A DNA stretch of 64,000 bases from Siminovitchia fordii DSM 16014 = CIP 108821. Lineage in GTDB: Bacteria; Bacillota; Bacilli; Bacillales; Bacillaceae_C. The DNA is taken from NCBI RefSeq assembly GCF_000374565.1, contig NZ_KB894689.1, positions 62,001 through 126,000 of the forward strand, written 5' to 3'. Positions 1-64,000 of this stretch are shown in pieces (positions within the stretch are counted from its first letter, which is position 1; the number at the start of each line of letters is the position of its first letter). A program made the translations under genes and the position numbers. The notes beneath the pieces are model-generated. The model was not told where the DNA came from. It made no database searches and saw only the letters and a program-made list of their open reading frames with translations.

Positions 1-116
1 AGACTAGTTAAAAAAGCATTAGTAATCTGTCCCTATTTTGAGTTAAGGAGGGGTTAACTGTTTCTTTCGTGGGTGATCTGTAGGATGAGAAGGGGTGTCA
101 CCATTAAGTAATTAAC

Positions 117-213
117 AGGCGCCGTCGGCGCAAGGACCAAGTCAAATTGCTGAGGCCTCCTTGCAATTCGACTTGTTCTTGTTGCTTAAGGCTTTACGCC
201 GTGCGCCTTTTTT
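117..213. repeat. Large imperfect inverted repeat ending in a T-run
   Basis: Outer arms AGGCGC (117-122) and GCGCCT (203-208) pair. The next arms are CGGCG (126-130) and CGCCG (197-201). An inner 13-base stem with one mismatch pairs 138-150 with 163-175. Six T follow the right arm on the plus strand, so it could terminate plus-strand transcription entering from the left. It could also be an intergenic repeat element. Nothing else recognisable lies in bases 1-220. Confidence 0.6.
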
Positions 214-220
214 CTTATTT

Positions 221-1363
221 TCAAGGAATCGGATGCGGCGTCTCAGCTGTAGTAATTCTCTCTTTTTCTATCGTGAGCTGTTCCAATTTCTTCCGATTAA
301 CCTCAAAGCCGATTCCAGGACCTGACTGAACTTGAATGATTCCTAGATCCATTGTTACTTCAGGCTCGATGATATCTTCGTCCCAATAGTGGGAAGATGG
401 TGCCGTATCTCCAGGAATCGTGAAATTGGAAAGGGATGTCAGGGCAATGTTATGAGCGCGCCCGATTCCGGTTTCAAGCATTCCGCCGCACCAGACTGGA
501 ACTCCATTATCCCTGCAAAGGTTGTGAATTCGGATAGCTTCTCCAAGTCCCCCGACCCGGCCGATTTTTATATTGATAATTCTGCAGCTGCCTAATTGCA
601 AGGCTTTACGTGCATCCTCCAGGCTGTGGATGCTTTCATCCAAACAGATCGGCGTCTGTATTTCCCTTTGCAAAGTGGCATGGTCAATAATGTCGTCATG
701 AGCAAGCGGCTGTTCGATCATCATGAGGTTGTATTGATCAAGCTTCTTCAAATGCTCAATGTCATTCAATGTATACGCTGAGTTGGCGTCTGCCATTAAT
801 GGGGCGTCAGGAAATGCTTTGCGTACGGCCTCAATATAGTCCAGGTCAGCGCCGGGAGCAATCTTCACTTTGATTTTTCGGAATCCTTCCTTCACATATT
901 CGCCGACTTTCTCGACAAGCTTTTCCGGAGATTCTTGGATACCGATACTTTTCCCTACTTCTATCTCCGTTTTCATACCGCCGATCAATTCGGAAAGCGG
1001 CAAGTTATTCTTCTTTGCAAATACATCCCAAATTGCAGTTTCAATCGCTGATTTTGCAATCTGATTTCTTCGGACAAATGTGAGCATGTCATGGACATCC
1101 AGCGGATGATTAAAGGTTTTGTGGATGATTCTTGGAATAAGAAAATCCTTTAACATATAAACCGCTGTATGTGTAGTTTCCTCGTTATAATAAGGCTCGT
1201 CGCTTGTTGTCGTTTCTCCCCATCCGGAGATGCCTGACTCATCAATAGCCTCTACTAAGCAGACATGCTTTTCCTGAAACGTGCCAAAACTCGTTGTAAA
1301 AGGTGCAATTAGCCTCATCTTTACAGTGTGGAGGACAACTTCTTTAATTTTAACTGGTTTCAA
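221..1363 (-). CDS. N-succinylamino acid racemase / o-succinylbenzoate synthase family protein (copy 1)
   Basis: This is an enolase-superfamily enzyme of the muconate-lactonizing subgroup, 380 residues, the normal length. The barrel residues are visible: the K-V-K pair at 165-167, metal ligands Asp192 (in ADANSAY), Glu217 (in MIEQPL) and Asp242 (in CLDES), and Lys266 (in INIKIGRVGG) as the second acid/base. Family members either make o-succinylbenzoate in menaquinone synthesis or racemise N-acylamino acids. No men genes are nearby, and an M20 deacylase lies immediately upstream in the same operon, which favours N-succinylamino acid racemisation. That pairing is known from Geobacillus. A second, clearly paralogous copy lies at 30877-32004. 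OSBS activity cannot be excluded from sequence alone. Confidence 0.85.
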   Translation of the reverse strand: MKPVKIKEVVLHTVKMRLIAPFTTSFGTFQEKHVCLVEAIDESGISGWGETTTSDEPYYNEETTHTAVYMLKDFLIPRIIHKTFNHPLDVHDMLTFVRRNQIAKSAIETAIWDVFAKKNNLPLSELIGGMKTEIEVGKSIGIQESPEKLVEKVGEYVKEGFRKIKVKIAPGADLDYIEAVRKAFPDAPLMADANSAYTLNDIEHLKKLDQYNLMMIEQPLAHDDIIDHATLQREIQTPICLDESIHSLEDARKALQLGSCRIINIKIGRVGGLGEAIRIHNLCRDNGVPVWCGGMLETGIGRAHNIALTSLSNFTIPGDTAPSSHYWDEDIIEPEVTMDLGIIQVQSGPGIGFEVNRKKLEQLTIEKERITTAETPHPIP

Positions 1364-1365
1364 TG

Positions 1366-2502
1366 CTAGTTCTCTCCTTTTTTTGCCAACACTTGTACGA
1401 TCTCTGCAATAATGTCAATTCCATTGAACAGAGCTTCGCGGTTGAAAGTCATGTGCGGATGGTGCAGTCCTGGCTTCAAATCGCATCCGAGTCCGATCAT
1501 CGTTGCTTTCAGTTCCGGCTTTTTAATGGTGTAAAAATGGAAATCATCTCCACCAGGTGTCATGAGTGGTTCCATTGTTTTTTCAGTGCCCAAAATATTG
1601 GAAATGGCCTGTCTGGTAATTTCCTTTGCTTCTGAGGCCACTTCGGCCGCTGGAATTCCATAGTCGTCCGTGATTTTTATTTTAGATTGAAAAAGCTGTT
1701 CAGTTGCTTCTAAAGTCTCATATACTTTTTCTTTCAGCATCTTCATGTGCTGATTTGTTTGTGCCCTCAAATCAAATGCCAATGATGCTTGCCCCGGGAT
1801 AATATTGGTGCTTTTTCCACCAGCATGGAACTTTGTGACTTTTACTGAGTGTGGAACGGTCGGATCCAAGTGGATGGCGTTAATGGCATTCACAATATGC
1901 GCTCCAACTTCAATTGCATTGCTTGTTAGATGTGGTCTGGCTCCATGGGCGTCATCCCCGATGATGTCACATTCGATTGAACTGGCTGCTCCATGAATAA
2001 TCGCCGGAGTCGCATATCCGTCCGGTGCCTCCTGGACAGGTCGCAAATGGATACCGAATAAGTAATCAACGTCATCAACTGCACCTTTTTCAACCATCTT
2101 CAATGCACCGTCCCCAACCTCTTCAGCCGGCTGAAAAATGAAGCGGACTGTCAACCGATCTTTGATGGAAGGGTCTTTCGCAAGCTTCCACAGTGCACCG
2201 AGCACCATTGTCATGTGAGCGTCGTGGCCGCATGAATGATTAGCTTGGAACTTTCCGTCAACCTCCTGCCACAAGGCGTCCATATCAGCGCGGATGGCTA
2301 CAACCGGATTTCCGTTTTCAGGATCGCCAAAATCAGCAATTGCCCCCGTGCAATCATTGAATGTACGGACTTTGCAGCCTGCTTTTTCTAGCTGTTCCTT
2401 AATAAACTGATTAGTGTTTACTTCCTCCCAACTAAGCTCGGGATGAGCGTGAAGATAATTAAACGTCTCATAAACTTGTTGCCTAAATTGTTCGTCATGC
2501 AT
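1366..2502 (-). CDS. M20 family N-acyl-amino acid amidohydrolase
   Basis: This is a zinc-dependent deacylase of 378 residues. Metal-binding and catalytic signatures are present: RADMDAL near 71-77, CGHDAH at 91-96, the PAEE pair at 125-128, a His near 152, and the late HHPHMTF motif. The family removes acyl groups from N-acyl amino acids or small peptides. The gene is 2 bases upstream of the racemase on the same strand, so the two are co-transcribed. Together they would racemise an N-succinyl (or N-acyl) amino acid and release the L-amino acid. The start has a GGAAAGGAAAT ribosome-binding region. A terminator-bearing leader precedes it (2560-2722), suggesting attenuation control. Exact acyl specificity is unknown. 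Confidence 0.82.
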   Translation of the reverse strand: MHDEQFRQQVYETFNYLHAHPELSWEEVNTNQFIKEQLEKAGCKVRTFNDCTGAIADFGDPENGNPVVAIRADMDALWQEVDGKFQANHSCGHDAHMTMVLGALWKLAKDPSIKDRLTVRFIFQPAEEVGDGALKMVEKGAVDDVDYLFGIHLRPVQEAPDGYATPAIIHGAASSIECDIIGDDAHGARPHLTSNAIEVGAHIVNAINAIHLDPTVPHSVKVTKFHAGGKSTNIIPGQASLAFDLRAQTNQHMKMLKEKVYETLEATEQLFQSKIKITDDYGIPAAEVASEAKEITRQAISNILGTEKTMEPLMTPGGDDFHFYTIKKPELKATMIGLGCDLKPGLHHPHMTFNREALFNGIDIIAEIVQVLAKKGEN

Positions 2503-2559
2503 ACCTGGTAATTTCCTTTCCCGATAAACGTATTAGTGTGAGAACAGTCCAAAATCGCC

Positions 2560-2722
2560 TTTTAAAAAAACGCACAAATATAATTTGTGCTACAGTATAT
2601 GAAATACGGGCATGTAAGTGGCCCTTGATTCAATACCACTTGGTGAAAAGGCGAGTTCTCATCACCCCTTCAAAAGCAGTTAGCCGTGTTTCACGAAAAA
2701 ATGTGTCAAATTGAATAGTCTA
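2560..2722 (-). promoter_or_regulatory. Structured 5' leader with attenuator-like terminator, class unknown
   Basis: On the minus strand, the leader between the predicted start near 2722 and the deacylase gene folds into consecutive hairpins: GGTGA/TCACC (2642-2646 with 2662-2666), AAGTGG/CCACTT (2616-2621 with 2636-2641), then a perfect 8-bp terminator stem. The layout is like a riboswitch or attenuator. I could not match it to S-box, T-box, lysine, TPP, cobalamin, purine or glycine aptamers. Confidence 0.5.
2564..2590 (-). terminator. Intrinsic terminator inside the leader of the deacylase-racemase operon
   Basis: On the minus strand GCACAAAT (2583-2590) pairs perfectly with ATTTGTGC (2572-2579) across a 3-base loop, followed by a run of seven T (2564-2570). 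It lies about 60 bases before the start codon, upstream of the operon and not behind a gene, hence probably regulatory. Confidence 0.75.
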
Positions 2723-2728
2723 TTATAA

Positions 2729-2757
2729 ATTATAGGCTCTTAGAAAAGGGGAATCAA
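2729..2757 (-). promoter_or_regulatory. Predicted sigma-A promoter of the deacylase-racemase operon
   Basis: On the minus strand TTGATT (2752-2757) and a perfect TATAAT (2729-2734) are separated by 17 bases. Transcription would begin near 2722 and leave a leader of about 220 bases. Confidence 0.55.
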
Positions 2758-2816
2758 CTGGTTGTAATTTTATAGATGGCAGGAGTATGATTGTGGGGCA
2801 ATAAAGAAAACGGGTT

Positions 2817-2975
2817 TTAAGAAGGCCGTTGATGGTAACTTTTATTGAGTGCATGGGCAAGCACCATAACATCTTCCATGATATCCGCCTTTTTATTCCA
2901 TGGAGAGCGTTCATAGTCATCGAGTAAACGACGCATCTCTCTTAAGAATAGTAGTTTTTCATCTTTAATGGACAT
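2817..2975 (-). CDS. Small protein of unknown function (52 residues)
   Basis: The start at 2975 is set by GGGAGG six bases upstream. The product begins MSIKDEKLLFLREMRR and is charged, mostly helical in appearance, with no membrane segment or signal peptide. A longer reading from 3029 has no ribosome-binding site and an implausible N-terminus. I do not recognise the family. It stands alone between the divergent yknX-like operon and the deacylase operon. Confidence rests on the strong ribosome-binding site and protein-like composition. Confidence 0.6.
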   Translation of the reverse strand: MSIKDEKLLFLREMRRLLDDYERSPWNKKADIMEDVMVLAHALNKSYHQRPS

Positions 2976-3029
2976 AAGGTGCCTCCCAATTAACGAGTTT
3001 ATGGAAAATAGAAAAGCACAAGGTAGCAA

Positions 3030-3361
3030 TGAACAGTTGGTTTAGTGCAGATTCACCTTATCATGTCTTTCCTTAAATATATATTCTTTTTTTAACCCAT
3101 ATTTCAGTTTTTAAACATTTTGTAATATTATTGTTATATGTTCTTAATATTTCTTTTTGTAGTATTTTCATTTTCTTGCATCGTCTAATAGAATGGAGGG
3201 GTTTTATAGGATAAATAGATAGATTCCGAAAACTTGAATCTTTATGTTGTGTATGATCGTTATTATTGTTGTCGTTTTTTGCGTAATTCCTTGTGCAAAT
3301 GTAAACATATAGAAATGTAGTTGCAAAGGGATGACGCCATCATTTACTAGGGGGAAATATT
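3030..3361. other. AT-rich intergenic region between divergent genes
   Basis: About 330 bases hold the divergent promoters of the 52-residue protein gene and the exporter operon. I could not assign a convincing -35/-10 pair or a sigma-W motif, although the B. subtilis yknWXYZ operon is sigma-W dependent. No gene is visible here, including no homologue of yknW. Confidence 0.5.
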
Positions 3362-4570
3362 GTGAAAAAGAAAGGCTGGATTTGGGCCGCATCTATTGTT
3401 GGGATATTGGTATTGGCGGCTGTGGTCACATTTGTAATCAGGACTCAAGCTGGAAAAATGGCAGTAGCCGATGTTGAAGAGCCTGTGACTGTTCAGAAAG
3501 TGTCTGAAGAGGAACTGAGCGAAACTATTTTGGTAACCGGAAAGATTGTTCCGGAGGATGAGCAAAAAGTATTTTTGGATGCGGAAAAAGGAGAGGTAAC
3601 GGAGTTCAAAGTAAAGGAAAACCAAAAGGTGAAGGCCGGAGACCCTCTGTTTGTCTATGATTCTTCCAAATTGCAATCAGAGTATAATAAAGCTGTCAGA
3701 GAAAGGGATTTGGTGAACAAACGCTCCCAAACGGAAATTAACCAGATAGCTGAATTGAACAAGCGGATTGCGAATGCGAAAAAAAATCCGGCTCCATCTG
3801 GGGATGGTGAGGATGACGAAGCTGCAACAGAAGATGCGAATTCTTTGACGAGCGAAAAGCTTGAAATGGAAACCCAGCATGAAAGTACAAAATCAGAAAT
3901 TGAATCCGCTCAGGAGCAGATCAACGATTTGACTGAACAGATCAAAGAGATGACAGTCACGAGCAAGATTGATGGAATTGTTGTGAAAGTGGACCGAAAT
4001 GCTGTGAGTACTGAGGGAGCGGAAACAAACCCTGCTGTACATATCATTTCAAGCCAGCCATTCAAGGTTATCGGTACAATGAGTGAGTTTGACGCGGTAA
4101 AAATCAAGGAAAAGCAGAAAGTCATCATACGTCCAAAAGTTTATAAGGATAAAGAATGGAAAGGTGCCATCGAATCTGTTTCCCAATTTCCGAATGAGGA
4201 AGGCGGAGATGAGGAATTTGTTGACGGCGGTGGAGGAGGTGGCGTCACTATGTATCCATTCAAGGTCGCCATCACGGATGATACGTCTGAACTTCGCCAA
4301 GGTTTCCATGTTTCATTGGAAATTAAAATAGACGGAGATGGCAAAAAGATAGCCATCCCTCATGCCGCCATTTTAGAGGAAGGCGATAGCAATACGGTTT
4401 TTGTACTGAAAGATGGAAAATTGGAAATGCGCGAAATTGAGACCGGGACATCCAATGACGAATTTATCGAAGTCAAAAATGGATTGGAAAAAGACGAGCT
4501 TGTCGTTATCGCTCCTCATGAAGACATGCATGATGGAATGGAAGTGACCACCTTTGATGAAATTGAGTGA
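3362..4570 (+). CDS. yknX: HlyD/MacA-like membrane fusion (adaptor) protein
   Basis: This is the adaptor subunit of a tripartite-like ABC exporter, 402 residues, the usual length. It has one N-terminal membrane anchor (about 7-26), a lipoyl-like half, a coiled-coil hairpin (about 110-190), a second lipoyl half and beta-barrel domains. A glycine-rich stretch (about 291-297) and an acidic patch interrupt the barrel. The start is GTG with an AGGGGG ribosome-binding site. It heads a three-gene operon whose order (adaptor, ATPase, permease) matches B. subtilis yknXYZ, which protects against the SDP toxin. The accessory gene yknW is absent here. The substrate could be a peptide or another amphiphile. 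Confidence 0.8.
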   Translation: MKKKGWIWAASIVGILVLAAVVTFVIRTQAGKMAVADVEEPVTVQKVSEEELSETILVTGKIVPEDEQKVFLDAEKGEVTEFKVKENQKVKAGDPLFVYDSSKLQSEYNKAVRERDLVNKRSQTEINQIAELNKRIANAKKNPAPSGDGEDDEAATEDANSLTSEKLEMETQHESTKSEIESAQEQINDLTEQIKEMTVTSKIDGIVVKVDRNAVSTEGAETNPAVHIISSQPFKVIGTMSEFDAVKIKEKQKVIIRPKVYKDKEWKGAIESVSQFPNEEGGDEEFVDGGGGGGVTMYPFKVAITDDTSELRQGFHVSLEIKIDGDGKKIAIPHAAILEEGDSNTVFVLKDGKLEMREIETGTSNDEFIEVKNGLEKDELVVIAPHEDMHDGMEVTTFDEIE

Positions 4571-5234
4571 GATTACGAAAGTTTATGGAAACGGGTCACT
4601 CCAGGTTCCGGTGTTGCATGGAATTGATTTAAACGTTGAAGATGGTGAATTTATCGCGATTATGGGTCCTTCGGGATCCGGAAAATCAACACTGATGAAT
4701 ATTATCGGTTTTTTGGATTACCCCACAGCAGGTACATTTGAGCTGAATGGAGAAAATATTAGCTCTGCGAAAGAGAAGCAACTGGCAAATCTGCGAAATA
4801 AGCATATCGGGTTTGTATTCCAGCAATTCTTTTTGTTGCCTAGACTGAATGCGGCGAAAAATGTGGAAGCCCCGTTAATATATGCAGGTGTTCCAAAACG
4901 GGAAAGGACTGAAAGGGCCAAGCAAATGCTGGAAAAGGTTGGATTAGGGGACCGCGTGAAACATTTGCCCAACCAGCTTTCGGGAGGACAGAAGCAAAGG
5001 GTGGCCATTGCGCGCGCCCTTGTGAACAACCCAACCCTGATTTTAGCTGATGAGCCAACGGGTGCACTTGATTCAAAAACGAGTGCACAGATCATGGAGT
5101 TGCTTGTTCAGTTGAATAAGGAAGGTAAAACTGTCATCATTGTTACCCACGAAGAGGAAATCGCAGCATACACAGATAGAATCATAACCTTAAAGGATGG
5201 AAAAATCATTGATGACCGGAGGACAAGGCCATGA
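4557..5234 (+). CDS. yknY: MacB/LolD-type ABC transporter ATP-binding protein
   Basis: This is a 225-residue ATPase of the lipoprotein/antimicrobial-peptide exporter group. It shows Walker A (GPSGSGKS, 37-44), Q-loop ([10 protein letters not shown]), signature LSGGQ, Walker B (LILADEPTG) and a switch His (VTHEEE). The start at ATG 4557 lies inside the end of the adaptor gene, so translation is coupled. A TTG one codon earlier is possible. The last bases overlap the permease gene. It powers the YknZ-like permease. Confidence 0.85.
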
Positions 5235-6436
5235 ATTTGTGGGAGAGCTTCAAAGTAGCCCTGTCGTCCATTTGGAATCATAAAGTCCGGTCCATTTTGA
5301 CAATGCTTGGAATTATTATTGGAGTGGCAGCGGTCATAGTCATTGTAGCAATTGGACAGGGTGCGAAAAAGCAAATGACGGATGAGTTGTTCAGTACTGA
5401 TAAAAATGTGGTCGAGCTTTATTACGAACAGACACAAACGGAAGACGAGATGGAGACATTCTGGGAAGAGCCTGAATTGACCTCAATGGATTTGGAGTTT
5501 TTGGGCGAAGTACCGGGAGTGAAATCTGTACTAGCTACCAATCAAGGATTCGGTACAGCCATGATCAACGACAAACAGGCTGAAATGGACATCACTGGTG
5601 TGGACGGAGAATTTTTTACTGCCCGAAATATCCAGACAGTGGAAGGCCGTCCGTTGAATGACAAGGATAATGATGGTTTAAACCGGGTCGTAATGATTGA
5701 TATGGTTGCCAGGGACAAGTTTTTCAAAGACACGGATGACGTTATCGGGGAAATTATGGATTTAAACGGAAATCCCTATAAAATTGTGGGGGTTTATGAA
5801 TCTCCGATACCCGAGCAATTCCGCTGGTCTGAAAACGGGGAAATGGTCATGCCAAGATCAGTTATCTCTATGATGTTCGGCAACAGGGAAATTGAAAGTT
5901 TGGCCGTTATTGCAGATGATCCGGAACGGATTTCCGAGATCGGGATGGAGGCAGCAAACGCCCTGACAGAGCAAAAGAAGCTTGAAGACGGAGCGTATAC
6001 CACTCATGATTTTTCTGAATATGAACAGGAAGTCGAAACAGTCATTACGATGATGACGCTATTCATTGGCAGTATTGCTGCCATTTCCCTATTGGTCGGC
6101 GGAATCGGGGTCATGAACATCATGCTCGTATCTGTCACGGAGAGAACAAGGGAAATTGGTCTCCGAAAGGCTCTTGGAGCCACCAGAGGAAAAATACTGC
6201 TTCAATTTCTTATTGAATCAGTCACACTGACCTCATTGGGCGGATTGATTGGAATCGGTCTGGCAGCATTAGGAGCGATGCTCATCACGATATTTGCGCC
6301 GATCACCGCTCCAATCAGCCCTGTGGTTGTGTTGATTGGAGTTGGTTTCTCAGCATTTATCGGGATCATCTTTGGAATTCTTCCGGCAAATAAGGCGTCC
6401 AAGCTCAGCCCGATTGATGCGTTAAGATATGAGTAG
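5231..6436 (+). CDS. yknZ: MacB-like ABC transporter permease
   Basis: This 401-residue permease has the MacB fold: one N-terminal transmembrane helix (about 20-42), a large extracytoplasmic domain (about 45-270), then three helices (about 275-300, 325-350, 360-390). The conserved cytoplasmic motif TERTREIGLRKALGA couples it to the ATPase. The start overlaps the ATPase stop by four bases (ATGA). A perfect terminator hairpin follows. The three proteins probably form one exporter. Confidence 0.85.
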   Translation: MNLWESFKVALSSIWNHKVRSILTMLGIIIGVAAVIVIVAIGQGAKKQMTDELFSTDKNVVELYYEQTQTEDEMETFWEEPELTSMDLEFLGEVPGVKSVLATNQGFGTAMINDKQAEMDITGVDGEFFTARNIQTVEGRPLNDKDNDGLNRVVMIDMVARDKFFKDTDDVIGEIMDLNGNPYKIVGVYESPIPEQFRWSENGEMVMPRSVISMMFGNREIESLAVIADDPERISEIGMEAANALTEQKKLEDGAYTTHDFSEYEQEVETVITMMTLFIGSIAAISLLVGGIGVMNIMLVSVTERTREIGLRKALGATRGKILLQFLIESVTLTSLGGLIGIGLAALGAMLITIFAPITAPISPVVVLIGVGFSAFIGIIFGILPANKASKLSPIDALRYE

Positions 6437-6466
6437 AGTAGTCCGTATTTCCGGTATAAATAAAGG

Positions 6467-6500
6467 TAGAGCCTCCGCTTTGGTCGGAGGCTCTATCTTT
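6467..6500. terminator. Bidirectional intrinsic terminator
   Basis: TAGAGCCTCCG (6467-6477) pairs perfectly with 6485-6495 around a 7-base loop. It lies between the converging yknZ-like gene and the C45 hydrolase gene and overlaps the latter's stop. Confidence 0.8.
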
Positions 6501-7551
6501 TATACCAATCTGCGTGTTTATCCATATGTACGAATGCAATATCTGTGTCCACTTCACCTGTAACTCGTTTTGTCGCAAAATCCTCACCTTCCAGCCACTT
6601 ACCAAAATCAAATTCCATCGGTTCCTGATTCCCACCTAGCGCCATCCATGTTTTCATTTGTAGTGGAAAATAAGCGGATGTATGAATCGTTCCAGCCCAG
6701 CTGCTGTATAAATTTGAAAAGACGCCCTTGTCCGTATCGTTGAGCAGCCGGTAAGCTGTATAAGCATCAGCGGAGAGGCTCTTTTGAATCGCTTCCAGCC
6801 TTCGCTCTGAATCTGTAAGATGATGCCGATTTTCATGCTTTAGTATTTCAAAATGATTCGTACAGGCATTGGATTGTCTTACAGTGACCTCTCTTGGTGT
6901 TGCTTCAACGATGTGCGTCTCGGCGCTTCGGTCATGCACAATATAGCTGAACGAATGTCTATGTGGAATGTCTCTTAATAAAGCAACTGCTTCTTGCACA
7001 TTTGCGCAAGTCTCTAATACAAGCCTTCCGATCATTCCACAAATAAATCCATCTTTGGGGTTTTTCCTGTTCATAAAGTTGTAGCCCATGGCAAGCCCCT
7101 TCTCGTTTAAGCCATCTGAGCGTCCGGTAATTCTTTGACTTGGCCCTGCCGTCGCATATCCCTCTTTGTCCGGCTGAAAGAAAACATATCGTCCTTCATA
7201 CGTCTTTGGGTGATAGTCATAATTACGCACCATAAATCCGTCACCTGTTACAATTGAACATCCTGAACGCGGAATTTCCAGCCGGTACCCGCCAAACTCA
7301 GTCAAGGCTCTTTCTAGAGGCCATTCCAGCGCCTCTTGCAGACCAAGAATCTCCTCCCAAATCCCCGGTGCAATCGGGAAAATCGCGTTTTTCACCTCTG
7401 CTGCGTCGATCGTGAATCTCGGCCTGCGAACCTTCCACTGGTTCTCCCGGTTATTGATAATAAGAGAGTTCTTTAAAATCTGCCCCTGCATAAAGCCAAA
7501 ATCAAAATGGCTGCCACGAAATTGGATAATATCGCTGTAAATTTTTTTCAT
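6493..7551 (-). CDS. C45 family autoproteolytic acyltransferase/hydrolase
   Basis: This is an Ntn-type hydrolase of the acyl-CoA:6-aminopenicillanate acyltransferase family, 352 residues. The family is made as a precursor that cuts itself before a Cys; the likely nucleophile is Cys98 in RSGCS, with the downstream VRNYDYHP motif typical of the group. Known members cleave or form linear amide bonds (penicillin acyltransferase, choloylglycine-type substrates). The start at 7551 has GAGG five bases away; an upstream in-frame ATG at 7617 lacks one. It is a single gene converging on the exporter operon. The substrate is unknown. Confidence 0.75.
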   Translation of the reverse strand: MKKIYSDIIQFRGSHFDFGFMQGQILKNSLIINNRENQWKVRRPRFTIDAAEVKNAIFPIAPGIWEEILGLQEALEWPLERALTEFGGYRLEIPRSGCSIVTGDGFMVRNYDYHPKTYEGRYVFFQPDKEGYATAGPSQRITGRSDGLNEKGLAMGYNFMNRKNPKDGFICGMIGRLVLETCANVQEAVALLRDIPHRHSFSYIVHDRSAETHIVEATPREVTVRQSNACTNHFEILKHENRHHLTDSERRLEAIQKSLSADAYTAYRLLNDTDKGVFSNLYSSWAGTIHTSAYFPLQMKTWMALGGNQEPMEFDFGKWLEGEDFATKRVTGEVDTDIAFVHMDKHADWYKR

Positions 7552-7796
7552 CGTGTCCTCACTTTCCTGGACTTGTTTATTATGGCTAATTTTATGGGAA
7601 AAGGGAGGGAAAAACAACTTGTAATTTTATCGAAAAAGAATACCAATTGTGGATGTACTTGAAATAGTCTTTCAAGTGATGTGATCAGGGAAATCCTACT
7701 ATAAATGGATTAACTTTAAAATACTGGGAACATTAAAATCAAGCTTAACAGCTTTATGTTTGAGGGATTACATAATTCTAGGAGGGTTGTCAAAAC

Positions 7797-9401
7797 ATGA
7801 CAGACAAGAACAGAGAAACAATGAACAAAAAATCAGATCAAGAAGATGATATGACCCTTACAAACAGGCAGGGGCACCCTGTCACTAACAATCAAAATAT
7901 TAGAACTGTTGGCAACAGAGGTCCTGCTACCTTGGAGAACTATGATTTCATTGAAAAAATAAGCCATTTTGACCGGGAACGAATTCCGGAGCGGGTTGTT
8001 CACGCCAGAGGAGCAGGGGCACATGGTTATTTTGAGGCTTATGGAAGAGCGGGAGATGAGCCGGTTTCCAAATATACAAGAGCAAAGCTATTTCAAGAGA
8101 AAGGAAAACGAACTCCAGTTTTTGTTCGTTTTTCAACAGTGATACATGGCGGACATTCCCCGGAAACGCTTCGGGATCCCCGCGGTTTTGCTGTTAAGTT
8201 TTATACCGAGGATGGAAACTGGGATTTGGTCGGAAATAACTTAAAGATCTTTTTTATTCGGGATGCCATCAAGTTTCCGGATATGATCCATGCTTTTAAG
8301 CCGGATCCAGTGACCAATATACAGGATAGTGAACGCTTTTTCGATTTTTGTGCGAATTCTCCCGAGTCATTTCACATGGTAACTTTGGTATATTCCCCAT
8401 GGGGAATACCAGCCAACTACCGGCAAATGCAAGGTTCAGGGGTCAATACCTATAAATGGGTAAATAGTGATGGTGAAGCCGTTCTCGTCAAATATCACTG
8501 GGAGCCGAAGCAGGGGATTAAAAACTTGACACAAAAAGAGGCAGAAGAAATACAGGCAAAAAACTTCAATCATGCCACACAGGATTTATATGATGCGATT
8601 GAACGTGGGGATTATCCGGAATGGGAACTCTTTGTACAGATCATGAGTGATGATGAGCATCCTGAACTCGACTTTGATCCGCTTGATGACACAAAGATCT
8701 GGCCGAAAGATCAGTTCCCTTGGCTGCCTGTTGGGAGAATGGTACTGAATAAGAATCCGGAGGACTATTTTAATGAAGTAGAGCAAGTGACATTCGGAAC
8801 AGGGGTACTAGTGGACGGGCTAGATTTCTCTGACGACAAAATGCTTCAGGGTCGGACCTTCTCTTATTCTGATACACAACGGTACAGAGTGGGACCCAAC
8901 TATTTGCAGCTGCCGATCAATGCGCCGAAGAAAAGGGTGGCTACAAATCAAGCCGGAGGCCAGATGCAATATAAAGTTGACCGGGCGTCCGGACAGAACC
9001 CGCATATTAATTATGAGCCGTCCATTCTGGGAGGCTTGAAAGAAGCGGAACAACCGGGAAAAGAATATACACCTAAAATTGAAGGAAATCTCGTGCGGGA
9101 ATCAATTGATCGCAATGACAACACAAAACAAGCAGGGGAAACATACCGGGCATTTGAGGATTGGGAAAAAGATGAGTTGATTACAAACTTGGTGAATGAT
9201 ATTTCCAAATGTGATCCGCGGATACAGGAAAAAATGATCGCTTTGGCCGAAGAGGCGGATGAAGAATATGGACGGCGTCTAAGAGAAGGAATAAAAAATG
9301 CAAGTAAAGAAGGTTCAAGTATGCATCCCCTTGGAAACAAAGGCGGGGAAGAAGCGCCTGAGATGGCTGAGGAAAAAGGCCGCGAAACTGATTCATACTA
9401 A
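7797..9401 (+). CDS. katX: Monofunctional haem catalase, KatX-like
   Basis: This catalase has 534 residues. The distal haem His69 lies in [12 protein letters not shown], the catalytic Asn147 in DLVGNN, and the proximal Tyr in [17 protein letters not shown]. It decomposes hydrogen peroxide in the cytoplasm or spore. The C-terminal half (for example [23 protein letters not shown]) and the length match the small-subunit clade that includes B. subtilis spore catalase KatX. That assignment is from memory of the family, so the paralogue name is tentative. A GGAGGG site precedes the ATG. I see no PerR-box palindrome upstream. A terminator follows directly. Confidence 0.85.
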
Positions 9402-9415
9402 GGTTTTTCCTGAAG

Positions 9416-9456
9416 AACGAGGACAGAAATTATATTTTCTGCCTCGTTTTTTTTTT
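9416..9456 (+). terminator. Terminator of the catalase gene
   Basis: AACGAGG (9416-9422) plus CAGAAA (9424-9429) pair with TTTCTG and CCTCGTT (9436-9448), followed by a run of T to 9456. Confidence 0.85.
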
Positions 9457-9550
9457 GCCATTACCGCTCAACAAGATATCTTTGTTTTCAAGCTATACAC
9501 AATGGCTCCGCCAAAAGGGCTGTTGTTTTGTTCTTTCTATTGAGTTGAAT

Positions 9551-9588
9551 AAAAAAATGAGGACCTTCCAAATAAAAGGAAGTCCTCA
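9551..9588 (-). terminator. Intrinsic terminator of the S-box expression platform
   Basis: On the minus strand GAGGACTTCC (9578-9587) pairs with the arm at 9559-9569, with one bulge, followed by seven T (9551-9557). It lies 15 bases after the riboswitch aptamer, the standard position for an S-box expression platform. No minus-strand gene follows it. Confidence 0.8.
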
Positions 9589-9602
9589 AACATGAAAATA
9601 AT

Positions 9603-9695
9603 CTTCTTATCCATTTGATATTCGCACCGTTCCTTGTGCAAGAACGGTTGCTGAGACTTTATAGGGCCAGTCCCTCCATCTCTCCGGATAAGAAA
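9603..9695 (-). promoter_or_regulatory. SAM-I (S-box) riboswitch aptamer
   Basis: Read on the minus strand, the element shows the S-box signature: P1 strand TTCTTATCC (9686-9694), then GGAGAGATGGAGGGACTGGC, the CAGCAACC block, a P3 hairpin CCGTTCTT/AAGGAACGG, the GGTGC element of P4, and the closing P1 strand GGATAAGAA (9604-9612). The family binds S-adenosylmethionine and normally terminates transcription of methionine or SAM genes. Here it lies between the stop of ilvA and a terminator, with no minus-strand gene after the terminator: the next DNA is the antisense of the catalase gene. Confidence 0.9.
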
Positions 9696-9698
9696 AGC

Positions 9699-9728
9699 TG
9701 TATAGATTTTTGGTTGAATTGCTTTTAA
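9699..9728 (-). promoter_or_regulatory. Possible own promoter for the S-box RNA
   Basis: On the minus strand TTAAAA (9723-9728) and TATACA (9699-9704) are 18 bases apart, and a start about 7 bases on would fall just at P1 of the riboswitch. The -35 is weak, so the RNA could instead arise by readthrough from ilvA. Confidence 0.35.
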
Positions 9729-9763
9729 CTTTCATGCATATTTTTCAAACGTTCAAGTTCTAA

Positions 9764-11044
9764 TCATATCAATAAATGGAATAGCGTACTGTCTTTATTT
9801 ACTTCCATATAAGAAATGTTTCTTTGCTTCATCCGCTCGATCAGCCCTGCATAGTCCTCGCGCCGTTTCAGTTCGATGCCGACAAGACCCGGCCCTCTTT
9901 CCTTGTTGTTTTTCTTCGTATACTCGAATGTAAGGATATCGTCGTCAGGGCCTAGCACTTCATCCAGGAATTCCCGGAGTGCACCTGCACGCTGCGGGAA
10001 GTTCACGATGAAATAATAGAGCAATCCTTCATAAATCAATGATTTCTCCTTGATTTCCTGCATTCTGCTGATATCATTGTTGCCGCCGCTGATCACGCAC
10101 ACAACGGTCTTCCCTTTGATCTGGTCTTTATAAAAATCCAATGCCGCAATCGGAAGTGCACCCGCAGGTTCAGCGATGATGGCGTGCTGATTATAGAGGT
10201 CCAGAATGGTTGTACATACTTTACCTTCCGGAACAGAGACAATATCATCGATATATTTTTTGCACAGTTCAAATGTTTTTTGGCCAACACATTGGACAGC
10301 AGCTCCGTCTACAAATTTATCGATTGTCGGAAGCATGGTCACTGAATTGTTTTCAAAGGCTGCCTTCATACTCAATGCACCACTTGGTTCGACGCCAATC
10401 ATTTTGGTTTGAGGAGACACATTTTTTATATAAGTGCCCAAGCCTGCCATCAATCCACCGCCGCCGATGCTGCCGAAGACAAAATCGACTGGTTCATGGA
10501 TATCATTCATCATTTCAACTGCAACAGTTCCCTGTCCAGCAATGATGCCAAGGTCGTCAAATGGATGGATGAAGATCCGGCCTTCTTCTTCTGCGTATTC
10601 ATTCGCCTGGGCGGAACTTTCATCGAAAGTGTCGCCAGATAAAACGACTTCTATATAGTCGCGGCCAAACATTTTCACTTGGTTGATTTTTTGTTTAGGT
10701 GTTGTTTGCGGCATGAAGATCGTCCCTTGAATTCCAAGGTGGGCACATGCGTAAGCAACACCCTGTGCATGGTTTCCGGCGCTGGCACATACGACACCTT
10801 TTTCCCGGGCCTCATTTTCAATCGTTTTTATTTTATAGTAGGCACCACGAAGCTTAAATGAGCGAACGTGCTGCAAATCTTCCCTTTTTACATACACCTG
10901 GCAATCATATTGCTCAGATAACCGATCGTTCTTCTGCAAAGGGGTATGTGCCACTACATCTTTTAAAAACTGATACGAAATGAGAATATCTTCCAAATTC
11001 AAAGTTTTTGTCTTTTCCTCTGTTGTACTCATGGCGTCATCCAA
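9764..11044 (-). CDS. ilvA: Biosynthetic threonine ammonia-lyase (threonine deaminase)
   Basis: This is a PLP enzyme converting threonine to 2-oxobutanoate, the first step of isoleucine synthesis. The PLP Lys64 is in SFKLRGAY, the glycine-rich phosphate loop in GSIGGGGLMAG, and the C-terminal 90 residues (from about 335) form one ACT-like regulatory domain. The length (426) matches the short Bacillus IlvA. A GGAGG lies four bases before the start; a second ATG 12 bases inside is the alternative. The gene stands alone, away from other ilv genes. An S-box riboswitch follows its stop codon. Confidence 0.9.
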   Translation of the reverse strand: MDDAMSTTEEKTKTLNLEDILISYQFLKDVVAHTPLQKNDRLSEQYDCQVYVKREDLQHVRSFKLRGAYYKIKTIENEAREKGVVCASAGNHAQGVAYACAHLGIQGTIFMPQTTPKQKINQVKMFGRDYIEVVLSGDTFDESSAQANEYAEEEGRIFIHPFDDLGIIAGQGTVAVEMMNDIHEPVDFVFGSIGGGGLMAGLGTYIKNVSPQTKMIGVEPSGALSMKAAFENNSVTMLPTIDKFVDGAAVQCVGQKTFELCKKYIDDIVSVPEGKVCTTILDLYNQHAIIAEPAGALPIAALDFYKDQIKGKTVVCVISGGNNDISRMQEIKEKSLIYEGLLYYFIVNFPQRAGALREFLDEVLGPDDDILTFEYTKKNNKERGPGLVGIELKRREDYAGLIERMKQRNISYMEVNKDSTLFHLLI

Positions 11045-11131
11045 CCTCCGCTTTCATATAAACATTTCTATATTATAACATGAGCAAGCCTAAAATCATA
11101 CAGGAGTTTTCAAAATATTTAGGGAAAGCGT

Positions 11132-11791
11132 TTACAAAGAAGCGTAAGTAAATTCTGCCTGAATATGGCCTATAATCTCCAACTTGCCGGGATGAAGCGA
11201 TGTGGCTGCTTCATACATTGCAATAGTCTTTGTCTGATAAGGGGAGATATCACTGCCGGTGATTTCAGCAACCGAAATCGGCACTTTTGATAGTTGGGTA
11301 TTGAACGTTTCGGCAATGGTTTCTGCTTTCCGAAGGGCATCCAAGACTGCAAGAGAAAGAGCCTTTCTATAAAACATTTCATATTTAGACGTTTCAAAGG
11401 TTACACTTGAAACCACATTGGCTCCGTTCTTTATGGCGAGATCTACAAGGGCTCCCGCCCGGTTGATTTCGTTTGTTTTTATCAAAAGCATATGTTCAAT
11501 TCTATAATTTTTAAAAACCTGCCGGCCCTCCACGTAATCATATTGTGGGTGAATGGAATAATCGACCGTTTTGACTTCATTTTCAGGAATGCCTGCTTTG
11601 GCAAACGCTTCTATTATATTAGCAACAGCTTTTGCAGCGTCTTCCTGTGCCTTGGCCGATGCTACATTTTCTATAGAAACACCCAATCTGATTTCAGCAA
11701 TATCCGGCTCAGCTGAAACCTTTCCCTTGCCGGCCACTTTAATTATTTTCGATTTGCTTTTTACCGCTCTGTATGGAGATTGATAATACAT
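11132..11791 (-). CDS. SIMPL domain protein (DUF541)
   Basis: This is a 219-residue protein of the SIMPL/oxidative-stress-defence family. The N-terminal pattern VAGKGKVSAEPDIAEIRLGV is diagnostic, followed by the conserved IRxYRIEHMLLIKT-like strand region. No signal peptide is visible, so the Firmicutes member probably acts in the cytoplasm. The start at 11791 has a GGTGA site. The frame is open further upstream to 12157, but that extension lacks a ribosome-binding site and does not look like protein. Its molecular role is not established for the family. Confidence 0.75.
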   Translation of the reverse strand: MYYQSPYRAVKSKSKIIKVAGKGKVSAEPDIAEIRLGVSIENVASAKAQEDAAKAVANIIEAFAKAGIPENEVKTVDYSIHPQYDYVEGRQVFKNYRIEHMLLIKTNEINRAGALVDLAIKNGANVVSSVTFETSKYEMFYRKALSLAVLDALRKAETIAETFNTQLSKVPISVAEITGSDISPYQTKTIAMYEAATSLHPGKLEIIGHIQAEFTYASL

Positions 11792-12533
11792 AAGGTCACC
11801 GCTTTCTACTAGGTCATCTTTAATACTTATGAACAGAAACATAGTAAAACAACTTTGTTTCAATATAACTTGAAGATGACACAGCATCAACTTGTATTCT
11901 GGCCATGTGATTACTGCCAGATCAAGAAAATGTGTATGTATTTTGAACGGCTGTTGGACCCTAATGCCGAATGGGCCACAATGAAAACCTGTTATCTCAT
12001 CAGCCATATTACGGTTTCTGGCCATTTTGCACCACACTTTCACTTTTGTTAAAAGTGGAATAACCAAATAGTTTATGGGGAAAATGGAACTTCTCTTCGT
12101 AATTCTTTTGTGCTCGCCGCGTAAGAATGTTGGATTGAGTAGTTCATATTTGGCCAACCATTCATGTGAATTTAATAGGAAGAATGAAGTGTAATGGGGA
12201 AAAAGACATGAATCCCTAGTTCTATTTTTATGTTTTATATATGATCTGACCGTTACTGGGTTTGTTTTCTGCTATACTCTGTGAAAAAAGACAGTTAAGG
12301 GGCTCTTATGAAAAGAAGCTAAATGTTTCCTTCAAGTGTTCGGCAAATACTCTGGTGTATATGCTCAGCACTCCTCCGAAAAGCAGGCTGATGTGGAAGG
12401 CGCTAGAGTTATTATTAATGAAGGGTGGTGTTCACTTTTGAAAAGGTTTGAGTTGTAACGACGAAAATGCTCAAATTATATTAGAACAGTGTTAAAATAG
12501 GCAAGATGAGTCTTTTTTAGGAGGGTACTTTTG
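11792..12533. other. Long intergenic region upstream of the membrane-protein/MoxR cluster
   Basis: About 740 bases separate the SIMPL gene from the next operon. The first 370 are an open but unconvincing minus-strand extension of the SIMPL frame. In 12323-12456 a plus-strand frame without a start (ending in INEGWCSLLKRFEL) may be a decayed gene end; I do not recognise it. A possible promoter lies at 12453-12482. Confidence 0.4.
12453..12482 (+). promoter_or_regulatory. Possible promoter of the membrane protein-MoxR-DUF58 operon
   Basis: TTGTAA (12453-12458) and TATATT (12477-12482) are 18 bases apart, 52 bases before the start codon. The match is moderate only. Confidence 0.35.
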
Positions 12534-13442
12534 ATGGATGAGAAGTTTAATAGACCGAAAGGTTTTGGCCAGATTCTAGACCATACTTTCAGTTTAAGCA
12601 AAAAACACTTTAAGGACTTCTTTTTAATACTACTTATTTTTTTTGGACCGATTTATTTGTTGCAGGCGTTGATCCAGTTGGCATCAGGCGTCAGCTTTTT
12701 CAGGGAAGTCGGAGCAGGTGAGACTTGGTTCGAACAGGTGATCATGAGCTTCGATGATACAGAGGCTGTAAATCTGGGAGCCGATCTAGGGGTTGCGTTA
12801 ACAGGTCTCATTTTGATTTTTCTGGCTCCTGTTGCTACAGCAGCAGTCATGTTTGCGATCGATCATTTGAGAAAAGGCGAAGAGTACACAGTCGGATCCG
12901 TCATCAAGCAGGCATTTTCACGTTACTGGCCGATGCTCGGAAGTACTATTTTGTTTTGTTTAATCGGGTTCGGTCTGTTAGTTGTACCGATGATCATCGT
13001 AACGATTGCGGGCGTTATCGGGGCGATGGTTCTACCAGTCGTTGGTGTCATATTGGCCATTTTACTTTTTGTGGGATTTTCAGTGGGGGCTTTTCTTTTG
13101 TTGACTCGTTGGAGTTTTTATTTCGGGTCTGTCGTCTTTCGGGAGGAAACGCCGGGATTATCACGAAGCTGGAAGTTGACAAAAGGCCGCACCTGGGTGT
13201 TATTCGGGCTGTTCATCATTTTCTCTTTGATTATCACGATGATCAGTGCGACATTGGAATTGACCTTTGGAATTTTTCTGGGGAATAGTGTACTTCTTAC
13301 ACTCATTATTAACGTGGTAGGCATCATTACAACGTTAATTTTTACCGTGGGATATGCCGTCATGTATTTTGACCTGAAAATCAGGCATGATGCGGACGAT
13401 TTGAAAGAAATGATTGGGGAATATCACACACCACAAATCTAA
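12534..13442 (+). CDS. Polytopic membrane protein of the MoxR-DUF58 cluster
   Basis: This 302-residue protein has a cytoplasmic N-terminus (RPKGFGQILDHTFSLSKKHFKDF) and about six hydrophobic segments (near 28-50, 80-105, 135-165, 165-190, 215-245, 255-285). The layout resembles glycerophosphodiester-phosphodiesterase-type membrane domain proteins (DUF7544/DUF975-like) found with MoxR clusters. AGGAGGG lies eight bases before ATG 12534. It is the first gene of a five-gene operon. No catalytic residues can be named; the role is probably membrane-bound and linked to the AAA ATPase system. Confidence 0.65.
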   Translation: MDEKFNRPKGFGQILDHTFSLSKKHFKDFFLILLIFFGPIYLLQALIQLASGVSFFREVGAGETWFEQVIMSFDDTEAVNLGADLGVALTGLILIFLAPVATAAVMFAIDHLRKGEEYTVGSVIKQAFSRYWPMLGSTILFCLIGFGLLVVPMIIVTIAGVIGAMVLPVVGVILAILLFVGFSVGAFLLLTRWSFYFGSVVFREETPGLSRSWKLTKGRTWVLFGLFIIFSLIITMISATLELTFGIFLGNSVLLTLIINVVGIITTLIFTVGYAVMYFDLKIRHDADDLKEMIGEYHTPQI

Positions 13443-13457
13443 GTCAGGTGATGGTTA

Positions 13458-14099
13458 ATGCTGGATACCGATCAGGCCAAGGAAAGGCTTCGGGAGATTT
13501 TAAATAGAGCTGAATACAAAGTTTATGAAGACCAGTCCAAAGGATTGCTTCAGAGCTGGTGGGATCAGGCCAAGGAATGGATTGCAAAACAACTTGAAAA
13601 ACTGTTTCCCTCCTATGAAGCGACAAGCGCAGCCGCTGGTCCGGTACTGACGGTTATCATTGTTTTGGTGGTCGTTGCGTTGGCTATAGCCGCCTATTTT
13701 ATCATCCGTAATACCCAGCGGTCCAGACGATATCGCGACAAATCGCCTCTCCAATCGATGAAGGAGCTGGATTGGACATCAGACATGCATTTGTCGGAGG
13801 CGTTGAAGCTGGAAAATCAGCAAGAATATTCAATGGCCGCACGCCATTTGTTTTTGGCGACCCTTCTTTATTTCCATAAAAAAGAATGGTTGGAAGCAAG
13901 AATTTGGAAAACAAACTGGGAATATTACGATGAGTTAAAAAGGATCAATCGGAACTGGGCAGATCAGTTTTATCATTTGGCGCGTGTTTTTGACGAAGTG
14001 ACTTATGGAGAGCGGAAGCTGGAAAAAGAAGAATACGCTCAGTTCCGGAAGGAAACGATGACGTGGCTGGAGGAGCCGCGGAAATCGATGGAAGGATAG
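13458..14099 (+). CDS. DUF4129 domain protein
   Basis: This is a 213-residue single-pass membrane protein. It has an N-terminal helical region, one transmembrane segment (about 60-84), then a cytoplasmic DUF4129-type domain with the typical YSMAARHLFLATLLYFHKKEWLEAR pattern. A GGTGATGG site precedes the start. DUF4129 proteins regularly accompany DUF4350, MoxR and DUF58 genes, as here. Their biochemical role is unknown; chaperone-assisted assembly of envelope complexes is the usual suggestion. Confidence 0.75.
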   Translation: MLDTDQAKERLREILNRAEYKVYEDQSKGLLQSWWDQAKEWIAKQLEKLFPSYEATSAAAGPVLTVIIVLVVVALAIAAYFIIRNTQRSRRYRDKSPLQSMKELDWTSDMHLSEALKLENQQEYSMAARHLFLATLLYFHKKEWLEARIWKTNWEYYDELKRINRNWADQFYHLARVFDEVTYGERKLEKEEYAQFRKETMTWLEEPRKSMEG

Positions 14100-14111
14100 G
14101 AGGGGGCAAGT

Positions 14112-15239
14112 ATGCAGAAATCTGGAAAAAGAACATGGATTTTGCTCATCATTCTTCTGCTATGTTTTTTGACTGCCGGATATTTTTTACAGTCAAAGCA
14201 ACCAGTCGCCTACCCCCCATTTGTTTCCGACTCTCCTTCCCCTACTGGTACTAAGGCTATTTATACATATATAAAGGAAGAATCGGAATCCGTTCAAAGG
14301 TGGAAGAAACCACCGGAACGTTTGGAGGGTGAAGGCGGCCGGATACTTGTCATGGTTGAGCCGCAATTCATGCCAAAAAGTGAAGAAATGAAGGCTTATG
14401 AAAAGTTTATGGAAGAAGGTAACACCATATTATTATTCCAAAAAAATCCGCAGGGGATGTTTGATCTTGTGACAGATCCGGTCGAGGCGGAAACCGAAGA
14501 AGGGGTTCTTTACGATAAGTTGGGTATTCAACATAAGGCTGATATCTCATATTTGAGCCGTATGCAAACTAAGCAGCAAGATGACGTTCTTTTATATGAT
14601 GATGCTGGAACAATTGCGCTTGAACGCCCATTTGGGGAAGGCCGCCTGATTGTTTCCCTATTTCCGGAATGGATGACCAATGGGGAAATTCTGAAAAAGG
14701 ACCACGTTCCTCTCCTCGTTTCATTGTTTAATGAAACAGAAGGCGGAGAATTTTTGTTCGACGAGTATGTGCACCAGCCCCAAGGCGGGGAAAAAGCATT
14801 AAACGTTTATCCGATGTGGTTTTTGCTCTTCATGTTCCAAGGGGGAATTCTTGCCATTCTTTGGATCTGGTACCAAGGGAAACGTTTTGGACCGATATTC
14901 AGCCCGAGGGAAGCAACTGTCCGTTTCAGTGACGAGGGGATTCGTGCATTGGCCGCCTGGTATATGAGGAGCAGGCGCTACCATGATTCAATCGTCATCC
15001 AGGCTGATTATTTAAAGTTTATTTTGCAGGAAAAGTGGCATATTCCTTACCGCGAAGAGTGGAAAGGTCTGTCTTCACTTTTGGAACGCAAAAGTCAGGG
15101 GCAGATGGGCAAAAAGGAAATCGATGCTTTTTTGACAGGTTTAACAGATATTTTAAACAAAGAAAAACTGAGCAAACAGGAATATTTACTATGGTCGAAG
15201 AAAATTGACCGGATGAGGAAAGTGGTGGAAGAGAGATGA
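14112..15239 (+). CDS. DUF4350 domain protein
   Basis: This 375-residue protein has a membrane anchor near residues 9-26, an extracytoplasmic glutamine-amidotransferase-like fold (DUF4350) to about 230, a second membrane segment (about 237-257) and a cytoplasmic helical tail. AGGAGGGGGCAAGT precedes the ATG. The stop overlaps the MoxR start (ATGA). It belongs to the same operon as DUF4129, MoxR and DUF58, an association seen widely in Firmicutes and Actinobacteria. Confidence 0.75.
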   Translation: MQKSGKRTWILLIILLLCFLTAGYFLQSKQPVAYPPFVSDSPSPTGTKAIYTYIKEESESVQRWKKPPERLEGEGGRILVMVEPQFMPKSEEMKAYEKFMEEGNTILLFQKNPQGMFDLVTDPVEAETEEGVLYDKLGIQHKADISYLSRMQTKQQDDVLLYDDAGTIALERPFGEGRLIVSLFPEWMTNGEILKKDHVPLLVSLFNETEGGEFLFDEYVHQPQGGEKALNVYPMWFLLFMFQGGILAILWIWYQGKRFGPIFSPREATVRFSDEGIRALAAWYMRSRRYHDSIVIQADYLKFILQEKWHIPYREEWKGLSSLLERKSQGQMGKKEIDAFLTGLTDILNKEKLSKQEYLLWSKKIDRMRKVVEER

Positions 15240-16165
15240 GTACAAAAGTATTGACGTTGTTGGAGAAATACGAAGACCGAATCCTTGGGCAGAGCACAAA
15301 TCTCAGACTCTTGCTTTCTGCAATTCTGGCAGGGGGCCATGTATTGCTGGAAGGGGTGCCGGGCACAGGTAAAACAGCAACAGTACGGACGCTTGCCAAC
15401 CTTCTTGGAGGAAATTTCAACCGTATTCAGTTTACTCCTGATCTGCTTCCAAGCGATATTACCGGAAGTGTCATCTACAATGTAAAAGAAGGTACCTTCG
15501 AAACGCTGAAGGGGCCGATCTTTACAAATGTCCTGCTGGCTGATGAAATTAACCGGACCCCTGCCAAAACGCAGGCTGCCCTGTTGGAAGCGATGGAAGA
15601 GAGACAGGTCACGATTCAGGGTAAAACATACCCGCTTGCCGATGTGTTTTTCGTTGTGGCGACTCAGAACCCGATAGAATTTGAGGGGACATACCCGTTG
15701 CCGGAAGCACAGCAAGACCGATTTTTATTTAAGCTTATGATTGATTTTCCGGCATTTGAAGAAGAGAAAAACATATTGAAAAATGTGATTGAGAACAATT
15801 TTAAATCGACCGCCGCTGAGCCAGTGCTGGACATGACCGAATTCTTACAGGCCAGGAAAGAAATTGAACAGGTCACGGTGAATGACAGTGTTCTGGAATA
15901 CATCATGCAAATTGTTAGAAGGACGAGGGAAACGGAAGCGATCCGTTTCGGAGCCAGTACAAGGGCTGCCATTTCCATCGGGAAAGCCGCTCAGGCGTGG
16001 GCCTTTTTAGATGGTCGTGATTATGTGACACCGGACGATGTGAAAATGGTTGCGAAACCGTCACTCAGACATAGGATTCAATTAGCCCCGTACGTGGAAT
16101 TGGAGGGAGGATTCGTTGACCAAGTCATTGAAGAACTTGTGGGCTCGGTTCCTGTTCCGAGATAG
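15236..16165 (+). CDS. MoxR family AAA+ ATPase
   Basis: This is a 309-residue AAA+ protein. It shows Walker A (GVPGTGKT, 40-47), Walker B (LLADEINRTPAKTQ, from 100), sensor region VVATQNP, and the C-terminal lid with FGASTRA. MoxR ATPases act as chaperones for maturation of other proteins, usually together with VWA/DUF58 partners. Its start overlaps the DUF4350 stop and its 3' end overlaps the DUF58 gene by about 50 bases, so all are translationally linked. Confidence 0.9.
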   Translation: MSTKVLTLLEKYEDRILGQSTNLRLLLSAILAGGHVLLEGVPGTGKTATVRTLANLLGGNFNRIQFTPDLLPSDITGSVIYNVKEGTFETLKGPIFTNVLLADEINRTPAKTQAALLEAMEERQVTIQGKTYPLADVFFVVATQNPIEFEGTYPLPEAQQDRFLFKLMIDFPAFEEEKNILKNVIENNFKSTAAEPVLDMTEFLQARKEIEQVTVNDSVLEYIMQIVRRTRETEAIRFGASTRAAISIGKAAQAWAFLDGRDYVTPDDVKMVAKPSLRHRIQLAPYVELEGGFVDQVIEELVGSVPVPR

Positions 16166-17477
16166 GGGAATATTGCCGACAAAGCGGCTGCTGTATGTTT
16201 TTCTAGGCATTTCCGCTTTCTTTATCCTGCTTGGCGTGTTGACGGATGTATCATGGACATACATCATCATGATGAATCTGATTGTTTTGTTGGCAAGTTT
16301 TTTGGATCTGCTTTTTTCTCCAGAAAAAAAAGATCTGGATTTCAAGCGGATACTGCCGGAAGAAATGGAACGGGGTCTTCCCTATACAGTAGGGGTAGAA
16401 GTGGAAAACCGTTCCGGTCATCCTTTTACATTTGCGTTTGTTGACGACTTGCCGCAGTCTTTCAAGCGCCCGTTCCCTGTACGGGGAATAGGGAGGAAAG
16501 AAGCGTTGACGGAAGTGTCATATGAGACGAGCGCTCCGGTCAGGGGAGATTATGATGTCACGCGTCTTTATTTCCGCTATAAAAGTACCCTGGGTCTGTG
16601 GGAAAAGCAAACAACAGCAGAACTGCCGCAAGCTTTGAAAGTCATCCCGGATATGACCGAAACGAAGCAATACCTGCAGGATGCACAAAGGTATTTATTG
16701 CATGAAGGCATGAAGATTCGCAAATATCAAAGTGGAGCGGGAGAGTTTGCGCAGATCAGAAAATATGCCGCGGGAGATGATCCGCGCATGATTAACTGGA
16801 GGCAGACTGCGAAACTTCAGGAGGTCATGACGAACGAATATGAGCCCGAGCATGGAAAATATATCACTATTTTAATAGACTGTGGAAGAATGATGGGTGC
16901 AGAACTTAAAAAAGGCAACCGTTTGGAGCGGGCATTGGAAGCAGCTATGACTGTGACTGCTGCCGCTTTGCGAAAAGGGGATTATGTATCTGTTCTTGCT
17001 TTTTCCAAGGACGTCAAGGTGTTTATTCCGCCGGCAAAAGGGATGGAACATATGCAGACTATCCTGAAATCCATCTACGATTTGCAGGTCGATCCGGTAG
17101 AGCCGAATTACGGTGCGGTCTTTTCTTTTTTGGAAAACATGCAGAAAAAGCGCAGCCTTCTTCTTTTGTTCAGCGATATCCGTACGTTTCTGTATGAAGA
17201 AAGCACACTTACCTATTTGATGCGGATCAGGCAGCGAAATTTATTTTTAATGATAGGCGTTGAGGATCAAGTCATTAAAAGAAGAATTAATGAAGCGCCG
17301 GATCAAGTGGAGCATGCCATGATTAAAAGCATTGCCCAACAGCAGATGCTTTTTAAAAAGAGGGAAAAAGCCAAATGGGAAAATCAGGGGCTTTTTATGA
17401 CCGAAGCCGAAGAGGAAAAGCTGTCGGTTTCAGCTGTCTCTTATTATATTGATATGATGAACAGAAATCTGTTGTAA
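16116..17477 (+). CDS. DUF58 domain protein (VWA-like partner of MoxR)
   Basis: This 453-residue protein has two membrane segments near the N-terminus (about 24-66) and a central DUF58 core with EFAQIRKYAAGDDPRMINWR (near 209-228), followed by a von Willebrand A-like region (ITILIDCGRMMG). The start is TTG at 16116, supported by GGAGGGAGG five bases upstream and by the sensible N-terminus. It therefore starts inside the MoxR gene. DUF58 proteins are the usual clients or partners of MoxR. It is the last gene of this operon. Confidence 0.85.
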   Translation: MTKSLKNLWARFLFRDRGILPTKRLLYVFLGISAFFILLGVLTDVSWTYIIMMNLIVLLASFLDLLFSPEKKDLDFKRILPEEMERGLPYTVGVEVENRSGHPFTFAFVDDLPQSFKRPFPVRGIGRKEALTEVSYETSAPVRGDYDVTRLYFRYKSTLGLWEKQTTAELPQALKVIPDMTETKQYLQDAQRYLLHEGMKIRKYQSGAGEFAQIRKYAAGDDPRMINWRQTAKLQEVMTNEYEPEHGKYITILIDCGRMMGAELKKGNRLERALEAAMTVTAAALRKGDYVSVLAFSKDVKVFIPPAKGMEHMQTILKSIYDLQVDPVEPNYGAVFSFLENMQKKRSLLLLFSDIRTFLYEESTLTYLMRIRQRNLFLMIGVEDQVIKRRINEAPDQVEHAMIKSIAQQQMLFKKREKAKWENQGLFMTEAEEEKLSVSAVSYYIDMMNRNLL

Positions 17478-17584
17478 CAGGGGATCGGTCCAGAGATCAG
17501 GATGATGCAGCTACGATCCGATCAAGTCAGAATACTGTAAACAGAAAATTAGGTGAGTATGTGATTTAGCTCAAACAAAATATA

Positions 17585-17605
17585 CCGGGGCGTATCACGC
17601 CCCGG
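17585..17605. terminator. Terminator hairpin between convergent operons
   Basis: CCGGGGCG (17585-17592) pairs with CGCCCCGG (17598-17605). The minus-strand side continues into TATATTTTG. It overlaps the stop of the SpoIIM-like gene and probably serves both directions. Confidence 0.7.
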
Positions 17606-18584
17606 CTCTAATTTGTTCCAATCTTCCGCTCTCACGGAGGAAAAGCCTTTTTCCAATGATTATATATAAGATCAATCCAATGACCGTTACGAAAGCGACA
17701 AAATATTTGGCTTCAAGCGGGATGGGAGCCGGCGTGATGAAACCTTCAATGATTCCCGCAATGACAAACAGAGGCACTGTACCAAGCAAAAGCTGCACGG
17801 ACCGTTTCGCGTTCACCTTTAATTGGTATCCCCTGGAGTAATCTCCCGGAACGAACAGTTTGTATCCCATCAGTAGTCCGGCACCGCCCGCGATAAAGAT
17901 GGCCGTGAGTTCGATCATTCCGTGAGGTACAATATACGCCCAAAATTCGTAGGTTTTACCGTGGGTCCAGAACAATGCGGCAAGGGCTCCAATAATGATG
18001 CCGTTATAAATAAGGATATAGACGGTCAGCAATCCAAAAGTGACCCCTCCGGCAAAAGCCAAGATGGCGACTTGGATATTATTTGTCATGATACTGGCCG
18101 ACATCACGGAAGAATCCCAATATCCATTGTCGTCTCCGAGGGAATCCGGATCGACGCCATAAGCAATTTCAGGCGGAAGGATGGAGTACATATTTTGGGG
18201 ATCCTGAAGCACCGATAGGTAACTGCCGGCAGCTCCGATTGTAAAAAGAACAAGAGCCGCGACAACAAATTTCCATTGCTCCCAAAGCAAGCGGATAAAT
18301 GTGGTACTGAAAAAATGTCGCACCTGGTGCATGCTCGACATTTGATCTTTGTATAATACATTATGGGATTTGGAAACGAGGCCATTTAAATAAAAGGTTA
18401 CCTCTTCCTTCGGAAAATAAGTTTGAGAGTACGAAAGATTTTGAGCGGCTTTTTGATACAGTCTATAAAATTGGTCGATCGTAGACCCTGCCACCTCTTT
18501 TTTTCGTTTATGCATCATCGTAACTAGCTGCTCCAGCTGCTTCCAGTCATCCCGATGTTTTTTAATAAACTGTTTTACATTCAT
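17595..18584 (-). CDS. Stage II sporulation protein M-like membrane protein (DUF95)
   Basis: This 329-residue protein has a soluble helical N-terminus of about 100 residues and roughly five membrane segments with the family pattern MTNNIQVAILAFAGGVTFG and WAYIVPHGMIELTAIFIAGGAGL. It is the DUF95/SpoIIM-like type found beside RDD, MoxR and DUF58 genes, not the sporulation SpoIIM itself. The start at 18584 has AGAGGTGA about eight bases upstream; upstream in-frame codons lack a site. It is divergent from the RDD gene (109 bases apart). Confidence 0.75.
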   Translation of the reverse strand: MNVKQFIKKHRDDWKQLEQLVTMMHKRKKEVAGSTIDQFYRLYQKAAQNLSYSQTYFPKEEVTFYLNGLVSKSHNVLYKDQMSSMHQVRHFFSTTFIRLLWEQWKFVVAALVLFTIGAAGSYLSVLQDPQNMYSILPPEIAYGVDPDSLGDDNGYWDSSVMSASIMTNNIQVAILAFAGGVTFGLLTVYILIYNGIIIGALAALFWTHGKTYEFWAYIVPHGMIELTAIFIAGGAGLLMGYKLFVPGDYSRGYQLKVNAKRSVQLLLGTVPLFVIAGIIEGFITPAPIPLEAKYFVAFVTVIGLILYIIIGKRLFLRESGRLEQIRAGA

Positions 18585-18692
18585 ACATTTCTTCACCTCT
18601 TGAAAAGATCGGTATCTATTGAAGATATACTCTACTATTATAGTAACACTCTTGAGCAATAGAAACATCAACTTGGGAAAGGAGGAAAAAAC

Positions 18693-19499
18693 ATGGAAAA
18701 AGAACAGGTTGGAATTAAAACACCGGAATTCGTGTCCCTCCAGTTTCAACTTGCTGGTTTAGGAAGCAGGGCAGCGGCCTATTTGCTGGACCAGTTCATT
18801 CTGGCAGTTGTAAATATACTTGTTATCATCGTTCTTTTAATTTTGTTAAGTGGTGGTACATCGTTTTCTGCATTGGATGATGAGATAAGCTCCATTATTT
18901 TTGGAATTGCAATTATCGGATTATTTATCTTCAACTCTGGCTATTATATTTTCATGGAATTTTACTTTGGGGGAAAAACAATCGGAAAAAAAATCCTTGG
19001 GATTAGGGTGATCCAGGATAACGGGCACAGTCTGACACTGTTATCGAGCTTCATCCGTAATTTTATGCGTATAGTAGACTCCCTCCCTGCAAGTTATTTA
19101 ACAGGATTGCTGATGATCTTTTTCCATCCGAAGCATAAACGAGTCGGGGATTTGGTTGCCGGAACGATCGTTGTACATGAAAGGAAAGCGAAACGCCTAG
19201 GAAAGCTTACACCTATTGAAAAGGAAATTCAAAAAAGAGGGCTCTCAAAGCACGATATTTTAGTCGAAGAATTTTCACTTCGCGGATTGAACGCCCAAGA
19301 TTGGAATCTGGTCCGTACATACAGCAGCCGCCTGCTGCAGCTGCCTTTAGAAGAACGCCACGATTTGACGAAGCAAGTGGCGGAAATTCTGTTTCCAAAG
19401 CTCGGATGGGATACGACTGGAAAAAACTCTCGCGAACTCGAAGATTCACTTCTTATTCTATACTTGATATTAAAGGACGAATGGGAATACGAATTGTAA
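18693..19499 (+). CDS. RDD family membrane protein
   Basis: This 268-residue protein has three membrane segments in the first 150 residues and the family marks LGSRAAAYLLDQFIL (Arg and Asp) and KTIGKKILGIRVI. A C-terminal cytoplasmic tail of about 110 residues is unique to this subgroup. AGGAGG precedes the start. RDD proteins recur next to SpoIIM-like and MoxR genes. One RDD protein has been linked to ion exchange, but no function can be assigned here. Confidence 0.8.
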   Translation: MEKEQVGIKTPEFVSLQFQLAGLGSRAAAYLLDQFILAVVNILVIIVLLILLSGGTSFSALDDEISSIIFGIAIIGLFIFNSGYYIFMEFYFGGKTIGKKILGIRVIQDNGHSLTLLSSFIRNFMRIVDSLPASYLTGLLMIFFHPKHKRVGDLVAGTIVVHERKAKRLGKLTPIEKEIQKRGLSKHDILVEEFSLRGLNAQDWNLVRTYSSRLLQLPLEERHDLTKQVAEILFPKLGWDTTGKNSRELEDSLLILYLILKDEWEYEL

Positions 19500-19500
19500 A

Positions 19501-19524
19501 GGCCAGCTGTATTGCTGGCCTATT
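19501..19524. terminator. Bidirectional terminator
   Basis: GGCCAGC (19501-19507) pairs with GCTGGCC (19514-19520), followed by TATTTT, between the converging RDD and aldehyde dehydrogenase genes. Confidence 0.75.
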
Positions 19525-20875
19525 TTAGAAATAACTTGATTCGCTTTAGTGCATTTTTTACATGTGGATAGCGGAATGGAATATCGAACAAAGTCGTCTG
19601 CTTCAGGACGCTTTTTTTGTGGGAAAAAATGTCGAAACTACTCTTTCCATGATAGGCGCCGATTCCGCTTGTACCGACTCCGCCAAACGGCAAATAGGGA
19701 GAGGCGACATGATAAACGGTGTCATTGATGCACCCGCCTCCAAAAGAGATGGAGCTTAGGAGTTTCTTCTGTGTCCCTGCGTTTTCGGAAAAAAGATACA
19801 ACGCAAGCGGATTCGGATGTTTATGGATGCCATCGATTACTTCATCCAGCTCCGTATATTCCATGACGGGAAGGATGGGTCCGAAAATTTCCTCTTCCAT
19901 GATGGGATCCTCCCATGTGATGCCTGTAAGAACAGTGGGCTCAATGGATAATTCCTCTCTGCTTGCATTTCCCCCTGTGAGAATGTCCCCCTGATTCAGA
20001 AATGAAGTGAGCCGGCTGAAATGTCTTTCGCTTACAATTCGAGTCAAGGAACGCCCGGCGTACATTTCCTGAATGGCTTCCTTTAATAAACATAAAAATG
20101 GCTCCTTGATCCGCTGGTGAACATACAAATAATCAGGTGCGATGCACGTTTGGCCTGCATTTGTAAATTTCCCCCATGCAATCCGCTTGGCGGCCAATTT
20201 CAAATTTGCATCCTCGTGGACAATGCAGGGACTTTTTCCACCCAATTCCAATGTGACAGGTGTGAGGTGTTTCGCGGCAGCTTCCATCACCGCTTTTCCG
20301 ACAGACACACTGCCAGTGAAGAAAATCTTGTCAAACTTTTCTTGAAGAAGGGCCTGGCTCGTTTCCACTCCGCCTTCGACAACAGTAATGTATTTTTCCG
20401 GAAAAAGCTCTCGGATCATTTTTGCGAAAACCTGAGACGTCCGTGGAGTCAGCTCCGACGGCTTTATGACAGCGCAATTCCCGGCGGCGATTGCTCCAAT
20501 CAAAGGTGCGGCAGCTAGTTGAAACGGGTAATTCCACGGAGAAATGATCAATGCTGTTCCGTAGGGTTCGGAATAAATATAGCTGGCAGATCCAATATGC
20601 GTGATAGGTGTCTTCACTTTGACAGGCTTCGCCCACGAAGGCAATTTGTTGATTGTAAGCCGGAGTTCTTCCAATATGATCCCAATTTCAGTCGAGTACG
20701 CTTCAAATTCGGATTTATTTAGGTCATCTTTGAGTGCCGTGATAAATTCCTGTTCGTACAGCTTGACGGCACTTCTCAATTTTTCAAGGGCATTCAGGCG
20801 GAAGGCGACATTCTTTGTTTGATTTGTCCGGAAAAATTCGCGCTGGCTTGTGACTAGTGATTGATAGGATTCCAT
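19520..20875 (-). CDS. Aldehyde dehydrogenase (YwdH/AldX-like)
   Basis: This NAD(P)-dependent aldehyde dehydrogenase has 451 residues. Catalytic Cys244 is in GQTCIAPD, the general base Glu210 in LELGGKSP, and the oxyanion Asn in SPWNYPF (near 115). The short length and membrane-anchor-like basic C-terminus (RIKLFLK) place it in the class-3 group with B. subtilis YwdH and fatty-aldehyde dehydrogenases. AAGGAG precedes the start. It is a single gene; the substrate is unknown, possibly long-chain or aromatic aldehydes. Confidence 0.8.
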   Translation of the reverse strand: MESYQSLVTSQREFFRTNQTKNVAFRLNALEKLRSAVKLYEQEFITALKDDLNKSEFEAYSTEIGIILEELRLTINKLPSWAKPVKVKTPITHIGSASYIYSEPYGTALIISPWNYPFQLAAAPLIGAIAAGNCAVIKPSELTPRTSQVFAKMIRELFPEKYITVVEGGVETSQALLQEKFDKIFFTGSVSVGKAVMEAAAKHLTPVTLELGGKSPCIVHEDANLKLAAKRIAWGKFTNAGQTCIAPDYLYVHQRIKEPFLCLLKEAIQEMYAGRSLTRIVSERHFSRLTSFLNQGDILTGGNASREELSIEPTVLTGITWEDPIMEEEIFGPILPVMEYTELDEVIDGIHKHPNPLALYLFSENAGTQKKLLSSISFGGGCINDTVYHVASPYLPFGGVGTSGIGAYHGKSSFDIFSHKKSVLKQTTLFDIPFRYPHVKNALKRIKLFLK

Positions 20876-21688
20876 GTGCAGTCTCCTTATCTGATCTTGA
20901 TACGCTTATTCGGGTTATTTTTATCTTTATAAAATTGTACCATAGGCGGGAGGACTTCCTTGAAATCGGAGTAGGCAATGCCACCCTTTCAGATCCTCCT
21001 GTGCCTGTGTGCTGTAAAATTCCGCCATGCATGACAATGTTCCAATGACTTTTTTCCACCCGGGCCCATTTTCTGAAAGAATGGGAAGGAATGTTTGTGT
21101 AAAGAACAGCGGGATTGTTCCAATAGCTTCCTTCCAAGAAATTTTTCCATGAATATTCGAATCTTTTACACGATGCGGGTTCGGATCCGTCAATTGAGAG
21201 CCTTTTTTTGAATGCCTCACATGAACTGTTTCCATGATATATAGTCTATGGGCACAACATGACCTGTGGTCTGACTCTTCCAAAGATGTTATCCAATCAA
21301 AAATTTAAATGTTAAATAAGCCCATTGAACTTGACCGTCTTACCTGTCCACGTATATCCTAAACCCTTCCGGGACGGACGACGGTAGCGTGAACAGGAAC
21401 ATCTTGATCTCGTTTTTAACAAGTATCTCCAAGTAAACCCTATTTTTTATTGGCAGTCCGTCCTTTGATTTTTCCACTTCCTATCTTGACTTAGCTAACG
21501 GCTATGGCTACACGCAGATAAATACGCTCTGCATGATATCCATTTTGCAACATATGTTTTATTAGGGAAGTAGCGATAAACTCTTAATAGCTGGAAAAAA
21601 GTACGCACAGGGAATGGAGATCCGCCTTTATTGCTTGGAGATAAGTTTCCGAGGTGAAAAATCATTTTTGAAGATAAGTAAAAAGTTA
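20876..21688. other. Intergenic region without a convincing gene
   Basis: About 810 bases. A minus-strand frame at 20927-21283 and a competing one at 20784-21137 overlap each other; neither has a ribosome-binding site or a recognisable sequence. The first (with GPGWKKVIGTLS) might be a decayed gene. No repeat or RNA is seen. Confidence 0.4.
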
Positions 21689-21718
21689 TTTACAACTGCC
21701 CTTTTTTGGGTATATACT
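21689..21718 (+). promoter_or_regulatory. Strong predicted sigma-A promoter of a small-peptide gene
   Basis: TTTACA (21689-21694) and TATACT (21713-21718), 18 bases apart, lie 31 bases before the ATG of the 30-residue gene. Each hexamer has one deviation. Confidence 0.65.
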
Positions 21719-21749
21719 AAAAACACTAAAAAAAAGGAGTGACAAATTT

Positions 21750-21842
21750 ATGAACAAATCAACAAAAGCTGGACTTATCTTCGCGATTGTGCATACAATC
21801 TTTTTTCTGAATTTGGCTATTGATCTATCATTCCTTTCTTAG
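21750..21842 (+). CDS. Small hydrophobic peptide (30 residues), unknown function
   Basis: AAAAAGGAGTG lies seven bases before ATG 21750. The product starts MNKSTKAG and continues as one hydrophobic segment (about 8-30) ending at TAG 21842, so it would be a single-pass membrane peptide. It has its own strong promoter (21689-21718) and an intrinsic terminator about 65 bases after the stop (21906-21935), making a complete monocistronic unit. I do not recognise the family. Confidence 0.65.
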   Translation: MNKSTKAGLIFAIVHTIFFLNLAIDLSFLS

Positions 21843-21905
21843 TCTCACTTCTATTAAAGCGCTTTCAAAAAATTCTTCAATCGAACACTTCTATACTTAC
21901 CAAAC

Positions 21906-21935
21906 GGGCTCTCTTTCCAAGAGAGAGCTTTTTTT
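21906..21935 (+). terminator. Terminator after the small-peptide gene
   Basis: GCTCTCT (from 21908) pairs with AGAGAGC (ending 21928), followed by seven T. Confidence 0.8.
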
Positions 21936-22020
21936 GTGCGGTAAGCCTCATGATCCCACCTTTCAATGATCATTCCTTTTTTCAAAAAAGGGTAATTTAC
22001 ACTTCAACTTTCCGACAAGC

Positions 22021-22070
22021 AAAAACAGCCAAAGAATCCAATTATGTGGGTTAAAGGCTGTTTTTTATTT
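22021..22070 (+). terminator. Terminator-like hairpin upstream of the dehydrogenase gene
   Basis: AAAACAGCC (22022-22030) pairs with GGCTGTTTT (22056-22064); an inner AATCC/GGGTT stem extends it, and T-rich sequence follows. It lies about 190 bases before the next start, so it may be a second stop for the small gene or a leader attenuator. Confidence 0.55.
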
Positions 22071-22255
22071 GTTTTAACTGCAAAAGTAGTACCCTATTGC
22101 AAAATTGTCAAATTCTCTTGCCATTGCCAATTCTAAAAAGCGGGTTTTGCTTATTCTATATTTATTTCTTTAAATCCTTTACATTAGATATAGAAAGTTC
22201 ACTGTTGCTTTACGGAACATAGCATCTACTTTATTCAAGAGAGGAAGTTTTTGAA

Positions 22256-23329
22256 ATGAATATGTATCGCCTGGGAGTACTTGCTGGAGATGGCATTGGA
22301 CCGGAAATCGTAAGAGCTGCAGTAGAGGTTTTCAAAACAGCTGCCCGCAAAACGGGCGTCGACATTGACTGGATTGACCTGCCAATGGGGTGGGAAGGAA
22401 TCAAACATCACAATGACCCTCTTCCGGAAATTACAACAGAAACGTTAAAAAATACGCATGGGTGGATTCTCGGTCCTCATGACTCAGCCGCTTATCCTCC
22501 TGAGCATAAGATGAAGCTGAACCCAAGCGGTGCTCTTCGCCACAAACTTGATTTGTACGCCAATATCCGTCCGGCTAAAACAATGCCTGGTATTAAGGGT
22601 GTCGTGGAAAAAGCAGATCTAGTGATCTACCGTGAAAATACAGAAGGTTTTTACGCGGACCGCAATATGTACAGCGGGCATGGAGAATGGCAGATTACTG
22701 AAGATGTAGTCTTGACATCCGGTGTCTTTACCCGAAAAGCAGCGGAACGTATTTCTCATGCTGCGTTTAAAATGGCCATGCGGCGCCGTAAAAAAGTAAC
22801 CATTGTCCATAAAGCCAATGTTCTCCGCTTGAGCACCGGGTTATTTTTAAAAGTTTGCCGGGAAGTAGCGCAGCAGTACCCTAAAGTTGCCGTAGACGAT
22901 TACCATATTGACGCAATGGCAGCCCACCTGGTACGCCGTGCCGAAGACTTTGATGTGATTGTGACGGAAAATATGTATGGGGACATTCTTTCTGACCTTG
23001 CAGGTGAACTTGTAGGAAGTCTGGGGCTGGCCCCATCCATCAACTCAAATGATCACCTTGCGATGGCACAGGCAGCGCACGGTTCTGCACCGGATATTGC
23101 AGGCTTAAATATTGGCAATCCAACTGGTATGATACTTTCCACTGTTATGCTAATGGACTGGCTGGCAGAACGCCATAATGACCCCAACCTGAAGGAAACG
23201 GGCAGACTTGTAGAGCAGGGTTTGTATCAGTCGCTTGAAGACGGTGTCAAAACAAAAGACCTTGGAGGCAGTGCGTCAACTTCCGATTTCGCAGAAGCGA
23301 TCTTAGAGCGGATTAATCAGTCTATTTGA
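22256..23329 (+). CDS. Isocitrate/isopropylmalate dehydrogenase family enzyme (tartrate dehydrogenase-like)
   Basis: This is a 357-residue beta-decarboxylating dehydrogenase. The N-terminal GDGIGPE, the substrate-binding YRENTEGFYADR, the HKANVLR lysine motif and the metal-binding ENMYGDILSDLAGEL are all present. The family oxidises malate-type 2-hydroxyacids (isocitrate, 3-isopropylmalate, homoisocitrate, tartrate/D-malate). No leu genes are adjacent, while citrate-type transporters and regulators follow, so a catabolic role on tartrate, malate or a homologue is more likely than leucine synthesis. GAGAGGAAG precedes ATG 22256; ATG 22262 is an alternative. Confidence 0.75.
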   Translation: MNMYRLGVLAGDGIGPEIVRAAVEVFKTAARKTGVDIDWIDLPMGWEGIKHHNDPLPEITTETLKNTHGWILGPHDSAAYPPEHKMKLNPSGALRHKLDLYANIRPAKTMPGIKGVVEKADLVIYRENTEGFYADRNMYSGHGEWQITEDVVLTSGVFTRKAAERISHAAFKMAMRRRKKVTIVHKANVLRLSTGLFLKVCREVAQQYPKVAVDDYHIDAMAAHLVRRAEDFDVIVTENMYGDILSDLAGELVGSLGLAPSINSNDHLAMAQAAHGSAPDIAGLNIGNPTGMILSTVMLMDWLAERHNDPNLKETGRLVEQGLYQSLEDGVKTKDLGGSASTSDFAEAILERINQSI

Positions 23330-23696
23330 GTTGAAATCTGGCAGTTTTTCGGCCATCCAACTTTCTCATTACCAGTAACTGAATGGAAGGATTTAACCTT
23401 GAATTTCTAGCTGGAAGAGGGGGAAGAAATATCGATTTTACTTATCTGCCATTATCTTTCTTAATGGCAGGTTATTCAAATTTTCTATTTAATCAATTAC
23501 AGATTATATTGTAAGCTTAATATAGACTACTCATGAGGGCTTTTCTGACCTGCTTATATGGGGCCTGAGACGGGGAAGGAAAATAATGCAGTTGTGATTG
23601 CGACAATCAAAGCGCAAACCCGAAGGGGACGAATGAGACTGAAAGCAGTCCATCAGTTTATAACTGTACCTCTATGATGAACAGAAAGGATTTTTT
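23330..23696 (+). other. Intergenic region with a weak terminator hairpin
   Basis: CTGCCATT (23446-23453) pairs perfectly with AATGGCAG (23463-23470), followed by a moderately T-rich stretch; it could end the dehydrogenase transcript. The remaining bases hold nothing I recognise. Confidence 0.4.
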
Positions 23697-24737
23697 ATGG
23701 CAGTGCAAAAAGGGATTTATCTATTATTGGCAGTATTTGCAGGCTTCATTTTTGATACACTTAATATCCCTGCTGGATGGCTTATCGGGTCATTAACCAC
23801 AGGGATTGTTTTTGGGATATTTTTTACACGCTTTCAATTTGACAGGAACCTTTTTAAACTGGTCCTGGCTTTTGCCGGCGCAAATATTAGCCTGTTATTA
23901 AGTTTGGATACATTAAAGCAGATGCACTATTTGTTTATACCTTTGTTTGCAACCATTATTATTTTGATTGCTGCCGGATATTTACTCGGTATCCTGTTGT
24001 ATAAAATAACCAGCATGGATAGGCTTACCGCTTTTTTTTGCTGTATTCCGGGCGGAGCTTCTGAAATTATTGGGATGAGTGGCCAATACAGGGCAGATGA
24101 TCGATTGGTTGCTGCGTTCCATACAATCCGGATCACTTTTTTTACCATATCCATCCCTTTAATGATAGGCTATATGCAGCCTGTTTCGGTTGATCCTGCA
24201 ACTGTCCAATCGAATATCCTTCTCCAACCATCACAAATATTGTTTTTTATTACGGTTATCTTGATTACAGTTTATCTTGATGCCAGAGTTAAGGTGCCCG
24301 GGGGAACATTACTATTCTCTATATTAACGGGTTTTTTACTGACCGTATTTGTTGTCGAAATTGATCCGGTGCCAAGAAATGTTTCAGGGATTGGCCAGGC
24401 ATTGATAGGTGCTTTTGTCGGTATCCGCTTTGATAGAGAGGTACTCAGAAGGGTCTGGAAACTTGGCCCGGCCACGTTATTGATCATTTCGCTGCTATTT
24501 TGTTTAACCTTATTGACAGCGTTCATTTTTAAATTAACCACGAATCTTCCGTATGCAACCAGCTTAATCAGTACTACACCAGCCGGTGCAGCTGAAATGA
24601 CGGTTACAGCCGTAGCCCTTGAAATTAACCCTACAATTGTAGCAAGTTTACATATTATCAGGGTAATTACCTTGTTCTTACTGCTGCCTTTACTATTGAA
24701 AATCTTTGAACACTCGGAAAAAGATTACAGCAAATAA
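23697..24737 (+). CDS. AbrB family putative membrane transporter
   Basis: This is a 346-residue membrane protein with about ten hydrophobic segments arranged as two repeats. Each repeat carries the family glycine motif (IPAGWLIGSL near 24 and GGASEIIGMSGQYRADDR near 121; the second half has ATSLISTTPAGAAEMT). This is the AbrB-duplication membrane family (often misnamed ammonia monooxygenase), unrelated to the AbrB transition-state regulator. It is a probable transporter, substrate unknown; its neighbours deal with di- and tricarboxylates. AAAGGA precedes the ATG. Confidence 0.75.
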   Translation: MAVQKGIYLLLAVFAGFIFDTLNIPAGWLIGSLTTGIVFGIFFTRFQFDRNLFKLVLAFAGANISLLLSLDTLKQMHYLFIPLFATIIILIAAGYLLGILLYKITSMDRLTAFFCCIPGGASEIIGMSGQYRADDRLVAAFHTIRITFFTISIPLMIGYMQPVSVDPATVQSNILLQPSQILFFITVILITVYLDARVKVPGGTLLFSILTGFLLTVFVVEIDPVPRNVSGIGQALIGAFVGIRFDREVLRRVWKLGPATLLIISLLFCLTLLTAFIFKLTTNLPYATSLISTTPAGAAEMTVTAVALEINPTIVASLHIIRVITLFLLLPLLLKIFEHSEKDYSK

Positions 24738-24763
24738 TCTATACTAAAAATAGAGGTGAGAAT

Positions 24764-25555
24764 GTGGATAATAAAAAAAAGGTTGTCAAACAGTTCGGCT
24801 CCAATGCGGGAAATTATGTGACAAGCCAAATGCATGCAAGAGGCAAAGATCTTGATATGATTAAAGAAATATTGAAGGGCAGAAACAATAAGGATCTGCT
24901 TGACATCGCCACTGGCGGAGGTCACGTAGTAAATGCATTGGCTCCCTTATTTGAAACTGTAACAGCACTTGACTTAACCCCAGAAATGTTAGCCAAGGCA
25001 AAAGAATTTATAGAGTCAAACGGGCACGGAAACGTTTCATTTGTACAGGGAGATGCTGAAAATTTGCCGTTTAGAGACAAAAGTTATGATGTGGTTACGT
25101 GCAGAGTGGCTCCCCATCACTTCCCGAACGTTAAACGCTTTATCAGCGAAGGCTTTCGGGTCCTAACAGATGAAGGAATGTTCATATTAGTCGATAACGT
25201 GGCACCAGAATTAAGTGTTTACGACCAGTTTTATAATGAGCTAGAGAAAAAAAGAGATCCCAGTCATTACCGGGCATATAAGAAATCGGAGTGGATTTCC
25301 TGGATTGAGGAAAAGGGATTTTCTATTCAAATGTTTGTTACCTTTACAAAAAGATTTGTTTTTGATGATTGGTGTCAAACAATAAACCTTTCGATTGAAG
25401 ACAAAGTGGAATTAAATAACTATATGATTGCCTCATCCAGAGAGGTTATCGATTTTTTCTCAATTGAAATTGTAAATAACCAAATTCAATCTTTTCAAGG
25501 AGAAGCGGTGATGCTCGTAGCTTCAAAATATAATAACGCTAATTTTCTTGTTTAA
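24764..25555 (+). CDS. Class I SAM-dependent methyltransferase
   Basis: This is a 263-residue UbiE/Methyltransf_11-type protein. SAM-binding motif I is DIATGGGHVV (near 47-56), followed by the acidic LDLTPEML and the GDAENLPF motif. It starts with GTG 24764 behind GAGGTGA. It follows the AbrB-family gene by 26 bases, so the two may be co-transcribed. The substrate cannot be read from sequence; a small molecule is likely. Confidence 0.75.
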   Translation: MDNKKKVVKQFGSNAGNYVTSQMHARGKDLDMIKEILKGRNNKDLLDIATGGGHVVNALAPLFETVTALDLTPEMLAKAKEFIESNGHGNVSFVQGDAENLPFRDKSYDVVTCRVAPHHFPNVKRFISEGFRVLTDEGMFILVDNVAPELSVYDQFYNELEKKRDPSHYRAYKKSEWISWIEEKGFSIQMFVTFTKRFVFDDWCQTINLSIEDKVELNNYMIASSREVIDFFSIEIVNNQIQSFQGEAVMLVASKYNNANFLV

Positions 25556-25614
25556 GATATTAATTTTAGACTTATCGATACCGATAATGTATTGTTCGTT
25601 GAGTTAACGTAACG

Positions 25615-25642
25615 GGACTTCCTGAATAGAAGTCCTTTTTGT
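25615..25642 (+). terminator. Terminator after the methyltransferase gene
   Basis: GGACTTC (25615-25621) pairs with GAAGTCC (25629-25635), then five T. Confidence 0.8.
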
Positions 25643-25758
25643 ATTTTTTGAATCTGTTTCACCATATTGCCAGTTCCACCACGGATTTCCCCGGCTTCTT
25701 CCTGCTTAAAAGGAAATGTTATAATAAACTTTTAAAATATTTTTAGGGGATTTGTCAT

Positions 25759-27375
25759 ATGCATCGAAAGCGCAGAATTCCAAAGGTGAAGTATAGCTTG
25801 AAAATAAAAATGATCATATTAATAAGTTTGTTGATCATTGGAATTTGCATTATTTTTTCGATATTTCTTCATAAATTTATTGTAAATATGATAGAAGATC
25901 AAATAGGAGAACGAGCCATTGGTTTAGCCCATAGTGTAGCAAATATCCCTGAAATTCAAGAAGCACTCCAATCGGAAGATCCTTCATTGGTGATTCAAGA
26001 AATCGTTTCGCCAATACAAAAGGAATCGGGTGCTGAGTTCATCGTTGTCGGGAATACAGAAGGAATTAGGTACTCGCATCCCGATACTAGAAAACTAGGG
26101 AAAAAAATGGTGGGCGGGGATAATGATAGAGCATTGCTTCATGGGGAATCTTATGTATCGAAAAAAAACGGATCACTTGGTCTATCTATTCGCGGGAAGG
26201 TACCCATCTATTCGGAAGGAAAAATTATTGGAATCGTATCGGTTGGTTTTCTTAACGACAGTGTCCAAAAAATGATCAAAAATCAAAACCAAACATTGTG
26301 GATTACCCTTGGTAATATTATGCTTTTAGGTATTTTAGGAGCAAGTTTGATTTCCCATTATATTAAAAGTTTACTGCATCATATGGAGCCGGAGGAAATA
26401 TCCCATTTATATTTACAAAACGAAGCAATTTTACAGTCGACACATGAAGGAATCATCGCTGTGGACAACCAAGGGATGATTACAGCCATGAATGTGGCGG
26501 CAAAAGACATTCTTTTTTCCAAAAAGAAGCAGAAAGAAGTAAATTATCTGGGTACATCAATCAAAGAGATTGCCCCCTCATTATATAAAAGTGCTTTATT
26601 TAAACAAAAAGATCATTACTACGACAGGGAAATGGTTCTCGGGAAAAATATCGCCCTTGTTAATCAAACTCCGATATACAGCGAAAATGTTTTTACCGGA
26701 GTTGTTTATACTTTCCGTAAAAAAACGGAATTGGAAAAAATGACAGCGGAGTTATTACGAATTAAGCAATATGCCAATACGCAGCGCGCCCTGACACATG
26801 AATACTTTAATAAACTTCATATCATTCTGGGATTGATACAGAACGATAGAAAGATAGACGCAATTGATTTTATAAAGAAAGAAAGCAATATTCAACAGAA
26901 TAGATTGAACCTTTTGAAAGAAAAGGTTTCTGATCCGTTAATTCATGCATTATTGCAAGGGAAATTTAATCAGGCAAATGAACTGGGGATTACGATGACG
27001 ATTCATCCGGATAGTCACCTGGAATACGAGTTTTCTGAGAAAAAGCAGGATGCCATGCTAACCGCACTGGGGAATGTAATTGAAAATGCATTTGATGCGG
27101 TAAAAACTAAAGGTGAAAGTGAGCGTAAGGTTTCCATCTTTTTTACTGATATAGGAGAGGATTGTATTTTTGAAATTGATGACGCTGGTATTGGTGTGCC
27201 GCAAGAAAATATGTCCCGGATTTTTCAGCAAGGATATTCAACCAAGAAAGGTCTCAATCGAGGCACAGGCTTGGCTCTCACTAAATTCGTGCTGAATGAA
27301 GCCGGCGGTGACATTGTTTTGGAAGAAGGGGAACTTGGAGGGGCCTGTTTCGTCATCATCATACCAAAAGATTAG
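25759..27375 (+). CDS. Sensor histidine kinase, CitA/DcuS family
   Basis: This 538-residue kinase has a membrane segment (about 17-39), an extracytoplasmic PAS-like sensor (about 40-178), a second membrane segment (about 180-200), a cytoplasmic PAS (about 220-320) and a SpoOB-type dimerisation helix with the phosphorylated His347 in LTHEYFNKLH. The ATPase domain has the N-box NVIENAFDAV, DAGIGVP and GTGLAL. The family senses citrate, malate, fumarate or related acids. AGGGG precedes the ATG. The cognate regulator follows 11 bases later and a CitMHS transporter after that. Confidence 0.88.
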   Translation: MHRKRRIPKVKYSLKIKMIILISLLIIGICIIFSIFLHKFIVNMIEDQIGERAIGLAHSVANIPEIQEALQSEDPSLVIQEIVSPIQKESGAEFIVVGNTEGIRYSHPDTRKLGKKMVGGDNDRALLHGESYVSKKNGSLGLSIRGKVPIYSEGKIIGIVSVGFLNDSVQKMIKNQNQTLWITLGNIMLLGILGASLISHYIKSLLHHMEPEEISHLYLQNEAILQSTHEGIIAVDNQGMITAMNVAAKDILFSKKKQKEVNYLGTSIKEIAPSLYKSALFKQKDHYYDREMVLGKNIALVNQTPIYSENVFTGVVYTFRKKTELEKMTAELLRIKQYANTQRALTHEYFNKLHIILGLIQNDRKIDAIDFIKKESNIQQNRLNLLKEKVSDPLIHALLQGKFNQANELGITMTIHPDSHLEYEFSEKKQDAMLTALGNVIENAFDAVKTKGESERKVSIFFTDIGEDCIFEIDDAGIGVPQENMSRIFQQGYSTKKGLNRGTGLALTKFVLNEAGGDIVLEEGELGGACFVIIIPKD

Positions 27376-27386
27376 AGGAGAGAAGG

Positions 27387-28106
27387 ATGAAGAAAATATA
27401 TTCGGTACTCATTATCGAGGATGATTTTAGAGTGGCGGAAATTAATCGTCAATATGTTGAAAAAGTAGCAGGGTTTGATGTTCAAAAGGTTGTAAAAAGC
27501 GGAAACGAGGCATTGCAATATCTTGAAAACTGTCAAAACATGCCCGATTTGCTATTGCTGGATTTATATATTCCAGATGTTGAGGGTTTGGAGCTATTTT
27601 GGCAAATTCGCCATGAGTATCATGAGGTTGATATTGTAATCGTAAGTGCCGAAAAAGATACATCGGCCATACAAGAAACATTGCGCGGTGGAATTTTTGA
27701 TTTTATCGTGAAGCCTGTGGACGATGAACGATTTGCACAAACTTTATCTAGGTACAAAAAATATAGAAATTATATGCAGTCTAAAAAAGAGCTGGAACAA
27801 GCAGATATTGACTATCTGACGGGTTTTCGCCGTTTATTGGATTCACATAGTCCAGATCAGGAGCTTCCAAAAGGCATTGATTCGATTACTTTAGACAAAA
27901 TTAATCAACTATTAAACGATAAGATGGCTGCTGGAGTAACAGCTGTACAATTGAGCAAATTATTAGGAATAAGCCGTTCGACAGCACGCCGTTACTTGGA
28001 ATATTTAGTTTCGATAAAAAAGGTAAAAACAAAGCTCAACTACGGAACTGTCGGGAGGCCAGAACGTCAATATATTTGTTATGAAACTTATGAACAAAAT
28101 TACTAA
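27387..28106 (+). CDS. Response regulator, CitB/DctR family
   Basis: This is a 239-residue two-domain regulator. The receiver has acidic ED at 11-12, phospho-acceptor Asp59 (in LLLLDLYIPD), a Thr/Ser switch in IVSAEKD and Lys in FIVKPVDD. The C-terminal helix-turn-helix (VTAVQLSKLLGISRSTARRYLEYLV) is of the CitB/DcuR type. AGGAGAGAAGG precedes the ATG. It is co-transcribed with the kinase and very probably activates the adjacent CitMHS gene, as CitT does for citM in B. subtilis. Confidence 0.88.
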   Translation: MKKIYSVLIIEDDFRVAEINRQYVEKVAGFDVQKVVKSGNEALQYLENCQNMPDLLLLDLYIPDVEGLELFWQIRHEYHEVDIVIVSAEKDTSAIQETLRGGIFDFIVKPVDDERFAQTLSRYKKYRNYMQSKKELEQADIDYLTGFRRLLDSHSPDQELPKGIDSITLDKINQLLNDKMAAGVTAVQLSKLLGISRSTARRYLEYLVSIKKVKTKLNYGTVGRPERQYICYETYEQNY

Positions 28107-28247
28107 AAATGATAATTATTTGTTTTATGAGTAGAACATTTACCCTTTCCTTATTCCGTGATAATTTTTTACTAACAAAAAAATAGCACCAAATGAAAAC
28201 GTATCCAGATAAAGAAAATTAGTGAATTACGGAAAGGGGAATATCAA

Positions 28248-29573
28248 TTGAGTCTTAGTTTAATTGGTCTTATGACGATTTTAGTCATTGTCACTTTACT
28301 AATCAGTGGAAGAGTCACCCCAATTGTTGCTATGGTTATACCACCTATTCTCGGTGCGTTGGCTGCGGGGTATAGTATGGGGAAAATTGGCGGCTTTTTT
28401 GAAAGTGGTGTCGGGTCTGTTATTAATGTTGCCATAATGTTTATCTTTGCGATTATTTTCTTTGGAATTTTGCAAGATGTAGGTCTCTTTGACCCGCTCA
28501 TTAATAAAATGGTCGTTTTTTCACGCGGAAATGTAGTTACAGTGAGTGTTGGAACCGTTTTAATTGCAGCGATTGCGCAGTTGGATGGATCGGGTGCTTC
28601 TACCTTTTTAATAACAATTCCGGCACTTTTGCCATTGTATAAACGATTGAAAATGAATCCATATTTGCTTCTTCTGCTAGTTGGAGGGAGCGCAAGCATT
28701 ATGAATATGCTTCCTTGGGCAGGTCCATTAGGAAGAACGGCTTCTGTATTAAAGATGGATGTAACAGAATTATGGAGACCCCTGATTCCAATACAAATGA
28801 TTGGATTAATATTGATGATTGTCTTAGCGGTTTTTCTAGGAATAAGAGAAAAGAGAAGAATTATTGCGAACTATGGAGCATTGGAAATGGCAGCAGCACT
28901 GGATGCTTCGGCAGAAGATCATCACGAGACTGCCCATTCTACAAGAGATCATTCTTTAAATCGCCCTAAATTAATTTGGGTAAACGCACTTTTAGCATTA
29001 GGCGTTATTGGAGTACTCGTTGCAGGGATTATCCCGGCAGGTTTGGCTTTCATGATTGGTGTAAGTATCGCATTGCCCATTAACTTTAGAAAGGTTAATG
29101 ATCAGATGGAGAGATTGCGTGCCCATGCACCCAATGCACTTACGATGGCCTCCATCATTTTGGCTGCAGGACTGTTCTTAGGGATATTGAATGGAACAGG
29201 GATGTTAGATGCAATTGCAAATGATGTGGTAAAGGTACTGCCTGAAACCGTTACCCCTTATTTGCATATAATCATTGGGGTATTAGGTGTACCGTTTGAT
29301 TTAGTATTAAGTACAGATGCCTATTACTTCGCATTGTTTCCTGTTGTTGACCAAATTGCTGCAAGTGTTGGCGTATCCTCTTTATCTACAGCGTATGCAA
29401 TGATTATTGGAAACATAGTGGGTACTTTTGTCAGCCCATTGGCGCCGGCAGTTTGGCTGGCACTCGGATTGGCAGGATTGGAAATGGGAAAATACCTGCG
29501 CTATTCCCTATTCTGGATGTGGGGACTAAGCATCATCTTAGTCATGATCGCTCTAATTATTGGTGTAATTTGA
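28248..29573 (+). CDS. CitMHS family citrate/carboxylate:cation symporter
   Basis: This is a 441-residue transporter with about eleven membrane segments and the CitMHS family pattern (AQLDGSGASTFLITIPALLPLYKRL; LPWAGPLGRTASVL; STDAYYFALFPV). Family members import citrate complexed with Mg or Ca, or other carboxylates, with protons. The start is TTG 28248 behind GGAAAGGGG; no ATG is available. The upstream two-component system is its likely regulator; the region 28107-28247 would hold its binding site, but I cannot define one. Confidence 0.85.
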   Translation: MSLSLIGLMTILVIVTLLISGRVTPIVAMVIPPILGALAAGYSMGKIGGFFESGVGSVINVAIMFIFAIIFFGILQDVGLFDPLINKMVVFSRGNVVTVSVGTVLIAAIAQLDGSGASTFLITIPALLPLYKRLKMNPYLLLLLVGGSASIMNMLPWAGPLGRTASVLKMDVTELWRPLIPIQMIGLILMIVLAVFLGIREKRRIIANYGALEMAAALDASAEDHHETAHSTRDHSLNRPKLIWVNALLALGVIGVLVAGIIPAGLAFMIGVSIALPINFRKVNDQMERLRAHAPNALTMASIILAAGLFLGILNGTGMLDAIANDVVKVLPETVTPYLHIIIGVLGVPFDLVLSTDAYYFALFPVVDQIAASVGVSSLSTAYAMIIGNIVGTFVSPLAPAVWLALGLAGLEMGKYLRYSLFWMWGLSIILVMIALIIGVI

Positions 29574-29629
29574 AGCAGCGGAACGGTTTTCCTTTCCAGG
29601 AGACTTCCTGCTGCCTGAGAAAAAACGAG

Positions 29630-29660
29630 AATTCCTCCTTCTTATGGGAGGGATTTTTTC
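29630..29660 (+). terminator. Terminator after the CitMHS gene
   Basis: AATTCCTCC (29630-29638) pairs with GGAGGGATT (29647-29655) with one G-T pair, followed by a T-run. Confidence 0.75.
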
Positions 29661-29774
29661 AGCTAAAGTGGAATACTTGACCGTAGATCATTCCAATAGT
29701 ATTCTTGCGATGGTTGGTTAAAGAGGGATGGCTGGCAGGCTATTTTTAAAAAGATGTAAAAAGGAGAATAGCAC

Positions 29775-30491
29775 ATGCAAAATGTAAAAGGAAAAAATGC
29801 TCTGATTACCGGAGCGGGAAGAGGCATCGGCCGGGCAACCGCGATTGCTTTTGCTCGTGAGGGAATTAACGTAGGGCTTGTCGGAAAAACATTTGATCAT
29901 CTGGAGAAGGTGGCCAAAGAACTTGAGAAATTCGATGTAAATGTAGCAGTTGCTGTAGCGGATGTATCAGATCAAGCTGCTGTGACAGCAGCAGTCGAAC
30001 ATGTCATTTCAGACCTCGGTTCCATTGATATATTGATCAATAATGCGGGAATTTCTAAATTTGGAAAGTTCCTCGAGCTTACCCCCGAAGAATTCAAGCG
30101 GATTATTGATGTCAACGTAATGGGAATGTATCATGTGACAAGGGCAGTTTTACCAGGCATGATGGAAAGAAAGTCAGGAGATATTATCAATATCTCTTCC
30201 ACTGCCGGCCAGAAAGGCGGACCAGTCATGAGTGCCTACAGCACTTCGAAATTTGCTGTCTTGGGGCTGACGGAATCACTCATGCAGGAAGCCAGAAAGT
30301 ATAATATCCGCGTATCTGCTTTAACTCCAAGTACAGTTGCCACTGATTTGGCATTTGCTGAAAACCTGACAGACGGCAACCCTGAAAAAGTGATGCAGCC
30401 TGAAGACTTGGCCGAACTCATGGTATACCAGCTAAAGTTGCATCCGCGCGTCTTTCTTAAAGAAGCAGGTCTGTGGTCAACGAATCCATAA
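29775..30491 (+). CDS. Short-chain dehydrogenase/reductase, FabG/YoxD-like
   Basis: This is a 238-residue classical SDR. It shows the nucleotide motif GAGRGIG (near 13-19), NNAG (near 90), catalytic Ser in NISSTAG, and YSTSK with Tyr and Lys. Length and sequence resemble B. subtilis YoxD, annotated as a 3-oxoacyl-ACP reductase. AAAAAGGAG precedes the ATG. It is a single gene with a terminator on each side; the substrate is unknown. Confidence 0.82.
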
Positions 30492-30562
30492 GGAAAGAGC
30501 CCTCCTGTATAATAAAATGTACCCTTTGTAAAGGCGTTTTTTAAAGACTAGGCAGTTTTAGG

Positions 30563-30599
30563 AAGATGATCTCTGTATGAACGGAGGTCATCTTTTTTA
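30563..30599 (+). terminator. Terminator after the YoxD-like gene
   Basis: AAGATGATCTCTG (from 30563) pairs with CGGAGGTCATCTT, with wobble pairs, followed by six T. Confidence 0.8.
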
Positions 30600-30876
30600 A
30601 TTATCTGTATATGTAACTAAAAAAGTTTTATCATCATTTTCACTACTTTTCCAGGTATTTCTCTCTTTTTCTGACATGAATTCTATTAATGGTTATTTGA
30701 AAAAAATTCAAAGCATCCAAGCATTAGTTGGTCAGATGCAGGAAGCAGGCAAGATGAGCATGAATGCTGCAGAGTTAAGAAGTTTATATTAGAATTATCT
30801 TTATTTTCAAGGTAAAATGGGGGCAAACATCTAGAAGGACTCTGTCGGATATGATCATGTAAAAAGGAGAATCAAT

Positions 30877-32004
30877 ATGGTAATTGAAGAAATCAGGCTG
30901 GACCGTCTGGAAATGCCGCTGAAGCATCCATTTGAAACAAGCTTTGGAAAATTGATGAAGAGGGATTTTGTTGTAGTGAGCGCAACAAGCGATGGCATCA
31001 CCGGATATGGGGAAAGTACTGCATTCCCGCTCCCTTTTTATAATGAAGAATCAACTGAAACCGTTCTCTATATATTGAAGGAACTCATCATCCCTCAAGT
31101 TCTAAAAATGGAGAAACTCGAGCATCCGGAGGACCTGGATCAAATATTCCAATCCGTCAAGGGGCACCGCATGGCGAAAGCCGCACTGGAAGGGGCTGTC
31201 TGGGACCTTTACTGTAAAAGGAAAGGCGTATCTCTTTCAAAAGCTCTTGGAGGAACAAAGACAGAAATTGATGTTGGAGTCAGTATCGGGATTGAACCGA
31301 CGATCGAGGAACTGCTCGATCGTGTTGGTAGCTGCATCGACCAAGGCTATAAAAAGATAAAAGTGAAAATCAAGCCTGGCTTTGATGTCAAGCCGATGGA
31401 AGCGATCAGGGAAAGGTTTGGAATGGATGTTCCACTGATGGCGGACGCCAATTCCGCATATACTTTGCAGGACGTGGAGATTTTAAAACAGCTTGATCCA
31501 CTAAAACTCATGATGATTGAGCAGCCGTTGGCTTATGATGATATCATTGACCACGCTACGTTGCAAAAGGAGCTGTCCACGCCTATCTGCCTTGATGAAA
31601 GTATCCATTCTGTTGAGGATGCGAGAAAAGCGGTTGAAATTGGAGCAACTAAAATCATCAATATTAAGGTTGGCCGGGTAGGAGGGCTGGCTGAGGCCAA
31701 AAAGATCCATGATTATTGCCAGTCGATGAATATCCCTGTCTGGTGTGGCGGCATGCTGGAATCAGGTATCGGGAGAGCGCACAATATTGCGATCACTTCA
31801 CTGTCCAATTTTTCCATCCCGGGAGACACATCTCCGTCTGACCGCTACTGGGACCAGGACATTACCGATCCGGAAGTTGAATTTTACAAGCCGGGTGTGA
31901 TCAAAGTGCCGGAAGGACCGGGAGTAGGTTATGGATTAAATGTGCAAGCGTTTCATGATTACGTTGTCCATACCGACACCTTTACAAGAACAAAAACCGT
32001 TTAA
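30877..32004 (+). CDS. N-succinylamino acid racemase / o-succinylbenzoate synthase family protein (copy 2)
   Basis: This is a 375-residue enolase-superfamily enzyme, clearly paralogous to the one at 221-1363. Active-site residues are intact: K162-V-K164, Asp190 (ADANSAY), Glu215 (MIEQPL), Asp240 (CLDES) and Lys264 (INIKVGRVGG). AAAAAGGAG precedes the ATG. The next gene, 15 bases on, is a GNAT acyltransferase; in Geobacillus a GNAT beside this racemase succinylates D-amino acids. So this copy probably racemises N-succinyl-D-amino acids made by its neighbour. OSBS activity remains possible. Confidence 0.85.
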   Translation: MVIEEIRLDRLEMPLKHPFETSFGKLMKRDFVVVSATSDGITGYGESTAFPLPFYNEESTETVLYILKELIIPQVLKMEKLEHPEDLDQIFQSVKGHRMAKAALEGAVWDLYCKRKGVSLSKALGGTKTEIDVGVSIGIEPTIEELLDRVGSCIDQGYKKIKVKIKPGFDVKPMEAIRERFGMDVPLMADANSAYTLQDVEILKQLDPLKLMMIEQPLAYDDIIDHATLQKELSTPICLDESIHSVEDARKAVEIGATKIINIKVGRVGGLAEAKKIHDYCQSMNIPVWCGGMLESGIGRAHNIAITSLSNFSIPGDTSPSDRYWDQDITDPEVEFYKPGVIKVPEGPGVGYGLNVQAFHDYVVHTDTFTRTKTV

Positions 32005-32019
32005 AATCGGAGGGAATCC

Positions 32020-32838
32020 ATGTCGAAAACATACCTGTTTAAACCTGTAACGCAACATGACGAGCTGCAAAAAGCGGTCGATCTGCAAATAGATATATGG
32101 GGAAACGAAATTGTCACTGCCCTCGCTCAATTGGTTGCGGCAATCCATAATGGAGGCTGTGTAATCGGGGCATATGATGGAGACCGGATGATCGGCTTTG
32201 TTTACGGTTTTCCAGGAATCACCGATATTAACGCCAAGCCTCATCTTGTTTCCCATATGATGGCCGTCGATCCCGAATATCGCAATCAGGGGATTGGGGA
32301 AAGCCTTAAACGCAGGCAAAGGGAATGGGCCATTGATAAAGGTTTTGAAAAAATCACCTGGACATTTGATCCATTGGAAATTAAAAATGGTTATTTAAAC
32401 ATGACAAAGCTGGGTGGATACGTCAGGACTTATTACGTCTCCTACTACGGAATCATGCAGGACAAAATCAATAAAGGGATGCCAACGGACAGGTTTCTGC
32501 TGGAATGGGACCTATTGAGCGCACCAGTCGTCCATGTCGGAATGAAAAAAGAAAAGTACCGTAACATCAAAGATTATCCACTTGCGTTGGAGTTTTCCAT
32601 TCAGGATTCACTGCCGGTTTCAGGAGATATCGTTCAGCGTGACGAAGAAAAAGTCCTTCTTATTCCAGTGCCGAAAGATATTCAGAAGCTGAAGAATCAT
32701 TCGTTTAGACTGGCTTTTGATTGGAGAATGAAGATCCGCAACACCATTCAAAAGCTATTTTCAGATGGATATGTGCTTGTGGCGGCAATCCCTTCAGACG
32801 ACGTGGGATATTATGTGTTGGATAAAGAGGAGCAATAA
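32020..32838 (+). CDS. GNAT acyltransferase, candidate D-amino acid N-succinyltransferase
   Basis: This is a 272-residue GNAT-fold protein. The acyl-CoA-binding motif is in HLVSHMMAVDPEYRNQGIGESLKRRQ (around residues 73-98, with the R/Q-x-x-G-x-G core QGIG). The later half is longer than a minimal GNAT, as in the Geobacillus enzyme that transfers succinyl groups to D-amino acids. CGGAGGGA precedes the ATG. It is co-transcribed with racemase copy 2, and a terminator follows. The assignment to D-amino acids is by gene context. Confidence 0.7.
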   Translation: MSKTYLFKPVTQHDELQKAVDLQIDIWGNEIVTALAQLVAAIHNGGCVIGAYDGDRMIGFVYGFPGITDINAKPHLVSHMMAVDPEYRNQGIGESLKRRQREWAIDKGFEKITWTFDPLEIKNGYLNMTKLGGYVRTYYVSYYGIMQDKINKGMPTDRFLLEWDLLSAPVVHVGMKKEKYRNIKDYPLALEFSIQDSLPVSGDIVQRDEEKVLLIPVPKDIQKLKNHSFRLAFDWRMKIRNTIQKLFSDGYVLVAAIPSDDVGYYVLDKEEQ

Positions 32839-32843
32839 TTTGA

Positions 32844-32877
32844 AACGCGGCAGGAGACAGTGTCCGGCTGCGTTTTC
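32844..32877 (+). terminator. Terminator after the racemase-GNAT operon
   Basis: AACGCGGC (32844-32851) pairs with GCTGCGTT (32867-32874), followed by TTTCC. It separates the next gene and argues against that gene starting at 32860. Confidence 0.65.
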
Positions 32878-32901
32878 CATTTTAGAAAGGATGCAACAGA
32901 A

Positions 32902-33528
32902 ATGAAAATGAAAAAAGAAGACCGAATAAGAGTATACGGGGGCCTTGAGGAACTAAGATTGAAACAAGTTTCCACGGGATTATCGAATCAAGAAGAGCGC
33001 CAATTGAATGCAATGCTGGATGAAGCGGCAGAGAAGGATATTCCTGATATCCGGGAATTCCAATGGAATAGCCCCGTGGATATCATTGCCTTTCGAAATG
33101 CCAGTTTCATAGAGGAGCCAGTCAAGCGCAGTTTGCTCGATCGGCTTCTGCAAAGGGAGATGCCTGAGTTTTTCAGTCTTGATGTGCCTAATGAAGAGGA
33201 TTTCACCGGCGACCAGTGGCCGCTTCCGTTTGCTTTGGAAGTCCGGAAGTTCATAGAGGGCGCTGGACTTGATGTGGAATGGGAGAAAGTGCTTCCTGTT
33301 TCCATACATATGGATATGTGGGAAGGTTTCGGCAGGGATGAACTTAATTGGTTTAAACAGCTGCCGGAACCATATTGGTGCCACATGAAGATGACAGAAG
33401 TTGACGATCTGGAAGAAAAGGCAGCAGCCCATAGTGAGGAGATGCTTGAAGCTATCAGGTGGCTGAAGGAGCATTGGAAAGAAGGATACCAAATTTATTT
33501 GGATATAACGGAAATCTTTTATTTCTAA
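32902..33528 (+). CDS. Conserved-looking protein of unknown function (208 residues)
   Basis: The start is placed at ATG 32902 behind AAAGGA, because an earlier GTG lies within the preceding terminator. The product is acidic, soluble and rich in Trp and Glu, with segments such as FALEVRKFIEGAGLDVEWEKV and LKEHWKEGYQIYLDITEIFYF. There is no membrane segment, signal or motif I recognise. It stands alone. Confidence 0.55.
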   Translation: MKMKKEDRIRVYGGLEELRLKQVSTGLSNQEERQLNAMLDEAAEKDIPDIREFQWNSPVDIIAFRNASFIEEPVKRSLLDRLLQREMPEFFSLDVPNEEDFTGDQWPLPFALEVRKFIEGAGLDVEWEKVLPVSIHMDMWEGFGRDELNWFKQLPEPYWCHMKMTEVDDLEEKAAAHSEEMLEAIRWLKEHWKEGYQIYLDITEIFYF

Positions 33529-34010
33529 TGCGCTGTTAATTTTGTTAATGATCGGGTGCTAAGAATCAGTAAACAGGTTATTTTTCAAACGGTCTTGGTG
33601 TGATTGCGCGTATCCATCATTTCGACTGCGGTAATAACCATCGTATTTTTTATTTGGTTAAATAAAGGAGTAGCTAAATAAGGGAACTGAATGGGGCTGG
33701 ATGGCTTTATAAAGATGCCCCAAAAGAAAATCCTGCTCATGCAGGATTTTGGAAACTATTTAAGGCTTCTTTCTTTTTGTCCCTTTTATGAATTGATACC
33801 CAGCCCACTGTTTCTTGCCTCTAAAAGAAGAGGAAAATTTTCGATTGTATTCCCATTATGATCATGGTGAATCAAGTGAACCAGCATGAACAATTCTACA
33901 GTAAACGGCAATGCATCACTCTTAATTATATCCTAGATAGGTTTACGCGTTAGATAAGGTTGTCATGAGATTTGACCAAGACGGATATCATCATGCTGCA
34001 CAATTGTATG
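33529..34010. other. Intergenic region separating the housekeeping part from the catabolic island
   Basis: About 480 bases. It contains one perfect bidirectional-type hairpin at 33727-33750. I see no gene, RNA or repeat in the remainder. Confidence 0.5.
33727..33750. terminator. Perfect 10-bp terminator hairpin
   Basis: AAAATCCTGC (33727-33736) pairs perfectly with GCAGGATTTT (33741-33750) around TCAT. A-tract and T-tract flanks allow action in both directions. Confidence 0.75.
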
Positions 34011-34841
34011 TTAATGATGATCCGGCTTCCAAGATGAAAATCGTCTTTCAATAAGACCCAATAAGGATGTAAGAATTAATCCTGTAATCGTAATGATCAA
34101 TACGCCAACAAACATTCGATCCGTTTGCAGGTTTTGCCCATTGCTTGTCAACTGATATCCAATACCTGCGGTTGAAGCAAATAATTCACCTACAACAACA
34201 GCAATTAGGCCTTGGCCAATTCCTAATCGAATTCCGTTTAAAAGAAATGGCACTGTCGATGGTAAAGCGATTGTTTTAAAGATTTGAAACTCACTGGCAT
34301 TGAATGTACGTGCTGCCTTGATCAGATTTTGATCCAAGGTAACCATTGCCTTCTGAGCACTCATTACAATAGGGAAGAAAGCCATCAAGAATACGATCAC
34401 AATTTTTGACGCGGGCCCAATTCCGAAGGCAATCACAATGACCGGCAAAAGGGCAACCTTTGGTGTTACATACAAACCAGAAATGAAGGGGTTGACTATC
34501 GCATTAAAATATTTATTCCATCCCGAAAACACTCCTATGGGTATACCGACCAATATTGCCAAAGCAAACCCTGCCAAAAATTCGTAACCGCTTACTTTCA
34601 TGTTATCCCAAAAGGAAGCTTCCTGAACCATAGAAACAGATGCTTGCAAAATTTCAATCGGCGAGCTGATAAATAATGGATTTATCCATGCGTTTCGCGA
34701 GGCGATTTCCCAAAGTAAGAGAAACATTGAGACGGAAATGACACTAATAATCAAGGGTTTTTTATCTTTTTTAATCTTCTTTTCTTTATTTAGCTTTATT
34801 CCTGACTCTGCGAATTGGGTAGCACTCTTAGTCATGTTCAT
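34011..34841 (-). CDS. NitT/TauT-type ABC transporter permease
   Basis: This is a 276-residue permease of the SsuC/TauC group. It has a cytoplasmic Lys-rich N-terminus, about six membrane segments, and the EAA-like loop AARTFNASEFQIFKTIALPSTVPFLLNGIRLGIGQG. Its start overlaps the ATPase stop (TAATG). It is the last gene of the minus-strand operon with a matching ATPase and binding protein. The group imports sulfonates, nitrate, thiamin precursors or aromatic acids; the shared operator with the dioxygenase operon suggests an aromatic substrate here. Confidence 0.85.
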   Translation of the reverse strand: MNMTKSATQFAESGIKLNKEKKIKKDKKPLIISVISVSMFLLLWEIASRNAWINPLFISSPIEILQASVSMVQEASFWDNMKVSGYEFLAGFALAILVGIPIGVFSGWNKYFNAIVNPFISGLYVTPKVALLPVIVIAFGIGPASKIVIVFLMAFFPIVMSAQKAMVTLDQNLIKAARTFNASEFQIFKTIALPSTVPFLLNGIRLGIGQGLIAVVVGELFASTAGIGYQLTSNGQNLQTDRMFVGVLIITITGLILTSLLGLIERRFSSWKPDHH

Positions 34842-35665
34842 TAGATTCCCTTCTCTTTATTTTCAAAACCTTGCTTGGAAGACTCATCCTCAATAATTGC
34901 CCATATTTGGTCCACTAATTGTAAGAATTGCGGGTCACGCTTTACACGTAAATCCCTTGGTCGAGGCAGCTGCACATCTATAACTTTGACTAAGCGTCCG
35001 GGCCTAGCTCCAAAGACAAATACCCTATCGGCCAAAAATACCGCTTCGTCAATTTGATGTGTAATAAAGAGACTGGTTTTCTTTGTTTCGCTCCAAATTC
35101 TAAGTAATTCTACTTGCATAAATTCTCTCGTTTGTGCGTCCAATGCTGAAAATGGCTCGTCTAATAATAATAGTGATGGGTCTACTGTTAAGGCACGAGC
35201 CAAATTCACTCTTTGCTGCATTCCTCCTGATAATTCATGAGGATAATGACTTTCAAAGCCTTTTAAGCCAACCATCTCTATGAATTCTCTGGCTTCTTTC
35301 TTTTTATTTTCCGAGATTTCTTTTTGTAATTCAACGCCATAGAGCACATTGTCTAAAACTGTCCGCCAAGGAAGAAGACTAGGATTTTGAAATACCATCG
35401 CCCGGTCTTTGCCCGGACCGTTAATTTTTTGTTGATCTAATAATATTTCTCCTTTACTTGGCTTTAGCAATCCCACCACTGTGTTTAAAAAAGTTGTCTT
35501 TCCACAACCGCTTGGGCCGACGATACAGATAAATTCTCCCTCTTTAATATCTAGATTTATATTCTCCAAGGCTATTACTTCTGCACCAGTTTTATTATTT
35601 ATATAGGTAACATTTAAAAAGCGGGTGGACAATTTTACATTTTCTAACGTATTTGCAGTTCCCAT
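34841..35665 (-). CDS. NitT/TauT-type ABC transporter ATP-binding protein
   Basis: This is a 274-residue ATPase with Walker A GPSGCGKTT, Q-loop MVFQNPSLLPW, signature LSGGMQQR, Walker B LLLLDEPFSALD and switch His FITHQIDEA. That is the SsuB/TauB pattern. The start at 35665 (MGTANT) has AGGAG nine bases upstream; the frame remains open into the preceding gene but without a site. It works with the permease (overlapping) and the binding protein gene just upstream. Confidence 0.87.
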   Translation of the reverse strand: MGTANTLENVKLSTRFLNVTYINNKTGAEVIALENINLDIKEGEFICIVGPSGCGKTTFLNTVVGLLKPSKGEILLDQQKINGPGKDRAMVFQNPSLLPWRTVLDNVLYGVELQKEISENKKKEAREFIEMVGLKGFESHYPHELSGGMQQRVNLARALTVDPSLLLLDEPFSALDAQTREFMQVELLRIWSETKKTSLFITHQIDEAVFLADRVFVFGARPGRLVKVIDVQLPRPRDLRVKRDPQFLQLVDQIWAIIEDESSKQGFENKEKGI

Positions 35666-35690
35666 TTCATACGTCTCCTTTAATAATGGC

Positions 35691-36743
35691 TTATTTGAAG
35701 GCTTCATCTATATATTTGTTTGTCCAAATAACGTCTTCCGCTGTATCTTGTTTTTTAGTAACACCAGATAAATCTTTATATTCAATTAACGGATCTTGGG
35801 CGTTGTCCCATGCTTCTTGATTCATTTCTCCATAACCTTTGAAAGTATCTTTCAATCCGATTAACGATTTTTCAATAATATCTACATCGACGCCTTCAAA
35901 ATAAGGGGAGATTGATTTTGCCGCTTCTGCTGGATTATCACGTGTAAACTCCATTCCTTTCCCAATAGCTCTTACGACTTTTAAAGATGTTTCATGATTT
36001 TTTTCTAGATAATCTTTATCGGCAAACACAACTTCCCATGCCATGTTCTTGTACATCGGTTCCTCCATCATGTCAATCATGATTTCACCAACTTCTTTAT
36101 CTTCTGCATGTAGGCCCATCGGAGGTGAGGCAACCCCTCCATCCACAATTCCTTCTTGCATACCGCCGATTTTTGATCCATCACCCGATAGCTTGACTGT
36201 TTTAAAATCTTTTGGGTCGATGTTATGTAATTTCATTAAGTATCTGGCATAGACATCACCGGAATCACCTACAAGATTTGTACCGATAGTACTGCCGGCC
36301 AATGCTTTTATTTTATCTTCAAACGGTGAATCTTTAGACAAGCCGTTTTCTTTTATATATTTTTTAGAAAAAGTGATTTGAAAAGTTAGGGCAGAGTTTA
36401 AAGATTGGATTGCGACTAAGTTTTCACCTTTATCGAGAGGAGCAAACATACTCCTTGGTCCCGAGACTGCAAACTGTGCTTCACCAGATAATAGGGAAGC
36501 AATTACCTGGGCTCCCCCACCGCCGGAGGCTATTTTGGCTTCAATACCTTCCTCTTTGAAAAAGCCCTGTTCGATCGCTACGTAAAACGGGGCTACCGAC
36601 AAAATTCTCGCTGGTTCGGCAAAGGTGATTTCTTCTAGTTCTTCACCCTTCGAACTCGTTTCTTTTTTCTCCTGGCCGCAGGCAGACATGGTTATGGCTA
36701 AACAAAATATAGCTGCTAGAACACCCAACTTTTTTCTCAACAT
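35691..36743 (-). CDS. ABC transporter substrate-binding lipoprotein (NMT1/THI5-like)
   Basis: This is a 350-residue lipoprotein with a signal peptide and lipobox ending at Cys near 22 (AITMSAC), then a periplasmic-binding fold of the SsuA/NMT1 type (EPARILSVAPFYVAIEQGFFKEEGIEAKIASGGGGAQVIASLLSGE-like region). AGGAGG precedes ATG 36743; an upstream in-frame ATG lies in the operator region. It is the first gene of the minus-strand transporter operon, under a TTGACA promoter with an operator at the start site. The ligand is inferred to be an aromatic acid or related compound. Confidence 0.85.
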   Translation of the reverse strand: MLRKKLGVLAAIFCLAITMSACGQEKKETSSKGEELEEITFAEPARILSVAPFYVAIEQGFFKEEGIEAKIASGGGGAQVIASLLSGEAQFAVSGPRSMFAPLDKGENLVAIQSLNSALTFQITFSKKYIKENGLSKDSPFEDKIKALAGSTIGTNLVGDSGDVYARYLMKLHNIDPKDFKTVKLSGDGSKIGGMQEGIVDGGVASPPMGLHAEDKEVGEIMIDMMEEPMYKNMAWEVVFADKDYLEKNHETSLKVVRAIGKGMEFTRDNPAEAAKSISPYFEGVDVDIIEKSLIGLKDTFKGYGEMNQEAWDNAQDPLIEYKDLSGVTKKQDTAEDVIWTNKYIDEAFK

Positions 36744-36771
36744 ATGGCCATCCTCCTGTTTATTATCCTTG

Positions 36772-36799
36772 TTGTTTTGTATGCAAAACATCGTTTTGT
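36772..36799 (-). promoter_or_regulatory. Operator O1, proposed IclR-family binding site
   Basis: Read on the minus strand, the 28-base site begins ACAAAACGATGTTTT and ends CATACAAAACAA. It is 24/28 identical to the site before the cupin operon. It covers roughly +8 to +35 relative to the predicted start of the binding-protein operon, so a bound repressor would block initiation or early elongation. Confidence 0.65.
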
Positions 36800-36813
36800 C
36801 GATGTTTTGGGTA

Positions 36814-36843
36814 ATTGTATCTTGCTCCTGATATAATTGTCAA
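36814..36843 (-). promoter_or_regulatory. Sigma-A promoter of the minus-strand ABC operon
   Basis: On the minus strand TTGACA (36838-36843) and TACAAT (36814-36819) are 18 bases apart; predicted start near 36807. Confidence 0.7.
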
Positions 36844-37054
36844 TATTTTTTTGCATTTGGGATGATTGGGTCTTTAGTGAAAAAAAGCTATTCATATAAG
36901 TTAAATACCGATAAGTGATAGGAAATAAGGTGAGAAAAAAGAGAGAATTTTGTCGGATCTTGATTTGGGACAAGGTAAGCCCCCTTACTGTTATTGAATA
37001 TATTACTTGTTCATTGACACGACTTTTGATGTAAAAAAGTGTTTCAACTTCATG

Positions 37055-37083
37055 TTGACAAATCTGAATTTAACAATAATAAT
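37055..37083 (+). promoter_or_regulatory. Sigma-A promoter of the plus-strand ABC operon
   Basis: TTGACA (37055-37060) and AATAAT (37078-37083) are 17 bases apart; predicted start near 37090. Confidence 0.65.
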
Positions 37084-37097
37084 TAGAATATCTTTAT

Positions 37098-37125
37098 TTG
37101 TAACAATGTTTTATATTTGAAACAA
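37098..37125 (+). promoter_or_regulatory. Operator O2, proposed IclR-family binding site
   Basis: The 28-base site begins TTGTAACAATGTTTTATA and ends TTTGAAACAA, 20/28 identical to the site before the cupin operon. It starts about 8 bases after the predicted start of transcription. Confidence 0.6.
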
Positions 37126-37224
37126 ATTGTAAGCGTTTCAATTCAAAGGGAGGATTGATACACAAAAAAAGTTGATGGGACATGTAACGAATTTCTGAAT
37201 TGATCATTTAAAAGGGGGAGCAAA

Positions 37225-38229
37225 ATGAGAAAACCGGTTCTGTTTATGTTCATGGCCTTCTTAGCAGTTGGGATGGTAGGGTGTGGTTCTGCAAGTAAAG
37301 AAAGTTCTTCCGGAGGTGGGGAAGAAGGGCAACCAGCAAAAATAAGAATTGGAATTGGTTATGCGACAGAAGAGCCTTTATGGCTTATGGAGGCTGCTCC
37401 TGAGCTTGCAAAAAATAATGGAAAGAAATACGAGCTTGAGTTCCAGCAGTTCAGGGCAAATGCAGATCGCCTAAATGCCTATCGGGCAGGACAGCTTGAA
37501 GGTGGGACACTGGGACAAGGGGCCTTGATCATGGCTGCGGATCAAGGAGTCGATTTAGAGGTTGTTGCAAGTGTGGCAAAAGATACTCCAAATAAGGGAT
37601 TCAATTTTCCTTTCATGGCGAAGAAAGACTCAGGGATAAAATCGGTTAAAGATTTAAAAGGGAAAACAATCGGTATCCCAGATTTTAAATCTCCGACTGA
37701 TATGTGGGCACGTACCGCTTTGCGAAATGCGGGGTTGGACCCGGATAAGGATGTGAAGTTTTCTGTATTGCCAACTCCAGCTGTAGAGGAATCCATAAAA
37801 AGCGGAAAAATTGATGTAGGCCTTATTCCACAGCCCTTTTATGCCGAAGTTGAGTCAAAGGGAGAACTCAAAACGGTCTTTACTTCCAAAGATGGAGTCC
37901 CTATAGATGAGGACTTTTTATCACTTTTTTTCAATCCTGAGTTCATTAAAGAGCACGAGGAAGCTTTCAAAGCTTTTATCGAAGACTACCAAACTACGAT
38001 GAAATACTACTTGGAAAACGAACAGGATGCCAGGCAAAAGTTACTGGATAAAGAGTTTGTATTGGCAGAAAAAGAGGTCTATCTAAACATGGAAGATAGC
38101 AACCGCGCTGAGGATATTTCTCTTAATCGCGAAAGCTGGGAACAAGTTCAGGAAATTATGTTACAAGAGAAATGGATTACGAAAGAAGTGGACTTGGACG
38201 CTCTTCTTAATGAAACATATGTGAAATAA
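37225..38229 (+). CDS. ABC transporter substrate-binding lipoprotein (second system)
   Basis: This is a 334-residue lipoprotein with lipobox AVGMVGC (Cys near 20) and an NMT1/SsuA-like binding fold; the hinge region contains DLKGKTIGIPDFKSPTDMW and GKIDVGLIPQPFYAEVES. AAAGGGGGAG precedes the ATG. It is not closely similar to the minus-strand binding protein, so the two systems probably bind different ligands. It is the first gene of a four-gene transporter operon with one ATPase and two permeases. Confidence 0.85.
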   Translation: MRKPVLFMFMAFLAVGMVGCGSASKESSSGGGEEGQPAKIRIGIGYATEEPLWLMEAAPELAKNNGKKYELEFQQFRANADRLNAYRAGQLEGGTLGQGALIMAADQGVDLEVVASVAKDTPNKGFNFPFMAKKDSGIKSVKDLKGKTIGIPDFKSPTDMWARTALRNAGLDPDKDVKFSVLPTPAVEESIKSGKIDVGLIPQPFYAEVESKGELKTVFTSKDGVPIDEDFLSLFFNPEFIKEHEEAFKAFIEDYQTTMKYYLENEQDARQKLLDKEFVLAEKEVYLNMEDSNRAEDISLNRESWEQVQEIMLQEKWITKEVDLDALLNETYVK

Positions 38230-38351
38230 ATCATTTTCTGAAGAAATTTCCAGGGCAGGGACGTTGCAGTATATGAAAATATAGGTTCTGCATATATCAT
38301 TTCGGGGGTGCGGTCATGCCGAACAACAAAGTGGTTAAAAGGAGTTTTCCT

Positions 38352-39161
38352 ATGGAGACGAATAAAGAAACTGCCATCAAGATTGAGAGCCTTCGTAAAC
38401 TTTTCAAGCGGAAATCCGAGGAAATAGAAGTTATTAAAGGGATAGACCTGGACATCAAAGAAGGCGAGTTCGTCAGTATAGTTGGCCCAAGCGGCTGCGG
38501 GAAAAGCACTTTTTTGCATATCGTCGGAGGGTTTATAAATAAAACTTCAGGAACAGTCACGGTTCGAGGGAAAGAAGTTGATAAGCCAGCTCCGGATCGT
38601 GGGATGATGTTCCAGGAGGCAGCTCTGTTTCCATGGCGGAAGGTTTATGGAAATGTGGCATGGGGGCTGGAGGTTCAAGGATATTCCAAAGGGGAAATAA
38701 GAGAGCGTGTCGAACATTATTTAACTTTGGTAGGATTATGGGAATTTCGCAATCACCTTCCTTCAGAACTTTCAGGAGGTATGAGGCAAAGGGTTTCTTT
38801 GGCAAAAGTTCTTGCTTTTAATCCCGACGTACTTCTAATGGACGAGCCATTTGGTGCATTGGATGCACAAACAAGAGAGACGATGCAATCGGAGCTTCAA
38901 AGGATATGGTCGGAATCGAAAAAAAGTGTGCTTTTTGTTACCCATGATATTGAAGAAGCCGTCTATTTAAGTGATTATGTAGTAGTTTTGACGAAGCGGC
39001 CGGCGAAGGTCAAAGAGATTATCCCTATAAAGCTCCCCCGACCTCGGGAAATTGAGATAAGGAAATCATATGAGTTTGTTGATTATCGAAATGATATATG
39101 GGACTTGTTACATGGTGAGGAAAATGTAAAGAGCATGGGAGGTTCAATCTATGCAAAGTAG
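38352..39161 (+). CDS. NitT/TauT-type ABC transporter ATP-binding protein (second system)
   Basis: This ATPase has about 269 residues, with Walker A GPSGCGKST, Q-loop MMFQEAALFPW, signature LSGGMRQR, Walker B VLLMDEPFGALD and switch His FVTHDIEEA. ATG 38352 is chosen because AAAAGGAG lies seven bases upstream; ATG 38316 with GGGGGTG is an alternative. The 3' end overlaps the first permease gene by 11 bases. Confidence 0.87.
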   Translation: METNKETAIKIESLRKLFKRKSEEIEVIKGIDLDIKEGEFVSIVGPSGCGKSTFLHIVGGFINKTSGTVTVRGKEVDKPAPDRGMMFQEAALFPWRKVYGNVAWGLEVQGYSKGEIRERVEHYLTLVGLWEFRNHLPSELSGGMRQRVSLAKVLAFNPDVLLMDEPFGALDAQTRETMQSELQRIWSESKKSVLFVTHDIEEAVYLSDYVVVLTKRPAKVKEIIPIKLPRPREIEIRKSYEFVDYRNDIWDLLHGEENVKSMGGSIYAK

Positions 39162-39933
39162 TATGAATGCGCTGAAGTTTACCGTTTATGCCTTGGTTGA
39201 ACTGCTTTTGTTCATATTGCTTTGGCAACTTTTATCTGCTCAGACGTGGTTTCCAGCCTATTTATCCAGTCCTTCATCTGTCTTTGGTCAGATCAAAGAA
39301 ATGATCGTGACAATGGAGATATTTCCGCATATAGGTATAAGTCTTTATCGCACACTAATCAGCTTTCTATTGGTAGTCATAATTGGAACTGGATTGGGTA
39401 TTTTAGCAGGTTACTTTAAAGTAATTGGAAATTTTTTTGACCCCCTTATATCTTTTTTTAACCCCATACCAAAGATTGCGCTATTGCCCGTTTTTTTAGT
39501 GTGGTTTGGAGTGAGCGATACAACAAGGGTTCTCATTATTTTTACAACTGCTTTTTTCCCGTGTTTTATTGCAACAATTGATGGTGTTCGAAGCATAAGC
39601 AGACTGCACTTTTGGTCGGCTGAAAATATGGGAGCTAATCAATTCCAAATACTCAGGAGAGTGGTCTTGCCAGCAGCACTTCCAAAAATATTTGATGGGT
39701 GGAGGGTTGCCTTGGCCCTTTGTTTTGTCATGATGTTCTCTTCGGAAATGATTGGAACAACAACTGGAACGGGACTGGGATTTCTAATCTTGAATGCTGA
39801 TTCGTATGGCCGGACAGATATTGTTCTGGCAGCGGTTTTTGTCATTGCAGCCCTTGGCTTTATTTTTGACCGACTTTTAATTGGAATTCGATCACGGGCA
39901 CTTTGGTGGAATAGCCAAGGGGAGGGCAATTGA
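39151..39933 (+). CDS. ABC transporter permease, first of a pair
   Basis: This is a 260-residue NitT/TauT permease with about six membrane segments and the conserved loop AENMGANQFQILRRVVLPAALPKIFDGWRVAL. GGGAGG lies eight bases before the ATG inside the ATPase gene. A second, related permease follows with a TGATG junction. Having two different permeases per system is less common than the homodimer of the minus-strand operon and suggests a heterodimeric channel. Confidence 0.85.
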   Translation: MQSSMNALKFTVYALVELLLFILLWQLLSAQTWFPAYLSSPSSVFGQIKEMIVTMEIFPHIGISLYRTLISFLLVVIIGTGLGILAGYFKVIGNFFDPLISFFNPIPKIALLPVFLVWFGVSDTTRVLIIFTTAFFPCFIATIDGVRSISRLHFWSAENMGANQFQILRRVVLPAALPKIFDGWRVALALCFVMMFSSEMIGTTTGTGLGFLILNADSYGRTDIVLAAVFVIAALGFIFDRLLIGIRSRALWWNSQGEGN

Positions 39934-40679
39934 TGGGGAAAGTATGGAAAGGCATCAATAAATATCAGTCTATTATTCTTATAGCAATATTATGGCAAGT
40001 CATCGCTATGTCCCGTTTATTTCCGGAGCAGTTATTTCCAGGCCTAGAGGTGATTTTCCTTTCTTTTATCGAGTTGATCGTTTCTTCGGATTTATGGTCA
40101 AATATTTTAGTGACATTGTATCGAATTTTAGGAGGTTTTTTCCTGGCTGCTGTTATTGGGGTTCCAATAGGCATCTTAATGAGTCGTTCTTCTATATTTG
40201 ATAACATCATGCAGCCGATTTTTACAGCTGGATATCCAATTCCTCGGGTAGCTATTTATCCGATCATCGTTTTACTTTTTGGACTTGGTTCAGCGTCAAA
40301 AATATTTATCATCTTTTTGGAGTGTATTTTCCCTATCGTTGTAAACACATACTACGGGGCAAAAAGGGTGGCTCAACTGCATATTTGGTCTGGACAAAAT
40401 ATGGGAGCCAGCGATCGGCAGTTATTTTGGAAAGTTTTTATACCCGGAACGATGCCTGCTATATTTACAGGCTTTAGAATTGCCTTACCTATTGCAGTCG
40501 TCATTTCAGTCCTGACGGAAATGATCAGCTCAAGCGATGGGATTGGCTATTTGTTGACTTATTTAACAGCTTCTTTGTCACAAAGCAAAGTATTGGCTGC
40601 TGTAATCATTGTTTCTCTTCTGGGATACTTGTTAGATCGTTTGTTATTGTTTGTACGAAAAAAATTGGTTTATTGGTGA
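39933..40679 (+). CDS. ABC transporter permease, second of a pair
   Basis: This is a 248-residue permease of the same family. It has about six membrane segments and the EAA-type loop SGQNMGASDRQLFWKVFIPGTMPAIFTGFRIAL. ATG 39933 overlaps the preceding stop (TGATG) and is preceded by GGGGAGGG. It probably pairs with the preceding permease. It is the last gene of the operon before a hairpin at 40694-40714. Confidence 0.85.
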   Translation: MGKVWKGINKYQSIILIAILWQVIAMSRLFPEQLFPGLEVIFLSFIELIVSSDLWSNILVTLYRILGGFFLAAVIGVPIGILMSRSSIFDNIMQPIFTAGYPIPRVAIYPIIVLLFGLGSASKIFIIFLECIFPIVVNTYYGAKRVAQLHIWSGQNMGASDRQLFWKVFIPGTMPAIFTGFRIALPIAVVISVLTEMISSSDGIGYLLTYLTASLSQSKVLAAVIIVSLLGYLLDRLLLFVRKKLVYW

Positions 40680-40693
40680 AAGAAAGATATAAT

Positions 40694-40716
40694 TGGCCCG
40701 GTCTTACTGGGCCATA
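40694..40716 (+). terminator. Weak terminator hairpin after the permease pair
   Basis: TGGCCC (40694-40699) pairs with GGGCCA (40709-40714); the following TATTA is only weakly T-rich, so readthrough into the hydrolase gene is likely. Confidence 0.45.
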
Positions 40717-40752
40717 TTAGAAAAAACAACAAAGATAGTGAGGTTTTACTCT

Positions 40753-41541
40753 ATGCCAACAATACAACTTAGTGAGTTTACTATTCATTATGCAAAAGAA
40801 GGGAATGGACATCCTCTTATCATACTGCATGGATTGGGGAATAATTCCCAGTCATGGAAAAAACAATTAAGCTCCTTAAAAGAATACTATACTGTAATTG
40901 CTTGGGATGCACCAGGATACGGGAATAGTTCGGATCCTAAGGAAGAATTAAAGCATTTTTCTCAATTCGCGGATATACTTAAGGAATTTGTGGATCAATT
41001 AGGATACAAATCCATTTATCTTTTGGGGCATTCCATGGGGTCGGCCATTGCCCTGGATTTTGCTCACCGGTACCCCGATATAGTAGATAAGCTGATTATT
41101 GCTGATCCTACCAGAGGTGCGGCAGGTCTATCAAAAGAAGAGAACAGAAAGAGGCTCCAAGAGCGCTTGGATTCAATCGATCATCTAGACCCGTCAGAGT
41201 TGGCGAATCAAAGGGTTAGAAATCTTCTCTCTCCCAACGCTTCTGAAGAGGTGATCAAAGAAGCAGAACGAATTATGTCTCAAGTTAGACCACCAGGCTA
41301 CCGTTCTGTATCTTATTCACTTGGGAATTTAGATCAAATGAATATATTACCAACTCTTTCCGTCCCAACGCTTGTCATATGTGGTGAATTGGACAAGGTG
41401 ACACCTGTTTCCGAAGCGGAAATTTTCCATCAGTCCATTCCGAATTCAAAATTGGAGATTATCCCGGACACAGGCCACCTATGTTATCAGGAAGACCCTG
41501 AAACATTTAATGAAAAAGTCATTCATTTTTTGGGGAAATAA
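40753..41541 (+). CDS. Alpha/beta hydrolase, candidate meta-cleavage product hydrolase
   Basis: This is a 262-residue alpha/beta-fold hydrolase. The oxyanion region is LHGLGNNSQSW, the nucleophile elbow GHSMGS (Ser near 100), the acid Asp in CGELDKVTP and the His in DTGHLCYQ. The length and LxxLD triad spacing match C-C bond hydrolases (BphD/TodF/MhpC-type) that act after extradiol ring cleavage, though esterases look alike. GTGAGG precedes ATG 40753. It lies 3.2 kb from the extradiol dioxygenase gene, within the same island, which supports the ring-fission-product role. Confidence 0.65.
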   Translation: MPTIQLSEFTIHYAKEGNGHPLIILHGLGNNSQSWKKQLSSLKEYYTVIAWDAPGYGNSSDPKEELKHFSQFADILKEFVDQLGYKSIYLLGHSMGSAIALDFAHRYPDIVDKLIIADPTRGAAGLSKEENRKRLQERLDSIDHLDPSELANQRVRNLLSPNASEEVIKEAERIMSQVRPPGYRSVSYSLGNLDQMNILPTLSVPTLVICGELDKVTPVSEAEIFHQSIPNSKLEIIPDTGHLCYQEDPETFNEKVIHFLGK

Positions 41542-41562
41542 AAGTGTGTATATTTGAAACTG

Positions 41563-41594
41563 GGCAGAGAAGTGAGGTTCTCTGCCGTTTTTTA
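41563..41594 (+). terminator. Terminator after the hydrolase gene
   Basis: GGCAGAGAA (41563-41571) pairs perfectly with TTCTCTGCC (41578-41586), followed by GTTTTTT. Confidence 0.85.
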
Positions 41595-41624
41595 TTGGTG
41601 TTTACATGAATTTTCGGTAAAATC

Positions 41625-41656
41625 TTGAGTCTTGTCCAGTTTAATCATATGATTAA
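41625..41656 (+). promoter_or_regulatory. Possible iclR-gene promoter with overlapping palindrome
   Basis: TTGAGT (41625-41630) and TATGAT (41648-41653) are 17 bases apart. The -10 lies in a perfect 16-base palindrome, TTAATCATATGATTAA (41641-41656), which could be an autoregulatory site. It does not resemble operators O1-O4. An alternative -10 (TAAAAT) is present upstream. Confidence 0.4.
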
Positions 41657-41668
41657 GGAGGATATTTG

Positions 41669-41707
41669 ATGATAAACAATTTAGGGAGATGCTTTCTAGA
41701 TGAGTGA
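41669..41707 (+). CDS. Twelve-codon leader reading frame before the IclR gene
   Basis: AAGGAGG (41655-41661) lies seven bases before ATG 41669; the frame encodes MINNLGRCFLDE and stops at 41705-41707, overlapping the IclR start (ATG 41700). The best ribosome-binding site in this region serves this mini-frame, so it may couple translation to the regulator gene. No conserved peptide is recognised. Confidence 0.35.
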   Translation: MINNLGRCFLDE

Positions 41708-42473
41708 TTTAGAGAAAGAAAAATATAGTGCGAATTCCTTGGTCAGAGGTTTGGAAATACTGAAACTCTTCAATGCAGACAACCCGACTTTATCACTCTC
41801 CGAAATTTCAAAAAGTCTGGGTGTCAGTAGAACAGTACCATATCGTCTATTGTACACATTGCAAAGTATGGGTTATCTTGATCAAGATGAGAATACGAAA
41901 CGTTATAGCCTGAATCCTAAGGTGTTGGAAATCGGTTTTGCTTATTTAAATAGTCTGAAGCTGCCTGAGATCGCACAACCTTATATTGAAAAATTAAGGG
42001 ACGAGCTTGGAACGTCCTGCCATCTATCTATTTTGGATGGCCAAGAGGTCGTATACATTGGAACGGCACCAGTGAGGAATGTATCAATTATCAATGTCAA
42101 TATAGGAACAAGACTTCCGGCACAGGCTTTGGCAAATGGTAGAGTCTTGCTTGCTTATCAGCAGGAAGAAAGATTAATGGATAAGCTTAAAAGTCTGGAT
42201 GCTGGGTCCACTGCAACAAAAGATATTACTACTTTTCAAAAAGAGCTGGAGGTTATCCGTAAACAAGGATATGCACTTACGGAAGGTGACTTCCTTCCGG
42301 GTGTCCATTCAGCAGCAGCGCCGATATTTGATTATACTGGGAGCATAAAAGCGGCATTGAATGTTGTCGCATCAGAACCGTTATTCCACGAAAATTTTCT
42401 TGAGAAAGTAGCTTTACCCAAAGTGGTTGAAGCAGCAAAAGAGTTATCTGGTCATTTAGGTTATAAAAAGTGA
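41700..42473 (+). CDS. IclR family transcriptional regulator
   Basis: This is a 257-residue regulator with an N-terminal winged helix (about 10-70; LSLSEISKSLGVSRTVPYRLLYTLQSMGYL) and a C-terminal ligand-binding IclR domain (about 85-250). IclR proteins commonly control aromatic-acid catabolism and bind short AT-rich palindromes. It lies in the middle of the island whose four promoters share one operator type (O1-O4), so it is the best candidate for their regulator. The ATG directly follows an in-frame stop; GGGAGATG is the local site. Confidence 0.88.
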   Translation: MSDLEKEKYSANSLVRGLEILKLFNADNPTLSLSEISKSLGVSRTVPYRLLYTLQSMGYLDQDENTKRYSLNPKVLEIGFAYLNSLKLPEIAQPYIEKLRDELGTSCHLSILDGQEVVYIGTAPVRNVSIINVNIGTRLPAQALANGRVLLAYQQEERLMDKLKSLDAGSTATKDITTFQKELEVIRKQGYALTEGDFLPGVHSAAAPIFDYTGSIKAALNVVASEPLFHENFLEKVALPKVVEAAKELSGHLGYKK

Positions 42474-42523
42474 AACAAAGAAATCTTACAGGCATAATAG
42501 CTTGTAAGATTTCTTTGTTTTAT
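42473..42523 (+). terminator. Long perfect terminator after the IclR gene
   Basis: An 18-base arm (42473-42490, starting AAACAAAG) pairs perfectly with 42503-42520 around a 12-base loop. Its right arm runs into a 22-base palindrome (42514-42535). Confidence 0.8.
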
Positions 42524-42535
42524 ATATAAAACAAA
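42514..42535. promoter_or_regulatory. Perfect 22-bp palindrome, operator O3a
   Basis: Left half TTTGTTTTATA and right half TATAAAACAAA are exact inverse complements. It is 18/22 identical to the corresponding part of the site before the cupin operon. It lies about 45 bases upstream of the MFS promoter -35 and partly overlaps the iclR terminator. Confidence 0.6.
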
Positions 42536-42557
42536 TTTTCTCCGGTAAAAAAATCTA

Positions 42558-42586
42558 TTGACAATCCTCGACAGAAATATTACCAT
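42558..42586 (+). promoter_or_regulatory. Promoter of the MFS transporter gene
   Basis: TTGACA (42558-42563) and TACCAT (42581-42586) are 17 bases apart. An operator follows at the predicted start. Confidence 0.55.
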
Positions 42587-42595
42587 TTTTCTTAT

Positions 42596-42623
42596 ACAAA
42601 ACAATGTTTTAAAATAATTTTTA
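42596..42623 (+). promoter_or_regulatory. Operator O3b, proposed IclR-family binding site
   Basis: The first 14 bases (ACAAAACAATGTTT) are identical to those of the cupin-operon site; the rest diverges. It overlaps the predicted start of the MFS transcript (near 42593). Confidence 0.55.
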
Positions 42624-42699
42624 ATGAAAGGGGTTTCTGTTTTCTGAATATTTCATGTGTTTTCAACCTGAAAAATATTCGATAAAGGAGGATGAAACT

Positions 42700-43962
42700 A
42701 TGTTGCAAAACAACAAACGATGGCTGTATATAGCCGTACCTATTTTCTTTTTCTGGTTTTTTGGCCAAATTGACAAGATGGGGATCTCCGTCATCCAGAC
42801 GGATCCAGGATTCTTAAATGCACTGGGACTGACTGGTGAGGACAAGAGTGCCAAAATAGGTATGATTACATTTGTGTTTACTGTTTCGTATGCGCTTTCA
42901 AATCTTTTTTGGGGAGTTATTATTGATAAACTTGGAGCTCGTCAAACAGCCATTTTGGGGTTGGGAGTCTGGACAGTCACAATGATTATGGCTGGATTAT
43001 CAAATACATATGAAATGTTTCTGATAAGCAGAATTATCCTGGGGTTGGGAGAAGGTATGATGATTCCGGTATCGGGAAAATTCATATCAAGCTGGTTTAA
43101 CCGCCGGGAATTGGGAAAAGCCCAAGCGTCATGGATCACAGGCAATTACTTAGGTCCGGCTTTGGGGGCTATGATTCTTGTGTTCCTCATTGCTACTCTC
43201 CATTGGCAAGCAGCGTTTTTTATCCTTGCCGGTTTTAATCTGTTTATTAATATCCCTATGTTTTTATATTTAACAAGAAATACACCAGAAGAGCATCCGG
43301 GAGTAAGTGAACAAGAGTTGGCCTACATTCGTTTGACAGACGAAGAGGACGAGGTGACTGACCGGAAATTCACTCAGGATTTCCGCTATTGGATCGTTTG
43401 GTTCGGAATGCTAATCGCTTCTTTCCTGTTTTTCGGTATTAGCATATGGCTGCCGACGTATCTGGTTGAGGCACGCGGATTTGCTCAAGAGGGCATGAAA
43501 AACATTACATCAATTTCTTGGTTATTTGCTCTGTTATTTGTCCTTGCCTGCGGATATTTATCTGACAAGACGAGAAGACCCAGTTTAATGGCCACTATAT
43601 TGTTCGGTATGACAGCGCTTTTTCTTGCTTATGCCATCGCGGCGCCGAATGCAATTGTTGCCGGCCTCTGTATGGGACTTGCCATGGGAGCGCAAGGAGG
43701 GGTCTTTCACTTGAGTAACCTTTTTATTGTTAAATTTTCTACACCTGAAACTGCAGGGCGTGCTGCCGGTTTGATGGGATTTACGAATATCATGGGGGGC
43801 TTCTCCAGTTATATCATGGGCTGGCTTCGTGATGCATCAGGTGGAAGCTTCAGTTCCTCAATCATTATGCTGATTGTTGCCTCACTACTCGGACTGCTGG
43901 CTTATCTTTTTACACTCAAAAAAGAAGCTGCCGAAACCCGCCTATTCAATAAAGCGGTTTAG
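42700..43962 (+). CDS. MFS transporter, anion:cation symporter-like
   Basis: This is a 420-residue major facilitator with about twelve membrane segments. The first inter-helix loop has the DKLGARQTA motif and the helix-4/5 region RIILGLGEGMMIPVSGKFISSWF typical of the ACS group (organic anion importers such as phthalate, hexuronate or tartrate permeases). AAAGGAGG lies eight bases before ATG 42700. It is monocistronic, between two strong terminators, under the shared operator type. A likely role is uptake of the aromatic acid or an intermediate. Confidence 0.82.
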   Translation: MLQNNKRWLYIAVPIFFFWFFGQIDKMGISVIQTDPGFLNALGLTGEDKSAKIGMITFVFTVSYALSNLFWGVIIDKLGARQTAILGLGVWTVTMIMAGLSNTYEMFLISRIILGLGEGMMIPVSGKFISSWFNRRELGKAQASWITGNYLGPALGAMILVFLIATLHWQAAFFILAGFNLFINIPMFLYLTRNTPEEHPGVSEQELAYIRLTDEEDEVTDRKFTQDFRYWIVWFGMLIASFLFFGISIWLPTYLVEARGFAQEGMKNITSISWLFALLFVLACGYLSDKTRRPSLMATILFGMTALFLAYAIAAPNAIVAGLCMGLAMGAQGGVFHLSNLFIVKFSTPETAGRAAGLMGFTNIMGGFSSYIMGWLRDASGGSFSSSIIMLIVASLLGLLAYLFTLKKEAAETRLFNKAV

Positions 43963-43964
43963 CC

Positions 43965-44011
43965 AAAAAACGTATGGACGCATTATCTGGGCGTCTGTAC
44001 GTTTTTTTTAT
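43965..44011 (+). terminator. Terminator after the MFS gene
   Basis: AAAAAACGTA plus TGGACGC pair with GCGTCTG plus TACGTTTTTT across an eight- to nine-base loop. Confidence 0.85.
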
Positions 44012-44044
44012 TTATTTTCTATTGAATTTTCTTAAAAGTAAATA

Positions 44045-44073
44045 TTGACAACGCTATCATAATCAATTAGGAT
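44045..44073 (+). promoter_or_regulatory. Promoter of the aromatic dioxygenase operon
   Basis: TTGACA (44045-44050) and TAGGAT (44068-44073) are 17 bases apart; predicted start near 44080, directly at the operator. Confidence 0.6.
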
Positions 44074-44111
44074 TGGTTTATAAACAAAACAATGTTTCAT
44101 ATACAAAACAA
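44073..44111 (+). promoter_or_regulatory. Operator O4, double proposed IclR-family site
   Basis: Two imperfect palindromes sharing one base (44073-44092 and 44092-44111) form alternating half-sites. The 28-base core at 44084-44111 begins ACAAAACAATGTTTC and ends ATATACAAAACAA. It covers the predicted transcription start of the cupin-dioxygenase operon. Confidence 0.65.
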
Positions 44112-44147
44112 AAGGTGGTTTTGTGTGTGGAAAAGGAGGATGTCGAA

Positions 44148-44681
44148 ATGGCAAAAGAGAAATTTTCGGTTGAGGAGTTTGAGAAAAAGTACGTAGCAAG
44201 GCTGAAGGATCGCACGCTTGATTGGAACGTATTGAAGTTTCAGGAGGAAATTGACCCGAAATACAAGCGGGCACAGATGCGCTACATTGGCCGGGGAGCC
44301 ACTGCAAATGCGGATTCCAATGTAATCACAGCAGAGCACTTTACATTGAGCACAATGGTATTGCCTCCGGGATGTGTCGGCCCTCTTCACTTGCATGATG
44401 ATGTTGAAGAAGTGTTCTTCATTTTAAAAGGGCAGGTTACAGCACTTATTCAAGAAGTTGACTCCGATGAAGTGCATGAAATCAAACTAAATGAAAGGGA
44501 TTGCATCAGCAGCCCTCCTGGAGTTTACCGCGGAATCCGCAATGACGGAGAAGAGGAAGCGTTAATGCTTGTAATGCTGGGTGCCAATAAACCTAATCTT
44601 CCGACCTATCCGGAAGGCAGTGCACTCGAAGAACTCCGCAAGCAGCGTGCCGCGGAAAGAGAAGCTATCATTAGCAAGTAA
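44148..44681 (+). CDS. Cupin domain protein
   Basis: This is a 177-residue single-cupin protein. Cupin motif 1 is GPLHLHDDVEEVFFILKGQVTALI (metal-binding HxH with Glu) and motif 2 lies near ERDCISSPPGVYRGIRNDG. AAAAGGAGGATG precedes ATG 44148. It is the first gene of the dioxygenase operon. Such cupins may be small ring-cleavage dioxygenases, isomerases or ligand sensors; the role here is not known. A hairpin follows before the next gene. Confidence 0.75.
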   Translation: MAKEKFSVEEFEKKYVARLKDRTLDWNVLKFQEEIDPKYKRAQMRYIGRGATANADSNVITAEHFTLSTMVLPPGCVGPLHLHDDVEEVFFILKGQVTALIQEVDSDEVHEIKLNERDCISSPPGVYRGIRNDGEEEALMLVMLGANKPNLPTYPEGSALEELRKQRAAEREAIISK

Positions 44682-44703
44682 ATATTCACAGTGATTGAAC
44701 GGT

Positions 44704-44728
44704 GACAAGATGGGTCTTGTCTTATTTT
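44704..44728 (+). terminator. Possible internal terminator between cupin and extradiol dioxygenase genes
   Basis: GACAAGA (44704-44710) pairs perfectly with TCTTGTC (44715-44721), followed by TTATTTT. It may reduce downstream expression; no new promoter is obvious in the 66 bases that follow. Confidence 0.55.
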
Positions 44729-44793
44729 GAAGAAGTGAGGCAAGACCTTAAAAGAGTCAAAGCTCTCTTACTATTAATAGGAGGTCCGGACGT

Positions 44794-45714
44794 ATGCTAG
44801 GCATTACTCATTTACGCCATATCAGCTTGTTCACCCCTAATTTTGATGAGCAAGTTGCATTTTATGAAAACATATGGGGCTTGGATAAAGTGGATGCCCC
44901 CCAAGAAAAAGATACGTCTTATTTTCGAGGTGCAGGACCTGAGCATCATATTCTAAGTCTTCACAGAGGAGAAAAGACTGGACTGCATCATATCGCTTTT
45001 GGAATGGTGGATAAAAATGCGGTGGACCGGGCGGCGGAAATTCTCCAATCTAAAAACGTGTTAATCGTTGATCAACCGGGTTACTTCAATGAAGCAGGCG
45101 GCGGTTACGGACTTCGTTTCCTGGATCCTGAGAACCGTCTCATTGAGTTGTCTGCATGGGTTGAAGTACACACCTCCATCTGGAGTAAAAAGAATGTGGA
45201 CCCTGTTAAATTAAATCATGTTGTCATGAATACAAAAAATCTGGACATGATTGTGGAGTTTTATACGGACGTGCTTGGTTTTAGAGTTACGGATTGGAGT
45301 GAACATCAAATGTCATTTCTAAGATGTAACAAAAAACATCATTCGATTGCTTTTAACCAAGGGGAACATGCCTCTGTCAATCACATTGCATACGAACTTG
45401 ATTCGGTGAATGAGGTCATGAGAGGAATTGCCAATGTAAGGGAAGCTGGTCTAAAAGAATTATGGGGGCCGGGAAGACATGGTCCGGGAGATAATATTTT
45501 TTGCTATTTCCAAGATCCCGGTGGGTTTGTAATGGAGTATACCTGTTATCTTGAAACGATTGAAGATGAATCAGAGTGGCGGGCAAGGGTATGGAAACGT
45601 GTACCTCATCTTATGGACCAATGGGGCATAGCGGGTCCTCCAAGCCCTGAAGCACGGAAGGCGATGGGCGGTACACCGGATCCGGGATGGGTGACCACGA
45701 TCAATACAAATTAA
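44794..45714 (+). CDS. Type I extradiol ring-cleavage dioxygenase (catechol 2,3-dioxygenase-like)
   Basis: This is a 306-residue two-domain VOC dioxygenase. The Fe(II) ligands in the C-terminal domain are His142 (LNHVVM), His197 (VNHIAYEL) and Glu248 (FVMEYTCYLE). It would cleave a catechol next to the two hydroxyls using O2. AGGAGG precedes the start. The Rieske dioxygenase and cis-diol dehydrogenase downstream can supply the catechol, and the alpha/beta hydrolase at 40753 could process the ring-fission product. The catechol structure is unknown. Confidence 0.85.
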   Translation: MLGITHLRHISLFTPNFDEQVAFYENIWGLDKVDAPQEKDTSYFRGAGPEHHILSLHRGEKTGLHHIAFGMVDKNAVDRAAEILQSKNVLIVDQPGYFNEAGGGYGLRFLDPENRLIELSAWVEVHTSIWSKKNVDPVKLNHVVMNTKNLDMIVEFYTDVLGFRVTDWSEHQMSFLRCNKKHHSIAFNQGEHASVNHIAYELDSVNEVMRGIANVREAGLKELWGPGRHGPGDNIFCYFQDPGGFVMEYTCYLETIEDESEWRARVWKRVPHLMDQWGIAGPPSPEARKAMGGTPDPGWVTTINTN

Positions 45715-45823
45715 GTGATTTCATTCAAAGCGTTTTTTGAAGAATAAAAAGCAAGAGGCTTTCTCAATAATTGTCTTCTTGCTTATTTCTTCCATAGGAT
45801 CCCCAAGGAAGGAGAAAGAACAA

Positions 45824-46615
45824 ATGGATCTGGGTCTTAAAGGCAAAGTGGCCGTAATCATGGGTGGCACATCAGGGGTAGGTTTGAAGACGGCGGAAAC
45901 ATTCCTGCAGGAAGGCGCCAAAGTTGCCATTTGCGGCCGCAGTAAAGAGCGGATAGAGAAAGCGAGCAACCAGTTATTGTCATTCGGAAATAAAGGAGAT
46001 ATTTTTACCGGGCAGTGCGATGTTACATCGAAGGAAGATGTCGATACATTTATAAATGGTGCAGCAAAGTATTTCGGAGGCATCGATATTTTGGTGAATG
46101 CAGCGGGTCAAAGCGTTATGGGATACTTCTTCGATATCACAGATGAGCAGTGGCAAGAGCAAATTCAATTGAAATATTTTGCCATCATTTACGCCGTTCG
46201 TGCGGTACACCCTCATTTAGTCATGAGAGGGGGAGGTAGGATCATTAATATCAATGCGACACTTGCGAAAGAGCCGGAGCGGCACATGGTAGCAACAGCT
46301 GCTACACGTGCTGGACTTTTGAACTTAAGTAAAACATTATCTCAGGAACTTGCTGAGAATAATATCTTGGTAAATTCCGTCAGTCTTGGGCTCATTAGGA
46401 CTGATCAATGGGAGAGAAGACGATTAAAAAATGCACCGGAGCAAGAGCCGGAAGAATACTATGCAGAATTGGCAAAGAAACGGAATATCCCGCTTGGACG
46501 GGTCGGAGAAGCGGAAGAAGTGGCTGATGTGATTGTTTTCCTTGCTTCTGATAAAGCGAGTTATGTCGCAGGTTCGACGATTGAAACGGCAGGAGCACTT
46601 GGGAAAGCACTTTAA
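45824..46615 (+). CDS. SDR family protein with degenerate catalytic residues
   Basis: This is a 263-residue SDR fold. The nucleotide loop GGTSGVG (near 14-20) and NAAG are present, but where classical SDRs have Ser, Tyr and Lys the sequence reads NATLAKEPERHMVATAATRAG, so Tyr is replaced by Thr, Lys by Arg and the Ser by Ala or Thr. It may lack ordinary oxidoreductase activity or use a different mechanism. AAGGAAGGAG precedes ATG 45824; the frame is open upstream without a site. It is in the dioxygenase operon, and its end is about 30 bases from the ThDP enzyme start. Confidence 0.75.
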   Translation: MDLGLKGKVAVIMGGTSGVGLKTAETFLQEGAKVAICGRSKERIEKASNQLLSFGNKGDIFTGQCDVTSKEDVDTFINGAAKYFGGIDILVNAAGQSVMGYFFDITDEQWQEQIQLKYFAIIYAVRAVHPHLVMRGGGRIININATLAKEPERHMVATAATRAGLLNLSKTLSQELAENNILVNSVSLGLIRTDQWERRRLKNAPEQEPEEYYAELAKKRNIPLGRVGEAEEVADVIVFLASDKASYVAGSTIETAGALGKAL

Positions 46616-46643
46616 ATATATTGGATCGAGGGTTGGATGTGTA

Positions 46644-48329
46644 ATGGAAACGAAACAACATGTGGAATATACAGTTGCAGATGCAGTTGTTAAAGAGCTG
46701 GTAAATGCTGGTGTTGAAGTCGCTTTTGGCATAGTGAGCATTCATAATATGCCTATTTATGACGCAATACTCAGAGATGGGAACATCCAGCTTATTTGTT
46801 CAAGGGGAGAAAGCGGAGCTGTCAATATGGCCGACGGTTATGCACGGGCGACAGGAAAGTTGGGGGTCGTCATCACCAGTACCGGTACCGGAGCAGGAAA
46901 TGCTGCCGGTTCACTGGTCGAAGCCTGGGCTGCAGGAGTACCGGTGCTTCATCTGACAGGTGAGGTGGCATCTCCGTATCTTGGGACAGGAAAAGGATAC
47001 ATACATGAATGTAAAGACCAATTGTCGATGATGAACGGAGCTTGCAAGAACGCGGTTCGGTTGAGACAGCCTGAACAGGCATCCTCTTTGATGAAAAAGT
47101 CGATTCAAGAGGCTTTGGCAGCGCCTGCCGGCCCGGTATCTCTTGAAATACCTATAGACTTTCAATCTGCCATCATTGAAGATGTAACTCTTGAAGAAAT
47201 AAAAGTTGAAAGTTTACCAGACACAAAACCGATTATTCCTGAGAAAGTTGCTGCGGTATTGGCTAAATCGAAAAGACCGGTCATTTGGGCAGGAAACGGT
47301 GTCAATGCTTCGGGAGCTTCGAAGCAACTTCGAAGACTGGCTGAACTGATTGGAGCTGCCGTTATTACAAGTCAATCAGGTAAAGGTTCCATCCCTGAAG
47401 ATCATGAACAATGTATTGGACACTTTGCTGCTTATGAATCAACAAAAACATTTATGGAAAAAGCGGATTTACTCATCAGTGTCGGGGTCAGATTCAGAGG
47501 CAATGAAACTTCAAATTGGAAAGTGCCTGTACCCAAAGAACATATTTCAATAGATGCAGACTGGTTAGCGGTGAACAGGAATTATCATGCGACCATCGGA
47601 TTGGTTGGAGATGCGAAAGAAATTTTAAGCAGCATGGTTGATATGCTGGAAAGACAAGCATTAGAGCCAAAGTCTTCCTATCTGGAAGAAGTCCGCCAGT
47701 TAAGAGATGAAGTCCGGACCCAACTACGGGAGACACTTGGACCTTATGAAATATTTTTGGATGGAATGAAGGAAGTGCTGCCTCGTGACACTATCTTGGT
47801 CCGGGACGTAACGGTTCAGGCGAATGTTTGGGGCAGCCGGTTATATGAAATCTATGAACCAGGCACTTCGATCCATGCTTCCGGAGGAGGAATCGGACAG
47901 GGGCTTCCCACGGCTATCGGAGCACAAATTGGCTGTAAAGATAAAACGGTCGTACTAATGGCAGGCGATGGAGGATTTATGGTCAATGCAGGGGAAATGG
48001 TGACAGCAGCCGAAGAAAAGCTTCCGTTGATCATCATTTTATTCGATGATTCAGGGTACGGTGTTCTTCGCAACATACAAGATGCGGCATATGGACGCCA
48101 GGTGGCGGTAGATTTATTAAGCCCTGATTTTGTAAAAATGGCTGAGGCTATGCACTTTGATGCAGTGCGGATTCATTCAGCAGATGAGTTTGTGGAAGAA
48201 CTGAAAAAATCCTTGGACAATCGTAAACCTTCAATGATTGTTGTAGATATGGATAAGGTTGGACCTATGGCAAAGCCTTTTGGAGGGCCTCCAGGAGCAG
48301 CAGAGGCATTTAAACCGAAAAAATTATAA
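46644..48329 (+). CDS. Thiamin-diphosphate-dependent enzyme, acetolactate synthase/benzoylformate decarboxylase-like
   Basis: This is a 561-residue three-domain ThDP enzyme. The cofactor-activating Glu56 is in SRGESGAVNMADGYAR; the ThDP/Mg motif GDGGFMVNAGEM lies near 440. The region normally GYPGG is VSIHNMPIYDAI with a His, unlike acetolactate synthase. It decarboxylates or carboligates a 2-oxo acid. It is followed 15 bases later by an aldehyde dehydrogenase, suggesting 2-oxo acid to aldehyde to acid. ATG 46644 is chosen by homology; its ribosome-binding site (GGAT/GAGGG) is weak. Confidence 0.78.
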   Translation: METKQHVEYTVADAVVKELVNAGVEVAFGIVSIHNMPIYDAILRDGNIQLICSRGESGAVNMADGYARATGKLGVVITSTGTGAGNAAGSLVEAWAAGVPVLHLTGEVASPYLGTGKGYIHECKDQLSMMNGACKNAVRLRQPEQASSLMKKSIQEALAAPAGPVSLEIPIDFQSAIIEDVTLEEIKVESLPDTKPIIPEKVAAVLAKSKRPVIWAGNGVNASGASKQLRRLAELIGAAVITSQSGKGSIPEDHEQCIGHFAAYESTKTFMEKADLLISVGVRFRGNETSNWKVPVPKEHISIDADWLAVNRNYHATIGLVGDAKEILSSMVDMLERQALEPKSSYLEEVRQLRDEVRTQLRETLGPYEIFLDGMKEVLPRDTILVRDVTVQANVWGSRLYEIYEPGTSIHASGGGIGQGLPTAIGAQIGCKDKTVVLMAGDGGFMVNAGEMVTAAEEKLPLIIILFDDSGYGVLRNIQDAAYGRQVAVDLLSPDFVKMAEAMHFDAVRIHSADEFVEELKKSLDNRKPSMIVVDMDKVGPMAKPFGGPPGAAEAFKPKKL

Positions 48330-48344
48330 CGAGGAGGCAAGAGC

Positions 48345-49790
48345 ATGATTGAAACTTACCCGTATACATCAGGAAAATGCTTGATAAATGGGGAATGGAG
48401 AGAAATAGAAAAAACGGCAAAGGTCATTAATCCTGCCCATACAAATGAAGTAGTCGGCGAGGTCGCTTTGTGTTCTCCTGAATTGGTCAGTGAGGCGATC
48501 GATTCTGCGGCAGCGGCGTTCAAGGGATGGTCCCGTTCAAACATACACGATCGGGCAGCCCGGATGAATGAAGCAGCTGGAGAGTTGGAGCGAATCATAG
48601 AAGAAAGCGTTTCCCTGCTTGTCAGAGAAAATGGGAAAGCATTGGTTGAGGCCAAAATTGATTTGCTCAGATGTGTGGACGTGATGAGAGGGTCGGCACA
48701 GGAGTTACTTGAATGGTGGGAACCGGAAAAATACACTGGTAAACAAAATGTTCAGGTCAGAAGAAGGCCAAAGGGAGTAACAGCGGTTGTCACTCCGTGG
48801 AATTCACCAATGATCTTAACTTTTAAACGGGTAATCCCTGCCGTACTTACAGGCAATACAGTTATCGTGAAGCCTGCAACAAACTGCCCACTGACCATCA
48901 TGAGTTTTCTGAAAGTAGTGGCCTCTTATTTTCCGGCGGGTGTCATAAACATTGTGACAGGTTCTGGAAGGGTGATCGGGGACATTCTTTGTTCTGATTC
49001 CCGTGTAAGAACTGTGGCATTTGTTGGAAGCACTGAAACCGGAAAAGATATTATGCGGAAGTCGTCCAGTACTCTTCAAAAATTATACATGGAGTTGGGA
49101 GGCAACGATCCAGCTATTGTTTTTGAGGATGCCAATCTTGATAAAGAAGCAATTGAGCGCCTGAAAATGGGGGTTTTACGTGCAGCCGGACAAGTCTGTT
49201 CCGCTGTTAAAAGGATTTATGTCCATGAATCCCGCTATGATGAGCTTGTGGAGAAAATGACGAAAGCTTTTGAAAGAGTGGTCGTAGGCGATGGTATCCA
49301 GCCTGAGGTAACGATGGGTCCATTAAATAACGAAGCACAATTCAACTACGTCACTGAACTGCTTGAAAGAACCTCCCAGTCAGGTGCGAATGTTGTAACA
49401 GCAGGAATTCAGTTGGATCCGGATACATGGAATCAGGGTTATTTCATGCTCCCTTCTATCGTAACCGGAGTTCAACAGGATAGTGAAATCGTTCAAGCGG
49501 AGCAGTTCGGTCCTGTCATCCCGATATTGCCATTTTCCACTGTTGATGAAGCGGTAGAAATGGCTAATGACAGCAGATTCGGGCTCAGAGCTTCTGTCTG
49601 GACGGAAAATGAAGAAACAGCAATCGAAGTGGCTGATCGACTTGAGGCAGGGGCAGTCTTCCACAATAACCACACTATTTTTAAAGACTTGAATCTTGAT
49701 TTTCCTGGGTTAAAAGAAAGTGGCCTCTCCCGTGAAACAAGACATGGCAGCCTTGAACTATTCGCGGATTCATATGGGTTTGCTGATTAG
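48345..49790 (+). CDS. NAD(P)-dependent aldehyde dehydrogenase
   Basis: This is a 481-residue ALDH with oxyanion Asn in TPWNSPM (near 153), base Glu250 (MELGGND) and nucleophile Cys285 (GQVCSAVKR). The sequence around the Cys is closest to the succinate-semialdehyde/benzaldehyde dehydrogenase group. GAGGAGG precedes the start. It sits 15 bases after the ThDP enzyme gene and 15 bases before the aspartate-dehydrogenase-like gene, so it is in the same operon and probably oxidises the aldehyde released by the ThDP enzyme. Confidence 0.82.
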   Translation: MIETYPYTSGKCLINGEWREIEKTAKVINPAHTNEVVGEVALCSPELVSEAIDSAAAAFKGWSRSNIHDRAARMNEAAGELERIIEESVSLLVRENGKALVEAKIDLLRCVDVMRGSAQELLEWWEPEKYTGKQNVQVRRRPKGVTAVVTPWNSPMILTFKRVIPAVLTGNTVIVKPATNCPLTIMSFLKVVASYFPAGVINIVTGSGRVIGDILCSDSRVRTVAFVGSTETGKDIMRKSSSTLQKLYMELGGNDPAIVFEDANLDKEAIERLKMGVLRAAGQVCSAVKRIYVHESRYDELVEKMTKAFERVVVGDGIQPEVTMGPLNNEAQFNYVTELLERTSQSGANVVTAGIQLDPDTWNQGYFMLPSIVTGVQQDSEIVQAEQFGPVIPILPFSTVDEAVEMANDSRFGLRASVWTENEETAIEVADRLEAGAVFHNNHTIFKDLNLDFPGLKESGLSRETRHGSLELFADSYGFAD

Positions 49791-49805
49791 GAAGGATGGA
49801 ATTAC

Positions 49806-50591
49806 ATGAAATTGGGTTTGATCGGATGCGGAAATATAGGTGAATTTCTTTTGCAGGCAATCAATATTGATGGACTTTTGTCGGAAGGGGAAATCATTTC
49901 CGTATTTTCCCGACGGGAAGAAGTCGCAGCCAGGATTGCACAGAAGTTCGATGCAAAGTCCTATGGGGATATCGATTCATTTCTCAATTCTGGAATAGAT
50001 ACGGTCATTGAAGCGGCAACAGTCGAAGCCGCCCAAGAATATGGATTGAAAGTGCTTGAGAACGGCTTGGATTTAATATTAAGCAGCATCGGGGCAATGG
50101 CTGATGGAGAGTACGTTGAAAAGGTCCAAAAAGTTTGCCGAAGTAAAAATGTAACGATATCCCTTCCTTCTGGTGCGGTTGGCGGATTGGATATACTCAA
50201 ATCTGCAAAAGCGATGGATGGCCTTGATTCAGTTTCCATCACTACGAGGAAGCCTCCAACCGCTTTGCCGGCAGACCAGACTTTGGAAGAAGAAAGAATC
50301 CTCTTTGAAGGGCCGGCAAGCGAAGCGATAAAAAAGTTTCCCAGAAATATCAATGTGGCGATTGTTCTCTCTTTAGCCGGACTGGGCCCGGATAAGACCA
50401 GCGTGAAAATTATCGCTGACCCGAATGTATCCAAAAACATACATTTGATTGAAGCGGCGGGATCTTTCGGAACCTTAAAGCTTGAAATCGAAAACAATCC
50501 GATGCCAAACAATCCAAAAACAAGCTTTTTGGCTGCCTTAAGTGTACTTGCCGCACTTCAAAATAAGGGTCAAAGTGTTCAGGTCGGATGA
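49806..50591 (+). CDS. L-aspartate dehydrogenase-like protein (NadX family)
   Basis: This is a 261-residue NAD(P)-binding protein. The Rossmann motif is GLIGCGNIGEFLL (near 4-16), and the aspartate dehydrogenase C-terminal domain includes TTRKPPTALPADQT and IEAAGSFGTLKLEIENNPMPNNPKTS with the family's His/Asn region. Known members deaminate L-aspartate for NAD synthesis, but no nadA or nadC is near. Within this operon it may act on an imino or keto acid of the pathway. AAGGATGGAA precedes the ATG. Confidence 0.7.
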   Translation: MKLGLIGCGNIGEFLLQAINIDGLLSEGEIISVFSRREEVAARIAQKFDAKSYGDIDSFLNSGIDTVIEAATVEAAQEYGLKVLENGLDLILSSIGAMADGEYVEKVQKVCRSKNVTISLPSGAVGGLDILKSAKAMDGLDSVSITTRKPPTALPADQTLEEERILFEGPASEAIKKFPRNINVAIVLSLAGLGPDKTSVKIIADPNVSKNIHLIEAAGSFGTLKLEIENNPMPNNPKTSFLAALSVLAALQNKGQSVQVG

Positions 50592-50615
50592 TAAAGAGCA
50601 GGGAGGATATAAACA

Positions 50616-51917
50616 ATGATTAAAACGGAAAAAAATTTAGAAGAGAAGTCAAAAGGCCAGATCATCGACCATTTGAAGCAAACTGTGCTCCCGGAGGAAG
50701 GGATCATTCCTGCTTATATCCTGGGAGATGAAGATGTTTATAATTTGGAACATGAAAAAGTATTTTTAAAAACATGGGTGTTTGTGGGCCACGAATCCGA
50801 GATTCCAAAGAAAAATGATTTTATAACTCGTGAACTAGCCGGTTATTCTATTATCATTACCCGAAGTGGGGAAGATGAAATCAATGCTTTTTATAATATG
50901 TGCACTCACAGGGGTATGAAGCTATGCCGTGCAGACAGGGGAAATAAACGTACTTTCCAATGTCCATATCACGGTTTCAACTTCAAGAATACCGGTGAAT
51001 GTATTGGTGTCCCTTTACAAAAGGATATTTACGGCGAAGATTTTGATCGTTCAAACATGGGACTTAATCAAGTGAGGATAGAATCTTATAAGGGCCTTCT
51101 GTTTGCAACATGGAACGAAGAAGCCGAGTCTTTGGACGACTTTCTGGGCGAATTCAAATGGTACATCGATTTGCTTGTAGGGCGCGCAGAAATGGAAGTC
51201 ATCGGAGAGCCACAACGTTTTATTGTTAATGCCAATTGGAAAGTAGGTTCCGATAACTTTGTCGGTGATTCTTATCATACGATGGTAACACATGGATCAA
51301 TTGCAAAACTCGGGATGGTTCCAAGCGCAACTTACTCCAAGCAAGGATACCAGATCTATACTGACAATGGACATGGATTAAATTTGGGATTACCCAACCC
51401 TGTTTTCGCTTTTCCTGAAGAACTTAAAGAAGAATTTAAGTCAAACTTGACGGAAGAGCAGTTTGAAATATTAAGCAATATGAAAAATATGATTGGTAAT
51501 ATATTTCCAAATCTATCTTTCTTGATTTCACATACCGAAATAAAAGGTCAGCCGATTTCCAATACTTCTGTAAGAATGTGGAGACCGATCGGAGTGAATA
51601 AAATGGAAGTAACGGCATGGATGCTAGTTGAAAAAAATGCTCCACAAGAATGGAAAGACCGTTCAAGAGATGCATTTATCCTGACATTCAGTCCTTCCGG
51701 TATTTTTGAACAGGATGATACAGAGGTTTTCACAGATATCACATTGACAGCCTCTGGAAAAATGCCTTTTCAAAAGAACTTTAACTATAACTATACCATG
51801 GGCCTTCATCGTGAACCGGTGGACTTTGTAGGTCCTGGTGTGGCATACGGTGATAAATTTTCTGAAGCGAACCAGCGTAATTTCTACAAATATTGGTTGG
51901 AGCTGATGACCGAATAA
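50616..51917 (+). CDS. Aromatic ring-hydroxylating dioxygenase, alpha (Rieske) subunit
   Basis: This is a 433-residue oxygenase subunit. The Rieske [2Fe-2S] ligands are Cys96, His98, Cys116 and His119 (CTHRGMKLC...CPYHG). Mononuclear iron ligands His221 and His226 are in DNFVGDSYHTMVTHGS, with Asp218 or Asp213 as the inter-subunit bridge. It adds both atoms of O2 to an aromatic ring to give a cis-dihydrodiol. GGGAGG precedes the ATG. The beta subunit and a cis-diol dehydrogenase follow. No dedicated reductase gene is present. Confidence 0.9.
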   Translation: MIKTEKNLEEKSKGQIIDHLKQTVLPEEGIIPAYILGDEDVYNLEHEKVFLKTWVFVGHESEIPKKNDFITRELAGYSIIITRSGEDEINAFYNMCTHRGMKLCRADRGNKRTFQCPYHGFNFKNTGECIGVPLQKDIYGEDFDRSNMGLNQVRIESYKGLLFATWNEEAESLDDFLGEFKWYIDLLVGRAEMEVIGEPQRFIVNANWKVGSDNFVGDSYHTMVTHGSIAKLGMVPSATYSKQGYQIYTDNGHGLNLGLPNPVFAFPEELKEEFKSNLTEEQFEILSNMKNMIGNIFPNLSFLISHTEIKGQPISNTSVRMWRPIGVNKMEVTAWMLVEKNAPQEWKDRSRDAFILTFSPSGIFEQDDTEVFTDITLTASGKMPFQKNFNYNYTMGLHREPVDFVGPGVAYGDKFSEANQRNFYKYWLELMTE

Positions 51918-51943
51918 TAAAGTGATTAGAAAGGGGAAGGGAC

Positions 51944-52453
51944 ATGGATTTGGAGAGGTTGTTGGCAAATGCCGAGTTTGAACAGTGGCTGTATCACGAA
52001 GCGGCTTTACTAGACAACATAGAATTTGATGAATGGTTTGATTTGATGCATGCCAACCTTCTTTATCGGATGCCTGTCAGGGTAAATAAGGAGGGGACTG
52101 AGCGACCTGACTATTCAACAGAAATGTTCGCCTTTAATGATGATATTGAATTACTGAAACTCAGAGTAGACAGATTGAAAACGGATTATGCCTGGGCGGA
52201 GATTCCGCCTTCCAGAACCCGCCGTTTTGTCAGCAATGTTCGGGTGGATGAGTATAAAAAAGAGCAAAGAGCCAAAGTGAGAAGTTATTTGCTCATATAT
52301 AGAAGCAGAAGCACGGACATTCACCATGATTTGATTTCCGGCGAAAGAATTGATGAGTTCTTATATGAAGATGGACAGTGGAAATTATCGAAACGTGATT
52401 TCATTGTTGATCAGTCGACAATTAATACTAGGAATCTGGCAATCTTTGTCTAA
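51944..52453 (+). CDS. Aromatic ring-hydroxylating dioxygenase, beta subunit
   Basis: This is a 169-residue SnoaL/NTF2-fold small subunit of the typical length. Conserved family features include EAALLDNIEFDEWFDLM near the start, TRRFVSNVRVDE and the late LISGERIDEFLYEDGQWKLSKRDFIVDQS. It has a structural role in the alpha3beta3 dioxygenase. GGGGAAGGG precedes the ATG, 27 bases after the alpha gene. Confidence 0.87.
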   Translation: MDLERLLANAEFEQWLYHEAALLDNIEFDEWFDLMHANLLYRMPVRVNKEGTERPDYSTEMFAFNDDIELLKLRVDRLKTDYAWAEIPPSRTRRFVSNVRVDEYKKEQRAKVRSYLLIYRSRSTDIHHDLISGERIDEFLYEDGQWKLSKRDFIVDQSTINTRNLAIFV

Positions 52454-52490
52454 TGGTTGGATCAATACAGTCAAACTAAAAGTCATGAAA

Positions 52491-52518
52491 GGAGCTTCAT
52501 CTTAGAAGTTGAAGCTCC
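52491..52518 (+). other. Perfect hairpin between dioxygenase beta and diol dehydrogenase genes
   Basis: GGAGCTTCA (52491-52499) pairs with TGAAGCTCC (52510-52518) without a T-run after it, so it is more likely an mRNA processing or stability element than a terminator. Confidence 0.45.
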
Positions 52519-52538
52519 AAGTGCGAAAGAGGTTATCG

Positions 52539-53330
52539 ATGATGGGAACAGCTTTACAGGATAAGGTGGTCATTGTTACAGGAGGAACATCTGGTATAGG
52601 AGAGGCGGTTGTGCGCCGGTTCATCCAGGAAGGAGCAAAGGTTGGTATTATCGGCCGATCTAAAGACAAGCTGGATAGATTGTCTGAAGAATTAGGGAAC
52701 AGCTTGCTCGCGGTTCAAGGGGATGTAAGTCAATACGAGGATAATGAGAAAGTAGTTCAGGCAACCGTAGAGAAATTCGGTAAACTGGATGTTTTCATCG
52801 CAAATGCAGGGGTATTTGATGGTTTTGCAAAGTTTATAGATGTTGAACATGAGTCGGTGTCAGAAGCATACGATTATCTCTTTAATATCAATGTCAAAGG
52901 ATCGTTTCTTGGAGCAAAGGCCTCGGTCAATGAATTATTGAAAACCAAAGGCAGCATCATCTTTACTGTTTCAGGGGCAAGCTTCTACCCTGATGGTGGC
53001 GGCGTTTGGTATACGGCAAGCAAGCATGCACAAATCGGTTTGCTGCGACAGCTTGCATTCGAACTGGCTCCAGATGTTCGTGTCAATGCAGTGGCTCCTG
53101 GAGGGACATTAACAGCACTCTCTGTCATTCCTCCATTACAGCCGTACGTAAAATTGATAGATAATGAGACTAAGGCAAAAAACATAAGGAAACGAAACCC
53201 TCTTCAAATAGCCATGTCATCTGAAGATCACGTTGGAGCCTATGTCCTTCTGGCTTCGGATGAATCAAGGGCTATCACTGGGGAAATCATTTCCAGTGAT
53301 GGAGGATTGTCAGTCCGTGGACTGGGTTAA
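52539..53330 (+). CDS. cis-Dihydrodiol dehydrogenase (BphB/TodD-like SDR)
   Basis: This is a 263-residue SDR with GGTSGIG (near 15-21), NAG, Ser in TVSGASFYPDGGGVWYTASKH and the catalytic Tyr-x3-Lys in YTASK. The FYPDGGGxxYTASKH plus LAPDVRVNAVAPGGT block is characteristic of cis-dihydrobiphenyldiol and related dehydrogenases. It rearomatises the dioxygenase product to a catechol with NAD+. GAGG precedes ATG 52539; ATG 52542 is equally possible. Confidence 0.85.
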   Translation: MMGTALQDKVVIVTGGTSGIGEAVVRRFIQEGAKVGIIGRSKDKLDRLSEELGNSLLAVQGDVSQYEDNEKVVQATVEKFGKLDVFIANAGVFDGFAKFIDVEHESVSEAYDYLFNINVKGSFLGAKASVNELLKTKGSIIFTVSGASFYPDGGGVWYTASKHAQIGLLRQLAFELAPDVRVNAVAPGGTLTALSVIPPLQPYVKLIDNETKAKNIRKRNPLQIAMSSEDHVGAYVLLASDESRAITGEIISSDGGLSVRGLG

Positions 53331-53363
53331 TTGAAGTTTCCTTGAAAAGGAGTAAAATTCCGC

Positions 53364-54317
53364 TTGATTAAACCGTTATTTGGAAATAATCAAATCAACC
53401 AATTGGCTTTTGTCGTCAAAGATATTAAGGCAGCAAATGAAGCCTTCACAAAGTTATTGGGAATTAAAAAAACGGAACCCTTTTTGACGGGAGACAGCTC
53501 GGTTTCCAAGGTTATATACAAAGGAAAACCTACGGAGTCAAGATCTAAATTGGTTTTTTTGAATACACCAACTGTTCAATTTGAACTTATTGAACCGGAT
53601 GAAAATCCCGGAACCATGCGGGAGTTTCTGGACAAGGTTGGTGAAGGAATTCATCATATCGCTTTTGATGTCGATTCAATTGATACCTATCTTCCGGTTA
53701 TGGAGGAAAAGGGATATCCCGTTTTACAAACTGGTGAATTTACCTTTAGTGAAGGACGATACGTATATGTCGATACAGAAAAGGATCATAAAACTTTAAT
53801 TGAGCTGCTTGAAAGTCAGGAACCAAGAGATACGGAATGGCAGAAGCCAGAGGATGAAAATAGGGGGCCTTTGTTAGGGACCAATAAAGTGGAGCAGCTT
53901 GCAATTGTTGTGAAAGATCTTGATGCAGCGGCAGATACTTATTGTCAATTACTTGGTGTAGAGAAGCCCGAAGTTATTTACTCGGCTCCAAGGGAATTGA
54001 CGAATGTCATTTATAAAGGGGAGCCTACAGAAGCCAAGTCGAAATATTTGTTTATTCAGACTCCATTGATTCAACTTGAATTGATTGAGCCTGGCGACTC
54101 TCCGAGTACGTGGAAAGATCACCTTGATACGTATGGGGAAGGTGTTCATCACATATCATTTGTAGTAAATGATATGGATGAAAAAGTTAAGATGCTTGAA
54201 GAGATGGGGTACCCGGTTATACAAACAGGTAACTTTTATAATGGAAAAGGCCGATATGCATACATGGATACGACCTCCACTTTTAAAGTCATCATTGAAT
54301 TATTGGAGCGTTTTTAA
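53364..54317 (+). CDS. Tandem VOC (glyoxalase/dioxygenase superfamily) protein
   Basis: This is a 317-residue protein made of two homologous halves (about 8-150 and 165-317). Each has the signatures INQLAFVVKDIKAA / VEQLAIVVKDLDAA, VIYKGxPTEx(K/R)SK and GEGxHHIxFxVxxxD. The spacing resembles methylmalonyl-CoA epimerase-like VOC proteins more than extradiol dioxygenases. It probably forms a pseudo-dimer; the reaction is unknown. The start is TTG 53364 behind AAAAGGAG; no ATG is available before the conserved part. Confidence 0.72.
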   Translation: MIKPLFGNNQINQLAFVVKDIKAANEAFTKLLGIKKTEPFLTGDSSVSKVIYKGKPTESRSKLVFLNTPTVQFELIEPDENPGTMREFLDKVGEGIHHIAFDVDSIDTYLPVMEEKGYPVLQTGEFTFSEGRYVYVDTEKDHKTLIELLESQEPRDTEWQKPEDENRGPLLGTNKVEQLAIVVKDLDAAADTYCQLLGVEKPEVIYSAPRELTNVIYKGEPTEAKSKYLFIQTPLIQLELIEPGDSPSTWKDHLDTYGEGVHHISFVVNDMDEKVKMLEEMGYPVIQTGNFYNGKGRYAYMDTTSTFKVIIELLERF

Positions 54318-54320
54318 CTT

Positions 54321-54500
54321 CATTCAGCAGAAAACTCCCACTTTTGTAAGTGGTGAGATGAATGCATATTAGTATTCCATTCAGTGGGGGATCAAACCCC
54401 GGCTGAATAAAATCAAAGCCTCCGGCGGATGCCACAGATTTTCAGAGGAAATTATCGAGCGGATCTCGATAAAATCTGGGCGCAAATACGCCAGGGCGCA
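54321..54500 (+). other. Strongly structured untranslated segment upstream of korA
   Basis: Several hairpins follow one another: CATTCA (54321-54326) with TGAATG (54359-54364) enclosing CCACTT/AAGTGG; ATTCAG (54379-54384) with CTGAAT (54403-54408) enclosing GGGG/CCCC; TTATCGAG/CTCGATAA around 54452-54472 within GATTTT/AAAATC; and GGCG/CGCC near 54479-54492. It could be a remnant of an IS200/IS605-type end, an intergenic repeat or a structured leader. Confidence 0.5.
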
Positions 54501-54591
54501 TTTGATTTCGGTCACCATTAGTATAGTTAATGCCTTGCTGAATGGACTGTATTTGTCTATTAAAGGCCAAATTTTAGGAATGGGGATTGTT

Positions 54592-56355
54592 ATGAAAGCA
54601 CAAATTGCATGGAAGGTCGGAGGCCAGCAAGGAGAAGGTATTGAAAGCACGGGAGAAATCTTTTCCGTCGGCCTGAACCGGCTGGGTTATTTTTTATATG
54701 GATATCGCCACTTCTCATCCAGAATCAAAGGCGGTCATACGAATAATAAGATTCGTGTGAGCACAGAGAAGGTAAATGCAGTATCGGGTGATTTAGATAT
54801 CCTTGTGGCTTTTGACCAAGAAACAATTGATTTGAATGAACATGAACTGACAGAAGAAGGCATCATTATTGCTGATGCTAAATTCAACCCGACGAAGCCG
54901 GAAAGCTCAAAAGCTCAGCTGTATGCCGTCCCATTTACGGAAATTGCTTCTGAACTGGGCACTTCTTTAATGAAGAATATGGTTGCTATTGGCGCTACAT
55001 GTGCTGTGATGAATCTGGAGGTTGAGGTTTTCAGCAGTGTCATCAGAGAAATATTTGGAAGAAAAGGCGAAGAGATCGTTCAGAAGAATATGCAGGCGAT
55101 GCAGGAAGGGTATTTGTATATGAAAGATAGCCTGGGAGGCTCAGGGTCTTCATTATCTCTTGCTGAAGCTGATGGCATAAGAAGAATGTTCATGATCGGA
55201 AATGATGCCATTGCTCTGGGGGCTTTAGCTGCAGGAGTTCGTCTGATGCCTGCTTATCCAATTACACCAGCTTCTGACATCATGGAATATTTGATTAAAA
55301 AATTGCCGAAAGTCGGCGGCACCGTTATTCAAACAGAAGATGAAATTGCGGCTGTAACAATGGCGATTGGCTCGAATTATGCAGGGACCCGTGCTTTTAC
55401 GGCTTCCGCAGGTCCGGGATTATCACTGATGATGGAGGCCATTGGACTATCCGGAATGACTGAAACACCGCTAGTTGTCGTGGATACACAGCGGGGAGGC
55501 CCTTCCACAGGGTTGCCGACAAAGCAGGAACAGTCTGATTTGATGCAAATGATTTATGGAACACATGGGGAGATTCCAAAAGTAGTCATTGCTCCGAGCA
55601 CAGCGGAAGAAGCTTTTTATGATACAGTTGAAGCCTTTAATATTGCGGATGAATACCAATGTCCAGTCATTCTCTTGTCCGATTTGCAGCTTTCTTTGGC
55701 CAAGCAGACAGTCAATCCGTTTGATCTGAGCCAAGTAGAGATCCGACGGGGGAAACTGATGAAAAAAGTGGAGGCTCAAGAAGATAAGTCGATCTATTTC
55801 AAACGTTTTGAAATAACTGATGACGGGATTTCACCGAGAGTCCTTCCGGGGACAAAAAATGGCATCCACCATGTGACAGGACTGGAGCATGATGAAGAAG
55901 GACGGCCGAACGAAACGGCCCCGAACCGGAAAAAGCAAATGGTCAAAAGGATGCGCAAGCTAAGCAACTTTGTAGAAAAATTCCCGAATCCCATTGCTGT
56001 ACACTCGCCTCATGAACAAGCAGATTTGCTGCTTATCGGCTTCAATTCCACAAGGGGTGCCATTGAAGAAGCGATGGAGCGGCTTGAAAAAGAGGGAGTC
56101 AAAGTAAACCATGTGCATATTCGGTTAATCCATCCGTTTCCGGCAGATCAGGTAAGGCTCTATATTGATTCAGCCAAACATGTCCTGGTTCTGGAAAATA
56201 ATGCGACCGGCCAACTGGCCAATATCATCAAAATGAACGTGGGATATATTGATAAAATTCACAGCCAATTGAGGTTTGATGGTGACCCATTCTATTCAGA
56301 GGATGTCTATAAAGCGAGCAGGGAGGTGCTGGAGCATGGCTACGTCAACATTTAA
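54592..56355 (+). CDS. korA: 2-Oxoacid:ferredoxin oxidoreductase, alpha subunit (fused gamma-alpha)
   Basis: This subunit has about 587 residues. The N-terminal gamma-like domain (KVGGQQGEGIESTGEIF) is fused to the alpha domain (AYPITPASDIMEYL near 223, then TASAGPGLSLMMEAIGLSGMTETPLVVVD) and a transketolase C-terminal part. With KorB it oxidises a 2-oxo acid (2-oxoglutarate or pyruvate) with CoA and passes electrons to ferredoxin. ATG 54592 with GGGG six bases upstream is chosen; the open frame extends into the structured region above. The gene overlaps korB. Confidence 0.85.
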   Translation: MKAQIAWKVGGQQGEGIESTGEIFSVGLNRLGYFLYGYRHFSSRIKGGHTNNKIRVSTEKVNAVSGDLDILVAFDQETIDLNEHELTEEGIIIADAKFNPTKPESSKAQLYAVPFTEIASELGTSLMKNMVAIGATCAVMNLEVEVFSSVIREIFGRKGEEIVQKNMQAMQEGYLYMKDSLGGSGSSLSLAEADGIRRMFMIGNDAIALGALAAGVRLMPAYPITPASDIMEYLIKKLPKVGGTVIQTEDEIAAVTMAIGSNYAGTRAFTASAGPGLSLMMEAIGLSGMTETPLVVVDTQRGGPSTGLPTKQEQSDLMQMIYGTHGEIPKVVIAPSTAEEAFYDTVEAFNIADEYQCPVILLSDLQLSLAKQTVNPFDLSQVEIRRGKLMKKVEAQEDKSIYFKRFEITDDGISPRVLPGTKNGIHHVTGLEHDEEGRPNETAPNRKKQMVKRMRKLSNFVEKFPNPIAVHSPHEQADLLLIGFNSTRGAIEEAMERLEKEGVKVNHVHIRLIHPFPADQVRLYIDSAKHVLVLENNATGQLANIIKMNVGYIDKIHSQLRFDGDPFYSEDVYKASREVLEHGYVNI

Positions 56356-57205
56356 AGACTTCAGAAATGGTGTAAAGCCCAATTGGTGCCCTGGCTGCGG
56401 AGACTTTTCGGTTCAAGCGGCCATCCAGCGCGCAGCCGCCAATGTTGGACTGACACCTGAAGAACTTGTCCTTGTTTCTGGCATCGGATGCTCCGGCCGG
56501 ATCTCGGGTTATATCCGGTCTTATGGATTCCATGGGGTGCATGGACGTGCACTGCCGATTGCCCAGGGAGTGAAGATGGCCAATCGTGACCTCACTGTGA
56601 TTGCAGCCGGTGGTGATGGAGATGGGTTTGCTATTGGAATCGGCCATACAATCCATGCCATGCGCCGTAATATGGATATCACCTATATCGTGATGGACAA
56701 CCAAGTCTACGGATTGACAAAAGGTCAGACCTCACCACGCTCGGATGATGGATTTGTTACTTCTTCCACTCCGGATGGATCCATTGAGAGAGCGCTCTCG
56801 CCAATGGAGACGGCATTGATCAGTGGAGCAACATTTGTGGCCCAGAGTTTTTCGTCAGATATAATAGATCTGACGGCCACAATTGAAGCTGGGATTCAGC
56901 ATAAAGGATTCTCCATCATTAACGTGTACAGTCCTTGCGTAACCTACAATAAGGTGAATACGTACGAGTGGTTTAAAGAGAACTTGACCAAGCTGACGGA
57001 TATTGATGGTTATGATCCAACAAATCGTACAATGGCCATGAACACTTTAATGGAGAACAACAGCCTTGTAACGGGAATCATCTACCAAGAAGAGCGGCCT
57101 TCGTACCAGGAAATGGTGAAAGGATATGCTGACAAACCTTTGGTGCAGTCCCAGACCAACTTGGAACCAGAACTTTTCCAAGAGCTTGTCAATGAATTTA
57201 TGTGA
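56336..57205 (+). CDS. korB: 2-Oxoacid:ferredoxin oxidoreductase, beta subunit
   Basis: This is a 289-residue subunit with WCPGCGDFSVQAAIQ (cluster-binding and ThDP region near 17-30), GIGCSGRI, HGRALPIAQGVKMANRDLTVIAAGGDGDGFAIG (ThDP-Mg motif GDGD) and the DNQVYGLTKGQTSPRS motif. GGGAGG lies nine bases before ATG 56336, inside the end of korA. A ferredoxin gene follows after 56 bases, presumably the electron acceptor. Confidence 0.88.
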   Translation: MATSTFKDFRNGVKPNWCPGCGDFSVQAAIQRAAANVGLTPEELVLVSGIGCSGRISGYIRSYGFHGVHGRALPIAQGVKMANRDLTVIAAGGDGDGFAIGIGHTIHAMRRNMDITYIVMDNQVYGLTKGQTSPRSDDGFVTSSTPDGSIERALSPMETALISGATFVAQSFSSDIIDLTATIEAGIQHKGFSIINVYSPCVTYNKVNTYEWFKENLTKLTDIDGYDPTNRTMAMNTLMENNSLVTGIIYQEERPSYQEMVKGYADKPLVQSQTNLEPELFQELVNEFM

Positions 57206-57228
57206 AGCTTTTCGGGTTAACAAACTGA

Positions 57229-57513
<285 letters not shown>

Positions 57514-57534
57514 AAATAAATTAAAATCGATGGG

Positions 57535-57566
57535 AGGAGAGATTAGGTTCTCTCCTTATTTTATTT
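57535..57566 (+). terminator. Terminator at the end of the dioxygenase-korAB-ferredoxin operon
   Basis: AGGAGAGA (57535-57542) pairs with TCTCTCCT (57549-57556), followed by TATTTTATTT. Confidence 0.8.
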
Positions 57567-58005
57567 ACAAAAAAAGTGACCTGAAACGTAGAATACATGA
57601 GATTCGGGTTTTTTCTTTTTCCTATCGCTACTGGCTCATCGCTGAAATGTGGGCTTGTTTTAAAAAAGCAGTTGTTAACTTCCGAAATTGAGCAGGCCGG
57701 GAATGACCAATCGAATTTCCTCTTGATTAAATAGCTTCTAAATCTACTATTTTTATAATTTCATTTCCCTATAATAAATTTGGTTATCCGCAGTTCAAGG
57801 ATGAAGGACAATATGATGATAACCGTGTGCATGATCACGCCAAGAATCGTTATGAAAGGATTGGTTGATAAAGTTGTCTAGTCCAATGTATTTAATTTTG
57901 TCAATTGTATTCAGATTATTTACTTTACACAGAAAACTTAATGTATTATGATAATAATTGTATCCAATATCCAAAATGAAAATAAACCTACAAAAAGGTG
58001 ATTTT
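57567..58005. other. Intergenic region before the acyl-CoA catabolic operon
   Basis: About 440 bases, AT-rich. It holds the promoter at 57924-57952 and no recognisable gene. No site of the O1-O4 type is present, so this operon is probably outside the proposed IclR regulon. Confidence 0.5.
57924..57952 (+). promoter_or_regulatory. Promoter of the CitE-like/CoA-transferase operon
   Basis: TTTACA (57924-57929) and TATGAT (57947-57952) are 17 bases apart; each hexamer has one deviation. Predicted start near 57959. Confidence 0.6.
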
Positions 58006-58866
58006 ATGCATAGGTCATGGTTGTTTGTACCGGGAAGCCAGGATAAATACCTAAAAAAAGTAAAGGAGCTTAAGACAGATGTAATTATTTTTGATTTGGA
58101 AGATTCCGTTATTAAGGCAAAAAAAGACGAAGCAAGAGTCAAAGTTTCAGAGGCAATCAGTGATATGCGGACAAAAGTAAATTTTGTAAGGGTTAATGGA
58201 ATATATACTGAATTTTTCATAGATGATCTCGAAAAATTGGTAAGGCCTGGCTTAACTGGCATTGTTCTTCCGAAAGTCAACAAAAGGGACGATATGATTA
58301 TCGCCGATTATATGTTGGATCAAATTGAAAAGAAACACTTACTTGAGCCTAAGTCGGTAACGATTGTTCCTATTATCGAATCTGCCAAGGCTCTTCATAA
58401 TGCATATGATATTGCATCCTCTTGCAATAGGGTCAAGTGCTTGGCATTTGGGGCTGAAGATTTGATGTTGGATATGAATATCAAATCAAGTAATGGAATA
58501 GAAACATTATATGCACGTTCAAAGATGATAGAGGTCTCCAAAGCCTCAAGCATAGGTCCCCCTATTGATCAAATTTATCCGAATTTAGCTGATATGGAAG
58601 GGCTGAGGAAGGAAGCGGAAAACGGAAGAAATTTGGGTTTTCAAGGGAAGCTATTGATTCACCCAAACCAAGTTGAAACGATTAACGAAGTTTTTACACC
58701 AACAATTGAAGAGATTAACGAAGCGAAAGAAGTTATAGAAAAGTACCACAAATCGATAGTGGAAGGATTTGGCGTATCAAAAGTTAATGGAAAAATGATA
58801 GATGCTCCTATTGTGGAAAAGGCAAAAAGGATTCTTGATTATGCTGAAAGAAACAAAACAACATAA
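58006..58866 (+). CDS. HpcH/CitE family acyl-CoA lyase
   Basis: This is a 286-residue TIM-barrel lyase of the citrate lyase beta/malyl-CoA lyase family. N-terminal RSWLFVPGS, DLEDSV (metal-site Asp/Glu near 32-36), VRVNG (substrate Arg), IIESAKAL (metal Glu) and GAEDLMLD are all visible. Members cleave malyl-CoA, beta-methylmalyl-CoA or citramalyl-CoA. AAAGGTGA precedes ATG 58006. With the CoA-transferase, MaoC and acyl-CoA dehydrogenase genes it fits cleavage of a citramalyl-CoA-like product to acetyl-CoA and pyruvate. Confidence 0.82.
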   Translation: MHRSWLFVPGSQDKYLKKVKELKTDVIIFDLEDSVIKAKKDEARVKVSEAISDMRTKVNFVRVNGIYTEFFIDDLEKLVRPGLTGIVLPKVNKRDDMIIADYMLDQIEKKHLLEPKSVTIVPIIESAKALHNAYDIASSCNRVKCLAFGAEDLMLDMNIKSSNGIETLYARSKMIEVSKASSIGPPIDQIYPNLADMEGLRKEAENGRNLGFQGKLLIHPNQVETINEVFTPTIEEINEAKEVIEKYHKSIVEGFGVSKVNGKMIDAPIVEKAKRILDYAERNKTT

Positions 58867-58908
58867 GAGTCACTGTTGTCGTGAAACCTTACAAAGAGGT
58901 GAAAAAGG

Positions 58909-60063
58909 ATGCTTCCATTAAAAGGTATAACCGTTGTTACATTGGAGCAAGCAATTGCAGTTCCATTTGCAACGCGCCAATTGGCCGATCTGGGGGCAAG
59001 GGTCATTAAAGTAGAACGTCCGGTGACGGGTGATTTTGCAAGAAATTATGATACAACAGTAAATGGATTATCAAGTCATTTTGTTTGGTGCAATCGTTCA
59101 AAAGAGTCCATTGTCCTAGATTTGAAAAATGAAAGAGATCAAGAAGTATTCGATCGCTTGCTAGAAATAGCCGATGTTTTTATTCAAAACCTTGCTCCTG
59201 GGGCATTGGAGAGAATGGGGTATGCCCAAAAAAAATTGATTCAAAAACACCCAAAGTTAATTATATGCAGTTTATCCGGCTATGGGAGCGGAGGGTTATA
59301 TCAGAACAAAAAAGCATACGATCTGCTTATTCAATGTGAATCTGGCCTTGTTTCAATAACGGGAAGCGAGGACACCCCTTCTAAGGCGGGAATATCAATC
59401 GCCGATATAGCCGGGGGCATGTATGTATACTCGGGGATTCTTACAGCACTTTTAAACCGTGAAAAATCAGGTAAAGGTACAATTTTGGAAGTCTCGATGC
59501 TGGAGGCCCTTGGTGAATGGATGGGGTATCCGATGTATTATGCTGCATATGGAGGAAAAGATCCAGAAAGGACGGGTGCTAGTCACTCAACGATCTATCC
59601 GTATGGACCTTTTACATGTAAAGAGGGGAAAAAAGTTTTCCTGGGCATACAAAATGAAAGGGAATGGGCCAGCTTTTGCGAGCATGTACTAAAAAAACCT
59701 TCTCTTGTGACAGACGCGAGATTTATGAACAATACAAACAGATCAAAAAATCGAGAAGAGTTAAAAGAAATCATAGAGAACCAATTTAAAGAAATGTCTA
59801 TTCATGATGTTATTTCAAAATTGGAAAAAGCAAAGATAGCCAATGCAAGACTAAACACACTGAAAGATTTCTTTGAACATCCACAGTTGGAAGCACGTGA
59901 ACGATGGAGGACGGTTAAAACCACAGCCGGCAGTATTGCTGCTTTAATTCCCCCGGTTACAATGGAAGGATTCGAACCGGTCATGGATCCGGTACCGGCT
60001 TTGGGAGAACATACTGATGCTATTTTGACGGAGTTGGGATTAAGCTCTTTTTCTAACGAATAG
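58909..60063 (+). CDS. Family III CoA-transferase (CaiB/BaiF)
   Basis: This is a 384-residue protein with the family N-terminus LPLKGITVVTLEQAIAVPFATRQLADLGARVIKVE and the catalytic Asp in SIADIAGGMY (near 165). It moves CoA between carboxylic acids, often from succinyl-CoA. Its likely job is to activate the free dicarboxylate whose CoA ester is processed by the neighbouring dehydrogenase, hydratase and lyase. AAGAGGTG precedes the ATG, 42 bases after the lyase gene. Confidence 0.85.
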   Translation: MLPLKGITVVTLEQAIAVPFATRQLADLGARVIKVERPVTGDFARNYDTTVNGLSSHFVWCNRSKESIVLDLKNERDQEVFDRLLEIADVFIQNLAPGALERMGYAQKKLIQKHPKLIICSLSGYGSGGLYQNKKAYDLLIQCESGLVSITGSEDTPSKAGISIADIAGGMYVYSGILTALLNREKSGKGTILEVSMLEALGEWMGYPMYYAAYGGKDPERTGASHSTIYPYGPFTCKEGKKVFLGIQNEREWASFCEHVLKKPSLVTDARFMNNTNRSKNREELKEIIENQFKEMSIHDVISKLEKAKIANARLNTLKDFFEHPQLEARERWRTVKTTAGSIAALIPPVTMEGFEPVMDPVPALGEHTDAILTELGLSSFSNE

Positions 60064-60099
60064 AAGCAGATTAATTTTTTTCGAAGAGGGAGGATGGAA

Positions 60100-60621
60100 A
60101 TGGGTATAAAGGAAGGCTGGACAAGCCGATTTTACGAGGATTTTGAGGTGGGAGATATCTATCCGCATCCTTTGGGGAGAACCGTCACAAAAACAGACAA
60201 TATCTGGATGACTTTGCTTACACAAAACACCAATCCCATTCATTTTGATGACTATTACTCAAAGCAGACAGAGTTTGAAAAACCATTGGTTGATTCAACG
60301 TTTACGCTTGCACTTGTTACAGGTCAATCAGTCACTGATATATCTCAAAATGCGATGGCAAATTTGGGATGGGATGAAATACGCTTGCCAAATCCTGTGT
60401 TTGAGGGAGATACGATTTATTCCTATTCTAAAGTGCTTCATAAACGTGAATCCAAGTCGCGCAATAATGTTGGCATTGTTCATGTGAAAACTGTGGGATA
60501 TAACCAAAAAGGCGATATTGTCATCACCTATAAGCGAACGTTTATGGTCTATAAAAGAGATAAGGCTCCAAACAGAGAGAGTTATTTGCTAAAGCGGGTG
60601 TTGGAAAAGGACAAGGATTAA
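60100..60621 (+). CDS. MaoC family (hot-dog) enoyl-CoA hydratase
   Basis: This is a 173-residue single hot-dog protein. The usual MaoC catalytic Asp-x4-His appears as LTQNTNPIHFD, with Asn in place of Asp, a variant also found in some mesaconyl-CoA/itaconyl-CoA hydratase-like proteins (from family memory). It would hydrate a 2-enoyl-CoA. GGGAGG lies six bases before ATG 60100; ATG 60094 is too close to that site. Confidence 0.75.
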   Translation: MGIKEGWTSRFYEDFEVGDIYPHPLGRTVTKTDNIWMTLLTQNTNPIHFDDYYSKQTEFEKPLVDSTFTLALVTGQSVTDISQNAMANLGWDEIRLPNPVFEGDTIYSYSKVLHKRESKSRNNVGIVHVKTVGYNQKGDIVITYKRTFMVYKRDKAPNRESYLLKRVLEKDKD

Positions 60622-60654
60622 GCTATAGATAAATTGTTTAAAGCGGGAGGCATG

Positions 60655-61821
60655 ATGAATATGGCTGTAAGTGCGCCTGAGGAATTGGACCTGATCAGAA
60701 AAAGCATAAAAGCATTATGTTCAAGGTTTCCTGAATCATATTGGAGAGAGATGGATGAAAAAAAAGCTTATCCCGAAGATTTCATTCAAGCATTGACAAA
60801 CGAAGGCTGGTTATCCATTTTAATACCAGAAGAATACGGTGGATCTGGCCTCGGAATGGTGGAAGCAAGTATTATTCTCGAAGAAATCAACCGTTCGGGC
60901 GGGAATGCAGGAGCCGGCCATGCTCAAATGTACACGATGGGTTCCATTCTTAGATATGGAAACGAAGATCAAAAGCAGCGCTATCTTCCGAAAATCGCCA
61001 GCGGAGAACTACGGCTTCAGGCCTTTGGAATTACCGAGCCTACTGCGGGAAGTGATACGACTAGCATAGAGACAAGAGCTGTCAGAAAAGGGGACAAATA
61101 TCTAGTCAATGGACAAAAAATATGGATTTCCCGTACCCAGCATTCTGATCTGATGCTGTTGCTTGCCAGGACCACGCCCAAAGACCAGGTAAAAAGAAAG
61201 ACAGAAGGATTAAGCTTATTCATTCTAGATATGCAGGATCAAAAAAATAACATAACCATCAGGCCCATAGATACGATGATCAATCATTCAACAACGGAGG
61301 TGTTTTTTGAAAACGCCGAAATTCCCGTGGAAAATTTAATTGGTGAAGAAGGAAATGGTTTTAAACAAGTCCTCAGCGGGATGAACGCTGAACGTATCCT
61401 AATCGCTTCAGAATGCATAGGGGATGCAAAGTATTTTGTGGATAAGGCCGTTCAATATGCAAATGAACGTGTTGTTTTCAACCGTCAGATCGGTGAAAAC
61501 CAAGGGGTGCAATTTCCAATAGCACAAGCATATATGGATGCAGAAGCGGCTAAGCTGATGCGTGATCAAGCTGCTGAATTGTTTGATGCCGGGGAAAATT
61601 GCGGTGCGGAAGCAAACATGGCCAAATACCTTGCGTCCGAGGCTTCATGGAAAGCTGCGAACGCAGCGATGAATACGTATGGGGGTTACGGATTTGCTTC
61701 TGAATATAATATAGAGCGTAAATTTCGTGAGGCACGCCTTTTTATGGTGGCGCCAGTTACGAATAATCTTGTCACAAGCTATGTCGCACAGCATGTGTTG
61801 GGGTTGCCTCGTTCTTTTTAA
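60655..61821 (+). CDS. Acyl-CoA dehydrogenase
   Basis: This is a 388-residue flavoprotein with FAD/substrate motifs FGITEPTAGSDTTSIETRA (near 126-144) and GQKIWIS, and the C-terminal NTYGGYGFASEYNIERKFREAR. At the position of the usual catalytic Glu (YEGT) it reads MVAPVTNN, so the base must be elsewhere, as in a known subset of the family. It introduces an alpha,beta double bond into an acyl-CoA. CGGGAGG precedes three close ATG codons; 60655 is chosen, 60661 is nearly as good. Confidence 0.82.
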   Translation: MNMAVSAPEELDLIRKSIKALCSRFPESYWREMDEKKAYPEDFIQALTNEGWLSILIPEEYGGSGLGMVEASIILEEINRSGGNAGAGHAQMYTMGSILRYGNEDQKQRYLPKIASGELRLQAFGITEPTAGSDTTSIETRAVRKGDKYLVNGQKIWISRTQHSDLMLLLARTTPKDQVKRKTEGLSLFILDMQDQKNNITIRPIDTMINHSTTEVFFENAEIPVENLIGEEGNGFKQVLSGMNAERILIASECIGDAKYFVDKAVQYANERVVFNRQIGENQGVQFPIAQAYMDAEAAKLMRDQAAELFDAGENCGAEANMAKYLASEASWKAANAAMNTYGGYGFASEYNIERKFREARLFMVAPVTNNLVTSYVAQHVLGLPRSF

Positions 61822-61874
61822 AGTACGCCGGTTTTTTGGAATATTTGTTTAAAAAGCTTTGTTTTGTCCAACTC

Positions 61875-61955
61875 AGCGCCTATCGACTGGCAGAAGTTGC
61901 GCCTTCTCACCCTTTACTTCGTCGAAAGTGCTCCAATCTGCGATAAAAAGGCGCT
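61875..61955 (+). repeat. Short element with GC-rich inverted ends
   Basis: AGCGCCT (61875-61881) and AGGCGCT (61949-61955) form inverted termini of an 81-base GC-rich segment followed by TTGCGATTTTTTTT. Many Bacillaceae intergenic repeats have AGCGCCT/AGGCGCT ends with a T-run, which this resembles. It lies in the gap before the MmgE/PrpD gene and may also attenuate transcription. Confidence 0.45.
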
Positions 61956-61989
61956 TGCGATTTTTTTTATAAAGAAAGAGGTGTGTGTT

Positions 61990-63369
61990 GTGGGAATAAG
62001 TCAAAGGCTGGCTGAATATATTCACGATATCAAATATGAAGATTTGCCAAAAGACGTTGTTGAATTTACTAAACTATGTATCTTGGATTACTTTGGTTCT
62101 GCTATTGCCGGGTCAACTAAGCAGCCCATACAAATGATTGAGGAAATGGTACGGGAACTGGGTGGAGAGTCCCAGGCAACTCTGATGACAGGCGGAAGAA
62201 GTTCCATAACCAACGCGGCGCTTGTCAATGGGGCGGCAAGTCATATCATGGAATTAGATGATATCCATAAAACATCCATCATCCATGCCGGAACTGTCAT
62301 CATTCCTGCTGCTATAGCTGTGTCAGAGTGGAAAGAATCAAGTGGAAAAGATTTAATCACGTCTATTGTTGCAGGATACGAAGTTGCCTATAGAATAGGC
62401 GAAGCAGTCACGCCGTCACACTATTACTATTGGCATAATACCGCAACGTGCGGTACGTTCGGAGCTGCTGCATCAGCAGGAAAGCTACTAAATTTAAATA
62501 AAGAGGAATTAATTCATGCACTTGGAAGCGCCGGAACCCAAGCCGCGGGCTTGTGGGAGTTTATCGAGGACGGAGCAATGTCTAAACAGCTGCATCCCGG
62601 AAAAGCTGCGATGAATGGGGTAATCAGCGCCCTTCTGGCACAGAAAGGTTTTACCGGCGCAAGTGAAATCCTAGAAGGACGACGCGGATTCTTTGAAGCA
62701 ATGAGTAAAGAATATGATGTGAAAAAAGTTACCCGAGGGCTTGGTAACCAATTTAAGATCACGGAAAATTCTTTTAAAATCCATGCCTCCTGTCGTCATA
62801 CACACCACGTAATGGACCTCATGATCGAACTTCATCACGAGGATAGACTCTCCTTTGAAGAAATCGATAAAATAGTCATCTATACTTATCAAACCGCTAT
62901 CGATATTACCGACAACAACCAGCCCAGTACGGAATATGCAGCCAAGTTTAGCATCCAATTTTGCACCGCATTGGCATTGTTACAGGGGAATGGGGACTTC
63001 GACCAGTTTAATCAAAGAACACTTTGGGATCCAAAAATTCGTAAGTTGATGAATCGCGTATTTGTTAAGACTGATTCCGAAATGACAAGCTCATATCCGA
63101 AAAAATGGGGAGCGAAGGCTGAGATCTTCCTAACGTCGAGGAGTGTGATTACTAGAGTGACCGACTTTCCGAAAGGTGACCCAGAAAAACCGGTAACTAA
63201 AAAAGAACTGCTCGCTAAATTTATGAAAATGGCCTCAATGATGCCCAAACAGCGGCTTAAAAACTTTACTGACAAACTAATGGACTTGGAGAATTTGAGT
63301 GAAATTGGACCGATTATGAGTTTCATAGAAGAGAGTAATTTTGAGAGAGTCAGGGAAGGACAAACTTAA
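61990..63369 (+). CDS. MmgE/PrpD family protein
   Basis: This is a 459-residue protein of the family that includes 2-methylcitrate dehydratase and cis-aconitate decarboxylase. Family features include ILDYFGSAIAGS, GAASHIMELDDIHKTSIIHAGTVIIPAA and KLHPGKAAMNGVISALLA-like (here QLHPGKAAMNG). The start is GTG 61990 with AAAGAGG eight bases upstream; an upstream TTG frame runs through a repeat. Its presence with CitE-like, MaoC and CoA-transferase genes fits turnover of a C5-C7 tricarboxylate or itaconate-type compound. The reaction itself cannot be fixed. Confidence 0.78.
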   Translation: MGISQRLAEYIHDIKYEDLPKDVVEFTKLCILDYFGSAIAGSTKQPIQMIEEMVRELGGESQATLMTGGRSSITNAALVNGAASHIMELDDIHKTSIIHAGTVIIPAAIAVSEWKESSGKDLITSIVAGYEVAYRIGEAVTPSHYYYWHNTATCGTFGAAASAGKLLNLNKEELIHALGSAGTQAAGLWEFIEDGAMSKQLHPGKAAMNGVISALLAQKGFTGASEILEGRRGFFEAMSKEYDVKKVTRGLGNQFKITENSFKIHASCRHTHHVMDLMIELHHEDRLSFEEIDKIVIYTYQTAIDITDNNQPSTEYAAKFSIQFCTALALLQGNGDFDQFNQRTLWDPKIRKLMNRVFVKTDSEMTSSYPKKWGAKAEIFLTSRSVITRVTDFPKGDPEKPVTKKELLAKFMKMASMMPKQRLKNFTDKLMDLENLSEIGPIMSFIEESNFERVREGQT

Positions 63370-63387
63370 ATTCAAGAGGGAGATTGC

Positions 63388-64000
63388 ATGGAGAGCTATT
63401 TATTGACAGAACAAGACCGTTCTACTTTACAGAGCAAGGTAACAAACAAACTACGGGAAGTAATTTTAACGGGGCATTTTAATATGGGTGACCGATTGGT
63501 TCAAGAAGAGTGGGCAGACAAACTTGGGGTCAGCCGTATGCCCATAAGGGAAGCTTTGGTTCAGCTGGAAAAGGAGGGCCTTGTCCGGATCGAACCGCGG
63601 AGGGGTGCCATTGTAACTCCGATATCTGTTGAAGATATTAAGGAAATATACCAATTAAGGGTGTTGCTTGAGGGGGAGGCGGTGGAACGTGCCCTTCCTT
63701 ATATTGAAGAAGAGGATATCAAGGAGCTTTCTAGGTTGGACAGCATGATGAGATCATTGGGCAACACGGAAGAGGACGTTGAAATATATATGAGATTAAA
63801 TATCGAATTCCACCATATTTTGCGGCGTGGATGTCCTTGGAGAAGAATTCATGACATGATCGATACACTTTGGAAAGGGATTCCGCCATATACGCCAAGC
63901 CTATTGGCTGACCATTTGGAGGAAACTCATAAGGAACATGGACTGATGATCGAAGGGATTAAACAAAGGGATGCCAAAAAGCTTCGAAAAGTAATAGAAA
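63388..64000 (+). CDS. FadR-subfamily GntR transcriptional regulator (cut by window end)
   Basis: At least 204 residues are visible from ATG 63388 behind GAGGGAG. The N-terminal winged helix (about 14-77) includes LREVILTGHFNMGDRLVQEEWADKLGVSRMPIREALVQLEKEGLVRIEPRRGAIV, followed by an FCD ligand-binding domain (IKEIYQLRVLLEGEAVERAL, the metal-site Asn/His region NIEFHHIL, and HLEETHKEH). The stop codon lies beyond base 64000. It starts 18 bases after the MmgE/PrpD gene and probably regulates this operon. Confidence 0.85.
   Translation, partial: MESYLLTEQDRSTLQSKVTNKLREVILTGHFNMGDRLVQEEWADKLGVSRMPIREALVQLEKEGLVRIEPRRGAIVTPISVEDIKEIYQLRVLLEGEAVERALPYIEEEDIKELSRLDSMMRSLGNTEEDVEIYMRLNIEFHHILRRGCPWRRIHDMIDTLWKGIPPYTPSLLADHLEETHKEHGLMIEGIKQRDAKKLRKVIE

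Follow-up and report, generated by a model that had tools for sequence, protein, structure and literature searches.

The stretch of DNA analysed here (64 kb, hereafter the window) carries genes for uptake and ring cleavage, and a gene for a predicted regulator, iclR (41700..42473, plus strand), was found in the middle of them, as a sequence-only reading had claimed. The host is a Bacillus relative. The 257-residue product of iclR was assigned to the IclR family on matches to both PF09339 (HTH) and PF01614 (IclR_C) above the gathering score. Its best named match was TIGR02431 (PcaR/PcaU/PobR), but the score of 208.1 bits was below the cut-off of 284.75, and by sequence the protein appears nearest to this subfamily without being filed as a member. 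The recognition helix, SRTVPYR, was kept in the relatives aligned (10 of the 20 loci from the order, with the paralogs L003, L004 and L005 left out).

On the minus strand, sbp1 (35691..36743), encoding an NMT1-type solute-binding protein (PF09084), is followed by the ATPase (34841-35707, PF00005) and then the permease (34011-34841, PF00528) of ABC transporter 1. The plus strand carries a likely regulated unit (37225..41541) of sbp2, an ATPase gene, two permease genes and abh, encoding an alpha/beta hydrolase; sbp2, the ATPase and abh were assigned by Pfam and the two permeases by their likeness to permeases of relatives. A predicted terminator (41563..41586, plus) lies between abh and iclR, and a predicted iclR terminator (42474..42519, plus) overlaps, with its tail, the distal MFS operator described below. 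An MFS permease gene follows (42700..43962, plus; PF07690), and then the ring-cleavage genes (44148..54317, plus), which were identified by profile matches and encode a cupin, a VOC extradiol dioxygenase, an SDR, a ThDP enzyme, an aldehyde dehydrogenase, an aspartate-dehydrogenase-like protein, the alpha and beta subunits of a Rieske dioxygenase, a cis-dihydrodiol dehydrogenase and a second VOC protein. Spacing and strand suggest that the ring-cleavage genes form one operon. These domain assignments bear out what had been proposed as the genes behind the four promoters: two ABC transporters, an MFS permease and a dioxygenase operon.

Promoters and operator sites

The four promoters, whose transcription starts were predicted from the hexamers, are TTGACA-18-TACAAT for ABC transporter 1 (36814..36843, minus), TTGACA-17-AATAAT for ABC transporter 2 (37055..37083, plus), TTGACA-17-TACCAT for the MFS gene (42558..42586, plus) and TTGACA-17-TAGGAT for the ring-cleavage operon (44045..44073, plus). 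The exact TTGACA reported for each was present in all cases (36843-36838 on the minus strand, 37055, 42558 and 44045). All four promoters match 10-11 of the 12 consensus bases, and among 31 promoter-like pairs in 36000-46000 only these scored at least 10/12, the other 27 scoring 9.

Five sites at these four promoters share one operator type, which consists of three CAAAAC boxes in alternating direction spanning ~26 bp. Boxes 1-2 form a 15-bp dyad and boxes 2-3 a 16-bp dyad, while box 3 repeats box 1 in the same direction at a distance of 19 bp; the same layout is seen in a 28-site alignment. The complete form is present in two of the five sites, the others being partial. The complete sites are the ABC transporter 1 operator CAAAACGATGTTTTGCATACAAAACA (36773..36798, minus), aligned with the corresponding sites of the related loci L008 and L009, and the ring-cleavage operon operator CAAAACAATGTTTCATATACAAAACA (44085..44110, plus), for which 44073-44111 had been given earlier. 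Upstream of the former an extra CAAAAC half-site, AAACATCGACAAAACGATGTTTTG (36804..36809, minus), was read from the sequence; L008 and L009 have it too. In the ABC transporter 2 operator TGTAACAATGTTTTATATTTGAAACA (37099..37124, plus), box 1 is degenerate. At the MFS gene, a distal operator GTTTTATATATAAAAC (42517..42532, plus), kept in five relatives, has boxes 2-3 and lies upstream of the -35, and a proximal one, CAAAACAATGTTTTA (42597..42611, plus), has boxes 1-2 only.

The sites that the sequence-only reading listed are all present, and the pair that it described as 24/28 identical (36772-36799 on the minus strand and 44084-44111) does differ at 4 of 28 positions. The core it regarded as shared, AAAACAATGTTTY, proved exact at two sites only, 42598 and 44086; there is one mismatch at 36785 (minus) and two at 37100, and the core is absent from the distal MFS site (42514-42535).

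In all 26 cupin promoters, that of the window included, the operator begins at +3 to +8 from the predicted start (21 of them at +5), and it lies anywhere between 52 and 101 bases from the start codon. At the other promoters placed, the operator begins at 0 to +9; here the offsets for MFS of the window, L008 and L009 and for abh of L008 were worked out by hand, and an overlapping-register match at -15 at the window MFS promoter was replaced by hand. The earlier reading put each site at or just after the start; one site per placed promoter lies there, the distal MFS site being upstream of the -35. Against the predicted starts, the operator overlaps or follows the start as in an IclR-type repressor. 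Within the operator, GTT-10-AAC was found in 25 of the 26 cupin promoters; in the sbp2 sites of L011-L013, three of the 28 used for the matrix, boxes 1-2 are one base closer.

Specificity and conservation

Random scatter of the motif over the genome, which had been named as an outcome that would speak against the regulon, applies to the core but not to the three-box operator. The core alone gave 106 matches in the window at up to three mismatches, versus 99 expected, and 85 in the genome at up to one mismatch, versus 97 for a reversed control; being at control level in both, the 13-base core was rejected as the unit of recognition. A 27-base pattern from the two complete sites, at up to three mismatches, found only those two in 4.5 Mb, and its control none. 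In an own-genome matrix scan, all matches with E<0.01 fell in this cluster, with 150 of 6148 first-look candidates scored, so that weak sites could be missed. Exact core matches elsewhere, C8:41602 and C14:43113, were inspected and rejected as operators: one lies within a long open frame whose product looks, by eye, penicillin-binding-protein-like, the other between two frames and without box 3. The next best own-genome match, C2:59643 (E 0.067), which sits between long frames that by eye are 2-isopropylmalate-synthase-like and AarF/UbiB-like, was also rejected, having no three-box form.

To assess conservation, four window sites were made into a matrix, with which the 250 bp upstream of genes in 26 other loci were scanned. 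In these loci, which share descent and some of which may be one species in two collections, the site was kept at orthologous promoters: cupin (24/24), MFS (16/16), sbp1 of ABC transporter 1 (2/2), abh (15/21) and sbp2 (2/3). None of 80 starts of voc1, iclR, aldh, aspdh, tpp, Rieske and inner transporter genes carried one. At the score limit of 16, set after a first scan had been seen, 59 of 66 real regions of the operator-bearing classes were positive, versus 7 of 2920 composition-preserving shuffles of the same upstream regions. Of the six abh misses within 250 bp, three concern loci where abh closely follows another gene (L083, L084 and L086), one is a site scoring 15.3 (L012) and two are plain misses (L072 and L073). 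Gene order differs among the loci and the sites remain with their promoters, in keeping with the conservation in related islands that the regulon proposal called for. Loci L008 and L009 lack the genes of ABC transporter 2 but retain a near-identical copy of its promoter, together with an operator, and both now precede abh. For sbp2 of L011-L013, the promoters could not be aligned with that of the window, and their sites came from the scan. The 28 sites of the larger matrix were hand-picked from the scan; matches in an overlapping register were excluded, as were the proximal MFS sites with two boxes in L008 and L009 and three additional matches, L010:7657, L011:12272 and L013:12257. All three additional matches stand before the cupin -35, and they could be genuine distal sites. 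The comparisons did not include the locus L014 (34% identical). A plasmid search returned 15 records at E<=1e-40, all below 60% identity.

No operator precedes iclR in the window, and none of 26 other iclR starts reached score 16. IclR-family regulators generally control themselves, according to PMC8222616; autoregulation was not indicated for iclR, and read-through from abh is possible.

Mode of action and alternatives

Taking the sites, their conservation, their tie to this iclR and their register with the predicted promoters together, we infer that IclR very probably represses a small, local regulon that serves ring cleavage and the uptake of aromatics, and that an inducer releases it. The protein would bind the three-box operator at the four promoters. 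With the boxes arranged as two dyads and a direct repeat, the ~26 bp could accommodate two dimers or one tetramer. Since the operator begins at 0 to +9 of the predicted start, IclR bound there would keep RNA polymerase from forming the open complex or from clearing the promoter. Release would come from an aromatic substrate or an intermediate of the pathway, with joint induction of the ring-cleavage operon, the abh hydrolase, the MFS permease and both ABC transporters.

It could be that IclR, bound at these sites, activates transcription, or has both activating and repressing roles, in the manner of PcaU or PobR, which belong to the nearest named subfamily and are activators. This is unlikely: one site per placed promoter lies at and after the predicted start, where an activator could not make its usual contact with polymerase, and window promoters so close to consensus suit repression. 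The best named family match and the sites upstream of the -35 (at MFS and, in L010, L011 and L013, also at cupin) do point towards activation, as do the three-box sites listed for PcaU and PobR in PMC8222616.

At the MFS promoter, the proximal site has boxes 1-2 only and the distal site, which lies beyond the -35, boxes 2-3 only. In L010, L011 and L013 both MFS sites have three boxes, the distal one being reversed, with its box 1 ending AAAAT. One tentative interpretation is that the MFS promoter of the window is a natural dissection of the three-box operator and that one IclR reads two dyad geometries. Binding to both halves would directly support the proposed alternative dimerisation of IclR regulators, and the presence of complete and single-pair sites in one regulon makes the reading of three boxes by IclR directly testable. 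The two MFS sites might loop across the promoter. From centre to centre they are separated by 89-90 bp in the window, L008 and L009 and by 100 bp in L010, L011 and L013, and a similar reversed distal site lies 93-94 bp off at the cupin promoter of the latter three, indicating no strict helical phasing.

Ownership of the sites by another DNA-binding protein was considered very unlikely. The candidate would be a second IclR in L010-L013, 48-51% identical, with nearly the same helix and divergent from abh; L008 and L009, however, have a single iclR-like gene within 20.7 kb. Sites adjoin iclR in genomes of several families, and their letters resemble published IclR half-sites. The iclR and cupin genes occur in the same 21 of 397 genomes of the order, own included, and none of the 397 has the cupin gene without iclR. 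Three genus-mates without iclR gave no site above control (best matrix E 0.05, 0.76 and 0.04, compared with 1e-5 where iclR is present). Regulator and operator travel together in these genome comparisons. Four IclR paralogs of the same genome had no site-matrix match at E<=1 within ~1.5 kb; for one, L002, a 15.7-bit match 121 bases before the gene appeared by the cruder four-site matrix only.

The conserved element lies in the 5' untranslated region and could in principle act in the transcript as an RNA leader element. The cupin leader forms a hairpin of 13-15 bp in which boxes 2-3 pair with a stretch before the ribosome-binding site (fold z -3.7 in the window, -3.0 in L008 and -4.1 in L009), but this was not seen in L010, L011 and L013 (z -1.1, -1.6 and -0.8) despite the DNA site, the other three window leaders were not strongly folded (z -1.6, 0.3 and -0.1), and the distal MFS site is upstream of the promoter. 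A leader role was rejected after folding as highly improbable and the hairpin judged a side feature. Chance likeness of AT-rich promoter DNA, suggested by the control-level count of the 13-mer core in the genome, is scarcely credible given the shuffles, the own-genome specificity, the held-out loci and the cupin register.

Relation to known IclR-family systems

Three-box operators have been described for 32 predicted orthologous groups of the IclR family (Suvorova and Gelfand 2021, PMC8222616), and the present operator is, on that account, another of this type. As in the operators described there, the boxes alternate, and adjacent pairs partly resemble the group 2 and group 1 motifs; the regulons concern aromatic metabolism and transport; this very group may be among the supplementary tables of that paper. 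The inner AACANTGTT and the N1 spacing fit the group 2 motif TGRAACAN1-2TGTTYCA, with the outer TG of its half-site mostly CA or other letters here. Boxes 2-3 are alike in letters to the group 1 motif GKTYCRYW3-4RYGRAMC but one base short. The half-site differs as well, being CAAAAC and not the TGRAAC given in PMC8222616, and boxes 2-3 have GTT-10-AAC, one base short of the GTT-11-AAC subgroup; the 16-bp dyads of NpdR and HutR in Table 1 of PMC8222616 set a precedent for this spacing.

The control logic is familiar, while this regulator and its targets appear uncharacterised, and literature searches found no experimental work on such an IclR operator in its order. The comparisons provide a well-supported predicted operator, with its targets and a proposed mode of action, for a regulator of ring cleavage and the uptake of aromatics that is found in several families of its order. 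For Bacillus, the regulon could be developed into an inducible promoter system.

PcaU and PobR of Acinetobacter baylyi share with the present system the TIGR02431 match and a palindrome with an outer direct half-site, but their dyads, TTTGTTCGATWATCGMACAMA and TTGTCCGATSATCGGACAR, are different (PMC8222616, Table 1). The likeness to KdgR put forward by the sequence-only reading is fair for boxes 1-2, which have the layout of its AT-rich dyad RWWGAAACGNCGTTTCAKKA (PMC8222616, Table 1); the KdgR motif as listed there has no third box and KdgR serves a pectin and galacturonate regulon, so the published three-box type is the better comparison. PheR of Sphingobium (PMC13273656) is likewise an IclR-family repressor released by an aromatic, with a footprint from +23 to -21 of the start, but as described in that source its site is 44 bp long and GC-rich with a GCAACG core, and it acts at one promoter in response to a different substrate.

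The gene cluster and its operator sites

The region from 34.0 to 54.3 kb (contig C5, 62001-126000, of the 4.5-Mb genome) encodes two NMT1-type ABC transporters, an alpha/beta hydrolase (abh), an IclR protein (iclR, 41700-42473), an MFS permease (mfs) and a row of ring-cleavage genes: cupin, VOC extradiol dioxygenase, SDR, ThDP enzyme, aldehyde dehydrogenase, aspartate-dehydrogenase-like protein, Rieske dioxygenase subunits, cis-dihydrodiol dehydrogenase and a second VOC protein. The kind of each gene had been called correctly by a sequence-only reading. Against NCBIfam, the small cupin protein (44148-44681) matched no model at E ≤ 0.001. The named relatives nearest to iclR come from Siminovitchia terrae (locus L008; 86% identity) and Bacillus norwichensis (locus L009; 83%).

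The same reading had proposed a single operator type at four promoters, serving the two ABC transporters (solute-binding genes sbp1 and sbp2), mfs and the ring-cleavage (cupin) operon. All of its sites were found in the sequence, and sequence comparison supports the proposal well and indicates that it is correct. Complete operators precede sbp1 (CAAAACGATGTTTTGCATACAAAACA; 36773-36798, minus strand) and the cupin operon (CAAAACAATGTTTCATATACAAAACA; 44085-44110), both written on the strand of the gene served. Each contains three CAAAAC copies of alternating direction, in which boxes 1 and 2 form a 15-bp dyad and boxes 2 and 3 a 16-bp dyad, with 19 bp from box 1 to box 3. The sbp2 operator (37099-37124) has a weak box 1, while the mfs promoter carries a distal partial operator of boxes 2-3 (42517-42532), upstream of the -35 hexamer, and a proximal one of boxes 1-2 (42597-42611), just 3' of the predicted start.

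Lying 5' of box 1 of the sbp1 operator is a fourth half-site (36804-36809, minus strand), which reads CAAAAC in the window; this block is retained in L008 and, except for its first letters, in L009. Directly 3' of the sbp2 operator is a palindrome, TTGTAAGCGTTTCAAT (37127-37142), which we take to be cre-like or of LacI type; catabolite control is possible, and the related L008 and L009 promoters showed no such palindrome.

Register with the promoter

Of the 31 promoters listed between 36 and 46 kb, only the four operator promoters have at least 10 of the 12 consensus bases. Cupin promoters were compared in 26 cases (21 order-sample genomes, own included, and five named loci), each promoter being selected by hexamer match independently of nearness to a site. 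The best-matching site, with 18 to 26 of 26 letters, begins between +3 and +8 relative to the predicted start in all 26, and at +5 in 21; its distance to the start codon runs from 52 to 101 bases. An exact TTGACA was found in 25/26, and GTT-10-AAC spacing in 25/26. At the other placed promoters, which comprise classes other than mfs and abh of the order-wide loci and include four placed by hand, the site begins at 0 to +9. A site fixed to the transcription start, not to the start codon, is the trace to be expected of a repressor that blocks polymerase.

Upstream of the cupin -35, a block (TTGAATTTTCTYAA; 44022-44035) is conserved across six aligned loci and may represent an UP element or a further site. 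The cupin leader can also form a hairpin of 13-15 bp in three close relatives (44095-44132; L008:12451-12487; L009:12409-12445), in which boxes 2-3 pair with a segment immediately 5' of the ribosome-binding site (z -3.0 to -4.1); none was seen on folding the leaders of the related loci L010, L011 and L013.

Conservation and specificity

Of 397 genomes searched across the order, 21 (own included) carry iclR, and the same 21 carry the cupin gene, whose product is 69-89% identical in the 20 others. A matrix built solely from four of the window sites was applied to 26 held-out loci, six named and 20 order-wide; a seventh named locus, L014 (34% identical), was left out. With a limit of at least 16 within 250 bp upstream, set after the scores of an earlier scan had been seen, best scores reached 16 at cupin (24/24), mfs (16/16), sbp1 (2/2), abh (15/21) and sbp2 (2/3, the third scoring 15.5). 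The motif is thus conserved in related islands, at 59 of 66 upstream regions of these classes, among loci that share descent and include possible duplicates of a species in two collections. None of 80 other gene starts reached 16 (voc1, 23; iclR, 26; and aldh, aspdh, tpp, rhdA, rhdB, atp1, perm1, perm2a and perm2b), the highest being 15.9 at an iclR, and 7 of 2920 shuffles did so.

The sites are kept across differing gene orders: abh-iclR-mfs-cupin (window, L008-L011, L013), mfs divergent from abh-iclR-cupin (L074, L076-L082), iclR-cupin divergent from mfs (L068-L070) and ABC permease-abh-iclR-cupin (L083, L086). Relatives of iclR of only 50-53% identity also adjoin sites (L083, L085, L086); in the fourth genome of this type the scan found no site at the iclR locus, which is at a contig end (L084), and one at the cupin gene, which lies on that contig at a distance of 13 kb (L139). 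L008 and L009 lack the ABC transporter 2 genes between sbp1 and abh, yet abh there has the sbp2 promoter (CTTCATGTTGACAAATCTGAATTTAACAATAATAATT) together with an operator in front of it; either these genes were lost while promoter and operator stayed, or the window's line gained them by insertion. Reversed, weaker three-box-like sites lie upstream of the cupin -35 at L010:7657, L011:12272 and L013:12257 (minus strand; 16.2, 22.4 and 18.7 bits), centred 93-94 bp from the proximal site, which means that the mfs promoter is not alone in having a distal partner site.

Random scatter over the genome was found for the 13-base core said to be shared by the sites but not for the full three-box pattern. 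The core was not enriched in the window (106 against 99 expected at up to three mismatches) or in the genome, where at up to one mismatch it occurred 85 times and its reversed control 97 times. A 27-base pattern, derived from the two complete sites, matched those two only in 4.5 Mb at up to three mismatches. A looser pattern gave seven matches in the own genome, all within the cluster (control 1), five and four in two genus-mates with iclR (controls 0 and 2; two of the five outside the cluster), and four in total, all with three mismatches, in three genus-mates without it (control 2). With a matrix of 28 hand-picked sites, E < 0.01 was reached in the own genome only at five cluster places, the next E being 0.067 (150 of 6148 first-look candidates scored); because these places overlap the matrix-building sites, the weight rests on the absence of other matches. 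The best E in the three genus-mates without iclR was 0.05, 0.76 and 0.04.

The IclR protein and its proposed action

The relatives aligned (six of cluster type, 10 of 20 order-wide loci) share the recognition helix SRT-x-P[YF]R, the exception being GRT in L084. The own genome has four IclR paralogs, 30-33% identical, one with the helix PKPTAYR. The 28-site matrix found no match at E ≤ 1 at these paralogs; the four-site matrix found no hit of 9 bits at three, and one of 15.7 bits 121 bases 5' of the fourth (L002), which weighs somewhat against an exclusive link of the site to this IclR. About 1 kb downstream of the L002 gene, and 11 bases 5' of a frame judged by eye to be transporter-like, lies a three-box site that differs in its letters and has 11-base spacing, GTT-11-AAC (TGAAACAATGTTTCATTTAATGAAACA; L002:3307-3333); on this basis, two IclR proteins of one genome may use the same site plan with differing letters. 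A second IclR, 48-51% identical to the window's, is encoded divergently from abh in L010-L013 (L010:3557-4336, L011:8171-8950, L012:8294-9067, L013:8163-8942); its helix is nearly identical, also SRT-x-P[YF]R, and the two regulators may have operators in common.

A sequence search against solved structures returned 13 distinct relatives, including a Pca regulon regulator, KdgR and IclR proteins. The best named match was the NCBIfam PcaR/PcaU/PobR model, under its cut-off, and the protein is therefore not assigned to that group. In Suvorova and Gelfand 2021 (PMC8222616), two groups of IclR motifs are described and three-box sites are predicted for 32 orthologous groups, with PcaU, PobR and HmgR cited. 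The window operator is of the same kind as those sites, with a box 2-3 spacing one base less than the group 1 consensus; since Table 1 there gives 16-bp dyads for NpdR and HutR, no new geometry is claimed. The logic is also like that of PheR of Sphingobium, which PMC13273656 presents as an IclR repressor with a footprint across the start, although the letters differ. The predicted regulon is a new example within a regulatory type already known, and its MFS promoter is a possible test bed for three-box reading by IclR proteins.

From the observed sites, their conservation, register with predicted starts and co-occurrence, we infer that the IclR protein most likely binds the start region of the four units and represses them, perhaps as two dimers; an aromatic ligand would free it from the operator and give derepression. 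Autoregulation of iclR in the window is not supported, with no operator 5' of iclR and a predicted terminator after abh. Fewer than 60 bases, judged from match ends, separate abh from iclR in L010-L013, and a site lies 5' of abh in L010, L011 and L013 (L012 scores 15.3), so that iclR may there be co-regulated with abh.
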